Shown: positions 1 to 41,221 of the stretch, in pieces | Layout: each line of letters opens with the position of its first letter | Numbering within the stretch: position 1 is the stretch's first letter | Source: an uncultured Eubacteriales bacterium | GTDB lineage: Bacteria > Bacillota > Clostridia > Lachnospirales > CAG-274 | Reading direction: 5' to 3' | NCBI GenBank assembly: GCA_949738935.1 | Contig: CATJCJ010000350.1 | Coordinates: forward strand, 1 to 41,221 | DNA length: 41,221 bases | The notes under the pieces: generated by a model | Told to the model about the DNA's origin: nothing | The model's input: the letters and a program-made list of their open reading frames with translations, nothing else | Database searches by the model: none | Translations under genes and position numbers: made by a program

Positions 1-176
1 CAGCGAAACGTAGTTTCGCACAAAAGTTTTTGTCAAACTTTTTTCAAAAAGTTTGTGGAGTTTAAGGTGAAACCTCAAGGTTTTTAATGCCTCAAGAGCA
101 TTTTGAGAGGTTTGGAACCTTTTTATGATAAAAAGGTTCCATTAATTATAAAATTTCATCGAACTCACGTTAATAT
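1..176 (+). repeat. Long dispersed repeat, copy 1 (cut by window edge)
   Basis: Sequence running from GAAACGTAGTTTCGC through GTTTGTGGAG, AAACCTCAAGGTTTTTAA and a hairpin GGAACCTTTTT/AAAAAGGTTCC (about 114-141) to TTCATCGAACTCACGTTAATA. It recurs inverted at 20838-20990 and in part at 31764-31876. Its left end lies at or beyond the window edge. It contains no open frame of note and sits directly upstream of the first gene, so it may supply its leader or a terminator for the preceding gene. Recurrence is seen directly; the nature of the element is unknown. Confidence 0.8.
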
Positions 177-199
177 ACAAAGGAGTCTTGATTAAAAAT

Positions 200-1039
200 A
201 TGAAAGTGATTATTGTCGGAAAAACCAGCTATGTCGGAACCAACGTTCGCGATTTTTTAGTAAAAAAAGGCTTTGACGTTAATATGGTATCCGCACGAAA
301 CGGAATTAAAAATATTGATTTTTCCGGTGTTGATGTAGTAATCCACTGCGCCGCCATAGTTCACAAAAAAGAGAGAAAAAAGGAAGACAAATTAAAATAT
401 ATGAGCGTTAATAAAACTCTCGCAGATGAAACAGCAAAAAAAGCAAAGTCTCAAGGTGTATCTCAATTTATTTTTTTAAGCTCCATGTCATTATACGGCA
501 ATACATGTCAAACAATTCACAAAAACACCAAAACTTCCCCCGGCAACTCAATGTACGCCTTAAGCAAAAAAATGGCGGAAGATATATTACTTGAAAACGC
601 CTCTGATGATAATTTTATTGTGACAATTTTACGTCCGCCTATGATTTATGGAAAAAATTGCCCCGGGAATTACAGAAGACTCAGCGCCTTTATAAAAAAA
701 TATCCTTTTTTTCCAAAAATCAACAATAAAAAAAGTCTTTTGTATATTGAGAATCTCTCCTTTTTCATATATCAGCTTATTGAAAATAAAAGCGGAGGAA
801 TTTTTCGACCTATGGATAAAGAATATGTATCAACATCTTATATGGCAGAAGTTATAGCGAAAGCCTCCGGGAAAAAAATAAAGCTTTCAGCTCTTCTTGG
901 ATTTATGATTAAACACACTCAATGGATAAACATTGTCAAAAAAGCCTTTGGCAGTCTTTATTACGATGATGACTGCGCTGACAAAATCGACTATATCACA
1001 TTTGAGGAAGCTATTGAAAAAACTGAAAATAACCAATAG
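200..1039 (+). CDS. NAD(P)-dependent epimerase/dehydratase (extended SDR family)
   Basis: This 279-residue protein belongs to the extended short-chain dehydrogenase group that modifies nucleotide sugars. It opens with MKVIIVGKTSYVGTNV, a Rossmann glycine motif (GxxxxxG form). It then has IHCAA, the catalytic serine region LSSMSLYG, and the YALSK motif supplying the catalytic Tyr and Lys; the RPPMIYG segment is typical of sugar-nucleotide epimerases. The ATG at 200 is preferred because the protein then starts at the nucleotide-binding strand. A TTG at 188 is in frame but only 2 bases after the AGGAG at 181-185, whereas the ATG is 14 bases away, so neither spacing is ideal. The substrate cannot be told; surface polysaccharide synthesis is the usual role. 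The stop codon TAG begins a repeat-like motif, TAGACCTGTTCAATAA. Confidence 0.85.
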   Translation: MKVIIVGKTSYVGTNVRDFLVKKGFDVNMVSARNGIKNIDFSGVDVVIHCAAIVHKKERKKEDKLKYMSVNKTLADETAKKAKSQGVSQFIFLSSMSLYGNTCQTIHKNTKTSPGNSMYALSKKMAEDILLENASDDNFIVTILRPPMIYGKNCPGNYRRLSAFIKKYPFFPKINNKKSLLYIENLSFFIYQLIENKSGGIFRPMDKEYVSTSYMAEVIAKASGKKIKLSALLGFMIKHTQWINIVKKAFGSLYYDDDCADKIDYITFEEAIEKTENNQ

Positions 1040-1253
1040 ACCTGTTCAATAACCTCTCTTTAAATACTTTGATAATGATATAAAAACAAAAAATATCTTA
1101 GAACCTGTCTAAAATCTAAAAAAGCCTGTCTAAAAACAACCCTCTTATTCGCTGTCTCGCAAAAAAATATTGAGACGACGCCTCAAACTCCGCTCGCTTT
1201 TTAAAAAAGCGAGACAAAAACTTTCACGTGAAACTATGTTTCACCAAAAAAAC
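1037..1253. repeat. Intergenic stretch made of short dispersed repeats
   Basis: The gap before mazG holds recurring pieces and no gene. TAGACCTGTTCAATAA at 1037 resembles the ends of the element at 29243-29407. Two copies of the motif CCTGTCTAAAA lie around 1103-1134; it is also found near 4677 and 12493, with a variant (CTTGTCTAAAA) near 5013 and 19693. From about 1150 to 1215 there is a GTCTCGC...GCGAGAC inverted repeat enclosing CCTCAAACTCC, a motif shared with the long dispersed repeats and with 2571-2665. Function is unknown. Confidence 0.6.
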
Positions 1254-1263
1254 GGAGGAAATT

Positions 1264-1983
1264 ATGAAAAAAAAAGAAAAATACAGTTTTTCTGACTTTA
1301 AAGATATTATGGAAACGCTGACCGATGAAAACGGCTGTCCTTGGGATAAAATCCAAACCCATGAAACTTTAAAACGATATTTGATAGAAGAATGCTATGA
1401 GGTCATAGACGCTATAGAAAAAAATGATAAAACCAATCTGCGCGAGGAACTTGGAGATGTTTTGCTCCAAGTATTTTTTCATTCCGTTATCGCTGAAAAA
1501 AACGGTGAGTTTTCTTTAAATGATGTTGTTAATGGAATTTGCGAAAAAATGATTTCACGCCACCCTCATATATTCTCTGACGCGCAAGCCGAAACTTCTG
1601 ATGATGTTCTCTTAAACTGGGAAGAAATCAAAAAGAAAGAAAAAGGTTACAGAACAAAAACCGATGCTCTAAAAAGTGTTCCAAAAACTTTTCCCTCACT
1701 TATGCGAGCTGAGAAAGTCCTAAAAAAAGCTTCTGACAGCAACCCCAACCAACTAGCCTTTGAAAATACAGTGTTAAAAATAAAAAATATCTTAAACAGT
1801 TTTAGTTCTGATAATTTATGCGATTACAATACCAATTATTCAATAATAGGAGAATTATTACTCCTTACAGTAAATATTTCTGTATTTTTAAAAATAAATC
1901 CTGAATTTGCCTTGACAAATGCTACAGAAAAGTTTATAAATAGATTTGAGAATATTGAAGATATGCCGAAAACGCGAAATTAA
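1264..1983 (+). CDS. mazG: MazG-type nucleoside triphosphate pyrophosphohydrolase
   Basis: This protein hydrolyses (d)NTPs to the monophosphate and pyrophosphate, a house-cleaning activity. The 239-residue product has the MazG metal-binding pattern: EECYE at residues 42-46 and EELGD at 61-65, after GCPWDKIQTHETL. The second, C-terminal MazG repeat is present (FPSLMRAEKVLKKASD, then NPEFALTNATEKFINRF), but its acidic metal motif is weak, so catalysis probably rests in the N-terminal half. The ATG at 1264 follows GGAGG at 1254-1258 with good spacing; an upstream in-frame ATG at 1228 lies in repeat sequence and lacks a ribosome site. Bacillus YabN carries an added methylase domain that is absent here. 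The following genes match the conserved yabN-yabO-yabP-yabQ-divIC neighbourhood. Confidence 0.92.
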   Translation: MKKKEKYSFSDFKDIMETLTDENGCPWDKIQTHETLKRYLIEECYEVIDAIEKNDKTNLREELGDVLLQVFFHSVIAEKNGEFSLNDVVNGICEKMISRHPHIFSDAQAETSDDVLLNWEEIKKKEKGYRTKTDALKSVPKTFPSLMRAEKVLKKASDSNPNQLAFENTVLKIKNILNSFSSDNLCDYNTNYSIIGELLLLTVNISVFLKINPEFALTNATEKFINRFENIEDMPKTRN

Positions 1984-2070
1984 TATTAGATAACCCTGAC
2001 AAATTAAATAATATAAATTTTAATTACTAAGCGTTATCTTAACTATATTAAGCGTTTCCTCAAGTCGCTA

Positions 2071-2099
2071 TTGACGAAATTATCAAATTGTGGCATAAT
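2071..2099 (+). promoter_or_regulatory. Sigma-A type promoter for hup
   Basis: TTGACG (2071-2076) and CATAAT (2094-2099) are separated by 17 bases, 53 bases upstream of the HU start. The spacing is ideal and each hexamer is one base from consensus. Confidence 0.7.
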
Positions 2100-2151
2100 T
2101 TAATAAATAAAAATGTATTTACTTTACAACTTTTTTAGGAGGATATTTAAA

Positions 2152-2430
2152 ATGAACAAAACAGAATTGGTTAGTGCTATGGCGGAAAAGTCAGGTCTTA
2201 AAAAAGCTGACGCTGAAAAAGCTTTAAAAGCGTTTGAGGAGGTCATCACTTCCGAATTAGTTAATGGCAATGAAGTAAGACTTGTAGGCTTTGGAACATT
2301 TGATGTTCTTGAAAGAGCGGCTCATACAGGAAGAAATCCTCAAACAAAAGAGCCTATGGAAATTCCCGCCTCAAAAGCCCCCAGGTTTAAATCAGGCAAA
2401 GTTTTAAAAGACGCGGTAAACGGAAGATAA
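2152..2430 (+). CDS. hup: HU-family DNA-binding protein
   Basis: A 92-residue histone-like protein that binds and bends DNA and compacts the nucleoid. It begins MNKTELVSAMAEKSGLKKADAE and carries the family signature GFGTFDVLERAAHTGRNPQT, with the DNA-intercalating proline loop ending in PASKAPRFKSGK. The length is normal. The ATG at 2152 follows a perfect AGGAGG at 2137-2142; the longer in-frame start at 2113 would add unrelated residues and lies before the ribosome site. It has its own promoter inside the mazG-divIC cluster, which suggests high constitutive expression. Confidence 0.97.
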   Translation: MNKTELVSAMAEKSGLKKADAEKALKAFEEVITSELVNGNEVRLVGFGTFDVLERAAHTGRNPQTKEPMEIPASKAPRFKSGKVLKDAVNGR

Positions 2431-2473
2431 TCAACATTATACAACAACTATATATCTTTAAATCAATATCATG

Positions 2474-2500
2474 AGGGTTGTGTTTTTACAATGCGGCCCT
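2474..2500 (+). terminator. Possible terminator hairpin after hup
   Basis: AGGGTTGTGT can pair over ten positions with ATGCGGCCCT, using several G-U pairs. No clear run of T follows, so termination is uncertain. Confidence 0.3.
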
Positions 2501-2570
2501 TATTAACCGTTGCCGGCAAATTATTTTTATTAACTCTTGTGTGGTATTTCTCATACGTCTGACTTAACAG

Positions 2571-2665
2571 AAACCTTGAGGTGCCGCCTCAAACTCCGCC
2601 CGCTTTTTGAAAAAGCGAGGCGAAAACGACGGTTTTTACTTATTAAAGTTTTCGGTCAAACCTTT
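2571..2665. repeat. Degenerate dispersed repeat
   Basis: ACCTTGAGGTGCCGCCTCAAACTCCGCC, then CGCTTTTTGAAAAAGCG, resembles both the sequence near 1170-1215 and the CCTTGAGGTTTCACCTCAAACTCC segment of the long repeats. A small open frame across 2537-2725 reads only repeat sequence and is not treated as a gene. Confidence 0.55.
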
Positions 2666-2706
2666 TTCAAAAGACTTGCATGGTATGAAACAGCGTCCCA
2701 TGGTTT

Positions 2707-2848
2707 TATAGTAATTACACTTTGAAAGTTAAAAAAAATTATTTTACTTACACGGACCGCAAATTGCTTTGCAATTCGCTTGCCGCCCAACAGTGCTTAC
2801 GCACTTGTAAAATATTTTTTTATATCTATCTAAAGTGTAATTACTATA
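2707..2848. mobile_element. MITE-like element with 17-bp perfect terminal inverted repeats
   Basis: The ends are TATAGTAATTACACTTT (2707-2723) and its exact reverse complement (2832-2848). The 142-bp interior has no coding capacity. The TA at the ends would fit a TA-target element of the IS630/Tc1 type mobilised in trans, but no transposase is visible in the window. The TATAG ends relate it to the elements at 4432, 10632 and 29409. Confidence 0.7.
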
Positions 2849-2923
2849 ACTTAGCGTATATAGCGGTGTTTCCATAAACAATATTGATAAGTTAATAAAA
2901 CAAATTTAAGAGAGGTTTTTATT

Positions 2924-3166
2924 ATGCGTCTTGACAAATTTTTAAAAGTTTCAAGAATTATTAAAAGAAGAACCATAGCAAATGAGGCATGTGATTCCGG
3001 AAGAGTCACTGTAAACGGAAAAACAGCGAAAGCCAGTCTTGATGTTAAGCCCAATGATATTGTTGAAATAAAATTTGGCAACAATACAACAAAAATTGAA
3101 ATTCTGTCCGTAAAAGAGCAAGTAAAAAAGGATGAGGCGTCGTCTCTTTATAAATCAATTGAATAA
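2924..3166 (+). CDS. rqcP: S4-domain RNA-binding protein RqcP (YabO)
   Basis: An 80-residue protein made of one S4 RNA-binding domain: MRLDKFLKVSRIIKRRTIANEACDSGRVTVNG is the S4 fold almost to consensus. In Bacillus, RqcP (YabO) binds stalled 50S subunits and works with RqcH to add alanine tails to trapped nascent chains; Hsp15 is the related proteobacterial protein. Its position between mazG/hup and yabP is that of yabO. The ATG at 2924 follows AGAGAGG. Transcription may come from within or beyond the MITE-like element upstream. Confidence 0.93.
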   Translation: MRLDKFLKVSRIIKRRTIANEACDSGRVTVNGKTAKASLDVKPNDIVEIKFGNNTTKIEILSVKEQVKKDEASSLYKSIE

Positions 3167-3227
3167 ATGGCATATTATCCTCCGTATTTTTATATAATGT
3201 TACTAAAGGACAAATAGGGGGATAATT

Positions 3228-3503
3228 ATGCAGGATGACAAAAGCTTTAAACATAATATAGTTATGGAGAACAGAGAAAAAATCGCTGTTACCGGCGTTA
3301 TTGACGTCATATCGTTTGACGAGGACGTTATAGTCTCTGAAACTGAAATGGGTGTTTTGATTATTAAAGGCGAAAATCTTCACGTCAACTCTTTAAATCT
3401 TGAAAAAGGCGAAATGGATATTGACGGTTCTGTTTTCAGCCTAAATTATGAGGAAAAAGGTCATAGTGAACGAAGTTCACTATTCGGCAGAATCTTCAAA
3501 TAA
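3228..3503 (+). CDS. yabP: Sporulation protein YabP
   Basis: A 91-residue YabP/YqfC-family protein needed for sporulation in Bacillus, where it is made in the mother cell. The central segment (NREKIAVTGVIDVISFDEDV, then ETEMGVLIIKGENLHVNSLN) matches the family's beta-rich domain, and DGSVFSLNY closes it. AGGGGG precedes the ATG at 3228. Eight bases separate it from yabQ, so the two are co-transcribed. Its presence is one of the main reasons to call the organism a spore former. Confidence 0.92.
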   Translation: MQDDKSFKHNIVMENREKIAVTGVIDVISFDEDVIVSETEMGVLIIKGENLHVNSLNLEKGEMDIDGSVFSLNYEEKGHSERSSLFGRIFK

Positions 3504-3511
3504 CATAAAAT

Positions 3512-3991
3512 ATGATTTTATCAATTAATAATCAAGCTCTGCTTTTTTTTGTTTCCGCCCTTTTTGGTTTTTCCGCCGGCTTTTTCTATGACTGTATCAA
3601 TGTTTTTAGAAAAATTATTAAACATCACAAAATATTTATTCAGATTGAAGACTTTATTTATTGGACGGTTTCCGCTCTCATATTATTTTTTATCATGCTT
3701 AAGGAAAATTTTGGTGAGATTAGAGGTTTTTTAATTTTGGGGGCGTTTATTGGAATGCTTCTTTATTTTCTAATTCTCAGCAAGCTTTTCCTAAGTATTT
3801 CTGAAAAAGTTCTGCATTTTTTAAAAAAAGTTTTCACAACTGTGTTTAGAATAATTTTTTTGCCTGTTTTTACTGTTTATTCTCTTTTAAAAAAAATAGC
3901 TGTATCTATAGTGAAAAAATTTGTAAAGCCATTTAAAAAGAAAAAAATCAAGAAACAGAAAAAGATAGAAAAAGAAAATCAAAATGAATAA
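3512..3991 (+). CDS. yabQ: Spore cortex protein YabQ (membrane)
   Basis: A 159-residue integral membrane protein of the YabQ family, required for spore cortex formation in Bacillus and located in the membranes around the forespore. The N-terminal half has several hydrophobic spans (LLFFVSALFGFSAGFFYD, the segment after IEDFIYW, and FLILGAFIGMLLYFLIL). The family hallmark FGFSAGFFYDCINVFRK is present. The C-terminal tail is strongly basic (KKKKIKKQKKIEK). No clear ribosome site precedes the ATG, which lies 8 bases after the yabP stop, so translational coupling is likely. Confidence 0.9.
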   Translation: MILSINNQALLFFVSALFGFSAGFFYDCINVFRKIIKHHKIFIQIEDFIYWTVSALILFFIMLKENFGEIRGFLILGAFIGMLLYFLILSKLFLSISEKVLHFLKKVFTTVFRIIFLPVFTVYSLLKKIAVSIVKKFVKPFKKKKIKKQKKIEKENQNE

Positions 3992-4069
3992 AATAATACC
4001 GGCAAATTTAAATTTCTTTGATTGACTATAAGCGGTATTTTCATGAAAAAGGAAATCGGGAGTATACAT

Positions 4070-4396
4070 ATGAAAAACAACATTGAAAAAACAAGTGAAA
4101 CTAACTTAAATAAAAAAACAAAAAAGAAAAATCATAACTTTCTTTATATAGTAGCTATGGGCATTTTTTTGACCTTCGGTGTATCAATTTTATATATGCA
4201 ATACGAGTACACTCTTGAGTTAAATAAAAAAAACGCCTCTGTTCTCGCCGATATCGAAAAAGAAAAAAAAGTCACCGAAAAAATCAACAATCAGGAAAAA
4301 TATTACAGCAGTGATGAGTATGTTGAAAAAATTGCCAGAGAACAGCTTTCTCTCGTCAAACCCAATGAAATTCTATTTGTTGATTTAAACAAGTAA
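4070..4396 (+). CDS. divIC: Septum formation initiator, DivIC/FtsB family
   Basis: A 109-residue single-pass division protein that joins FtsL and DivIB at the septum. It has a basic cytoplasmic N-terminus, one transmembrane segment (FLYIVAMGIFLTFGVSILYM), then an external coiled coil, and ends with the family segment DEYVEKIAREQLSLVKPNE. The ATG at 4070 follows GGGAG at 4058-4062. In-frame ATGs at 4022 and 4043 would add residues and lack a good ribosome site. It completes the mazG-divIC block, as in Bacillus. Confidence 0.9.
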   Translation: MKNNIEKTSETNLNKKTKKKNHNFLYIVAMGIFLTFGVSILYMQYEYTLELNKKNASVLADIEKEKKVTEKINNQEKYYSSDEYVEKIAREQLSLVKPNEILFVDLNK

Positions 4397-4431
4397 AGAT
4401 TATGTAGTACTTTATCCCATATACTCTAATT

Positions 4432-4524
4432 TATAGCAACCATACCTAAAAATAAACAAGTTCGCTTTGCGAGAATAATTTTTATCTCGTCTCCTTTTGT
4501 TTATTTTTAAATTGAACCGCTGAA
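4432..4524. repeat. Inverted-repeat element, TATAG family (decayed)
   Basis: It starts TATAGCAACCATACC; TAAAAATAAACAA pairs with TTGTTTATTTTTA near the other end. The core CGAGATAAAAATTATTCTCGC (read on the minus strand) shares GATAAAAATTATT with 29409-29478 and with about 24323-24345. The right end no longer matches the left. Beyond it, TATGGTACTTTTCT and its complement form a perfect hairpin at 4609-4639. The rest of the 4397-4765 gap shows no gene. Confidence 0.55.
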
Positions 4525-4608
4525 AAAAAATTTTGATTTCAGCAAAAAATTTTCCTTTAGGTAAAGTGTTTTAAATGGTTCGGGGAGAAATCGCAATCCA
4601 TCGGCACT

Positions 4609-4639
4609 TATGGTACTTTTCTGCAAGAAAAGTACCATA
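4609..4639. other. Perfect 14-bp hairpin in intergenic DNA
   Basis: TATGGTACTTTTCT, a three-base loop GCA, then AGAAAAGTACCATA. No T-run follows on either side, so it is not an obvious terminator. It resembles the GGAACCTTTTT/AAAAAGGTTCC hairpin inside the long repeats. Confidence 0.6.
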
Positions 4640-4765
4640 ATTCTAAAGGGCAAATCTTTCGTGCAATATTTAGAGCCTGTCTAAAAACAAAATATACACA
4701 GAAAATCAGCGAAAATAGGCTTTGCCAAACAAAAATTGATTTCCGTGATTTTTGTCAATCACTTA

Positions 4766-4794
4766 TTGACAGTTTTAACAAGTTAATATATAAT
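4766..4794 (+). promoter_or_regulatory. Consensus promoter for tRNA-Arg
   Basis: TTGACA (4766-4771), 17 bases, TATAAT (4789-4794): a full sigma-A consensus, as expected for a tRNA gene. Transcription would begin about 60 bases before the tRNA. Confidence 0.85.
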
Positions 4795-4862
4795 ATATTT
4801 CGTGGGAATTATTAAGTCAACCCAAAATATAGTTTAATAAATATTTATTAAACATTTAAAAT

Positions 4863-4936
4863 GTCGCTATAGCTCAGTTGGATAGAGCGACCGCCTCCTA
4901 AGCGGTAGGTCGGAGGTTCAAATCCTCTTAGCGACG
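4863..4936 (+). tRNA. tRNA-Arg (anticodon CCT)
   Basis: A complete cloverleaf. The acceptor stem GTCGCTA pairs with TAGCGAC. The D arm is GCTC...GAGC. The anticodon stem ACCGC/GCGGT surrounds loop CTCCTAA, with anticodon CCT at 4897-4899, reading AGG codons. The T arm is GGAGG TTCAAAT CCTCT. The discriminator is G4936 and CCA is not encoded. It is flanked by its own consensus promoter and an immediate terminator, so it is a single-gene unit. Confidence 0.97.
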
Positions 4937-4944
4937 TTTACAAA

Positions 4945-4987
4945 AACACTGAAGATATAGAGTTTTCTATATCTTCAGTGTTTTTTA
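4945..4987 (+). terminator. Terminator of tRNA-Arg
   Basis: A perfect 17-bp stem (AACACTGAAGATATAGA and its complement) with loop GTTT, followed by a T-rich tract. Confidence 0.93.
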
Positions 4988-5044
4988 TTTTAAAGTATGT
5001 CATAAACTGTAAGAACTTGTCTAAAATCTAAAAAAAGCTTTTTC

Positions 5045-5099
5045 TTGACAGGGCAAAATTTAGGTGATATAATGTAAGCATAAATTTTACCGACCGGTC
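5045..5099 (+). promoter_or_regulatory. Promoter plus palindromic operator of the TetR-RND operon
   Basis: TTGACA (5045-5050), 17 bases and TATAAT (5068-5073) form a consensus promoter. The palindrome GACCGGTC lies at 5092-5099, within TTTACCGACCGGTCAATAAA, about 20 bases past the -10 box and before the tetR start at 5125. This is where a TetR-family repressor would block its own operon. Operator identity is inferred from position and symmetry. Confidence 0.75.
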
Positions 5100-5124
5100 A
5101 ATAAATAAAATAGGCAGTGATGAT

Positions 5125-5667
5125 ATGAAAACAGATAAAATTAATAAAACAAAGAAAAAAATAATTGAATGCGCTGAAAAGCTTTTTTCCGAAAAGGGTT
5201 TTGACTCAACAAGTATCGATGATATAGCGAAAATGGCAAAAACCACAAAATCTTTGTTCTATTATTATTTTGATACAAAAAACGATATATTGTATACTCT
5301 TATGAAAATAAGAATAGAAGACGCAGTGAAAACTCTCGCGGAAAAAAGAAAAAACGGAAATTTTCCAAAAACAAAAGAAGAACTTTACAACAACTGTATA
5401 GAGGTTATTAAAGCTAACGAGAATATTTTTAAAATAGCTCTTTTTGAGTTCTTGAAAACAAACAAAGGCACCAATATAATTACAGAACTTCCAAAAGAGG
5501 TTTTCTCAGAAGTTAAAGATATTTTTATTTTTTCGGAAAAAGAACAGCTTGAACTTATTCTTCTCTTAATAAAAATGACAACCTTTTGGACTTTAAGAAA
5601 AAGTTTATGCCAAAAATTTAATGTCAACGAAAATGAGCTTGAAAAAATGTATATGGAAAGTATTTAA
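5125..5667 (+). CDS. TetR/AcrR-family transcriptional regulator
   Basis: A 180-residue repressor-type protein. Residues 8-55 form the TetR DNA-binding domain: KKKIIECAEKLFSEKGFDST, then IDDIAKMAKTTKSLFYYYF as the helix-turn-helix. The rest is an alpha-helical ligand and dimer domain without a recognisable ligand signature. It is the first gene of an apparent three-gene operon with the membrane-fusion and RND genes, so it most likely represses the pump until a toxic ligand binds. A palindrome in its own promoter supports autoregulation. The ATG at 5125 has no strong ribosome site. Confidence 0.9.
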   Translation: MKTDKINKTKKKIIECAEKLFSEKGFDSTSIDDIAKMAKTTKSLFYYYFDTKNDILYTLMKIRIEDAVKTLAEKRKNGNFPKTKEELYNNCIEVIKANENIFKIALFEFLKTNKGTNIITELPKEVFSEVKDIFIFSEKEQLELILLLIKMTTFWTLRKSLCQKFNVNENELEKMYMESI

Positions 5668-5680
5668 GGGGGGCTTCTCG

Positions 5681-7417
5681 ATGAAATTAAAAATAAATAA
5701 ATTTTTCATAATTTTAATTGGAGTTATTTTTTTATTTAGCGGATGTGAAAAAGAAGAAGTTAAAAATGAGGAAATTACAACAGTTAAACCTTTTACGGTT
5801 ATAACAAAAGATTATGAGAATCTTGTGTCTTATTCCGGATATGCCTCATCTGACGAACTTAAACGTTTTAGTTTTGAACTCTCAGGAAAAATTGATGAGG
5901 TTCTCGTGGAAAAAGGTGACATGGTAAAAGCCGGGCAAGTAATCGCTACTCTTGACACAACAACAATTCAAATGTCTATAGATAAAGCCAATCAAGATAT
6001 CGCAATCGCTAAACAAGATATGGCAATCGCCAATCAAGATGTTCAAAACGCTAAACAAGATATTAAAAACGCAAACCAAGATGTTAAAAACGCAAACCAA
6101 GATGTTGAAAACGCAAACCAAGATATGGCAAACGCTAGTGAAACCGTTAAAAACGCAAACCAGAATATTGACCTCGCGAAAAATAAAATCGCTCAAATTG
6201 ACAGTTCAATAAAAGAATTAAATTTAGGTCTTGACGCTGAAAGACTTACCCTGGAAAAAGCCAAAACAGGAATTGACGCTGAAAAACTTAACCTTGAAAA
6301 AATAAAGGAGACATATACCTCCTCAATTAATAAATTACAACTAAATTATGACAACGCTCTGTCTACCTTTGAAAACACTAAAACCCTTTTTGACAAAGGA
6401 GTCTGTGACAAAAGCGCCTATGACAGCGCTAAATTAGCTTTCGACACAATCTCTGAAGAACTTACAAATACAAAACAATCTATGGAAAAAGACATAAGTC
6501 TTCAAGAAAAGAAAATTGAAAACCTTGAACACGACTATTCACTTCAAGAAACCAAAATAAAAGATATGGAAAATAAAATTGAACAGGCTCAAATTCAAAA
6601 GGAAGCGGCTCAAATCTCTGTTAATCAAGCCCAAACAACCTCAAACCAAGCGAAAATCACCTCAAATAAAGCCGAGGTCGCCTCAAATAAAGCTAAACTT
6701 GCCGCTGACAAAGCTAAAGTTACTGCCAATAAGGCTAATATCGCCTCAAACAAGGCCGGCATTGCCTCAAATAAAGCGGGCATTGCCGCCAAGGAGGCGG
6801 AAATCGCGCTCAGACAAAATACCAAATATTTGAGCGATTCTTCTTTAAAGTCCACAATAAACGGATATGTCGTTGAGACACCAATGAAATCGGGAGAGGT
6901 CACAAGCGCCGGAAATCCCGTTGTTGTCGTGAAAAGCACAACGGAAATCGTCAACGTTGCTGTTCCGGCGGAAGATTACTCAAAATTTAAAATAGGAATG
7001 AACGCTACACTGACTCAAGATGATAAAACAGTTTATGGGAAAATAACATCAATCGACCTATATCCTGATGAAACCACAAGAACTTATAATATTGAGATAA
7101 CCCCTTCGGTAAATAACGCTTTCGCTCTCGGAAGCCTTATAAACGTCTCAATTTCCCTTGATAAAGAACCTTCCGTTTTTGTTCCGCTAAGCAGTATAGT
7201 TGATATAGACGGAATTGATTATGTATATTGTATAACTCAAAATGAAAATAATCAAAATATTGTCACAAGCAAAGAAATCAAAATATTAAGCACTGACGGT
7301 GAAAATGTTCGTATAAGCGGCATAGAAAGCGGAACAATAATAGCCTCAAATGAAGTTAAAAACTTGCGTGACAATCAAACAGTAAATTTAAAAGAGGGTG
7401 ACTCCATTGAAAAATAA
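5681..7417 (+). CDS. RND membrane-fusion (HlyD-type) lipoprotein with long coiled coil
   Basis: A 578-residue periplasmic-adaptor-type protein partnering the RND pump downstream. The signal peptide ends in LFSGC, a lipobox, so it should be lipid-anchored outside the membrane. FSFELSGKIDEVLVEKGDMVKAGQVIATLDT is the first half of the lipoyl/barrel domain; the second half follows the coiled coil (DSSLKSTINGYVVETPMKSGE). Between them lie over 250 residues of coiled coil, including two runs of heptads built on NANQDVK (about 5985-6175) and ASNKAxI (about 6625-6810). The usual length is 350-450 residues, so the hairpin is unusually long. The ATG at 5681 follows AAGGGGGG; an earlier frame opening at 5621 overlaps tetR and has no such site. 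Confidence 0.9.
   Translation: MKLKINKFFIILIGVIFLFSGCEKEEVKNEEITTVKPFTVITKDYENLVSYSGYASSDELKRFSFELSGKIDEVLVEKGDMVKAGQVIATLDTTTIQMSIDKANQDIAIAKQDMAIANQDVQNAKQDIKNANQDVKNANQDVENANQDMANASETVKNANQNIDLAKNKIAQIDSSIKELNLGLDAERLTLEKAKTGIDAEKLNLEKIKETYTSSINKLQLNYDNALSTFENTKTLFDKGVCDKSAYDSAKLAFDTISEELTNTKQSMEKDISLQEKKIENLEHDYSLQETKIKDMENKIEQAQIQKEAAQISVNQAQTTSNQAKITSNKAEVASNKAKLAADKAKVTANKANIASNKAGIASNKAGIAAKEAEIALRQNTKYLSDSSLKSTINGYVVETPMKSGEVTSAGNPVVVVKSTTEIVNVAVPAEDYSKFKIGMNATLTQDDKTVYGKITSIDLYPDETTRTYNIEITPSVNNAFALGSLINVSISLDKEPSVFVPLSSIVDIDGIDYVYCITQNENNQNIVTSKEIKILSTDGENVRISGIESGTIIASNEVKNLRDNQTVNLKEGDSIEK
5985..6175 (+). repeat. 21-bp tandem repeats encoding heptads (block 1)
   Basis: Imperfect 21-base units around AAACGCAAACCAAGATGTT encode NANQDVK-like heptads, roughly eight in a row. 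Adjacent copies are nearly identical in DNA, pointing to recent slippage or unequal crossing over within the membrane-fusion gene. Confidence 0.8.
6625..6810 (+). repeat. 21-bp tandem repeats encoding heptads (block 2)
   Basis: Units around GCCTCAAATAAAGCC encode ASNKAxI/V heptads, about eight in series, forming the returning arm of the coiled coil. Sequence differs from block 1, so the two expanded independently. Confidence 0.8.
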
Positions 7418-10400
7418 AGGTCTAATATACAATATTATCTCAAAAAGAAAAGCTGTTATCGCTGTTGTCATAATCCTTTTCGCTCTTGGCGGAATTTGTT
7501 TTTCAATAACCCCAAAACAACAATATCCAATAATTGAGCTCCCAATGGTTATTATCACAACAGTTTATCCGGGAGCTTCTCCCTCTGATATGGAAGAGCT
7601 CATAACCTCGAAAATAGAGGACGAGTGTCTTGAGGCTGAGGGTTTTGACAGTGTCACGAGTGATTCCTATAATGGAATAAGCGTTGTCAAAGTATCTTTT
7701 GTCAAAGACTTGAGTGAGGACGAACTTCAGGACAAAATGGATAAACTAAGAATAAAAATAGATGATTTAAAAGAAAACGAACTTCCAAGCGGAATATCAA
7801 GTTTAACATACAACGACAACGCCTTTGAGACCTGCGGGCTCATTCTGTCTTTTACAGGAGAAAACAAAACAAATGAGGAACTGACTCAAAGAGCCGAATC
7901 TTTAAAAGACTCTATTTCCGGAACAAAAGGAGTCATACGAACAGAAGTTGAGGGAGAACTTGAGAGACAAGTTAAAGTTACCGTAGACCCATCAAAACTA
8001 AGTTACATACCTGTATCGCTGACGGAACTCTCTAATATAATTTCTTATCAAAACTCAACTATTCCCGTCGGAACCATAGAGTTTGAGAACAATGAATTGT
8101 ATATAAACTCCTCAGGAAAACTTGAGGACATTGAGGAAATAAAAAATATTATAATTTATATAAACAGCGATAACGGCGCTGTCATCAAGCTTAGAGATGT
8201 AGCCGATGTTACTATGACAGATGATGAGGATGGAAAAAAATACAGCTATAACGGAGAAAACGCCGTTATCCTAAGCGTATTTTTTGATGAAGACGTAAAT
8301 ATTCTTGAAACAGGAGACAAAGTTTTAGATATAGTCGAAAAATATAAGGAAACTATACCAAATGATATTCAAATAAATAATATTGTTTATCTCGCCGATG
8401 ATGTAAACAATTCCATAAGTGATTTTATCGCTAACCTAATCGAAAGTGTGTTAATAGTCCTTATAGTTATAATGCTTGGTATGAGCGTCATAAACGGAAG
8501 CATTGTCGCCTTTGTTATTCCTCTGACTATTTTCCTTACATTTATCGCCATGAGCGTTTTTGATATTGACGTTCAATTTGTATCACTCGCTTCTTTGATT
8601 ATCGCTCTTGGTATGTTGGTGGACAACGCCATTGTTGTCAGCGACGCGATACAAGTAAGAATAGATAACAATGAGGACAAACTTTCCGCCTGTATAAACG
8701 GAGCGAAAGAAGTCGCTCTTCCTGTATTTTCATCAATGCTTACAACAGTGGCGATATTCTGCGTATTTTATATGCTTCCCGGAACTATGCGCAGATTTGT
8801 TTTTAGTCTGCCCACAATCGTTATAGCGGCTCTTGTTTTTTCATACGCTGTTTCTATGATTGTAACACCAATTATGTGCTATATGCTTATGAAAAAATCA
8901 AAAGTTAAAAAAAAGAAAAAAGAGGTTTTCAGAAACTTTTTTTCAAAACTCTTGCGTATTGGATTACGGTTTCGAGCTGTTACTTTAGTTTTCTCGTTAT
9001 TATGCGTGGTGTCAAGCGCCTATTTTATATCACGTCTTGACTTGGAACTCGTTCCAAACTCAGACAAAATGCTGTTGGATGTAAATATTGAAACCGATAA
9101 TTTATATGATATACGCCGAACGGAAAAAGCCGTAAATGAAGCGGCGGAAATTATTAAAAATGAGGAAAATGTCGAGTATTTTCTCTCAGCGGTCGGAGGA
9201 CGTATCCCAAAATATGATTTTACTTCCCTACCCTCAACAGATTCCACAAATACAGGTAGTTTTGTTATAAAATTAAGTGGAACCGGAGACATGACAAAAG
9301 GAGAATACTGCAATTATCTTGAGAATAAATTAAAATCCTCTGTATCAGAAAGAGTTGTCGTAAAAGAAATCGGAATTATCCCAAAATCCAGCGAACTCAT
9401 TCAATTTAACATATGCGGAAATGATATGGACAGTATAAATGAAGCCGGAATTTTAGCGGAACAGTGGCTCAAAGAGATTGACGATTCAAAAAACGTTTAC
9501 GCCGATACAAAAGTCAAAACATACAACTACTACATTGATATTAAAAATGACGCTTTAAACTCATCAGGGCTTACAAAAGGCGAGGTTCAAAATGAGCTGA
9601 ATATAGCTATGATGGGAAGAACCGTGACAAATTTCAGAAAAAACAGTAAAGAATATCCAATCATTTTGAAGACAAACACCACAACCACAGAAGATTTAAA
9701 AAACATAGAGATAAAATCATCAAGAACAGGCGGAAAATACAAACTCAGTCAAGTCGCCAATATTGATTATGTTTCCGACTACAACAAGATATCCCGATAT
9801 AACGGTCAAAGATGTGTCACCGTAACAGCCTTGCCCAATACAGGAAAAAGCGCCGTTGAGATTCAAAATACCATAAAGAAAAAATTAGACAGCGCTGAAT
9901 TCAAGGGAATATCAATAGCTTATGAGGGCGACTCCGATATGTTTGAACAAGTAATTTCTTCTCTTTCCATAGGCGCTGTTCTTGGTATGATGGCAATTTT
10001 CCTCATTTTATATTTACAGTTTTATTCCGTAAACAGAAGCTTAATTATTTTTATGACAATACCTTTCGCTCTTATCGGTTCCTCAATAGGGCTTTTCCTG
10101 TTTGGCGAAAACCTCTCTATGTTCGCGATACTCGGAATTATAAGTCTGATAGGTGTTGTTGTAAACAACGCAATAGTTTTAGTGGATTATATGGACAACG
10201 AACTGTCAAACGGCATATCCCCAATGGAAGCTTGCGAAACGGCTGTTGATAAAAGATTTCGCCCGATTATACTCAGTACGTCAACGACAATTTTAGGGCT
10301 CATACCCCTCGCCTTTTCCGGAAATATCCTTTTCAGGGGTTTGTCAATCGCCTTTATGTGTGGTCTCTCAACCTCATTATTCTTCACTCTTATTGTAATA

Positions 10401-10448
10401 CCTGTTATTTACAGCATTCTTGTCAAAAAACCGGTAAAAAAAGATTAA
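7407..10448 (+). CDS. RND-superfamily efflux transporter (AcrB/HAE1 type)
   Basis: An inner-membrane proton-driven exporter of about 1013 residues, normal for the family. It has an N-terminal helix, two large external loops and two six-helix bundles. PGASPSDMEELITSKIE, LGMLVDNAIVVSDAI and GVVVNNAIVLVDYMD are family motifs. By alignment to AcrB, D406 matches Asp407, but N407 and N920 stand where AcrB has Asp408 and Lys940 of the proton relay; the same pairing occurs in some other branches, to my recollection. The TTG at 7407 is the favoured start (AGAGGG 8 bases before, overlapping the upstream stop by 11 bases); a GTG at 7398 is possible. No outer-membrane channel gene is near. Confidence 0.93.
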   Translation: MKNKGLIYNIISKRKAVIAVVIILFALGGICFSITPKQQYPIIELPMVIITTVYPGASPSDMEELITSKIEDECLEAEGFDSVTSDSYNGISVVKVSFVKDLSEDELQDKMDKLRIKIDDLKENELPSGISSLTYNDNAFETCGLILSFTGENKTNEELTQRAESLKDSISGTKGVIRTEVEGELERQVKVTVDPSKLSYIPVSLTELSNIISYQNSTIPVGTIEFENNELYINSSGKLEDIEEIKNIIIYINSDNGAVIKLRDVADVTMTDDEDGKKYSYNGENAVILSVFFDEDVNILETGDKVLDIVEKYKETIPNDIQINNIVYLADDVNNSISDFIANLIESVLIVLIVIMLGMSVINGSIVAFVIPLTIFLTFIAMSVFDIDVQFVSLASLIIALGMLVDNAIVVSDAIQVRIDNNEDKLSACINGAKEVALPVFSSMLTTVAIFCVFYMLPGTMRRFVFSLPTIVIAALVFSYAVSMIVTPIMCYMLMKKSKVKKKKKEVFRNFFSKLLRIGLRFRAVTLVFSLLCVVSSAYFISRLDLELVPNSDKMLLDVNIETDNLYDIRRTEKAVNEAAEIIKNEENVEYFLSAVGGRIPKYDFTSLPSTDSTNTGSFVIKLSGTGDMTKGEYCNYLENKLKSSVSERVVVKEIGIIPKSSELIQFNICGNDMDSINEAGILAEQWLKEIDDSKNVYADTKVKTYNYYIDIKNDALNSSGLTKGEVQNELNIAMMGRTVTNFRKNSKEYPIILKTNTTTTEDLKNIEIKSSRTGGKYKLSQVANIDYVSDYNKISRYNGQRCVTVTALPNTGKSAVEIQNTIKKKLDSAEFKGISIAYEGDSDMFEQVISSLSIGAVLGMMAIFLILYLQFYSVNRSLIIFMTIPFALIGSSIGLFLFGENLSMFAILGIISLIGVVVNNAIVLVDYMDNELSNGISPMEACETAVDKRFRPIILSTSTTILGLIPLAFSGNILFRGLSIAFMCGLSTSLFFTLIVIPVIYSILVKKPVKKD

Positions 10449-10524
10449 TCCCTTTTTAAAGGACTTGCGGATATTGGCAGAGCCATTTTATCTTAAAATT
10501 CTTTGAACTAATTTCGGAAAAATG

Positions 10525-10553
10525 TTGATTTGTCGCGAATAAGATGATATAAT
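10525..10553 (+). promoter_or_regulatory. Promoter of the cobalamin operon leader
   Basis: TTGATT (10525-10530), 17 bases, TATAAT (10548-10553). It lies upstream of both the small inverted-repeat element and the riboswitch, so both would be in the leader RNA. Confidence 0.65.
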
Positions 10554-10631
10554 ATTTTTTAAATAACAAGGAATTTTTTGCAATCTGATTTCTGATATAT
10601 TTTTTATTGATAATATGGATTTGTGGAAAGT

Positions 10632-10708
10632 TATAGTCAATCAACTTGAAAATGGAAAAAAGGATTTTTGACCGCCGAACTTTTTCATTTTTAAGTTGAT
10701 TGACTATA
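10632..10708. mobile_element. 77-bp MITE-like element, TATAG family
   Basis: The ends TATAGTCAATCAACTT (10632-10647) and the exact complement (10693-10708) are extended by GAAAATG/CATTTTT with one G-T pair. The RNA would form a 23-bp hairpin just before the riboswitch. There is no coding capacity. The ends resemble termini of IS630-type elements; this is inference. Confidence 0.7.
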
Positions 10709-10719
10709 AAACACATCTT

Positions 10720-10830
10720 ACACAATTTATTGAGAGAAGACGGTTAGAATCCGCCGCAACAGCCATTACTGTATTTAGACAATATAAGTTGTCTATAAGT
10801 CAGGTCGCTCATCATATTATCGGTCAACAC
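10720..10830 (+). promoter_or_regulatory. Cobalamin (B12) riboswitch
   Basis: The core follows the class pattern: GAGAAGACGGTTAGAATCC (consensus GGGAA...GGTGAAAATCC), then GCAACAGCCATTACTGTA (consensus for the CCC...CTGT segment). A hairpin TAGACAA/TTGTCTA follows, then the B12-box-like AAGTCAGGTCGC. It precedes a terminator and cbiL, so B12 binding should favour termination. The motif match was made by eye; exact edges are approximate. Confidence 0.82.
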
Positions 10831-10834
10831 TTTT

Positions 10835-10912
10835 GGGCAGGGAAAAGTGGCAGCCATTTATACATTTACAATTTGTTTTACAATGTATGTTGTTGTCGCT
10901 TTTTGCCCTTTT
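10835..10912 (+). terminator. Riboswitch expression platform: intrinsic terminator
   Basis: GGGCA-GGG-AAAAGTGGCA (10835-10852) pairs with TGTCGCTTTT-TGCCC (10894-10908), with the GGG bulged, followed by TTTT. A smaller hairpin (ATACATT/AATGTAT) sits in the loop. A second perfect stem, AGTATTCCA/TGGAATACT at 10915-10957, follows and may be part of switching. The remaining leader to 11024 holds no gene. Confidence 0.7.
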
Positions 10913-11024
10913 AAAGTATTCCATAGCTTTCCTTTTAAATCTTAACCTTGGAATACTCTTTGGCAAAAAGCTTTTTTGTTTACACGTATGTCGATGCGAG
11001 ATTCATTTATTGAGGTGAAATTTT

Positions 11025-11714
11025 ATGAAAAAAGGTAAGCTGTATGGCGTTGGCGTGGGTCCCGGAGATGAGGAGCTTATAACCCAAAAGGCTTTAAGAA
11101 TTTTGAGAGAATGTGATGTTATCGCCGTACCACTTATGAAAAACGGCGAAAGAACCGCTTTTAATATAGTTGAAAATTATATCAAGGACAAATTCATTAT
11201 AAACTGTGAAATGCCTATGAATAAAGATTTTAAACACCTTTCCGAAAACTATGGTAAAATCAGCGATATCATTGAGACCGAACTAAAAACAGGCAAAAAT
11301 GTGGCGTTTATCACTCTTGGATGTCCGACAGTTTACTCAACATATACACAAATAAACTCAATTATTCTTAACAGAGGATACGAAACGGAAATTATTCCCG
11401 GTATAACATCATTTTCGGCGGCGGCGGCAAAGCTTAACGTTCCATTATGCGAAAGAAACGAACCCCTCATTGTCCTTCCCGCGTCTTATAATGAGATTAA
11501 AAGTTTTTTACACATAAAAGGTACAAAAGTTTTGATGAAAGCCAACAAGGAAATTCAAAAAACACTGGAAACCCTAAAAAAAGAAAATCTTCTTGACACA
11601 AGCTATATGGCAGAACGATGCGGAATGAAAAACGAGCGGATATTCAAAGACCTTAATAAAGTCAGTGAAAATATGAGTTATTTTTCAACTATAATAGTTA
11701 AAGAAAAATCTTAA
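11025..11714 (+). CDS. cbiL: Cobalt-precorrin-2 C20-methyltransferase
   Basis: A 229-residue SAM-dependent methylase adding the C20 methyl during corrin ring synthesis, in the cytoplasm. KLYGVGVGPGDEELITQKAL is the family start, with the glycine-rich SAM loop, and IIPGITSFSAAAAKLNVPL is the second signature of the CbiL/CobI group. The ATG at 11025 follows GAGGTGA. It is the first structural gene behind the B12 riboswitch. Given the CbiK-like chelatase, CbiG and no sign of CobG, the cobalt-early substrate is more likely than metal-free precorrin-2. Confidence 0.93.
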   Translation: MKKGKLYGVGVGPGDEELITQKALRILRECDVIAVPLMKNGERTAFNIVENYIKDKFIINCEMPMNKDFKHLSENYGKISDIIETELKTGKNVAFITLGCPTVYSTYTQINSIILNRGYETEIIPGITSFSAAAAKLNVPLCERNEPLIVLPASYNEIKSFLHIKGTKVLMKANKEIQKTLETLKKENLLDTSYMAERCGMKNERIFKDLNKVSENMSYFSTIIVKEKS

Positions 11715-11742
11715 AACTCTCAAATATTTGGAGGCGTGAATT

Positions 11743-12501
11743 TTGGTAAATTTTGTTGGGGCGGGTCCCGGAGCCGTCGACCTTATAACATTAAGAGGAA
11801 AAAAACTAATTGAACAGGCTGATATCATAATTTACGCCGGTTCTCTTGTAAATCCTGAATTGCTTAAATATTCAAAAAAAAATTGTAAAATATATAACAG
11901 CGCTGAAATGACCCTTGAGGAAATTGAGGAAGTATTTATTGACAGTGAAAAAAACAAAAAAAATATTGTAAGACTGCATACTGGAGACCCCGCTATTTAT
12001 GGTGCCATAAAAGAACAAATGGATATTTTGGACAAGTATGGTATAGAATATGATATATGCCCCGGTGTAAGTTCTCTTTTTGGCGCTTCCGCCGCTCTTA
12101 AAGCAGAATATACAATTCCGGGAGAAAGCCAAAGCGTTATTGTGACAAGAATGGAAGGAAGAACTCCTGTTCCTGAAAAGGAATCAATCTCATCCTTTGC
12201 CTCTCATAACGCCACTATGGTTATCTTTCTTTCCGCAGGTATGACAAAAAAACTTAGTGAAAAACTTATTGAGGGAGGATACTCGCCGGATACTCCCGCG
12301 GCTATCATATACAAGGCGACTTGGAAAGATGAAAAAGTCATAATAACAACCATCTCAAATCTCACAAAAAGTACCGCTGAAAACAATATAACAAAAACAG
12401 CTCTTATTGTAATCGGTCATTTTCTGAACAGCAAAAACAAACGCTCAAAGCTTTATGACCCTTTATTCAGCCATCAATTCAGATTTTCAGAACCTGTCTA
12501 A
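11743..12501 (+). CDS. cbiF: Cobalt-precorrin-4 C11-methyltransferase
   Basis: This 252-residue SAM-dependent enzyme methylates C11 of cobalt-precorrin-4. The start VNFVGAGPGAVDLITLRG, then YAGSLVNPELL and LHTGDPAIYGAIKEQMD, are characteristic of CbiF/CobM, as is PGVSSLFGASAALKAEYTIPG. It starts with TTG at 11743, eight bases after GGAGG. The last residues and stop (FSEPV-stop) are encoded by the dispersed motif AGAACCTGTCTAA, so the natural C-terminus may have been altered by a repeat. It is followed directly by cbiG. Confidence 0.93.
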   Translation: MVNFVGAGPGAVDLITLRGKKLIEQADIIIYAGSLVNPELLKYSKKNCKIYNSAEMTLEEIEEVFIDSEKNKKNIVRLHTGDPAIYGAIKEQMDILDKYGIEYDICPGVSSLFGASAALKAEYTIPGESQSVIVTRMEGRTPVPEKESISSFASHNATMVIFLSAGMTKKLSEKLIEGGYSPDTPAAIIYKATWKDEKVIITTISNLTKSTAENNITKTALIVIGHFLNSKNKRSKLYDPLFSHQFRFSEPV

Positions 12502-12550
12502 AAATAAAAAATATTTTCTAACCTTTCAAGCCCGAAAAGGAGGTGCACTT

Positions 12551-13582
12551 TTGACAGTATATGTTATATCTTTTACGGATAACGGAGATTTGCTTAACAA
12601 AAAAATATGCCGAATATTTAAAAATTGTAATATCAAATCATTTCCCCATACATTTAAACGAGATAATCTAAAAAAATGGACAGAAAACGCTTTCGCTGAC
12701 GCTGACGCCATAATATTTATCGGCGCCGCCGGAATAGCGGTAAGAGCCATAGCCTCATATATAGACAGAAAAGACAAAGACCCAGCCGTTGTTGTTTGTG
12801 ATGAACTGGGAAAATACGCTGTCCCAATATTGTCAGGTCATATCGGCGGAGGAAACGACATAGCCTTAAAAATAGAACAAGGAACTTCCGCCAAGGCAGT
12901 TATAACAACAGCTACAGATATTAACGGAGTATGGGCGGTGGATAATTGGGCAGTTAAAAAAAATTTCAAAATAGCCAATATTGAAAACGTCAAGTATATA
13001 TCAAGCGCCCTGCTTAGAGGCGAACAGATTGGCCTTTTCAGTGACGTGGAGATTGACGAGAACCTTCCAAAAAATGTTGTACCCGGAAAACTTGGAGCCA
13101 ACAGCGGAATTGTAATCTCTCCTTATAAAAAGAAAGTTTATGGATACACATTGAATTTAATTCCAAAGTGCCTTAGCATAGGCGTTGGCAGCAAAAAAAA
13201 CGCTGATGAGAACGCTCTTATTGACCTCTTTGAGAAAATATTCCGAAAAAATAAACTTGACAAATATTCTGTCTCAAATATCGCAACAATAGATTTGAAA
13301 AAAAATGAGCCGGCTATATTAAAACTTCAAGAATATCTTAATGTTGAACTTAAATATTTTACATCTGATGAATTGAACAAAGTCTATGGTGAATTCTCAA
13401 AATCGGAATTTGTCAAAAGCACAACCGGAACTGACAATGTATGTGAAAAATGTGCCGTTTTAGCTTCTGACTTTGGAAAAAAAATAATTCCAAAAAGTAT
13501 TGGTGACGGAGTCACGCTGTCTGTCGGTCTACGCGGGGAGGTGCCAAAAAGTGAAACTCTTGATGGCGGGGATAAACTATAA
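12551..13582 (+). CDS. cbiG: Cobalt-precorrin-5A hydrolase
   Basis: CbiG opens the lactone ring of cobalt-precorrin-5A, releasing acetaldehyde, and is specific to the anaerobic route. The 343-residue product has IFIGAAGIAVRAIASYI, DELGKYAVPILSGHIGGGND and TDINGVWAVDNWA in the N-terminal part. The C-terminal CbiG domain has LSIGVGSKKNA and a cysteine-containing TGTDNVCEKCAVLAS. The TTG at 12551 follows AGGAGG with 7-base spacing; starting at 12455 would place 96 extra bases inside cbiF and is rejected. The 3' end overlaps hemA by 32 bases, suggesting coupled translation. Confidence 0.92.
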   Translation: MTVYVISFTDNGDLLNKKICRIFKNCNIKSFPHTFKRDNLKKWTENAFADADAIIFIGAAGIAVRAIASYIDRKDKDPAVVVCDELGKYAVPILSGHIGGGNDIALKIEQGTSAKAVITTATDINGVWAVDNWAVKKNFKIANIENVKYISSALLRGEQIGLFSDVEIDENLPKNVVPGKLGANSGIVISPYKKKVYGYTLNLIPKCLSIGVGSKKNADENALIDLFEKIFRKNKLDKYSVSNIATIDLKKNEPAILKLQEYLNVELKYFTSDELNKVYGEFSKSEFVKSTTGTDNVCEKCAVLASDFGKKIIPKSIGDGVTLSVGLRGEVPKSETLDGGDKL

Positions 13583-14741
13583 CTTAAACTCCCTTTCTCA
13601 AAGAGAAAAATTATCATTTACACCAGAAAAAATCATTAAAATCTGTAAAAATGTCTGTAACGAGAAAAACATATCAGGATGTATAATTATCTCAACTTGC
13701 GACAGAACAGAAATTTATATAAGTCATTATTCAAATGAACATCTTAACCCGGCTGAACTTTTAATAAAACACTCAGGTATCGACTTTGATGGAAGTTTTG
13801 ATATAAAAAGTGATATGAGTGTTGTATATCACATTATGCAGCTCGCCTGCGGACTTAAATCTCAAATTATTGGTGAGGGACAAATTGTCGGACAAATAAA
13901 TTCCGCCCTAAAACTTTGCGGGGAAAATAACTGTACCGACCCAATTCTCAACACTCTTTTCAGAACGGCTGTTTCCGCCGGAAAATACACACTTTCTCAT
14001 ACAAAGCTCTCAAATGTTCCTGTATCCAGCGCCTATGGAGCTGTTGAGCTTTTAGAAAATCTCAATAAAAAAAATCTCTCGGGAAAAACATGTGTTATAA
14101 TCGGAAACGGAAAAATGGGACAAATAGCTCAAAGTCTTTTAATAAAAAAGAACTGTAAAGTCTTTGTCACCCTGAGAGATTACAAGCACGGAAACAACGA
14201 TATAATAAAAGGCTGTAATGGAATAAAATATAAAGAGCGTTATAATTTTATTGACGGCGCTGATTTTGTCATAAGCGCGACAAAAAGTCCCCATTACACA
14301 ATAACTTATGATAAACTTTCAGCAATCAAGAAAAAACCGAGAATTATTATTGACCTCTCTCTTCCTCGCGATGTTGAGCCAAGCGTATCCGAAATTTGTT
14401 CTTGTTACAATATTGATGAACTTGGTTTTGAAACAAAAATCAATCCAAATGATTTAAAAACTGTCCAAAGCATAATAGAAAAATTTGTGAAAGATTTTAT
14501 ACAATGGAAAAACTATAAACTTTCTCTCCAAAACATAGCCTCAATAAAAAACAATATTACAAAAAGGATTGTCAGAAACGATATAATTGGACTTAATTTT
14601 AATGAAAAAATATCAAATGATATCATATCAAAAACAGTTGATAAAACTGTCAATATTCTCTTGGGAGGAATGAAAGAATGTGTTTCTCCGAACATTATGG
14701 AAAAATGTGATAAAAAAATCAAGGAACGAGGAAGATTATGA
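13551..14741 (+). CDS. hemA: Glutamyl-tRNA reductase
   Basis: First committed enzyme of the C5 route to 5-aminolevulinate: NADPH reduction of glutamyl-tRNA to glutamate-1-semialdehyde. The 396-residue protein has the nucleophilic Cys50 in IIISTCDRTEIY, the segment GLKSQIIGEGQIVGQI, and an NADPH-binding CVIIGNGKMGQIA. The start is the GTG at 13551, nine bases after GGGGAGG, which gives MKLLMAGINY. It is placed among cobalamin genes, so 5-aminolevulinate supply is coordinated with B12. The partner genes hemL and hemB are not in the window. Confidence 0.94.
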   Translation: MKLLMAGINYNLNSLSQREKLSFTPEKIIKICKNVCNEKNISGCIIISTCDRTEIYISHYSNEHLNPAELLIKHSGIDFDGSFDIKSDMSVVYHIMQLACGLKSQIIGEGQIVGQINSALKLCGENNCTDPILNTLFRTAVSAGKYTLSHTKLSNVPVSSAYGAVELLENLNKKNLSGKTCVIIGNGKMGQIAQSLLIKKNCKVFVTLRDYKHGNNDIIKGCNGIKYKERYNFIDGADFVISATKSPHYTITYDKLSAIKKKPRIIIDLSLPRDVEPSVSEICSCYNIDELGFETKINPNDLKTVQSIIEKFVKDFIQWKNYKLSLQNIASIKNNITKRIVRNDIIGLNFNEKISNDIISKTVDKTVNILLGGMKECVSPNIMEKCDKKIKERGRL

Positions 14742-15469
14742 ACAAAATATTTGTTGTTGGGCTTGGTCCCGGAGACTATGAGTATATGACAAAAAGGTCG
14801 TTGGAAGCCATAAAAAAAAGCGATGTTATTGTTGGATACAACCTATATATCGACCTCATTAAAGACCTTACAACAGGAAAAGAAATTTTTTCATCGCCAA
14901 TGCGCCGTGAGACTGAGAGATGTAAAAAAGCTCTTGAATATGCCCTATCAGGGAAAACCGTAACCGTTGTCTCAAGCGGGGATTCCGGTGTTTATGGCAT
15001 GGCGGGGCTTATACATGAAATATGCGCTGATTATCCAAACATTGATATTGAGGTTATTCCCGGAATTACGGCTTGCTGCGGCGCGGCGGCAATTCTGGGG
15101 GCGCCGATTATCCACGATTTCGCCGTCATAAGCCTGAGCGATTTACTCACTCCAATAGATAAAATTCACAAAAGAATAGCTTTAGCGTCTAAAGGTGATT
15201 TTGTTATTTGCGTCTACAATCCATCAAGCAAAAAAAGAGTGAATTATCTCAAGGAGGCATGCGGGATTATGCTCAAATACAAAGACCCCGAAACTCCCTG
15301 CGGATATGTCCGAAACATAGGCAGAGACAAAGAAGAACATAATATCGTCACACTGGCTGAGCTTTCTGATATAAAAGTTGATATGCTGACAACAATAATT
15401 ATCGGAAACAGCCAAACAAAAATTATAAACGGAAAATTAGTTACGCCAAGAGGATATAAAAATATATGA
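14738..15469 (+). CDS. cbiH: Cobalt-precorrin-3 C17-methyltransferase
   Basis: A 243-residue SAM-dependent methylase that methylates C17 with ring contraction. KIFVVGLGPGDYEYMTKRSL, then VGYNLYIDLI, SSGDSGVYGMAGLIHEI and PGITACCGAAAILGAP, are all signatures of the CbiH/CobJ group, and the C-terminal part has YNPSSKKR and GYVRNIGR. It overlaps the hemA stop by ATGA and its own end overlaps the next start, so the operon is tightly packed. Confidence 0.94.
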   Translation: MNKIFVVGLGPGDYEYMTKRSLEAIKKSDVIVGYNLYIDLIKDLTTGKEIFSSPMRRETERCKKALEYALSGKTVTVVSSGDSGVYGMAGLIHEICADYPNIDIEVIPGITACCGAAAILGAPIIHDFAVISLSDLLTPIDKIHKRIALASKGDFVICVYNPSSKKRVNYLKEACGIMLKYKDPETPCGYVRNIGRDKEEHNIVTLAELSDIKVDMLTTIIIGNSQTKIINGKLVTPRGYKNI

Positions 15470-16785
15470 GAATTTCTTTATTTTCAGGTACAAGCGAGGG
15501 CAAAGAAATAGCTGAATATCTAAACTCAAAAAAAATTTATACTTCCGTATTTGTCGCCACAGAATATGGCAAAGAAGTTATGAACGATATGAATTTTAAT
15601 TTTTTAAAAATACACATCGGCAGACTCGGCAAAAACGAAATAATTAAGTATATAAAAGACTCAGATTTAGTTATTGACGCTACCCACCCTTACGCTGAAA
15701 TTGTAACTCAAAATATTCAAATCGCCTGCGAGACAACGGGAGTTGAATACATACGTCTTTTAAGAGAAGAAAATAAAACTTTTAATGATATTAACAGCGT
15801 CATCACATTCGCGGAAAACATTGAACAAGCAGCTGAGTTTTTAAAATCAACCGATGGAAATATATTTGTATCTACAGGAATCAAAGATTTACACAAGTAT
15901 TGTGATATTAAAAACTACAAAAACAGAATAACAGCAAGAGTTCTTCCTTTGAAAGACTCCATAAAAAAATGCGATGAGCTTGGACTTAAAAAAGTCATCT
16001 ACAAAAAAGGGCCTTTTAGTCATACGGAAAATACAATCGAGTTTAAAAAACATAATATAAAATGGCTTGTCACAAAAAACTCAGGAAAAGCCGGAGGATT
16101 TGACGAGAAAATTTCCGCCGCTAAAAGTCTTGGCATAAATACAATCATAATAAAACGTCCGCCTGAGACAGGAGGTTTATCAATGGAACAAGTCAAAAAA
16201 CTTATTGACAAAAAAACCGGCGACATCAAAGAAAATTTAAAATTTCCTTTGTTTATTGATATTTCAGATAAAAATATACTTGTTGTCGGAGGCGGAAACA
16301 TAGCTTTCAAAAGAATGGCCTCTCTGTTAAAATTCGGCGCGAAAATTAAAGTTGTTTCCCCCGAGTTTGATAAAATCAAAATCCATAACTTTGAGAACGC
16401 CTCTGTTAAGTTTATAAAAAGAAAATTTGAGAAAAAAGACTTAGACAATGTTTTTATGGTTATAGGAGCGACCAACGACAGAGACGTAAATCATTACATT
16501 TATAAATTATGCCAAAACAAAAATATATTTTACAGCATAGCCGACAAAAAAGATGAATGCAATTTTTACTTTCCGGCTGTATGCGTAAATGATAAATTAA
16601 GTATAGGAATTGTTTCTGACGGAAATCAGCATAAGCTTGTAAAAGATACGGCGGAAAAAATAAGGGGGATAATCAATGAGCGGGAAAAAAATAAGAATAG
16701 GAAGCAGAGGAAGCAAACTCGCCATAACTCAAAGCGAAATCGTCGCGGATATCATAACAAAAAATTGTCCCGAATATACCGTTGA
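15466..16785 (+). CDS. Fusion: precorrin-6A reductase (CbiJ) + precorrin-2 dehydrogenase
   Basis: This 439-residue protein has two enzymes in one chain. Residues 1-245 are CbiJ/CobK (ISLFSGTSEGKEIAEYL, DATHPYAEIVTQN, then TKNSGKAGGFDEKI), which reduces precorrin-6A or its cobalt form. Residues about 258-400 match the NAD-binding part of SirC/Met8 (LVVGGGNIAFKRMASLLKFG, then IGATNDRDVN and FYFPAVC), which oxidises precorrin-2 to sirohydrochlorin. No chelatase or methylase domain follows. The last 35 or so residues, rich in Lys, Arg and Asn, are read from the 5' end of hemC in another frame (110-base overlap), so the natural end may be nearer 16680 and the stop lost. Confidence 0.88.
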   Translation: MRISLFSGTSEGKEIAEYLNSKKIYTSVFVATEYGKEVMNDMNFNFLKIHIGRLGKNEIIKYIKDSDLVIDATHPYAEIVTQNIQIACETTGVEYIRLLREENKTFNDINSVITFAENIEQAAEFLKSTDGNIFVSTGIKDLHKYCDIKNYKNRITARVLPLKDSIKKCDELGLKKVIYKKGPFSHTENTIEFKKHNIKWLVTKNSGKAGGFDEKISAAKSLGINTIIIKRPPETGGLSMEQVKKLIDKKTGDIKENLKFPLFIDISDKNILVVGGGNIAFKRMASLLKFGAKIKVVSPEFDKIKIHNFENASVKFIKRKFEKKDLDNVFMVIGATNDRDVNHYIYKLCQNKNIFYSIADKKDECNFYFPAVCVNDKLSIGIVSDGNQHKLVKDTAEKIRGIINEREKNKNRKQRKQTRHNSKRNRRGYHNKKLSRIYR

Positions 16786-17572
16786 GATTATAGCGATAAA
16801 AACTACAGGAGATAAAATCCTTGACAAAACTCTTGACAAAATTGGCGGAAAAGGACTTTTCGTAAAAGAACTCGATTCCGCCCTTCTTGAAAACAAAGTT
16901 GATATAACCGTTCATTCTTTAAAAGATGTTCCTGCCGTCACAGACAGCAGACTGCCCATAATAGCCTATACTGCTTGTGAGTCTCCTTATGATGTATTGG
17001 TTTTGCCAAAAGGGATAAATAATATTGATTTCTCAAAACCAATAGGCTCGTCAAGTAAAAGAAGAAGCCTGCAATTTAAAAAATTATATCCAAACGCTAA
17101 AATAAAACCAATTAGAGGTAATGTTGAGACAAGGCTGAAAAAACTTGACAACGGAGAATTTTCAGCCCTAATACTGGCACAGGCGGGACTCAACCGTCTT
17201 GGACTTAATGACAGAATAAGCAAAATATTTTCTGAGAACGAAATAATCCCCTCAGCCGGACAAGGAATAATCGCTGTTCAAGGAAAAAAAGATGTCTGTT
17301 TTAAATTTACAAAATATATAAACGACAAAAATAGTGAATATCGAGCTAAAGCCGAACGAGCGTTTATAAGAGAACTTGACGGCGGATGCTCCTCACCCAT
17401 CGCCGCTTTCGCCAAATTAAACCCCGTCAATGATGAGATTAAAATTACAGGCTTTTACGGTTCTGAAAATAATCTTAATATTAAAACAATTTCCGGCAGT
17501 CTCTCTGATGGGGAAACTCTTGGAATTTTGCTGGCAAAAAGAATAAAAGGAGATGTTTTATGTGAGCGGTAA
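16676..17572 (+). CDS. hemC: Hydroxymethylbilane synthase (porphobilinogen deaminase)
   Basis: Joins four porphobilinogen units into hydroxymethylbilane. The 298-residue protein starts KKIRIGSRGSKLAITQSEIV and has HSLKDVP and GNVETRLKKLDNGEFSALILA. The dipyrromethane-cofactor cysteine is Cys238 in GGCSSPIAAFA, close to the E. coli Cys242. GGGGGA precedes the ATG at 16676. It overlaps the upstream fusion gene by 110 bases and the next gene by 11, so expression is tied to both. Confidence 0.96.
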   Translation: MSGKKIRIGSRGSKLAITQSEIVADIITKNCPEYTVEIIAIKTTGDKILDKTLDKIGGKGLFVKELDSALLENKVDITVHSLKDVPAVTDSRLPIIAYTACESPYDVLVLPKGINNIDFSKPIGSSSKRRSLQFKKLYPNAKIKPIRGNVETRLKKLDNGEFSALILAQAGLNRLGLNDRISKIFSENEIIPSAGQGIIAVQGKKDVCFKFTKYINDKNSEYRAKAERAFIRELDGGCSSPIAAFAKLNPVNDEIKITGFYGSENNLNIKTISGSLSDGETLGILLAKRIKGDVLCER

Positions 17573-19061
17573 AGTTTGGCTTGTTGGTGCCGGCCCTGGA
17601 GATTTGGGACTTTTAACAATTAAAGGACTCGACATAATCAAAAGCGCCGATGTTGTTATTTATGACAGACTGGTTGGGGAAGATATTTTAAAACTTATTC
17701 CAAAAAACGCCGAAAAAATTGACGCGGGGAAAAAAAGCGCTGAACATAAAATACCCCAGGAAAATATAAATAAAATACTTCTTGAAAAAGCTATTCAAGG
17801 AAAAAATGTCGTACGCCTTAAAGGCGGAGATTGTTTCTTGTTTGGAAGAGGCGGTGAGGAATTGGAGCTTTTAAAAGATAATAACGTGGATTTTGAGGTT
17901 GTTCCCGGAATAACATCCGCTCTAGCTGTACCCGCCTATGGAGGAATTCCCGTAACTCATAGAGATTTTTCCTCTTCCGTTCATATTATTACAGGTCATC
18001 AAAAACAAAACACACCTTTGAGTATAAATTTTAAAAGCCTTGCCAAATGCGGAGGTACTCTTGTTTTTTTAATGGGTGTTGAAAACCTTGGGAACATAAC
18101 AAAAGGACTTATGAGCGAGGGAATGAGAAAAGATATGCCCTGCGGAGTTATTGAGCAAGGGACAACCCCAGAACAGCGAAAAATTATCTCAACACTTGAT
18201 AATATTGAGACAATATGCGAAAAAGAAAACATTAAAAGTCCCGCCGTTATAATTGTCGGAGAAGTATGCTCTCTCAACGAAAAATTTGACTGGTTTGATA
18301 AACTTCCATTAAAGGGAAAAAGCGTTATCGTCACACGTCCAAAAGACAGAGAGGAAACCCTCTCAAAAAAATTAAAAGCCCTTGGAGCGAAAGTTATTAA
18401 ATGTCCTTGTATAGAAACAATAAGCTTGATTGATGATTTAACTTTCAATGAAATCTTGGATAAAATTAAAGCATTTGATTGTGTGGCTTTCACCAGTCCA
18501 TTTGGGGTTAAAATTGTTTTTGAAAAACTGTTTGAGAAAAATTTTGACGGAAGAATTTTCGGAAACAAAAAAATAGCCGCTATAGGAAGCGCGACAAGCG
18601 CTCAACTCAAAAAATACGGATTATCCGCCGATTTTGTTCCAAAAACTTATGACGGAAAAAGTCTCGGCGCTTTACTTGGAAAAACTTTAAAAAACGACAG
18701 CGTTCTGTTGCTTCGTGCGAAAGAAGGTTCCGCTGAAATAACAAAGGAACTTACCAAAGCAAAAATCAAATTTGAGGATAAAACCATATATTATACAAAA
18801 TACGTAAACTCTATAGATAATGAAATTAAGCAAAAAATTGTCAATGGTAAAATTGATTTTATAACATTCACCTCGCAATCAACAGTTAAAGCTTTTACAT
18901 CTATCATAAAATACGGATATGATAAATTCATCGGCGTTTGCATAGGTGAAAAGACAAACAAAGAAGCCCTAAAATATGGAATATCAACTATTGTCAGTAA
19001 AAAAGCCTCTGTATGTGATATGATTTCATCAATTATTTTGGAGGTGAAAAAATGCCGTTAG
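17562..19061 (+). CDS. Fusion: uroporphyrinogen-III C-methyltransferase (CobA) + uroporphyrinogen-III synthase (HemD)
   Basis: A two-domain cytoplasmic enzyme of about 499 residues. Residues 1-245 are the SAM-dependent methylase making precorrin-2: KVWLVGAGPGDLGLLTIKG, RLKGGDCFLFGRGGEEL, VPGITSALAVPAYGGIPVTHR. Residues about 250-499 are HemD, which closes and inverts ring D: GKSVIVTRPKDREETLSKKL, FTSPFGVKIVFE, then FTSQSTVKAF. The fusion is common in Clostridia. The GTG at 17562 is chosen because AGGAG (17548-17552) is 9 bases away, whereas the ATG at 17553 touches it. Confidence 0.94.
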   Translation: MSGKVWLVGAGPGDLGLLTIKGLDIIKSADVVIYDRLVGEDILKLIPKNAEKIDAGKKSAEHKIPQENINKILLEKAIQGKNVVRLKGGDCFLFGRGGEELELLKDNNVDFEVVPGITSALAVPAYGGIPVTHRDFSSSVHIITGHQKQNTPLSINFKSLAKCGGTLVFLMGVENLGNITKGLMSEGMRKDMPCGVIEQGTTPEQRKIISTLDNIETICEKENIKSPAVIIVGEVCSLNEKFDWFDKLPLKGKSVIVTRPKDREETLSKKLKALGAKVIKCPCIETISLIDDLTFNEILDKIKAFDCVAFTSPFGVKIVFEKLFEKNFDGRIFGNKKIAAIGSATSAQLKKYGLSADFVPKTYDGKSLGALLGKTLKNDSVLLLRAKEGSAEITKELTKAKIKFEDKTIYYTKYVNSIDNEIKQKIVNGKIDFITFTSQSTVKAFTSIIKYGYDKFIGVCIGEKTNKEALKYGISTIVSKKASVCDMISSIILEVKKCR

Positions 19062-19681
19062 AAATTGTTAAACCCGCTGACATAGAAAAAAAAAGCTTTG
19101 AAATTATAACAGAAAAACTAAACGGAAAAATTTTTGGGGCCGGAAAAGACGATATAATAAAAAGAGTAATTCACACTTCCGCCGACTTTGACTACGCCGA
19201 TAATCTCGTTTTTTCCGATGGGGTTATAGACAAAGCTCTTTCGGCAATTAAATCCGGCGCTTGCATTATCACTGACACAAATATGGCATTCTCCGGAATT
19301 AACAAAAAAATAGTCTCAAAACTTGGCGGAGAAGTCAAATGCTTTATGAGTGACAAAGACGTTGCCCAAAAAGCCAAAGAAAGGGGTATTACAAGAGCTA
19401 TGGTCAGTATGGAAAAAGCTTGTTCTGTTGACAAAGAGCCAATCCTGGTTATTGGAAACGCGCCTACCGCTCTCATAAGAATTTATGAGCTTGTTATGGA
19501 GGGAAAACTTAATCCAAGCGTTGTTATCGGCGTTCCTGTTGGATTTGTAAATGTAACGGAAGCCAAAGAGCTTATCCTCAACAGTGCCATACCTCATATT
19601 GTCTCAAAAGGAAACAAAGGCGGAAGCACAATAGCGGCGGCTATTGTAAACGCTCTTATATATAAAATAAGAAAACATTAG
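19052..19681 (+). CDS. cbiC: Cobalt-precorrin-8 methylmutase
   Basis: Moves the C11 methyl to C12 to give cobyrinate. The 209-residue protein has the catalytic histidine at 41 in RVIHTSADFDYADNLVF, then the family segments CIITDTNMAFSGI and GNAPTALIRIYEL, and ends SKGNKGGSTIAAAIVNALIY. It overlaps the end of the preceding fusion by ten bases. The stop TAG is the first triplet of TAGACCTGTTTAATAA, the same motif that supplies the stop of the gene ending at 1039. Confidence 0.95.
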   Translation: MPLEIVKPADIEKKSFEIITEKLNGKIFGAGKDDIIKRVIHTSADFDYADNLVFSDGVIDKALSAIKSGACIITDTNMAFSGINKKIVSKLGGEVKCFMSDKDVAQKAKERGITRAMVSMEKACSVDKEPILVIGNAPTALIRIYELVMEGKLNPSVVIGVPVGFVNVTEAKELILNSAIPHIVSKGNKGGSTIAAAIVNALIYKIRKH

Positions 19682-19741
19682 ACCTGTTTAATAAGAACTT
19701 GTCTAAAATTTTAAAAAAGCCGGTTTTAAGGATAAACTTTT

Positions 19742-20779
19742 ATGGAAAATGATATAAAAAAAATGCTTTTGAATAATAAAATCAAATACTTATCTGTTTT
19801 TACAATTCTTGTATTTCTGCTCGTTATTATATCTATCGTCAGCATAAGTACAGGAGCTATGGAAATAAAAACAGAAGATATTTTCAATATTATATACAAT
19901 AAATTGTTCGAAATTGAAACAGGAGTGGCGGAAAATGTAACAGCTGTAATATGGGACATACGTCTGCCAAGAATAATATGCGCTTGTTTTGTGGGAATGG
20001 GTCTGGCGGTTTCCGGAGTGATTTTTCAGGGAATACTTCAAAATCCCCTTGCCGACCCATATACTTTAGGAATTTCAACAGGAGCGAGTTTTGGCGCTTC
20101 TTTGGCTATTATGGCAAACTTAAATTGGGGAATTTACTTTCCGGTGACACCGGCCGCTTTATTAGGAGCTTTCAGCACACTTATTTTTGTTATTTTTATC
20201 ACTAAAAGAGGAGATGGGTTTGAGAGTTCAAATCTCATAATTGCCGGAATCATAGTAAGCTCAATATTGTCCTCCGGAGTAAGTTTTTTAAAGATGTCAG
20301 CGGGAGAAAATGTCGGAGCGATTGTATTTTGGATAATGGGAAGTTTATCGGCAAAAAACTGGAATGATGTTTTTCTAATTGTTCCAATCTCAACAATCTG
20401 CGTTATTCTCTCAGCTATATTCGCTGAAAAACTAGATATTATATCACTCGGCGATATGACCGCTGATTCCCTTGGAGTCAACACAAAAAGAATACGATTT
20501 ACATATCTGATAATAGGTTCTCTTATAACAGCGGCGTCTGTTTCTGTCTGCGGGGTAATAGGATTTATAGGTCTGATTGTCCCGCACTTACTGCGATTTT
20601 GGATTACCGCGAAAAACAGGCTATTAATCCCGCTTTCAGCAATATTTGGAGCCGTTTTGCTTTTATTCGCTGATTTTGCCGCCCGTATCATATCAGGAGG
20701 GGAAATTCCTGTGGGAGTCCTAACAACTCTAATCGGCGGTCCTTTTTTTATATTCATATTTATCAACAAAAAAAATTAA
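19742..20779 (+). CDS. FecCD-family ABC permease (BtuC-like)
   Basis: A 345-residue membrane permease of the type importing B12, haem and siderophores. It has about nine to ten hydrophobic segments. The family segments are IRLPRIICACFVGMGLAVSG and FQGILQNPLADPYTLGISTGA in the N-terminal half. GFIGLIVPHLLRFW, the loop contacting the ATPase, is in the C-terminal half. AAGGATAA precedes the ATG. Because it follows cbiC by 60 bases and is followed by ATPase, chelatase and binding-protein genes, a corrinoid or cobalt-tetrapyrrole cargo is inferred; haem or a siderophore remains possible. Confidence 0.9.
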   Translation: MENDIKKMLLNNKIKYLSVFTILVFLLVIISIVSISTGAMEIKTEDIFNIIYNKLFEIETGVAENVTAVIWDIRLPRIICACFVGMGLAVSGVIFQGILQNPLADPYTLGISTGASFGASLAIMANLNWGIYFPVTPAALLGAFSTLIFVIFITKRGDGFESSNLIIAGIIVSSILSSGVSFLKMSAGENVGAIVFWIMGSLSAKNWNDVFLIVPISTICVILSAIFAEKLDIISLGDMTADSLGVNTKRIRFTYLIIGSLITAASVSVCGVIGFIGLIVPHLLRFWITAKNRLLIPLSAIFGAVLLLFADFAARIISGGEIPVGVLTTLIGGPFFIFIFINKKN

Positions 20780-20837
20780 AAACATTTATAGCGAGCCAAT
20801 TAAAAAATGAACGGATAAATTTTATAAAACACCCTTG

Positions 20838-20990
20838 TATTAACGTGAGTTCGATGAAATTTTATAATTAATGGAACCTTTTTCTATCGCAAAAAGGTTC
20901 CAAACCACCAAAAATGCTCTTGAAGTATTAAAAACCTTGAGGTTTCACCTCAAACTCCACAAACTTTTGTGCGAAACTACGTTTCGCCGA
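20838..20990 (-). repeat. Long dispersed repeat, copy 2 (inverted, internally deleted)
   Basis: The reverse complement of 1-176: TTAACGTGAGTTCGATGAA, the GGAACCTTTTT...AAAAAGGTTCC hairpin, AAAACCTTGAGGTTT and ACTCCACAAAC through GCGAAACTACGTTTCGC. About 25 bases of the copy-1 middle (the AAACTTTTTTCAAAAAG region) are missing. It lies between the permease and ATPase genes of the transporter. The rest of 20780-21044 shows no gene. Confidence 0.85.
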
Positions 20991-21044
20991 GTTTCACTGT
21001 AATGTGAAAAATAAGGCAAACAATTTTAAAGATAGGAAAACAGT

Positions 21045-21851
21045 ATGTCAGAAATTTTAAAAATTGAAAATCTGTACTTTAATTATGGAAATACAAAAAA
21101 CGGAAATAAAAATAATAAGTTTTTTCTAAAAAATATTAATATTGTTATAAATGAGGGAGAAATGATTTCTGTTATAGGTAAAAACGGCAGCGGAAAAACT
21201 ACCCTCTTTAAAACAATAAACGGAATTTTAAAAAATTACAAAGGAAACATTCTCTATAAAGGTAAAGATATAAAAAAACTAACTTCTTTGGAAAAGGCAA
21301 AAGAAATTGCCGTTTTATATCAAAATAACAAATGTGATTTCCCATTCAGCTGCTTTGAGATTGTTTCTATGGGGCTCTATCCCCACAAAAGCAATTTAAT
21401 AAAAATGAGAAAACAAGATATTGATTTTATAACCAATATCATGGAATCGACAAATACCATACATCTAGCATGTAAAGATATAAATAGAATAAGCGGAGGT
21501 CAGGCTCAAAGGGTATTGCTCGCCAGAGCTTTGGCTCAAAAACCAAAACTGCTGTTTCTTGACGAGGCGATGAGCGGTCTTGACATATCATCAAGGATAC
21601 AAATGACTAAACTGCTTTATAACGAACGTAAAACAAAAGGTACTACTACTGTGAGCGTATCTCACGATATAAACCTTGCTTTTGAGAAAAGCGATAAAAT
21701 AATCGCTCTTAAAGATGGAGAAGTACATTCCTTTGGAAAACCCGAGGAATTGCTTAATAAAGATTTTTTCCGGGAAGTGTTTAACGTGGAGGTGGAAATT
21801 GATACTATAAAAAAGCGCTTTCGTATAATATATGACTCAAAAAAAGATTAA
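21045..21851 (+). CDS. ABC transporter ATPase (BtuD/FecE-like)
   Basis: A 268-residue ATPase energising the adjacent permease. Walker A is GKNGSGKT (about residues 45-52), the Q-loop is LYQNN, the signature is ISGGQAQRV (about 148), Walker B is LLFLDEA (about 170) and the H-loop is VSHD. In the Walker B/D-loop, LDEAMSGLD replaces the common LDEPTxxLD. The gene is separated from its permease by a 153-bp repeat copy; AGGA is the only ribosome-site candidate, so expression could be weaker than that of its neighbours. Confidence 0.93.
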   Translation: MSEILKIENLYFNYGNTKNGNKNNKFFLKNINIVINEGEMISVIGKNGSGKTTLFKTINGILKNYKGNILYKGKDIKKLTSLEKAKEIAVLYQNNKCDFPFSCFEIVSMGLYPHKSNLIKMRKQDIDFITNIMESTNTIHLACKDINRISGGQAQRVLLARALAQKPKLLFLDEAMSGLDISSRIQMTKLLYNERKTKGTTTVSVSHDINLAFEKSDKIIALKDGEVHSFGKPEELLNKDFFREVFNVEVEIDTIKKRFRIIYDSKKD

Positions 21852-21869
21852 AAAGGAGCTGCTTAATTT

Positions 21870-22838
21870 ATGAGAAAAAAGATTTTGGGGTTGATTTTAA
21901 TGATTGCGACTGTAATATCAGCGTTTGGCGGATGTTCTGAAAACAACAGCGACATCAAAGAAGCAAACGCTGTTGCCAATGAACAAAACACCGAAACAGA
22001 AGTAACAGCTGATAATAACAAAAAAGGTGATATAAATAAAAAGGCTGTTCTTGTTGTAAGTTTCGGTACAAGCTACAACGAATCCAGAGAAAAAACAATT
22101 GGTTCCGTTGAGAAAAAAATAGCGTCGGCTTTTCCGGATTACGACCAAAAAAGAGCCTTTACAAGTCAGACAATAATCGACAAAATAAACCAAAGAGACG
22201 GGGAAAAAATAGACAATGTTACAGAGGCTATGGAAAAACTTGTAGATGATGGATACGGCACTTTAGTTATTCAGCCGACACACGTTATGAACGGTGAGGA
22301 ATATGATGAGATGAAAAAACTCACATCTCCTTTTGAGAAAAACTTTGCCTCAATTAAATATGGCAAGCCATTACTCACATCAAGCGACGACTATGCGAAA
22401 GTTGTCGGAGCGATAGCGAAAGACATCCCTCAGCTTGCGGATAAAAGCAATATTGTTGTGTTTATGGGGCATGGAACAGCTCATTTCGCCAATGCCGCTT
22501 ATTCCGCTCTTGACTACAGATTTAAGGCTATGGGCTATAAAAACGCTCTTGTCGGCACTGTTGAGGGTTATCCGGACCTTGATAAAATTAAAACAGACAT
22601 TGCCGCTTACAGCCCCAAACCAAAAAAAGTAATTCTTGTTCCTCTTATGATTGTTGCCGGAGACCACGCCACAAATGATATGGCGGGAGATGAGGAAGAT
22701 AGCTGGAAAATCCAATTAAAAAAAGAAGGTTATGAGGTTGAGTGTATATTAAAAGGACTTGGGGAATATTCCGGCATTCAGGATATGTTCGTTGACCACT
22801 GTAAAACAGCGATGAACGAAAGTGCTGAGGAGGCTTAA
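21870..22838 (+). CDS. cbiK: Sirohydrochlorin cobaltochelatase CbiK-like, predicted lipoprotein
   Basis: The 322-residue protein has a CbiK-type chelatase domain (about residues 57-315), which inserts Co(II) into sirohydrochlorin. It shows LVVSFGTSYNESREKT, VIQPTHVMNGEEYDE (His138), FMGHGTAHFAN (His201, His205), GTVEGYPDL and IVAGDHATNDMAGDE (His266), so the metal-binding histidines are retained. Unlike cytoplasmic CbiK, it begins with a hydrophobic signal and lipobox SAFGGC (Cys22), then a 35-residue Asn/Glu-rich linker, so it should sit on the outer face of the membrane. Desulfovibrio has a periplasmic CbiK, which gives precedent. No start codon immediately before the domain suggests a cytoplasmic form. 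Confidence 0.88.
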   Translation: MRKKILGLILMIATVISAFGGCSENNSDIKEANAVANEQNTETEVTADNNKKGDINKKAVLVVSFGTSYNESREKTIGSVEKKIASAFPDYDQKRAFTSQTIIDKINQRDGEKIDNVTEAMEKLVDDGYGTLVIQPTHVMNGEEYDEMKKLTSPFEKNFASIKYGKPLLTSSDDYAKVVGAIAKDIPQLADKSNIVVFMGHGTAHFANAAYSALDYRFKAMGYKNALVGTVEGYPDLDKIKTDIAAYSPKPKKVILVPLMIVAGDHATNDMAGDEEDSWKIQLKKEGYEVECILKGLGEYSGIQDMFVDHCKTAMNESAEEA

Positions 22839-22841
22839 AAA

Positions 22842-24272
22842 ATGCCGAAAATTTTCTTTGTTATTTTTTTCGCTATAGTTTTTTCAGGCTGCGGAACGGA
22901 AAACAGCAAAACTTCGGAGGCAACGGCCGAAATTAACCTAAAGAACAGCATTATAAGTTTTACAGACGATGACGGCAAAGAAATAAATATGGATAAACCG
23001 GCCGAAAGGATAATATCGCTTTATTCCGCCCATACCGAAAACTTATATTATCTTGGAGTGGGAAATAAAGTAATCGGAGGATATAAAACCTGTACATATC
23101 CTCCCGAGGCCGCTTTTCTGGATATGTTTGACTATAACGGCGACCCCGAGGCAATCATAGCGGCAAACCCTGATTTAGTACTGATTCGTCCCTTTGTAAG
23201 AAGAAAATCACCGGACTATGTCAGCGCCCTTGAAAACGCCGGAATAAATGTCGTTTCCCTCTATCCTGACAAATTAGAAGAATTCGACAATTATATAAAT
23301 AAACTGGCTTTGATTACAGGCTCTGAGGAAAAGGCGTCAATTTTGCTTACCGATTTTCATAAAGAACTTGACAGTATAAAAAAAATCACATCAGGTATCT
23401 CAGAAAAACAAACTATATTTTTTGAATCTACAGAGACAAATATAAGAACAGTCACACCTAATTCTATGGCGGGATTAGCCATTGACTTTGCCGGAGGAGA
23501 AAACATAGCCAAAAACTCATCTCCTATTGAGGCAGGGAGTTCTATTGCTGAGTTTGGGGAAGAAAAAATTCTTCTAAACGCCGATAAAATAGATGTATAT
23601 ATCTCTCAAAGAGGTTCCATGAACAGCGGAGCGAGTAAACAGGGAATATCTGAAAGACCCGGCTTTGACACAATCAAAGCCATCAAAAATAACAGATTTT
23701 TCACAATAAACGAAAAATTGATTTCCTCCCCAACATTCAGATATGTAAAAGGCGTCAGAGAAATAGCCAGATATTTATATCCCGATATTATAAACGATAT
23801 CTCAGAATACAAAAACGACAATCCCTCCACAAGAAGAGATTTCGCCAATATATTATTTAAAGTCAAAAATCTTCCGTTATTTATTCCAAGTTCTTCCTCA
23901 TACTATAAAACCGAGCGAAAAGGACATACATTTGGTTTGTTTGAGGATATAAACTGGCAGGACAGAGATTTTGACAGTATTGAGACAAGCGTTGAACACG
24001 GATATATTGAGGAAATAAAAGAAAACGGCAAAGAATATTTCAAACCTGACGCTAATGTAACTCGTGACGAGCTTGCTCAAACTATATTTGTTATGGGAAA
24101 TTTCACATCAAACAATAAAAACATTCCCATATCTGATATTACAGAGAGCAAACATCAACAAATTGTTCAAACCCTCGTGGATAATGATGTTTTTAAACTA
24201 AATAATGGTAAATTTGAGCCAAATCGGGTTGTCACCAATAACGAAATATTAAAAATATTGTTTGAGTTGTAA
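22842..24272 (+). CDS. ABC substrate-binding lipoprotein (BtuF/FecB-like) with C-terminal SLH repeats
   Basis: A 476-residue extracytoplasmic binding protein. The signal ends in FSGC (Cys17), a lipobox. Residues about 35-315 form a type-III binding domain: PAERIISLYSAHTENLYYLGVG, then ANPDLVLIRPFV and ERPGFDTIKAIKNNRFFTI. Residues about 335-476 look like SLH repeats: LFEDINWQDRDFDSIETSV...YFKPDANVTRDELAQTIF is nearly canonical, followed by a weaker repeat ending FEPNRVVTNNEILKIL, with a partial one before. A binding protein carrying both a lipid anchor and SLH repeats is unusual. The ATG follows the cbiK stop by 3 bases after GAGGAGG. Confidence 0.85.
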   Translation: MPKIFFVIFFAIVFSGCGTENSKTSEATAEINLKNSIISFTDDDGKEINMDKPAERIISLYSAHTENLYYLGVGNKVIGGYKTCTYPPEAAFLDMFDYNGDPEAIIAANPDLVLIRPFVRRKSPDYVSALENAGINVVSLYPDKLEEFDNYINKLALITGSEEKASILLTDFHKELDSIKKITSGISEKQTIFFESTETNIRTVTPNSMAGLAIDFAGGENIAKNSSPIEAGSSIAEFGEEKILLNADKIDVYISQRGSMNSGASKQGISERPGFDTIKAIKNNRFFTINEKLISSPTFRYVKGVREIARYLYPDIINDISEYKNDNPSTRRDFANILFKVKNLPLFIPSSSSYYKTERKGHTFGLFEDINWQDRDFDSIETSVEHGYIEEIKENGKEYFKPDANVTRDELAQTIFVMGNFTSNNKNIPISDITESKHQQIVQTLVDNDVFKLNNGKFEPNRVVTNNEILKILFEL

Positions 24273-24371
24273 AATTCCTGAGCGTATATTCAATATACTT
24301 GAAAAAGCACAAATGGATGTGAGATAAAAATTATTTTCGCGAGGCAACTCTGAAAACACTTTGATTGAAAC

Positions 24372-24420
24372 AAAAAAGAAATCAATTTTCTGCTTTTCGA
24401 AAAATTGATTTCTTTTTTTA
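24372..24420 (+). terminator. Terminator of the cobalamin/transport block
   Basis: AAAAAAGAAATCAATTTT (24372-24389) and its complement (24401-24418) with an 11-base loop, ending in a T-run. Just before it, GAGATAAAAATTATTTTCGCGAGG (about 24322-24345) matches the core of the TATAG-family repeats. Confidence 0.85.
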
Positions 24421-24449
24421 TTGTTTTCTTTTTTTAATTGTTGTATAAT
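24421..24449 (+). promoter_or_regulatory. Putative promoter of the rhamnogalacturonan lyase gene
   Basis: TTGTTT (24421-24426), 17 bases, TATAAT (24444-24449), about 85 bases before the ATG. Confidence 0.55.
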
Positions 24450-24533
24450 AATAAGGAAATATATACATATATTTTTATCTTTACTTCTAAAATATATGCA
24501 AAACGTAAAAAATATTCAGAAAGGTGTGAAGCT

Positions 24534-27500
24534 ATGTTAAAAAGAATACTAAGTTGTTTGCTGGCTGTTTCTATGATTTTGGGACTTAACACTTTTTCAG
24601 TGTTTGCCGAGGGCGAAGGAACCTCCTCTTCCCCCAAAAAAATGGAATACTTGACAAGAGGCGCTTTTGGAGCCTCAATTGACGGAAACATCTATTTAAG
24701 CTGGCGTCTTTTGGGAACAGAACCCGCCAACACAACCTTCAACATTTATTGTAACAATAAAATAATTGAAACAGGGCTCAACAACACAAACTATACTCAT
24801 AAAGGGGGAAATATATATAATAAATATCAAGTCGCTCCTGTGATAAATGGTGTGGAACAATCCCGCTCAAATGATATCACCATATTGACAGGACACAAAG
24901 ACAGTAATTATACGAATTCCCCTTACGCTTACTTTGACGTTCCGATTAAAGCTCCAAATCCAAACAACTGCGGTTATTATGAGGCAAACGACGCTTCTGT
25001 CGGTGACCTTGACAGTGATGGAGAATACGAGATAATCTTAAAATGGAACCCTGACAACGCAAAAGACAATTCTCAGTCGGGAAAAACAGGAAATGTTTAT
25101 ATTGACGCTTATGAAATGGACGGAACTCTTTTATGGAGAATAGATTTGGGAAGAAATATCCGTGCCGGAGCTCACTATACTCAATATATAGTTTATGACT
25201 TTGACGGAGACGGAAAAGCTGAATTAGCCACAAAAACCGCTCCTGGCTCAAAAGACGGTCAGGGAAATTTCGTTACCGAAGCGGGAGTCTCTGACGAGAT
25301 TAAAAACGCCGACAATACAAAACAATACGGCAACTCAAAAGGATTTATTTTAGACGGCCCCGAATATTTAACAATATTCGACGGTTTAACAGGCGCGGCA
25401 ATGCAAACCATTTTATACAATCCAAACAGAACAGATGAGAAATTCTGGGGTGATAAAAACGCGAGTCAAGGAAACCGTGTCGATAGAATGCTTGCGGGAG
25501 TCGCTTATCTTGACGGAATCCACCCAAGTCTTATAATGTGCCGCGGATATTACGCAAGGTCAGTAGTTGTGGCTTATGACTGGGACGGTAAAAATTTAAA
25601 ACAAAAATGGATATTAGACTCAAAAAGTGATAAATCAAATAAATTTTATGGACAAGGAAATCATCAAATTTCCGTAGCCGATTTGGACAACGACGGTTTT
25701 GATGAAATTATCTATGGCTCGGCGGCGATTGACCACGACGGAACACTCCTTCACTCAACAGGTTGGGGGCACGGCGACGCTCTTCACGTTTCCGATTTTA
25801 ATAACGATGGTGAACAAGAGATATTCAGTGTTCTTGAAGATTCTCCTCACTGGGGAACAGGTTTTAGAAAAGGAACAACAAAAGGAGACGCCAATATTCT
25901 CTGGAAAAAGACAGCTACATTTGACGTCGGCCGCGGATTAATGACAATTATGAGTGAAAAACACGGCGCTCTCGGCTGGAGCAGTCAAGGTCAAAAAGAA
26001 GTAAGCGGAAAAAAGGTATATTTCGCGTATAATTTAAAAGGAGAGGAAATTGACTTTACCTCAAATTCCAATGGCTGCTCACCAAACTTTGCCATATATT
26101 GGGACGGAGATTTACTTCGTGAGCTTGCCGATGGAGATAGAATTATAAAATGGAACGATACTACCGGCGGTTTTGACAGAATGTTAACATTATCAGAATC
26201 AAATCCTGTTGGAACAAATAACACAAGCAAAAAAAATCCTTGTTTACAAGCGGATTTATTTGGCGACTGGAGAGAGGAAATAATATTAAGACACTATGAC
26301 AACAGCGCTTTAAGAATCTTTGCCTCAATCACGCCAACAGATTATAAAATGCCGACTCTTATGCATGATAGTCAATACAGATGTGCCATAGCTTGGCAAA
26401 ATGTCGCTTATAATCAACCACCTCATCCAAGTTATTATATTGGTCCGACAAAAACAACATACTCTCAGCCAAATATTGAGCCTGTCGTTAAAAATAAAGC
26501 CGTATTTACAATAACGGCAAATGACGGTTCTCCGGTTAAAGACGCTAAAATAACAATTAGCAACGGCACAATCATAGTCACAAATTCAGAGGGTAAAGCG
26601 GAAACTCCAATTTTGCCCGGAACCTACAAATACTCAATTAAATGCGTAGGATTTGACGCTGTTGGAGAAACAGAGTTTACTGTCAACGAAAATGATGAAA
26701 TAACAAACGTAACAAACAGTATGAACGCTAAAACTAATTGCACTGTCAGCGTCTCATTTAAAACACCCGACGGAAAAGAATTAAAACCATCGGAAAATCA
26801 TACCGGGTTGACAGCAAATACAGAATTTATCGTTGATGAAGCCCTCAAAGAGGATATTACTGATTCTGACGGAAAAATTTATGAGTACAATCCAAATCTC
26901 TCAAGCAACTCTTCTTTCACAGTTCTTGATGATGAGGAAGTTAGGCTTGTATTTGTTGAGAAAACTCTCCCCGGAATTTATGGAACAGAGTATTATCGAA
27001 CAAACTTCTCAAACGACGGTTTTTCAGGACTTTCCAATAAACACGGCTATACAGCGGGAACACCTTTAAGCTCAGGAATAACCGGCGGCATTAAATACAG
27101 TTCTTATTCTATCGGCGGCACTTCAAACGACTCAATTACAATAGATATTCCCGAGAGAATTCAGGGAAAGTTTGTCGCTGAGTTTGATATGGCTTATGAC
27201 ACTGAAACAGGTGGAGGAACTATATGGGGAATAACCCCATACAGTGGAACAAAAACAGGCCCGACCCTTGGTGTAAGATTGGCCGGAGCCGGCGGCGGTT
27301 ATAAATTAAATCCCGCTTATTATTCCGATAAAAACAAAACCAGTTATAACGGTTCTGTTTCTGTCGATACGGGCAAAATGTACAGACATATCTTAGAATG
27401 TGACGGAGAAAAACTATATTTAACAATAGCCGACGCTCAAACAGGCACAATGGTCGTAAATAAATATGAGGCAATGACCAACAAAGATTTAACTCTTGGT

Positions 27501-29219
27501 ACTGATAAAATTGACAAATTCACTTTTAATAAAGTGACCGGAACCGGAAGTATAAATTTTAACCTTGGAGATTTCCGTGTATACAGTGTCTCAGCGCCAA
27601 ATAACTTTGAGTGGGAGAACAACAGCAATATTAATGTCTCAATTCCATCTCAGACAAACCTCGCTCCAAAAAGCTACGGTTTTATAACAGGCATAAGTTC
27701 ATATAAAATAGCTGTTGACGGAAATATGACCTATTCCCTGACAAAAGCCGATGGAACAGCCGTTTCCGACCAAGATGGAGTAACTATTGATGAAAACGGT
27801 TTACTCACTGTTTCCGAAACTCCTGTAAAAGGTGATTACAAAGTTGTATGCAAATACAATGATGTTGTGATAAAAGAATATACAATAACCGTAATAAAAA
27901 ATGAGATTGTAAATATATACACCTCAACAAATGATACCACCGGTGAGTTATTCAGCGAATATGACAATAAATATGACGATGTCAAATACTCCTACAGCAA
28001 AGGACAGTGGACTTTCAATCAAGACGGAACAGCGGGAGGACGTGAATTCTATGGAGAACTCTATCCGACCGACAGCGGAGAAGCGACATTGAGCTTTAGA
28101 TTTGCCACAGGTGGAGAAAAAGACGATGCCGGTAATTGGGACTTCACAGGAAGAGAATATAACTATGAACTTCAGCTTATGGACTCCAGCTATAATGGGG
28201 AAGACCCTGAAAGCCATGTTATCCTTGGTTTTTCTCAGGAGTATCTCGCTAAAGCTCAGGAAGTACAATATTATACAAAACACAGGGCCCTGACCCAAGT
28301 TAAAAACCCCTTGCATTTTACAGGAGAATACACAACCGACGACCTCAAAAAGAATGATATCACAGCGAGAAGCGGAACAAACTGGGATGTTACAGTCAAA
28401 TTTAATTTTGACAAAAAGACTGTATCTTTCGATTTATTCGCCAAAGATATGAATGCCGGTTATAGATATGAAAACATTCCGACAGCCGGCGGATTTAAGG
28501 GAATAAGACTTGTTTCCAGCGGAGACGAGCGAATAAAATGGTCTCCAAAAATAAGCAACATTGTATACTCAAAACGAGCGTATGAACCTTCCGCCATAAA
28601 TCCTGATACTATTAAGCTTGTTCCCGGAAAAAATTCTATTTCCGTAGACTTTAAAGCTCCAAACGACGGCGGTTCCCCAATGACTTATAAAGTCTCATTG
28701 TTCAATCCCGACGATGAAAGCGGAAAAGCTGTTTATGAAAAAGAAACAAAAACAATTCCAGTTGTATTTGAAAATATTCCCGCGGGTGAATACAGTTATA
28801 TAGTAAAAATAGCTTCAAACAACCTAATAAGCTCAAATGACGAAGTTGTCTCCAAACCTCTTAATGTTACGGTTACTGATGACACGCCTCCTATTGTTGA
28901 ACCTTCTATTAATATAACTGTTGAGGATGATACATTATCAGAAGAAGGAGTTTTAAACTTTAAAGCCAAAGTTACCGCCGCCAATATAGAAAGTCAAAAG
29001 GGAGTTGTTTATGCCGCTCTCTATGACGCTGACGGAAATATAATAAGCAGCAATTCCGATGAAAAAACACTTATCAACGGTGATAATCTTTCTGAATTCA
29101 GCTTAGATACAAAAAATATTTCAAATATCACATTAAAAGTATTTCTCTGGGACAGCGCCGAGGGAATGAAACCTCTTTATAACACAAATGCTTTTATAAA
29201 AAAAATAAATAAAGTTTAA
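24534..29219 (+). CDS. Secreted multidomain rhamnogalacturonan lyase (PL11)
   Basis: A 1561-residue exported enzyme that cleaves the rhamnose-galacturonate backbone of rhamnogalacturonan-I by beta-elimination. The signal peptide (KRILSCLLAVSMILGLNTFSVFA) is followed by the PL11 catalytic propeller, about residues 35-645: MEYLTRGAFGASIDGNIYLSWR, then calcium-type DLDSDGEYE, DFDGDGKAE, DLDNDGFDE, DFNNDGEQE, and FGDWREEIILR. After it come a carboxypeptidase-regulatory-like domain (655-730), a small beta domain (735-810), two carbohydrate-binding-like regions (820-1025, 1125-1345) around an Ig-like one, a fibronectin-III domain (1347-1450) and a C-terminal module with FLWDSAEGMKPLYN. There is no SLH anchor. 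The ATG at 24534 follows AAGGTG and gives the signal peptide; an upstream frame opening at 24438 is rejected. Confidence 0.92.
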   Translation: MLKRILSCLLAVSMILGLNTFSVFAEGEGTSSSPKKMEYLTRGAFGASIDGNIYLSWRLLGTEPANTTFNIYCNNKIIETGLNNTNYTHKGGNIYNKYQVAPVINGVEQSRSNDITILTGHKDSNYTNSPYAYFDVPIKAPNPNNCGYYEANDASVGDLDSDGEYEIILKWNPDNAKDNSQSGKTGNVYIDAYEMDGTLLWRIDLGRNIRAGAHYTQYIVYDFDGDGKAELATKTAPGSKDGQGNFVTEAGVSDEIKNADNTKQYGNSKGFILDGPEYLTIFDGLTGAAMQTILYNPNRTDEKFWGDKNASQGNRVDRMLAGVAYLDGIHPSLIMCRGYYARSVVVAYDWDGKNLKQKWILDSKSDKSNKFYGQGNHQISVADLDNDGFDEIIYGSAAIDHDGTLLHSTGWGHGDALHVSDFNNDGEQEIFSVLEDSPHWGTGFRKGTTKGDANILWKKTATFDVGRGLMTIMSEKHGALGWSSQGQKEVSGKKVYFAYNLKGEEIDFTSNSNGCSPNFAIYWDGDLLRELADGDRIIKWNDTTGGFDRMLTLSESNPVGTNNTSKKNPCLQADLFGDWREEIILRHYDNSALRIFASITPTDYKMPTLMHDSQYRCAIAWQNVAYNQPPHPSYYIGPTKTTYSQPNIEPVVKNKAVFTITANDGSPVKDAKITISNGTIIVTNSEGKAETPILPGTYKYSIKCVGFDAVGETEFTVNENDEITNVTNSMNAKTNCTVSVSFKTPDGKELKPSENHTGLTANTEFIVDEALKEDITDSDGKIYEYNPNLSSNSSFTVLDDEEVRLVFVEKTLPGIYGTEYYRTNFSNDGFSGLSNKHGYTAGTPLSSGITGGIKYSSYSIGGTSNDSITIDIPERIQGKFVAEFDMAYDTETGGGTIWGITPYSGTKTGPTLGVRLAGAGGGYKLNPAYYSDKNKTSYNGSVSVDTGKMYRHILECDGEKLYLTIADAQTGTMVVNKYEAMTNKDLTLGTDKIDKFTFNKVTGTGSINFNLGDFRVYSVSAPNNFEWENNSNINVSIPSQTNLAPKSYGFITGISSYKIAVDGNMTYSLTKADGTAVSDQDGVTIDENGLLTVSETPVKGDYKVVCKYNDVVIKEYTITVIKNEIVNIYTSTNDTTGELFSEYDNKYDDVKYSYSKGQWTFNQDGTAGGREFYGELYPTDSGEATLSFRFATGGEKDDAGNWDFTGREYNYELQLMDSSYNGEDPESHVILGFSQEYLAKAQEVQYYTKHRALTQVKNPLHFTGEYTTDDLKKNDITARSGTNWDVTVKFNFDKKTVSFDLFAKDMNAGYRYENIPTAGGFKGIRLVSSGDERIKWSPKISNIVYSKRAYEPSAINPDTIKLVPGKNSISVDFKAPNDGGSPMTYKVSLFNPDDESGKAVYEKETKTIPVVFENIPAGEYSYIVKIASNNLISSNDEVVSKPLNVTVTDDTPPIVEPSINITVEDDTLSEEGVLNFKAKVTAANIESQKGVVYAALYDADGNIISSNSDEKTLINGDNLSEFSLDTKNISNITLKVFLWDSAEGMKPLYNTNAFIKKINKV

Positions 29220-29242
29220 TATACCGTCTTGTAATTCTTTAT

Positions 29243-29407
29243 TAGACCTATTTAGTAACCTAAATGATAACGATTGACAAAAGATTTTTTTGTCAGCCGA
29301 AGACTGATTTTTTTGGAATACTCAAAGCGGTATTTCAAAAAAATCAGGCAAAGACAAGCGGAAAAAGATTTGTCAATCTTTATTATAGAGCTTACTAAAC
29401 AGGTCTA
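29243..29407. mobile_element. MITE-like element, TAGACCT family
   Basis: TAGACCTATTTAGTAA (29243-29258) and TTACTAAACAGGTCTA (29392-29407) match at 15 of 16 positions as inverted ends. Inside, GATTGACAAA...TTTGTCAATC and a hairpin of GACTGATTTTTTTGGAATAC against its near complement give nested structure. No open frame of note. Solo copies of one end occur at 1037 and 19679. Confidence 0.65.
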
Positions 29408-29408
29408 T

Positions 29409-29478
29409 TATAGCAATTCAATTTAAAAATGAACAAAAGGCGTCAAGATAAAAATTATTTTTAGGTTGGATTACTATA
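29409..29478. mobile_element. 70-bp MITE-like element, TATAG family, abutting the previous one
   Basis: It starts TATAGCAATTCAATTT and ends AGGTTGGATTACTATA (12 of 16 complementary). The core GATAAAAATTATTTTT is shared with 4432-4524. It begins one base after the end of the TAGACCT element, so one probably inserted at the TA edge of the other. The rest of 29479-29719 holds a hairpin at 29563-29605 and no gene. Confidence 0.55.
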
Positions 29479-29562
29479 AAATCATCAAATTTGATGAATC
29501 TTTTAAAAACTTATGTTCTCTTATATACAAATGTACCTTATTAGTGTAAAACTAAAATCACT

Positions 29563-29605
29563 CTAAACGCCAAAAAGTGAAATAACTCGCTTTTTGGCAG
29601 TTTAG
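29563..29605. other. Hairpin upstream of the hemerythrin gene
   Basis: CTAAAC/GTTTAG and CCAAAAAG/CTTTTTGG pair around an AT-rich loop. A weak T-rich tract follows, so it may be a terminator, but it is 340 bases from the preceding gene. Confidence 0.4.
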
Positions 29606-29719
29606 CTTATAATTAATTTCAATAAAAACTATTTTTAAGTTTGCACACATATTCTCCATAAAAGTAAAAACGCTCATAACCTTTTACTATTATAATAACT
29701 AAGGAGTGAAAATATAATT

Positions 29720-30673
29720 ATGTATAACATAGTATGGAGTGACCGTTATAATCTTGGGGTTGATGTTATTGATAAAGCGCATAAACAACTATTCACAATA
29801 ATGCGTAAAATGTTTCATATAATTGAGGAAACAAGCAATATATCACATTCTTGTGATGCCGGCATTAAATATTTAAAAAACTACGCTTTAAAACACTTCG
29901 CGGAAGAAGAAGCCTATATGAAACTTATCAAATATAATAACTACGAAAGACATAAAAAAATACATGACGATATGTGCAATATAACAATCCCAAGTCTTGA
30001 AAAGGAACTGAAAGAGACAAACTATTCCGATGAGGCTGTCCATCACTTTTTTGGCGTATGTCTAGGCTGGCTTACAGGTCATATTATGATTGAAGACCGC
30101 TGTATTACAGGAAAAATAAATGATACCCCCATTAATCTAAAAGAAATCGATACTAAATTACTTAACACAAATGACGCCTACAAAAATAAAACTATTGACA
30201 AAAAAAGAGAATTGCAGCTTGCAGCTCTTGAAAAACTAATATCACACATTGTTTATGAATTATTCGCTCTTAAAACGACAACCGCTAACAGAAGCTATTC
30301 CGGAGAATACTTCGGAAAATCAATTTATTATCGTCTTATTTACAGCAACAAAAAAGGTGAGCAAATAAAAATACTTATGATTCTTGAAGAAAAAATAGTT
30401 TTGAAAACAGCCGGAAAAATAATGAATATCGACTTTGACAAAATTGACACTTCTGTAATCTCAGCGACAAAAGAACTCGCACAGCAATTTATTGGGTACA
30501 TCGGCAAATACTCAAATCCTAACTCAAGCGAGATGGAGAAGTTCAAGCTCAAACGAGAAAGTTTGATAACTTCAAAAAATTCCGCCGAAATATTTTCAAC
30601 AAACTATTTTGATTTTAGCTTATTATTTAACACAGAAGCGGGCAGTTTTGCCTTTTGTGTTAAAAAACTTTAA
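29720..30673 (+). CDS. Bacteriohemerythrin with C-terminal CheX-like domain
   Basis: A 317-residue cytoplasmic protein in two parts. Residues 1-130 form a hemerythrin, a di-iron oxygen- or NO-binding helical bundle. All seven iron ligands are visible: His21, His59, Glu63, His78, His82, His121 and Asp126, and the start YNIVWSDRYNLGVDVID is classical. Residues about 170-317 resemble CheX, a CheY-P phosphatase, including ATKELAQQFIGYIGK; this second assignment is by general pattern and tentative. AAGGAGTG precedes the ATG. A role in oxygen sensing or sequestration in an anaerobe is likely; a link to chemotaxis would follow if the second domain is CheX. Confidence 0.85.
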   Translation: MYNIVWSDRYNLGVDVIDKAHKQLFTIMRKMFHIIEETSNISHSCDAGIKYLKNYALKHFAEEEAYMKLIKYNNYERHKKIHDDMCNITIPSLEKELKETNYSDEAVHHFFGVCLGWLTGHIMIEDRCITGKINDTPINLKEIDTKLLNTNDAYKNKTIDKKRELQLAALEKLISHIVYELFALKTTTANRSYSGEYFGKSIYYRLIYSNKKGEQIKILMILEEKIVLKTAGKIMNIDFDKIDTSVISATKELAQQFIGYIGKYSNPNSSEMEKFKLKRESLITSKNSAEIFSTNYFDFSLLFNTEAGSFAFCVKKL

Positions 30674-30710
30674 CCATTCATTATTGACATAAAAATAAGG
30701 AGGAACCACT

Positions 30711-31730
30711 ATGAAAACAACTAAAATATTTACAGCGGCTATAATCGCCGGTTCTATGATTTTCTCACAACCCATTTTTGCGGATGACATAAGAAATATT
30801 GAACAGCCTTCCGCTGAAGACACAGGAATTTATTTAAGCGACCTTAATGCCGCTCAAATATTCGCTGATTATTGTTCAAAAGACATAAAGTCAATGACTA
30901 TGGATATGAAAGGAACATTATCAGCAAATATTACCACAGATGACGAAAACTATAGTATGATTACAAATATCTCCGGAAAAGCCAAAGAAATTATAGACCT
31001 TGAAAATATCGGAAATACCATTATGTCTATGGATATGAATATGAATATGGATATTAACGGCGCTAACGAAATTGAGCCCAACGACATCCCTAAAAATATG
31101 GATATGTCCTATTCAATGTATTACAAAGACAATTATATGTATATAAATATGCTTGGTGAACAAACAAAAATGAAAATTCCTTTTGAGGAAGCGTTAAAAC
31201 AAATTGAACAGTTACAAATAGGAGGCGACAGCTTTGGTATTGAAAATTTAAAAAATATCAATTCAGAACTGGCAAAAAATTTTACTAAAGATATAAAGGT
31301 AAAAAGTTTTTCAAATGGAACAAAAGAACTTTCCTATTCAATAGATTTGGAAAAAGCGGCAAACCTTATATTTGATAAAGTTATCGGCAACTTTGGAAAA
31401 CTTGGAGGAAGTGTCGCGACAGACGGTTTCGGCTCATATATGTCAGAAATGTTAAAAAACGCAATCTCTATTGATAATATGAAAACAACTGTTATCTTAG
31501 ATGAAAACAACTATCCAAAAAGCGAAACAACAATCTACTCTATGGCAATAAACATCAATCCCGAATTTAAAATAAATTATGATGTAAATATGACTTCTGA
31601 TATATCAGACATTAACAAGACCGAAATAACTTTACCAGACTTAAGCAACTATACTGACATATCTGACACGTCTTCTTCTATGGGAATTATAAACGGAAGT
31701 GATGGCCCAACATCTACATTTACCAATTAA
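30711..31730 (+). CDS. Secreted protein of unknown function with C-terminal GSDGPT tail
   Basis: A 339-residue exported protein. The signal peptide ends near SQPIFADD; no lipobox. The body resembles the LolA/LppX-like beta-sandwich proteins common in Clostridia (strands such as SMTMDMKGTLSANIT, NMDMSYSMYYKDNYMYINM, and KELSYSIDLEKAANLIF), but I cannot name the family firmly. It is methionine-rich around residues 105-150. The last 18 residues, starting SSMGIINGSDGPTSTF, resemble the GGADGPTxIF motif of sodium-pumping decarboxylase beta subunits, out of context here. AGGAGG precedes the ATG at 30711. It lies 37 bases after the hemerythrin gene and may be co-transcribed. Function unknown. Confidence 0.8.
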   Translation: MKTTKIFTAAIIAGSMIFSQPIFADDIRNIEQPSAEDTGIYLSDLNAAQIFADYCSKDIKSMTMDMKGTLSANITTDDENYSMITNISGKAKEIIDLENIGNTIMSMDMNMNMDINGANEIEPNDIPKNMDMSYSMYYKDNYMYINMLGEQTKMKIPFEEALKQIEQLQIGGDSFGIENLKNINSELAKNFTKDIKVKSFSNGTKELSYSIDLEKAANLIFDKVIGNFGKLGGSVATDGFGSYMSEMLKNAISIDNMKTTVILDENNYPKSETTIYSMAININPEFKINYDVNMTSDISDINKTEITLPDLSNYTDISDTSSSMGIINGSDGPTSTFTN

Positions 31731-31763
31731 CGTAAGTTTGATGAAAAATAACAGTAAAAACGA

Positions 31764-31876
31764 TGGAACGTAGTTTCGCGCAAAAGTTTTTGTCAAACTT
31801 TTTTTAAAAAGTTTGTGGAGTTTGAAGTGAAACCTCAAGGTTTTTAACACTTCAAGAACATTTTGGGAGATTTGTT
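31764..31876 (+). repeat. Long dispersed repeat, copy 3
   Basis: GGAACGTAGTTTCGCGCAAAAG, GTCAAACTTTTTTTAAAAAG, GTTTGTGGAGTTTGAAGTGAAACC and CAAGGTTTTTAACACTTCAAGA match copy 1 over about 110 bases. TTAACGTAAGTTTGATGAA, also a piece of the repeat, lies just before it at about 31728-31746, in the opposite order to copy 1, suggesting rearrangement. Confidence 0.8.
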
Positions 31877-31891
31877 GTTTTTATTAAAAAT

Positions 31892-31944
31892 AAAAACAGA
31901 GATTATTGTTAAAATTAATTTTAAACCAATAATCTCTGTTTTTT
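31892..31944 (+). terminator. Intrinsic terminator
   Basis: AAAAACAGAGATTATTG and its exact complement (31927-31943) with an 18-base AT loop that is itself palindromic; T-run included in the right arm. It can act in both directions. Confidence 0.85.
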
Positions 31945-31957
31945 AATAGCAAAACAA

Positions 31958-32127
31958 TAGACTTCCTCAGAAACTCAAGAACTGAGTCGTCCCTCTAAAA
32001 AAATATTACATACAATGTTTTAGCGAAAGGCGTTTTGTTCTTTAAGCGCCGAAAGCGTTAAGAAACATTGTATGTAATATTTTTTTCTATCATTTCTTCT
32101 ATAACTTGAAGTTTCTGAGGAAGTCTA
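31958..32127. mobile_element. 170-bp nested inverted-repeat element
   Basis: The outer arms TAGACTTCCTCAGAAACT (31958-31975) and the exact complement (32110-32127) extend further with one gap. Inner arms of 24 bases pair perfectly (31997-32020 with 32063-32086; core ATTACATACAATGTTT). The loop contains further GCG/CGC pairing. As RNA it would form one long hairpin. TA at both ends suggests a TA-target MITE. It has no coding capacity and lies between convergent genes. Confidence 0.65.
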
Positions 32128-32185
32128 ATAGTTTCACATAAAATTAAAGTTCTTTGTCTCACTTTTTTTCAAGAAAGTGAACGGG

Positions 32186-32203
32186 TGCGGGCAAAAGCCC
32201 GCA
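32186..32203. terminator. GC-rich hairpin at the end of the CE8/CE12 gene
   Basis: TGCGGGC-AAAA-GCCCGCA, 20 bases past the minus-strand stop. It is a strong stem but lacks a clear T-run, so termination is only probable. Confidence 0.45.
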
Positions 32204-32222
32204 TCCCCCACTATAATTACTA

Positions 32223-35200
32223 TTATTTAACCTCAACAGGTACTGTTGGAGCGTTTTCATTCGGAGCTTGAATTATTCCCGTCACGGAAGCGAGATTTCC
32301 ATTTGGAAGCACTTGGCTCTCATCATTTTCATCTTGTGTAAGAATGTATATAAACATTAACGCTTTTGCGGCTCTCGCTCTTGTAACTTCTTTTTCCGGC
32401 TCAAGAGCAGTTCCGTTTGATATTACTCCTCTTTTAACTGTCGTATCTGCTCTCATAAGACCAAGATTGTACGCACCTTTAACTTTTTGATACAGACTAC
32501 TGTTGACTGTCGCTCTATCTTCAAGACTATACCAATCGCTAATAGGATAATAAACTCCGTCACCAGCTGGTATATTCGGGTCATAATTCGGGTCATCAGG
32601 AGAGAGAGCCGTACCATTATGCTTTGTCATATAAGATGGTCTTTTTGCCTCAGTTGTATCGCCATATTTAAACACATACGCGTCATATAAAACCGCACCC
32701 ATCGCTTGACGAGTCAACTTAGCGTCACTTGCCAAAATTGTCGTATTCACAAACTCAGGCTCAGCTATTTTATTGAGGATAGCCGAAACGGTTGTGTCTC
32801 CATCAACAGTAAATGTATATTCTTTATCATCAGAAACTTTTTGACCGTTTATACTAATGCCCTTTATCTCATAAGTTACATCAGACCTCTGAACAACAAC
32901 TTTTATTTTATCTCCGCTTGAGACTGAAAGAGATTCCATACTGTTTTTATGTTCATTAGCGAACTGAATACCATACAACTGACCTGTTCCTCCATCAGTA
33001 TAAAGTCTGTATATTTTTCCCGCCTCAACATCAAATGTGTCCTCACTATATCCATCCGTCACTTTCTCTTGTTTTGTTCCAAAACTACCATCGCTTTTTA
33101 CTTCCTCACATACAATGTTTTTATTGTTAGCAGAATATGTGTATAAAGTAATAGTACCGCTTTGTTTTGCCATAAACATAGGAATATAGTTAGTACTACT
33201 TGATCTTCTGAATTGAGTATAATAGCCAGTAATTTTAGAATTAGAGTTAGTAAAATTAGCTTTTGAATCATCTTTGCTTGAACCCAAAGTCTCTGGCGCC
33301 GTAAATTTAAAATAATTATTATCAGCTAGAACTTTATTAGCTGTAATTCCAGCTTTTATATCAATCGTCTCAGCATAATAATTTGTCTCATCATAAATAG
33401 TAACCTTACCACCTTCTGGCTGAGTAACCGTCACTGTAAACTCGCCAGCTCTCGCTCCTGTTGAAGCGTTGGCAATATTAATATTTCCATTACTGTCTTC
33501 AGTTTTAGCTACATCAGACACTAACGGCGTAACCGTACCATCTTTTTGAAGTTCAGCGTAAGTTTTTGTATAACTTGTTAATGAATTTTCCTCAAGTCCA
33601 AACGCCTTTTCAACACTTCTGGCAAAGTCTCCAACAGTTATTGTGTTAGTAGGATAGAATTTGTTGCTTGAATCTTTTTTCATAATTCCAAGCTGCAAAA
33701 GTTTCTCAATTGAATTTCTATAGTAATAATTTGATTCTGGCTGTTGAGCAGCCTCTGGAACAACGCCTTTAGCACTTACGTCCAAAGCCATTTCTGGGAA
33801 TACCTTTGACCAATTTTTTGATGCCGCCGCGTCTTTAACATCAGATTTCATATAAGAAACAAGTTCTGACATAATATTTTTATCTGTATACGTATCTTTA
33901 GACGCTATAGACTGGTCATACATATTCTGAAGCATAATTCTGCACCATTGTCTTGCGGCGGACTCTCTATAATGAGTACCATCACTTTTTGTCTGTCCGT
34001 TTGCCTGACTTGAACCATCACTTGCCGCCGGGGTTTCCCCTGCCTCAATACTATTATATATTCCAAAAATCTCATTCGCGTCAAGTGAAAGAATATATTC
34101 TTTCGCTCCTTCATAAAGTTCAACAAGCCCAACTTCTGAATCACTTGTCGCTTTCTTTCTCATATTTCCCGGGGCATCTGGGTCAAATCCATTAGGCTTT
34201 GTCGCGTTTTCAGAAAATCTTCCACCTCCTGTCCTTGGCATAGATGTCACAAGAACAGGCGTCATACCTCTCGCTTTAATAGCCTCAACATACATGTCAA
34301 GCCATTTATTATACAAAACATTGTTTTGCTCGGGAGTACCGTAGTTACAGCCCCTCACAAAACGAGCCGGCTTACCATCACTGCCTTTGCCCGTCTCATC
34401 ATTATGAGCTGAGTGTATAAACACAAAGTCTCCTTCTTTTCCTCTGAGAAGAATATCATCAAATCTTCCCTCAGAATAATTTGACTTCATCGCTCTTCCA
34501 CCCATAGAGTAATTTACAACATTTACCTCATTTGGGTCAAAATAATCAATAAGAGTTTGACCCCAAGAACTTATAGTTGAAAAGAATGTATAAGTTTTTT
34601 GTGTTGAGTCGCCAAGAATATGAATTGTAGGCTTATCTCCAGCAGAATTATTCTCAATAGGAGTAATTTTAACAGATTTCACACCCGCTGTTTTTGGCGA
34701 ACCCGACTTAGCCAAAGCATTTGGCTCAATTTCAACCTCAATAAAATCTTCTCCTGTAGCGAAATCATAAGACCATTTAGAACCAGAAACATCCCATTTT
34801 GCGGAAGTAAGTCTTTTAACAAGTCCTGCCGTATCCCAAGCGCTTGTTCCTGTAAGTCTTGTAGGGTCCATACCTGTTGGAGCGACTGTCATATCTTCTG
34901 ACTTTCCGTTAATCTCAACCTCAATATGATAAGCTCCAGGCGCGCCTGTATCCATTCTATAGATAAGACCGCCAAAATTACGGTCATCTGAGTCACCGCT
35001 TCCTGCCGCCTTAAGATAAGAACCGCTTCCATCCTCAGTTACAGAAGCCCCATTAGAGTTAACGGTAATCTTTGAGGTATCAGCGACTTTTCTGTTATAA
35101 CCGTCAGGCATAATAGCGCTGGACTGAGAAACAAAACCCTGACCATTTTCTTTACTATAGACAGGAACTTCCGTCATAGTCGTAAAATCAACATCAAACC

Positions 35201-38200
35201 CTTTACCTTGTTGTTTTATAGAATAAGTATTAGTCAAAGGTTTCATACCTGAAAGAGAATCCCAAACAAACAGTGAATCCGCCTCAATTCCATCAACTGT
35301 AACATCATTACCCGTAACATTAGCTGTTTTCATTTTTTCCACTTTTCCATTATTATTATGTTCCGTAGCAACCAAAATACCGTTTGCGATATTTTTCAAT
35401 GTAACAACAGTTTTTCCATCAGAAATTTCAGCGCTCACAATTTCTGCCTTTGAATCATCTCCGCCTGGCGTATTAGTTGTCGGCTCCATATTAGTTGTCG
35501 GCTCCATATTCGTAGTCGGCTGAGTATCTGGTTCATCACCTCCGGCGGAAGTTTCAGCTTTTTTATAAGTAACTTTTACATTTGAGATAGAAAATGTTTT
35601 TGCGTTATTAGGGTTAATTGAAAGATACAATTTTCCCTTTTCATAATTTGTAGGGAATCCCTCAAAGGTATATTCACTCTTTTTGACAGAATCTCCGCTT
35701 CCTGAGCCTGTGGCAGAAACAGTTTGTGTTTTATAATCAATTGTTGCCAAAGCATGAGTTATCGTCTTATAATCAAATTTTCCGCCTATATTAAGCCATT
35801 GATGAGGCGTATCTGACGCTCCGCTCATTTCGGCAGAACCATCGCCCATATCAAGCTGATTCCAGTTTTTATATATTCTCCATTGAGCAAATTTTGCTGA
35901 ATCCGCACCAGTTGAATCACCTTTTGTCGGAACATTTGATTTTAACATAATCCAAGCATCACTATCCAGAGCACTTTTTACGTCAAGGTCAAATTCAATA
36001 GTTACAAAGTCTGAAGAACCTATTGCTTCAGCGCCTTTTTTCTTTGCCAAATCTATAATGTCAAAACTTTTAAAACTTGTTTCTCCCACTGGAAAATCAA
36101 TATCCAAATTAACTGTTTCTTCAACAAGTTTACAAGAGGTGACTTGAAGGGGAACATCTATTCCTTTCTTGCCTACCACCTTTGTTTTTCCATCTTCAGG
36201 AACAAGAACAGAAAATTCATCATTTGATGGAACCACTTTAATCTCATATTCTATTCCAGCGGCGTTTGCCGGAATATTTGTAATATTTTCTGTTACGCTT
36301 GTCGCGTCTTTAGGCACAGTAATTTCAGCCTGTTTAATCAAAGCCCCATCTTTATTAATTGTAATAGTATATTTACATTCTTTGTCAGAAGCTTTACTTT
36401 GTTTAATAGTAACAGGAATATTAAATACATTTTCAGTATCAGTAGTTGGATTTATTGTTACATCAATAATCTTTTTATCGCCAAATCCGTTTGTTTTATT
36501 TTTAGCATAAAGAATAACATTTGTTTTAATAGATTCTTCTCCCAAAGCCGGACGAATAACATTTATAGATTTTCCGTCATCTGATACAACAGCGTTATTT
36601 GATATACTTTCCCATTTAAACTCAATATTACTGTCTGTAGGTTCAGGCAAACTGATTATTGTGTCATTTCCCGCGGGAACAGTAATACTCGCCGCGTTAA
36701 GCTGAGCGTCAACATCAGCAAGATAAGTTTCCGCGAAATTCATAGGGTCCCAGTCGCCTGGATATTTTTGGGGATTTGCGAGATTTTGTTCCGAAAAATA
36801 ATTTCTCGGGTTAAACTCAAGAACCTGCCAATCGTCAATAACAGTTCCCATACCAGGACCGCCCTCAGCGACTGATTTATTTTTAACACGTTTAGATAAG
36901 TCAAGAGGCGAACCATCACTATTTTTTGTACCATATTCATATAATCGGCTCAATCCATTTTCCGCGCCAAATCTATTCCATCCAATATCCTCAATAACTA
37001 AATTTGTAGCTTTATCAAAAATGGTGTTATAGTATGTCGCCTGTCCGCTGGCTCCCCAAGGACCTCCAAAATTGTTTGCGCCGTTATTATTCCTTAAATT
37101 GTAAATTTTACAGTTGAAGAAAAGATATCCATATTTTCTTGACGGATCCGTATTAGGCGTTGCCAGAGGAGAACCATATGTACCATCCGAAAAACCGGCA
37201 AAACCAAGGTTGCAATTATCAAATACAGCCGCCGCGCTTCCATAAATATAATCTGTACCGCCTATCAAATCGCACTCTTTAAAATACACTCTTCCGTCTG
37301 ATACCCAAACAGAGTCCTGATTACCGCTTACACGTACATGTTCTACAGTTATTCTGTCCCCAAGAATAGCTATCGCGTGACCTCTTTCATTAAAAGCCGA
37401 TGATTTCGCGAGATATGAGCTTTCCTCCGCCGTAAATTTAGTTCCATTTTTAATTGCTTCCTCATATTTTGATACATCAACATTACCATTATTACCGAAG
37501 ATTTTGGCGGCGGGTTTTGTTTCAGGAGTATCCTCATTACAGTTAGCAAGAGCATCCGTATCTCTGGTAGGTACTTTTGAGCCTTCTTCCGGAGTAAGAT
37601 GTCCATCTTTCTGACCTTGTGTTATCATTGTAGGAACACTGTTCACACAATTAAAATCTTTAATAATAATATCGGTTGATTCTCGAGTAACAATAAGCGG
37701 AGCCATTTTGTCATAACTCCAGCCAAGTCCGCCAAGGTTTTTAAGACTTCCGTTAACCTCAACATCTTTGTGTTTTACCTTGTTTTTATCATAATAAGAT
37801 ATTTTGCTAATTCCCGCATCTTTACCAATTTTTTGGCCAATCTTATATTTGGTAAATTTTTCATCACCCTCATTATATCCATTCCATGTTTCATCTAAAG
37901 ACCAGTCAATAGTCGGGTCATAAAGTCCTGTCAAGTCGGTATTTGATGTACAGTATCCTGTACAGAAATACCAATGAAGAGTTACTCTTCCGGTTGTATT
38001 TGGAGTTTGCTGAAGAGTTATATACTTTAATTTATCAATACGTACTTGTTCTTCATAGTCACCAGGATCAACATTAATAGTAATACGTTCAGCCTCGCTT
38101 GCCGGTTTTTTATATTTTGTTCCGATTGAGAGCACCGCTTCACGTATACTTGTAAAATCACCGCCGCTTTTTGCGACATGAATTACATTTCCTTCCGGCA

Positions 38201-38297
38201 GCAAAAGTTCAGCGCCATCGGCAAAAACAGGCATTTGTCCGCATGTTATCATAGATAACGCGAGGATAAACGCAATTAACTTTCTAAATTTTTTCAT
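32223..38297 (-). CDS. SLH-anchored pectin methylesterase (CE8) + rhamnogalacturonan acetylesterase (CE12)
   Basis: A 2024-residue surface enzyme. After a signal peptide ending PVFA, residues about 38-520 form a CE8 helix: the catalytic aspartates are D328 in GNQDSVWV and D349 in GGTDYIYG (21 apart, as in Erwinia). The usual GRPW arginine is Gly412 in FGGPWG. An Ig-like domain follows (about 550-635), then a beta region, a TTNMEP-type linker (922-945), and a module with FVWDSLSGMKPLTN (about 950-1025). A binding-like region precedes the CE12 SGNH hydrolase: Ser1231 (GDST), GGRA, Asn1299 (HSAHND), and D1439/H1442 in SDGTHYRES. One SLH repeat lies at about 1520-1567 and two more at about 1850-1985, separated by a 280-residue insert. 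AGGAGG precedes the ATG. Confidence 0.92.
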   Translation of the reverse strand: MKKFRKLIAFILALSMITCGQMPVFADGAELLLPEGNVIHVAKSGGDFTSIREAVLSIGTKYKKPASEAERITINVDPGDYEEQVRIDKLKYITLQQTPNTTGRVTLHWYFCTGYCTSNTDLTGLYDPTIDWSLDETWNGYNEGDEKFTKYKIGQKIGKDAGISKISYYDKNKVKHKDVEVNGSLKNLGGLGWSYDKMAPLIVTRESTDIIIKDFNCVNSVPTMITQGQKDGHLTPEEGSKVPTRDTDALANCNEDTPETKPAAKIFGNNGNVDVSKYEEAIKNGTKFTAEESSYLAKSSAFNERGHAIAILGDRITVEHVRVSGNQDSVWVSDGRVYFKECDLIGGTDYIYGSAAAVFDNCNLGFAGFSDGTYGSPLATPNTDPSRKYGYLFFNCKIYNLRNNNGANNFGGPWGASGQATYYNTIFDKATNLVIEDIGWNRFGAENGLSRLYEYGTKNSDGSPLDLSKRVKNKSVAEGGPGMGTVIDDWQVLEFNPRNYFSEQNLANPQKYPGDWDPMNFAETYLADVDAQLNAASITVPAGNDTIISLPEPTDSNIEFKWESISNNAVVSDDGKSINVIRPALGEESIKTNVILYAKNKTNGFGDKKIIDVTINPTTDTENVFNIPVTIKQSKASDKECKYTITINKDGALIKQAEITVPKDATSVTENITNIPANAAGIEYEIKVVPSNDEFSVLVPEDGKTKVVGKKGIDVPLQVTSCKLVEETVNLDIDFPVGETSFKSFDIIDLAKKKGAEAIGSSDFVTIEFDLDVKSALDSDAWIMLKSNVPTKGDSTGADSAKFAQWRIYKNWNQLDMGDGSAEMSGASDTPHQWLNIGGKFDYKTITHALATIDYKTQTVSATGSGSGDSVKKSEYTFEGFPTNYEKGKLYLSINPNNAKTFSISNVKVTYKKAETSAGGDEPDTQPTTNMEPTTNMEPTTNTPGGDDSKAEIVSAEISDGKTVVTLKNIANGILVATEHNNNGKVEKMKTANVTGNDVTVDGIEADSLFVWDSLSGMKPLTNTYSIKQQGKGFDVDFTTMTEVPVYSKENGQGFVSQSSAIMPDGYNRKVADTSKITVNSNGASVTEDGSGSYLKAAGSGDSDDRNFGGLIYRMDTGAPGAYHIEVEINGKSEDMTVAPTGMDPTRLTGTSAWDTAGLVKRLTSAKWDVSGSKWSYDFATGEDFIEVEIEPNALAKSGSPKTAGVKSVKITPIENNSAGDKPTIHILGDSTQKTYTFFSTISSWGQTLIDYFDPNEVNVVNYSMGGRAMKSNYSEGRFDDILLRGKEGDFVFIHSAHNDETGKGSDGKPARFVRGCNYGTPEQNNVLYNKWLDMYVEAIKARGMTPVLVTSMPRTGGGRFSENATKPNGFDPDAPGNMRKKATSDSEVGLVELYEGAKEYILSLDANEIFGIYNSIEAGETPAASDGSSQANGQTKSDGTHYRESAARQWCRIMLQNMYDQSIASKDTYTDKNIMSELVSYMKSDVKDAAASKNWSKVFPEMALDVSAKGVVPEAAQQPESNYYYRNSIEKLLQLGIMKKDSSNKFYPTNTITVGDFARSVEKAFGLEENSLTSYTKTYAELQKDGTVTPLVSDVAKTEDSNGNINIANASTGARAGEFTVTVTQPEGGKVTIYDETNYYAETIDIKAGITANKVLADNNYFKFTAPETLGSSKDDSKANFTNSNSKITGYYTQFRRSSSTNYIPMFMAKQSGTITLYTYSANNKNIVCEEVKSDGSFGTKQEKVTDGYSEDTFDVEAGKIYRLYTDGGTGQLYGIQFANEHKNSMESLSVSSGDKIKVVVQRSDVTYEIKGISINGQKVSDDKEYTFTVDGDTTVSAILNKIAEPEFVNTTILASDAKLTRQAMGAVLYDAYVFKYGDTTEAKRPSYMTKHNGTALSPDDPNYDPNIPAGDGVYYPISDWYSLEDRATVNSSLYQKVKGAYNLGLMRADTTVKRGVISNGTALEPEKEVTRARAAKALMFIYILTQDENDESQVLPNGNLASVTGIIQAPNENAPTVPVEVK

Positions 38298-38332
38298 TTT
38301 ATGCGCCTCCTATAATAATATTTATATAGTTA

Positions 38333-38361
38333 ATTATATAATAAAAAATTACTTTTTTACA
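38333..38361 (-). promoter_or_regulatory. Possible promoter of the CE8/CE12 gene
   Basis: On the minus strand, TGTAAA (38356-38361), 17 bases, TATAAT (38333-38338). The start is 36 bases beyond. The -35 is weak, as expected for a regulated gene. The regulator gene ends 74 bases upstream of the -35. Confidence 0.45.
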
Positions 38362-38434
38362 GAACCAATTTATGAAATTTTGACATTACCAAAATAGTTT
38401 TCAAACAGGCTTTTTAAAGATTTTAAACAAATTT

Positions 38435-39832
38435 TTAAAAATATTTTTCCCATATACTGACCAAAAGATTAAGTCCATCTCGAATTTGAGAATTGGTAAG
38501 GTCACCATAACCAATATTATAAGTATTCTCAGGAATAACAGCTCTTGTTATATCTTGAACACATGAGGTAAGAGCGCTTATTTTTATTCCATTTTTAACA
38601 CAAAGTTCTCTAGCTTTTTTCTCAGGAAGAGAAATATCAAAAAACATATTGCAGTACATACCGGCGGTATCTCCCGTAATTCTTGTTTTTTCCGCCAAAG
38701 CCGAATTATAGACCGTATCTTTAACAACTCTTGTTTTTTCCCTGTAAATATCACACATATATTTAATGTGTTTCTCATAATATCCAAGGTCGATAAATTT
38801 TGACAAAGTAACCTGCTCAACTCTGGAAACTCTGTTTGAATACCATTTTTTTCTCTCAAACCACCATTTGACAAAATCATCAGGAACGACAATATATCCA
38901 ATCTTCATAGCCGGAGCAATAGTCATAGAAAAATTCCCAAGATATATAATATTTTTACCGCCGGAAATTTCCCAAAGAGTTTTCTCGTTTTTTCCATATT
39001 GAAAATCATTATCGCTGGCGTCCTCAATAATATATCTGCCATCTCCTTTTTTTACCCAATCAGCCAATACTTTCCTTTTATCCTCAGAGAGAGTAACAGC
39101 CATAGGCAAATCGTGAGTCGGTTCCTGATATAAAACACCGTCATCAAATTCGTCCAGTTCCTCCAAACGAATTCCGTTTTCATCATTCGTTATATATCGA
39201 ACATTGGCGCCGACCTGCGAAGCCGCCTCTCTGGCCCGATAATTATAATAATTGTTCATAATAATCTTTTTCCGAAATCCAAATAACATAAAAATTTCTC
39301 TTAAAAGGTCCTCAAACCCCGGTCCAATAATAATTTGTTCCGTTTTACACTTTATATTTTGAGTTCGAAACAGAAGCCGCCGTATACTTTTTCTGAGGCA
39401 CCATTCGCCCGCTTTCTCGCCGTGCTGAAAAAGCCCGGTATCTTCTTTAATCGTAAGTCTGAGAAGTTTAGACCATGTTTGAAAAGGAAGTTTTGATGTT
39501 TCAACACCATTTGTGCTAAAATTATATATCCTTTTTTTCATTTTTTGCTGTTCCTCATCCCAAACTCTTTCAGATGAGACATAATATCCGCTTCCCTGTC
39601 TTGAGACAATATATCCGTCAGCAATAAGCTTCTGATAGGCACTGTCAACAGTTTGTGTGGAAACCCCAAGTTCAGCCGAAAGTTTTCTTCTTGGGGAGAG
39701 TTTCTCAAATGGAATTAAATACCCGTTTTTAATTTCATCAACAATATTGTCATAAATCTGCAAATATATCGGTTTAGTCAAGTTTTTATCAACTTTCAAA
39801 ATCAGCCCACCCAAATTTTTAATATCAGACAC
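38435..39832 (-). CDS. MocR/GntR-type regulator with degenerate aminotransferase-like domain
   Basis: About 465 residues. The N-terminal part is a GntR winged helix (PIYLQIYDNIVDEIKNG, then LSPRRKLSAELGVSTQTVDSAYQKL and GYIVSRQGSGYYV). Residues about 115-465 have the fold-type-I aminotransferase layout of MocR/PdxR proteins, which normally sense PLP. The PLP lysine is missing: the usual GTFSK is GNFSM with Met303, and the EDDYD motif reads EDASD, losing the Tyr. The domain therefore probably does not form the PLP Schiff base and may read another ligand. GTG at 39832 is the annotated start but touches GAGAGG; a TTG at 39799 after GGGTGG is an alternative. It lies immediately upstream of the pectin esterase gene on the same strand and is its likely regulator. 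Confidence 0.88.
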   Translation of the reverse strand: MSDIKNLGGLILKVDKNLTKPIYLQIYDNIVDEIKNGYLIPFEKLSPRRKLSAELGVSTQTVDSAYQKLIADGYIVSRQGSGYYVSSERVWDEEQQKMKKRIYNFSTNGVETSKLPFQTWSKLLRLTIKEDTGLFQHGEKAGEWCLRKSIRRLLFRTQNIKCKTEQIIIGPGFEDLLREIFMLFGFRKKIIMNNYYNYRAREAASQVGANVRYITNDENGIRLEELDEFDDGVLYQEPTHDLPMAVTLSEDKRKVLADWVKKGDGRYIIEDASDNDFQYGKNEKTLWEISGGKNIIYLGNFSMTIAPAMKIGYIVVPDDFVKWWFERKKWYSNRVSRVEQVTLSKFIDLGYYEKHIKYMCDIYREKTRVVKDTVYNSALAEKTRITGDTAGMYCNMFFDISLPEKKARELCVKNGIKISALTSCVQDITRAVIPENTYNIGYGDLTNSQIRDGLNLLVSIWEKYF

Positions 39833-39874
39833 CTCTCAAAACCACATAATCTCTGTAAAGTTTTGAAAAAAAGT

Positions 39875-40900
39875 CTATTCTGTTTCTGTTTCCGATTCCG
39901 AATAATCTTTGACATCAAAAAACAACTTATTAACAAGCGTCCTTGCCTTTGCCTTATCAATATTATAAGGTGTATTTCCATCTCCCGGGAGGGTTTCCAT
40001 TGTAAGCTTTTCCAAAGATATATTTTTTATATAAGGCGCGTACTCAACAGCGTCCCGAATAGTCATATTTGTTTCAGTATTTTCTATAAAAATTTTAACC
40101 AATTCCGGCAGGTTTGACAAAAAAGTTTCAGTACTTGTTATTTTTTCCATAAGCGCCCTCAAAAACAATTTTTGCATTTCTATTCGCTGAATATCTCCAG
40201 TAAAATACTGACGAAACCTAACAAATCCCTGAGCTGTTTTTCCATCCATTATCTGCGGTCCTTTTTTTATATTAATATACAAATTTTGAGTTGGGTCACG
40301 ATAATACATATTTGTTGGCACATCAATTTCTATCCCTCCAACAGCGTCAACAATCTTATCAAACGACTCCAAATTTACCTCAAAATAATAATCTATATGA
40401 ATATCAAGCATTTCCTCTATCTGCCTGCTGAGATACTCATTCCCATATTTTCCCGCGAAACTGTGAACAGCGTTTATCTTCATTCCGCCTGAGGGAACCC
40501 TTCTGCCTTTTTCTCTAAGTTCCTCCCGATTTTTTTCAGACATTTCCACATAAGTATCTCGTGGAATTGATATAGTATTTATAGTATTCTTTATTTTATC
40601 AAAAGAAGCGACTATAATAACATCAGAAAGAGCCTCGCCTTTATCAACGCCATATATAGCGAAAACTGTTTTTGACGGAAGATTATTCACAATAAAATCA
40701 TCATCACTTTCTGTCGGCTCTTCACTTTCAGAAGATTCCAAAGTCAGTTCCTCTCCCCCCTTAACGTTATTAACACGTCTTCCAGAACGGGAAAAATAAG
40801 AAATCGCGGCAAAAGCCATAAACATAGCCACAATCAACACCAAAAGCACTATTATAGTCACAATTAATATTTTTCTTGTTTTATCGTTAGATGATTTCAT
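39875..40900 (-). CDS. LytR-CpsA-Psr (LCP) family cell-envelope protein
   Basis: A 341-residue single-pass protein. A short basic tail is followed by a transmembrane span (ILIVTIIVLLVLIVAMFMAF), an acidic linker (ESSESEEPTESDDD) and the LCP domain from about residue 78. Visible LCP motifs are SIPRDTYVEM, GMKINAVHSFAGKYG, VGGIEIDVPTNMYY and FVRFRQYFTGDIQRIEMQ, with the arginines that bind the polyprenyl pyrophosphate. The family moves teichoic-acid or capsule polymers from lipid carrier to peptidoglycan. AAGGAGA precedes the ATG. It has its own promoter; the MocR-type gene follows 42 bases downstream and may be co-transcribed. Confidence 0.93.
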   Translation of the reverse strand: MKSSNDKTRKILIVTIIVLLVLIVAMFMAFAAISYFSRSGRRVNNVKGGEELTLESSESEEPTESDDDFIVNNLPSKTVFAIYGVDKGEALSDVIIVASFDKIKNTINTISIPRDTYVEMSEKNREELREKGRRVPSGGMKINAVHSFAGKYGNEYLSRQIEEMLDIHIDYYFEVNLESFDKIVDAVGGIEIDVPTNMYYRDPTQNLYINIKKGPQIMDGKTAQGFVRFRQYFTGDIQRIEMQKLFLRALMEKITSTETFLSNLPELVKIFIENTETNMTIRDAVEYAPYIKNISLEKLTMETLPGDGNTPYNIDKAKARTLVNKLFFDVKDYSESETETE

Positions 40901-41021
40901 AAAAGCTATCTCCTTTTATTTATACACACCAATCGGGGGGTTCTTTTTAGACAAATTCTTATAACAATTAAACCTCTCACAGAGGTTATTAAAAAAGTCC
41001 ACCACACATTATTCTACATAA

Positions 41022-41050
41022 AGTATAACAAATTTATTCTAAGACATCAA
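41022..41050 (-). promoter_or_regulatory. Promoter of the LCP gene
   Basis: On the minus strand, TTGATG (41045-41050), 17 bases, TATACT (41022-41027). The 120-base leader has a small hairpin AACCTCT/AGAGGTT at 40972-40988. Confidence 0.7.
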
Positions 41051-41149
41051 GAAAAACCCTTAATTAAACATCACATAACTGAACTCTCAAAATTATAAAT
41101 CAAGTAAATCCATTGAGAAAATATTAAGGCAATACCGCATAATTCGATA

Positions 41150-41221
41150 AAATAGATTTTAGACGATATTTTTCAGTACAAGGAAAAGGAGCGCAATCAT
41201 AGTCGGAGCCTATGATAAGAG
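41150..41221. repeat. Possible partial repeat at the right edge
   Basis: An AT-rich stretch ending with the hairpin ATCATAG-TCGGAGC-CTATGAT (41196-41216), preceded by TTTTTCAGTACAAGGAAAAG. The composition differs from neighbouring DNA and resembles noncoding repeats of Clostridia; it has no second copy in the window. From 41051 to the edge I see no gene. Confidence 0.35.

Follow-up and report, generated by a model that had tools for sequence, protein, structure and literature searches.

A predicted exported CbiK-family chelatase, encoded with a FecCD-type importer in a cobalamin-synthesis operon, and a proposed role in tetrapyrrole salvage and cobalt loading

Cobalt insertion into sirohydrochlorin is expected to take place in the cytoplasm, and Desulfovibrio keeps a CbiK there, in addition to the CbiK of 2xvx, which we take to be periplasmic. 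In the same bacteria cbiK and cbiL are found with btuCDF under one B12 riboswitch (PMC545781). In Porphyromonas a CbiK-like lipoprotein, IhtB, is encoded with an importer and has been interpreted as removing iron from haem (PMC10913741); since 9b86 (FetB) starts approximately where the signal peptide of IhtB ends, IhtB and FetB are apparently the same protein. According to the available text of PMC6461909, Porphyromonas gingivalis is without the steps leading to precorrin-2 (citing Roper 2000) and was in 2000 called an "enigma" of cobalamin synthesis. The same text has Shelton 2018 defining a class of tetrapyrrole precursor salvagers, for which we found neither an importer nor an exported chelatase described in it.

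The chelatase, its importer and the operon

The window is the whole stretch of DNA that was analysed, 41,221 nucleotides, and all features described below lie on its plus strand. The original prediction saw in it a CbiK-like chelatase with intact histidines behind a lipobox, and this description holds. The gene (21870..22838) encodes a predicted exported CbiK-family protein of 322 aa, which scores 299.6 bits against PF06180 (curated cut-off 26.2), with aa 58-315 covering model positions 1-261 of 262. Its N-terminus, MRKKILGLILMIATVISAFGG followed by a Cys, has a lipoprotein-type signal and a lipobox ending in FGG directly before the Cys, which is residue 22, and continues in a polar linker of about 35 aa rich in Asn, Asp, Glu and Thr. 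The export signal was called by eye and by pattern, and its lipoprotein type is kept in the relatives. His201 and His266 correspond to His145 and His207 of Salmonella CbiK, the catalytic residues of that enzyme, and together with His138 and Glu144 they are invariant when the window CbiK is aligned with 1qgo, 2xvx and 9b86; the equivalents of the catalytic histidines are also invariant among the relatives. Against NF047852, the equivalog of cytosolic CbiK, the protein reaches 293.7 of the required 400 bits, and it carries an export signal, which proteins of that type are defined to be without. Dual localisation through an internal translation start was considered and rejected for the window gene: there is no in-frame ATG, GTG or TTG between the lipobox Cys and the chelatase domain, which makes a shorter, cytosolic CbiK from an ordinary internal start unlikely.

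Exactly 3 bases past the end of cbiK starts the gene of a substrate-binding lipoprotein (22842..24272; Peripla_BP_2, PF01497 65.6 bits), which has FSG before the Cys of its lipobox. The SLH-like tail of this protein (23835..24269) gives a single PF00395 match, at aa 393-412 (26 bits, cut-off 20.8), and judged by eye the C-terminal 145 aa or so resemble two to three SLH-like repeats. From Firmicutes to spirochaetes the binding protein shows strong conservation; its tail is kept in the relatives from Firmicutes and Anaerolineaceae and absent from those of spirochaetes. The AlphaFold model of the protein (pLDDT 82) is closest in fold to proteins that bind iron, haem and B12, a fold that cannot separate haem, B12 and siderophores as ligands. 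This is the SLH-bearing neighbour that had been predicted, and in the loci compared the pair of genes is kept together in relatives.

Upstream of cbiK lie the genes of a FecCD-type permease (19742..20779; PF01032 307.5 bits) and a FecE-type ATPase (21045..21851; PF00005 105.9 bits), the importer that the original prediction had placed with the pair. With PF01032, PF00005 and PF01497 all above their cut-offs the system is classed as a FecCD-type (type II) ABC importer. It stays below both BtuC equivalogs (240.5 vs 461 and 216 vs 334 bits), and neither the BtuF equivalog (42.5 bits, 234 required) nor that of IsdE (25.9 vs 298.65 bits) is reached.

A point absent from the original prediction is that the importer, CbiK and binding-protein genes close a cobalamin-synthesis (cbi/hem) operon, whose upstream genes are all on the same strand and mostly overlap. 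They encode CbiL, the C20-methyltransferase (11025..11714; TP_methylase, TIGR01467 E 4e-66, above its cut-off); a TP_methylase (11743..12501; PF00590 165.8 bits), which is assigned as CbiF from operon order and similarity to relatives; CbiG (12455..13582; PF11760, PF11761 and PF01890), the real start of which is probably later than the listed ATG; the glutamyl-tRNA reductase HemA (13500..14741; PF05201, TIGR01035 at its cut-off); CbiH (14738..15469; TIGR01466 318.7 bits, above cut-off); a fusion of CbiJ with the N-terminal, precorrin-2 dehydrogenase part of CysG (15466..16785; PF02571 and PF13241, with TIGR00715 and TIGR01470 above cut-off); HemC (16676..17572; PF01379 and PF03900); a CobA-HemD fusion (17553..19061; TIGR01469 312.5 bits, above cut-off), the C-terminal half of which is matched by HemD models; and CbiC (19052..19681), for which precorrin-8X methylmutase models give 234-243 bits, below the equivalog cut-offs. 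Past the binding-protein gene an AT-rich inverted repeat and then a run of T, found by eye, form a probable terminator (24374..24419), which was not listed by a terminator scan that needs 3 G-C pairs.

The operon is preceded by a candidate cobalamin (AdoCbl) riboswitch (10714..10859), matched over the full length of RF01482 at 28 bits, against a gathering score of 50. The same leader reaches 45.2 bits in the relative G054 and 31.6 bits in G211 against RF00174 (cut-off 31.5), and 38.5 bits in G259 against RF01482, where the gathering score is 50; in three relatives the core of the aptamer is almost the same.

Distribution of exported CbiK and its link to B12 synthesis

In the window genome, an assembly 97% complete with 8.6% contamination, the gene at 21870-22838 is the only PF06180 match, and there is no CbiX. 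The search for a second, signal-less CbiK or a CbiX, proposed as a check of the original prediction, came back empty, and a second chelatase of either kind is rejected for this genome. In the 46 genomes with a locus of the exported CbiK type every CbiX match lies inside a CbiK. The paradox is that the sole chelatase of its class is exported, though cobalt would be expected to be inserted in the cytoplasm.

To place the locus we used 295 genomes from the order, many of them metagenome assemblies, of which 127 have a PF06180 match. By lipobox or signal pattern and inspection 116 could be classified: 38 with exported CbiK only, 70 with cytosolic only and 8 with both. A same-strand FecCD gene at a distance of no more than 4 kb accompanies 38/46 exported CbiK as compared to 3/68 cytosolic ones, the co-occurrence that the original prediction had proposed to survey. 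In a tree of CbiK one clade, of 54 members, holds the exported genes of the order; 8 of the 54 are cytosolic, none of these with FecCD within 4 kb. These co-occurrence statistics come from related genomes; the tree yields 3-5 independent contrasts for the exported state, below significance, and 6 for importer linkage, not significant, and among the contrasts that differ most run in the expected direction. A second set consisted of 80 named loci, and in it the module occurs in Lachnospiraceae, Ruminococcus, Peptococcaceae, Anaerolineaceae and several spirochaetes. There are two recurrent layouts: type A, to which the window module belongs, has the order FecCD-FecE-CbiK-binding protein, and type B has the order CbiK-middle protein-binding protein-FecCD-FecE.

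Most exported systems add a protein of the NEAT fold, the haem-binding fold of haem carriers, often fused to CbiK or to the binding protein; the type A module of the window has no NEAT gene. A sequence-profile search with the type B middle protein found no relative in the PDB, and Pfam NEAT gave at best 21.3 bits, below 32.8, on two stand-alone middle proteins (the L038 fragment and L062/L068). The AlphaFold model of the type B protein (pLDDT 83) has a tandem NEAT fold, with IsdH, IsdB and IsdX1 as the best Foldseek matches (probability 1.0, E down to 4e-7); the NEAT identity is visible from the predicted fold only. We counted 19 CbiK-NEAT fusions, 19 fusions of NEAT with the binding protein and 2 of FecE with CbiD, and in one case CbiK, NEAT and binding protein are all part of a single lipoprotein of 941 aa. 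Judged from their predicted domains, such fusions would bring CbiK and the binding protein together with a fold for tetrapyrrole binding on the outside of the cell, and the FecE-CbiD fusions would tie the ATPase of the importer to corrin synthesis.

The tie of the module to B12 synthesis is well supported by gene content. CbiD, which marks the anaerobic B12 pathway, is present in 38/38 exported-only genomes as compared to 75/257 of the others, and a cobalamin riboswitch is found directly upstream of cbiK in 11 of the 12 exported loci tested, which are of type B and not of the type seen in the window. Cobalt-type CbiM is found in 0/38 exported-only genomes but in 36/49 of the CbiD-positive cytosolic-only ones. 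The only apparent exception is the window genome, with a CbiM whose identity is 76% to the fused, nickel-type protein of a relative and about 24% to CbiM of the cobalt type; that fused CbiM are nickel-type is our assumption, in line with published practice. NiCoT, the one other type of cobalt transporter searched for, was absent from 58/58 genomes. From this pattern the exported module may replace cobalt import by CbiM. Cytosolic CbiK often adjoins, or is fused to, an ECF-type ATPase, and CbiK appears to be coupled with an importer of metal whether it is inside or outside the membrane.

Neither HemC nor CobA is present in 22/38 exported-only genomes, which implies that these cannot make sirohydrochlorin; among exported-only genomes at least 95% complete the figure is 16/28. 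In the named set, where genome completeness is not established, CobA is missing from 19/34 exported but 0/16 cytosolic cases. FecCD lies beside the cytosolic CbiK in 5/5 CobA-less as compared to 0/29 CobA-bearing cytosolic-only genomes (p 4e-6). In G054, of the same family as the window genome, the operon keeps the order of the window and lacks only HemA, the CysG domain, HemC and CobA-HemD. The original prediction had CbiK normally acting in the cytoplasm, where sirohydrochlorin is made; the cytoplasm is indeed the expected place, but many carriers of the exported form make no sirohydrochlorin. If their corrin genes work, organisms without HemC and CobA must import a ring from downstream of CobA. 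A methylated uroporphyrinoid, for example sirohydrochlorin, fits as this ring and haem does not, because haem cannot enter the corrin pathway. CbiL had no match in 12 of the 22 genomes without HemC and CobA, so the ring may enter the pathway at a point beyond cobalt-sirohydrochlorin. It may be imported with one more methyl group in place, or CbiL may be replaced by an unknown enzyme.

The window genome and 15 other exported-only genomes have both CobA and HemC, and by gene content they are probably able to make sirohydrochlorin of their own. As their only CbiK is exported, either cobalt must be loaded inside in some other way or the ring must leave the cell. In the window genome the CysG-type domain may load some cobalt inside. 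A sirohydrochlorin exporter encoded in the module was looked for by clustering the neighbour genes and rejected, as the clusters came down to the NEAT protein, further cbi genes and genes specific to a lineage.

A proposed module for ring salvage and cobalt loading

We consider it somewhat probable that the four genes form a salvage and cobalt-loading module for B12 (cobamide) synthesis, in which the ring is loaded outside the cell and then imported. The anchoring signals, the intact active site, the linkage, the fusions and the patterns of co-occurrence and loss can be read from the genomes themselves. The identity of the ring, the insertion of cobalt outside, the import of the metallated ring and the direction of the flow are what we infer. 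A sirohydrochlorin-type tetrapyrrole would be captured on the outside of the membrane, with assistance from the NEAT protein in most relatives and probably by the SLH-tailed binding lipoprotein alone in the window. The lipid-anchored CbiK would then load cobalt into the ring, and the binding protein would hand the cobalt-loaded ring to FecCD/FecE, through which it would reach CbiL or the next enzymes of the corrin ring. For genomes without HemC and CobA the module would be the sole entry of the ring, and in the window genome a second source beside its own HemA-HemC-CobA-CysG route. Where the importer is next to a cytosolic CbiK, the ring would come in free of metal and be loaded with cobalt inside.

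It is conceivable, though we would put this forward only tentatively, that sirohydrochlorin, be it made by the cell, escaped or supplied by neighbours, acts as a siderophore-like cobalt carrier, which is loaded by the surface-anchored chelatase and imported. If true, one machine would gain both metal and ring, and would pass B12 precursors between species. We found no paper on uptake or import of sirohydrochlorin in the open literature, which is not proof of its absence.

Three other explanations have to be weighed against the salvage module. The exported CbiK could be a reverse ferrochelatase or a relay of haem, with the importer taking in haem or iron, and this was the haem option of the original prediction. 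A "heme-binding protein FetB" is among the close PDB relatives of CbiK, the predicted NEAT fold of the middle protein in relatives is that of haem carriers, haem binding proteins are among those that the binding protein resembles, and IhtB has been proposed to strip iron from haem (PMC10913741). However, haem scavenging would leave unpredicted the presence of CbiD in all 38 exported-only genomes, the cobalamin riboswitches in front of cbiK, the absence of cobalt CbiM, the FecE-CbiD fusions and the loss of HemC and CobA. Haem also has, by established chemistry, no route into the corrin pathway, and as the module tracks B12 synthesis we regard this explanation as improbable and do not favour it. 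Slightly easier to accept, but still unlikely in our judgement, is that CbiK and the binding protein, as extracellular cobalt binders, supply the importer with Co(II) or a chelate of it, in place of CbiMNQO, and that no ring is moved. Cobalt CbiM is absent from all exported-only genomes and NiCoT from all 58 searched, and Sinorhizobium has a cobalt ABC importer, CbtJKL, under a B12 riboswitch (PMC7689651), all of which suits a transport of cobalt alone. It does not explain why HemC and CobA are lost in 22/38 genomes, why the importer is beside cytosolic CbiK in CobA-less genomes only, or why there should be a NEAT fold and a full chelatase active site.

The system could also be an ordinary corrinoid importer like BtuFCD, the signal of CbiK being incidental and a cytosolic fraction of the enzyme inserting the cobalt. 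Control by B12 riboswitches and similarity to the BtuCDF families are in agreement with this, as is the pairing of cbiK-cbiL with btuCDF under one B12 element in Desulfovibrio (PMC545781), and an in-frame start codon after the Cys is found in 55/83 lipobox CbiK genes. The remaining 28/83 have none, nor has the window cbiK, and there are fusions that join CbiK to NEAT and binding-protein domains of extracellular type; the cut-offs for BtuC and BtuF are not reached, and on the tree the loss of the signal coincides with the loss of FecCD linkage. We find this explanation improbable too. The salvage module retains part of what the original prediction suggested, that an exported CbiK might metallate a tetrapyrrole or hand it over to the importer: it fits the FecCD linkage and the fusions with NEAT and binding protein, and also the repeated loss of HemC and CobA and the absence of cobalt CbiM, and as a function it is predicted from sequence. 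The earlier proposal was right in direction, with a role in B12 synthesis better supported than capture of haem.

Comparison with known systems

For bacteria that have the corrin pathway but not its starting ring, the module would supply a candidate importer along with an extracellular enzyme, and it makes the question of the Porphyromonas "enigma", open since 2000, directly testable. It also suggests that anaerobic communities trade B12 precursors, beyond finished B12. If the proposal is true, a biosynthetic metal insertion has been relocated to the outside of the cell, and annotation of such CbiK as ordinary cytosolic enzymes is misleading.

Desulfovibrio stands as the partial precedent that had been named for it, with a CbiK homologue (2xvx) and a BtuCDF-type importer at the cbiK-cbiL locus, but its CbiK is 35% identical to that of the window, and fusions with NEAT or binding protein are not reported in PMC545781. 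The Iht system of Porphyromonas gingivalis likewise has a CbiK-like lipoprotein, here 40% identical, encoded with binding protein, permease and ATPase; it differs in having an outer-membrane TonB receptor and in being read as uptake of iron from haem. Cytosolic CbiK with CbiMNQO shares the chelatase family, the active site and the role in B12 synthesis, whereas it has no signal peptide, relies on ECF cobalt import and mostly occurs with the upper tetrapyrrole pathway present. In the Isd haem relay a NEAT fold, a PF01497 binding protein and FecCD/FecE also pass a tetrapyrrole inward, but there is no chelatase and the control is by haem and iron, and the window module for its part has no NEAT gene. 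The salvagers of Shelton 2018 have corrin-ring genes without the upper tetrapyrrole pathway and are mainly Firmicutes, but in the available text of PMC6461909 the use of 5-aminolevulinate alone was tested. Compared with all of these, the module is a novel combination of known parts.

Surroundings of the module and repeats in the window

Upstream of the cbi operon lie genes for a TetR regulator, an HlyD-like adaptor and an AcrB-type RND pump (5125-10448), and the module is directly followed by a large rhamnogalacturonan lyase of family 11 (24438-29219), which has no relation to it. The window also carries two kinds of repeat. A hairpin repeat, AAAAAGGTTCCAAACC, is located at 20872-20906 inside the gap between the FecCD permease and FecE ATPase genes, and a second copy is found on the other strand near the start of the window (109-124). 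The gap is 265 bp, longer than in the relatives, and for this reason the hairpin repeat may be an inserted element. Immediately 5' of the riboswitch-like leader there is a long, near-perfect inverted repeat, AGTCAATCAACTT (10630-10710), looking like a small mobile repeat.

Distribution of CbiK and gaps in the pathway

Cytosolic-type CbiK proteins, close kin of the bacterial ones, were also observed in Thermoplasmata archaea (loci L217, L187, L208 and L214), and in L217 two CbiK genes form a tandem pair. The exported CbiK module was seen in a record labelled Alistipes sp. (L210), where the locus is Firmicute-like, and this contig may be mis-binned. Near the exported CbiK locus L111, a TwoAYGGAY RNA match of 72.8 bits was located on the opposite strand (4931-5090).

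Among the surveyed genomes with CbiD, none of HemC, CobA and CbiL was detected in G157, G018, G129, G229, G083, G246, G199, G221, G210, G277, G234 and G272, the last of which is just 78% complete. No detected enzyme accounts for the methylation at C20 in these genomes.

Fusions of CbiK and of the module

CbiD is fused with the FecE ATPase of the module in L101 (647-aa ORF) and L133 (698-aa ORF), and CbiK itself is fused with HemC in L104 and L126, with CbiC in L109, and with CbiL in L235. In seven further loci (L175, L178, L180, L181, L186, L188 and L079) a single protein of 530-600 aa consists of an ECF/CbiO-like ATPase with a cytosolic CbiK attached on its C-terminal side, an arrangement which suggests that cobalt is transferred directly from the importer to the chelatase.
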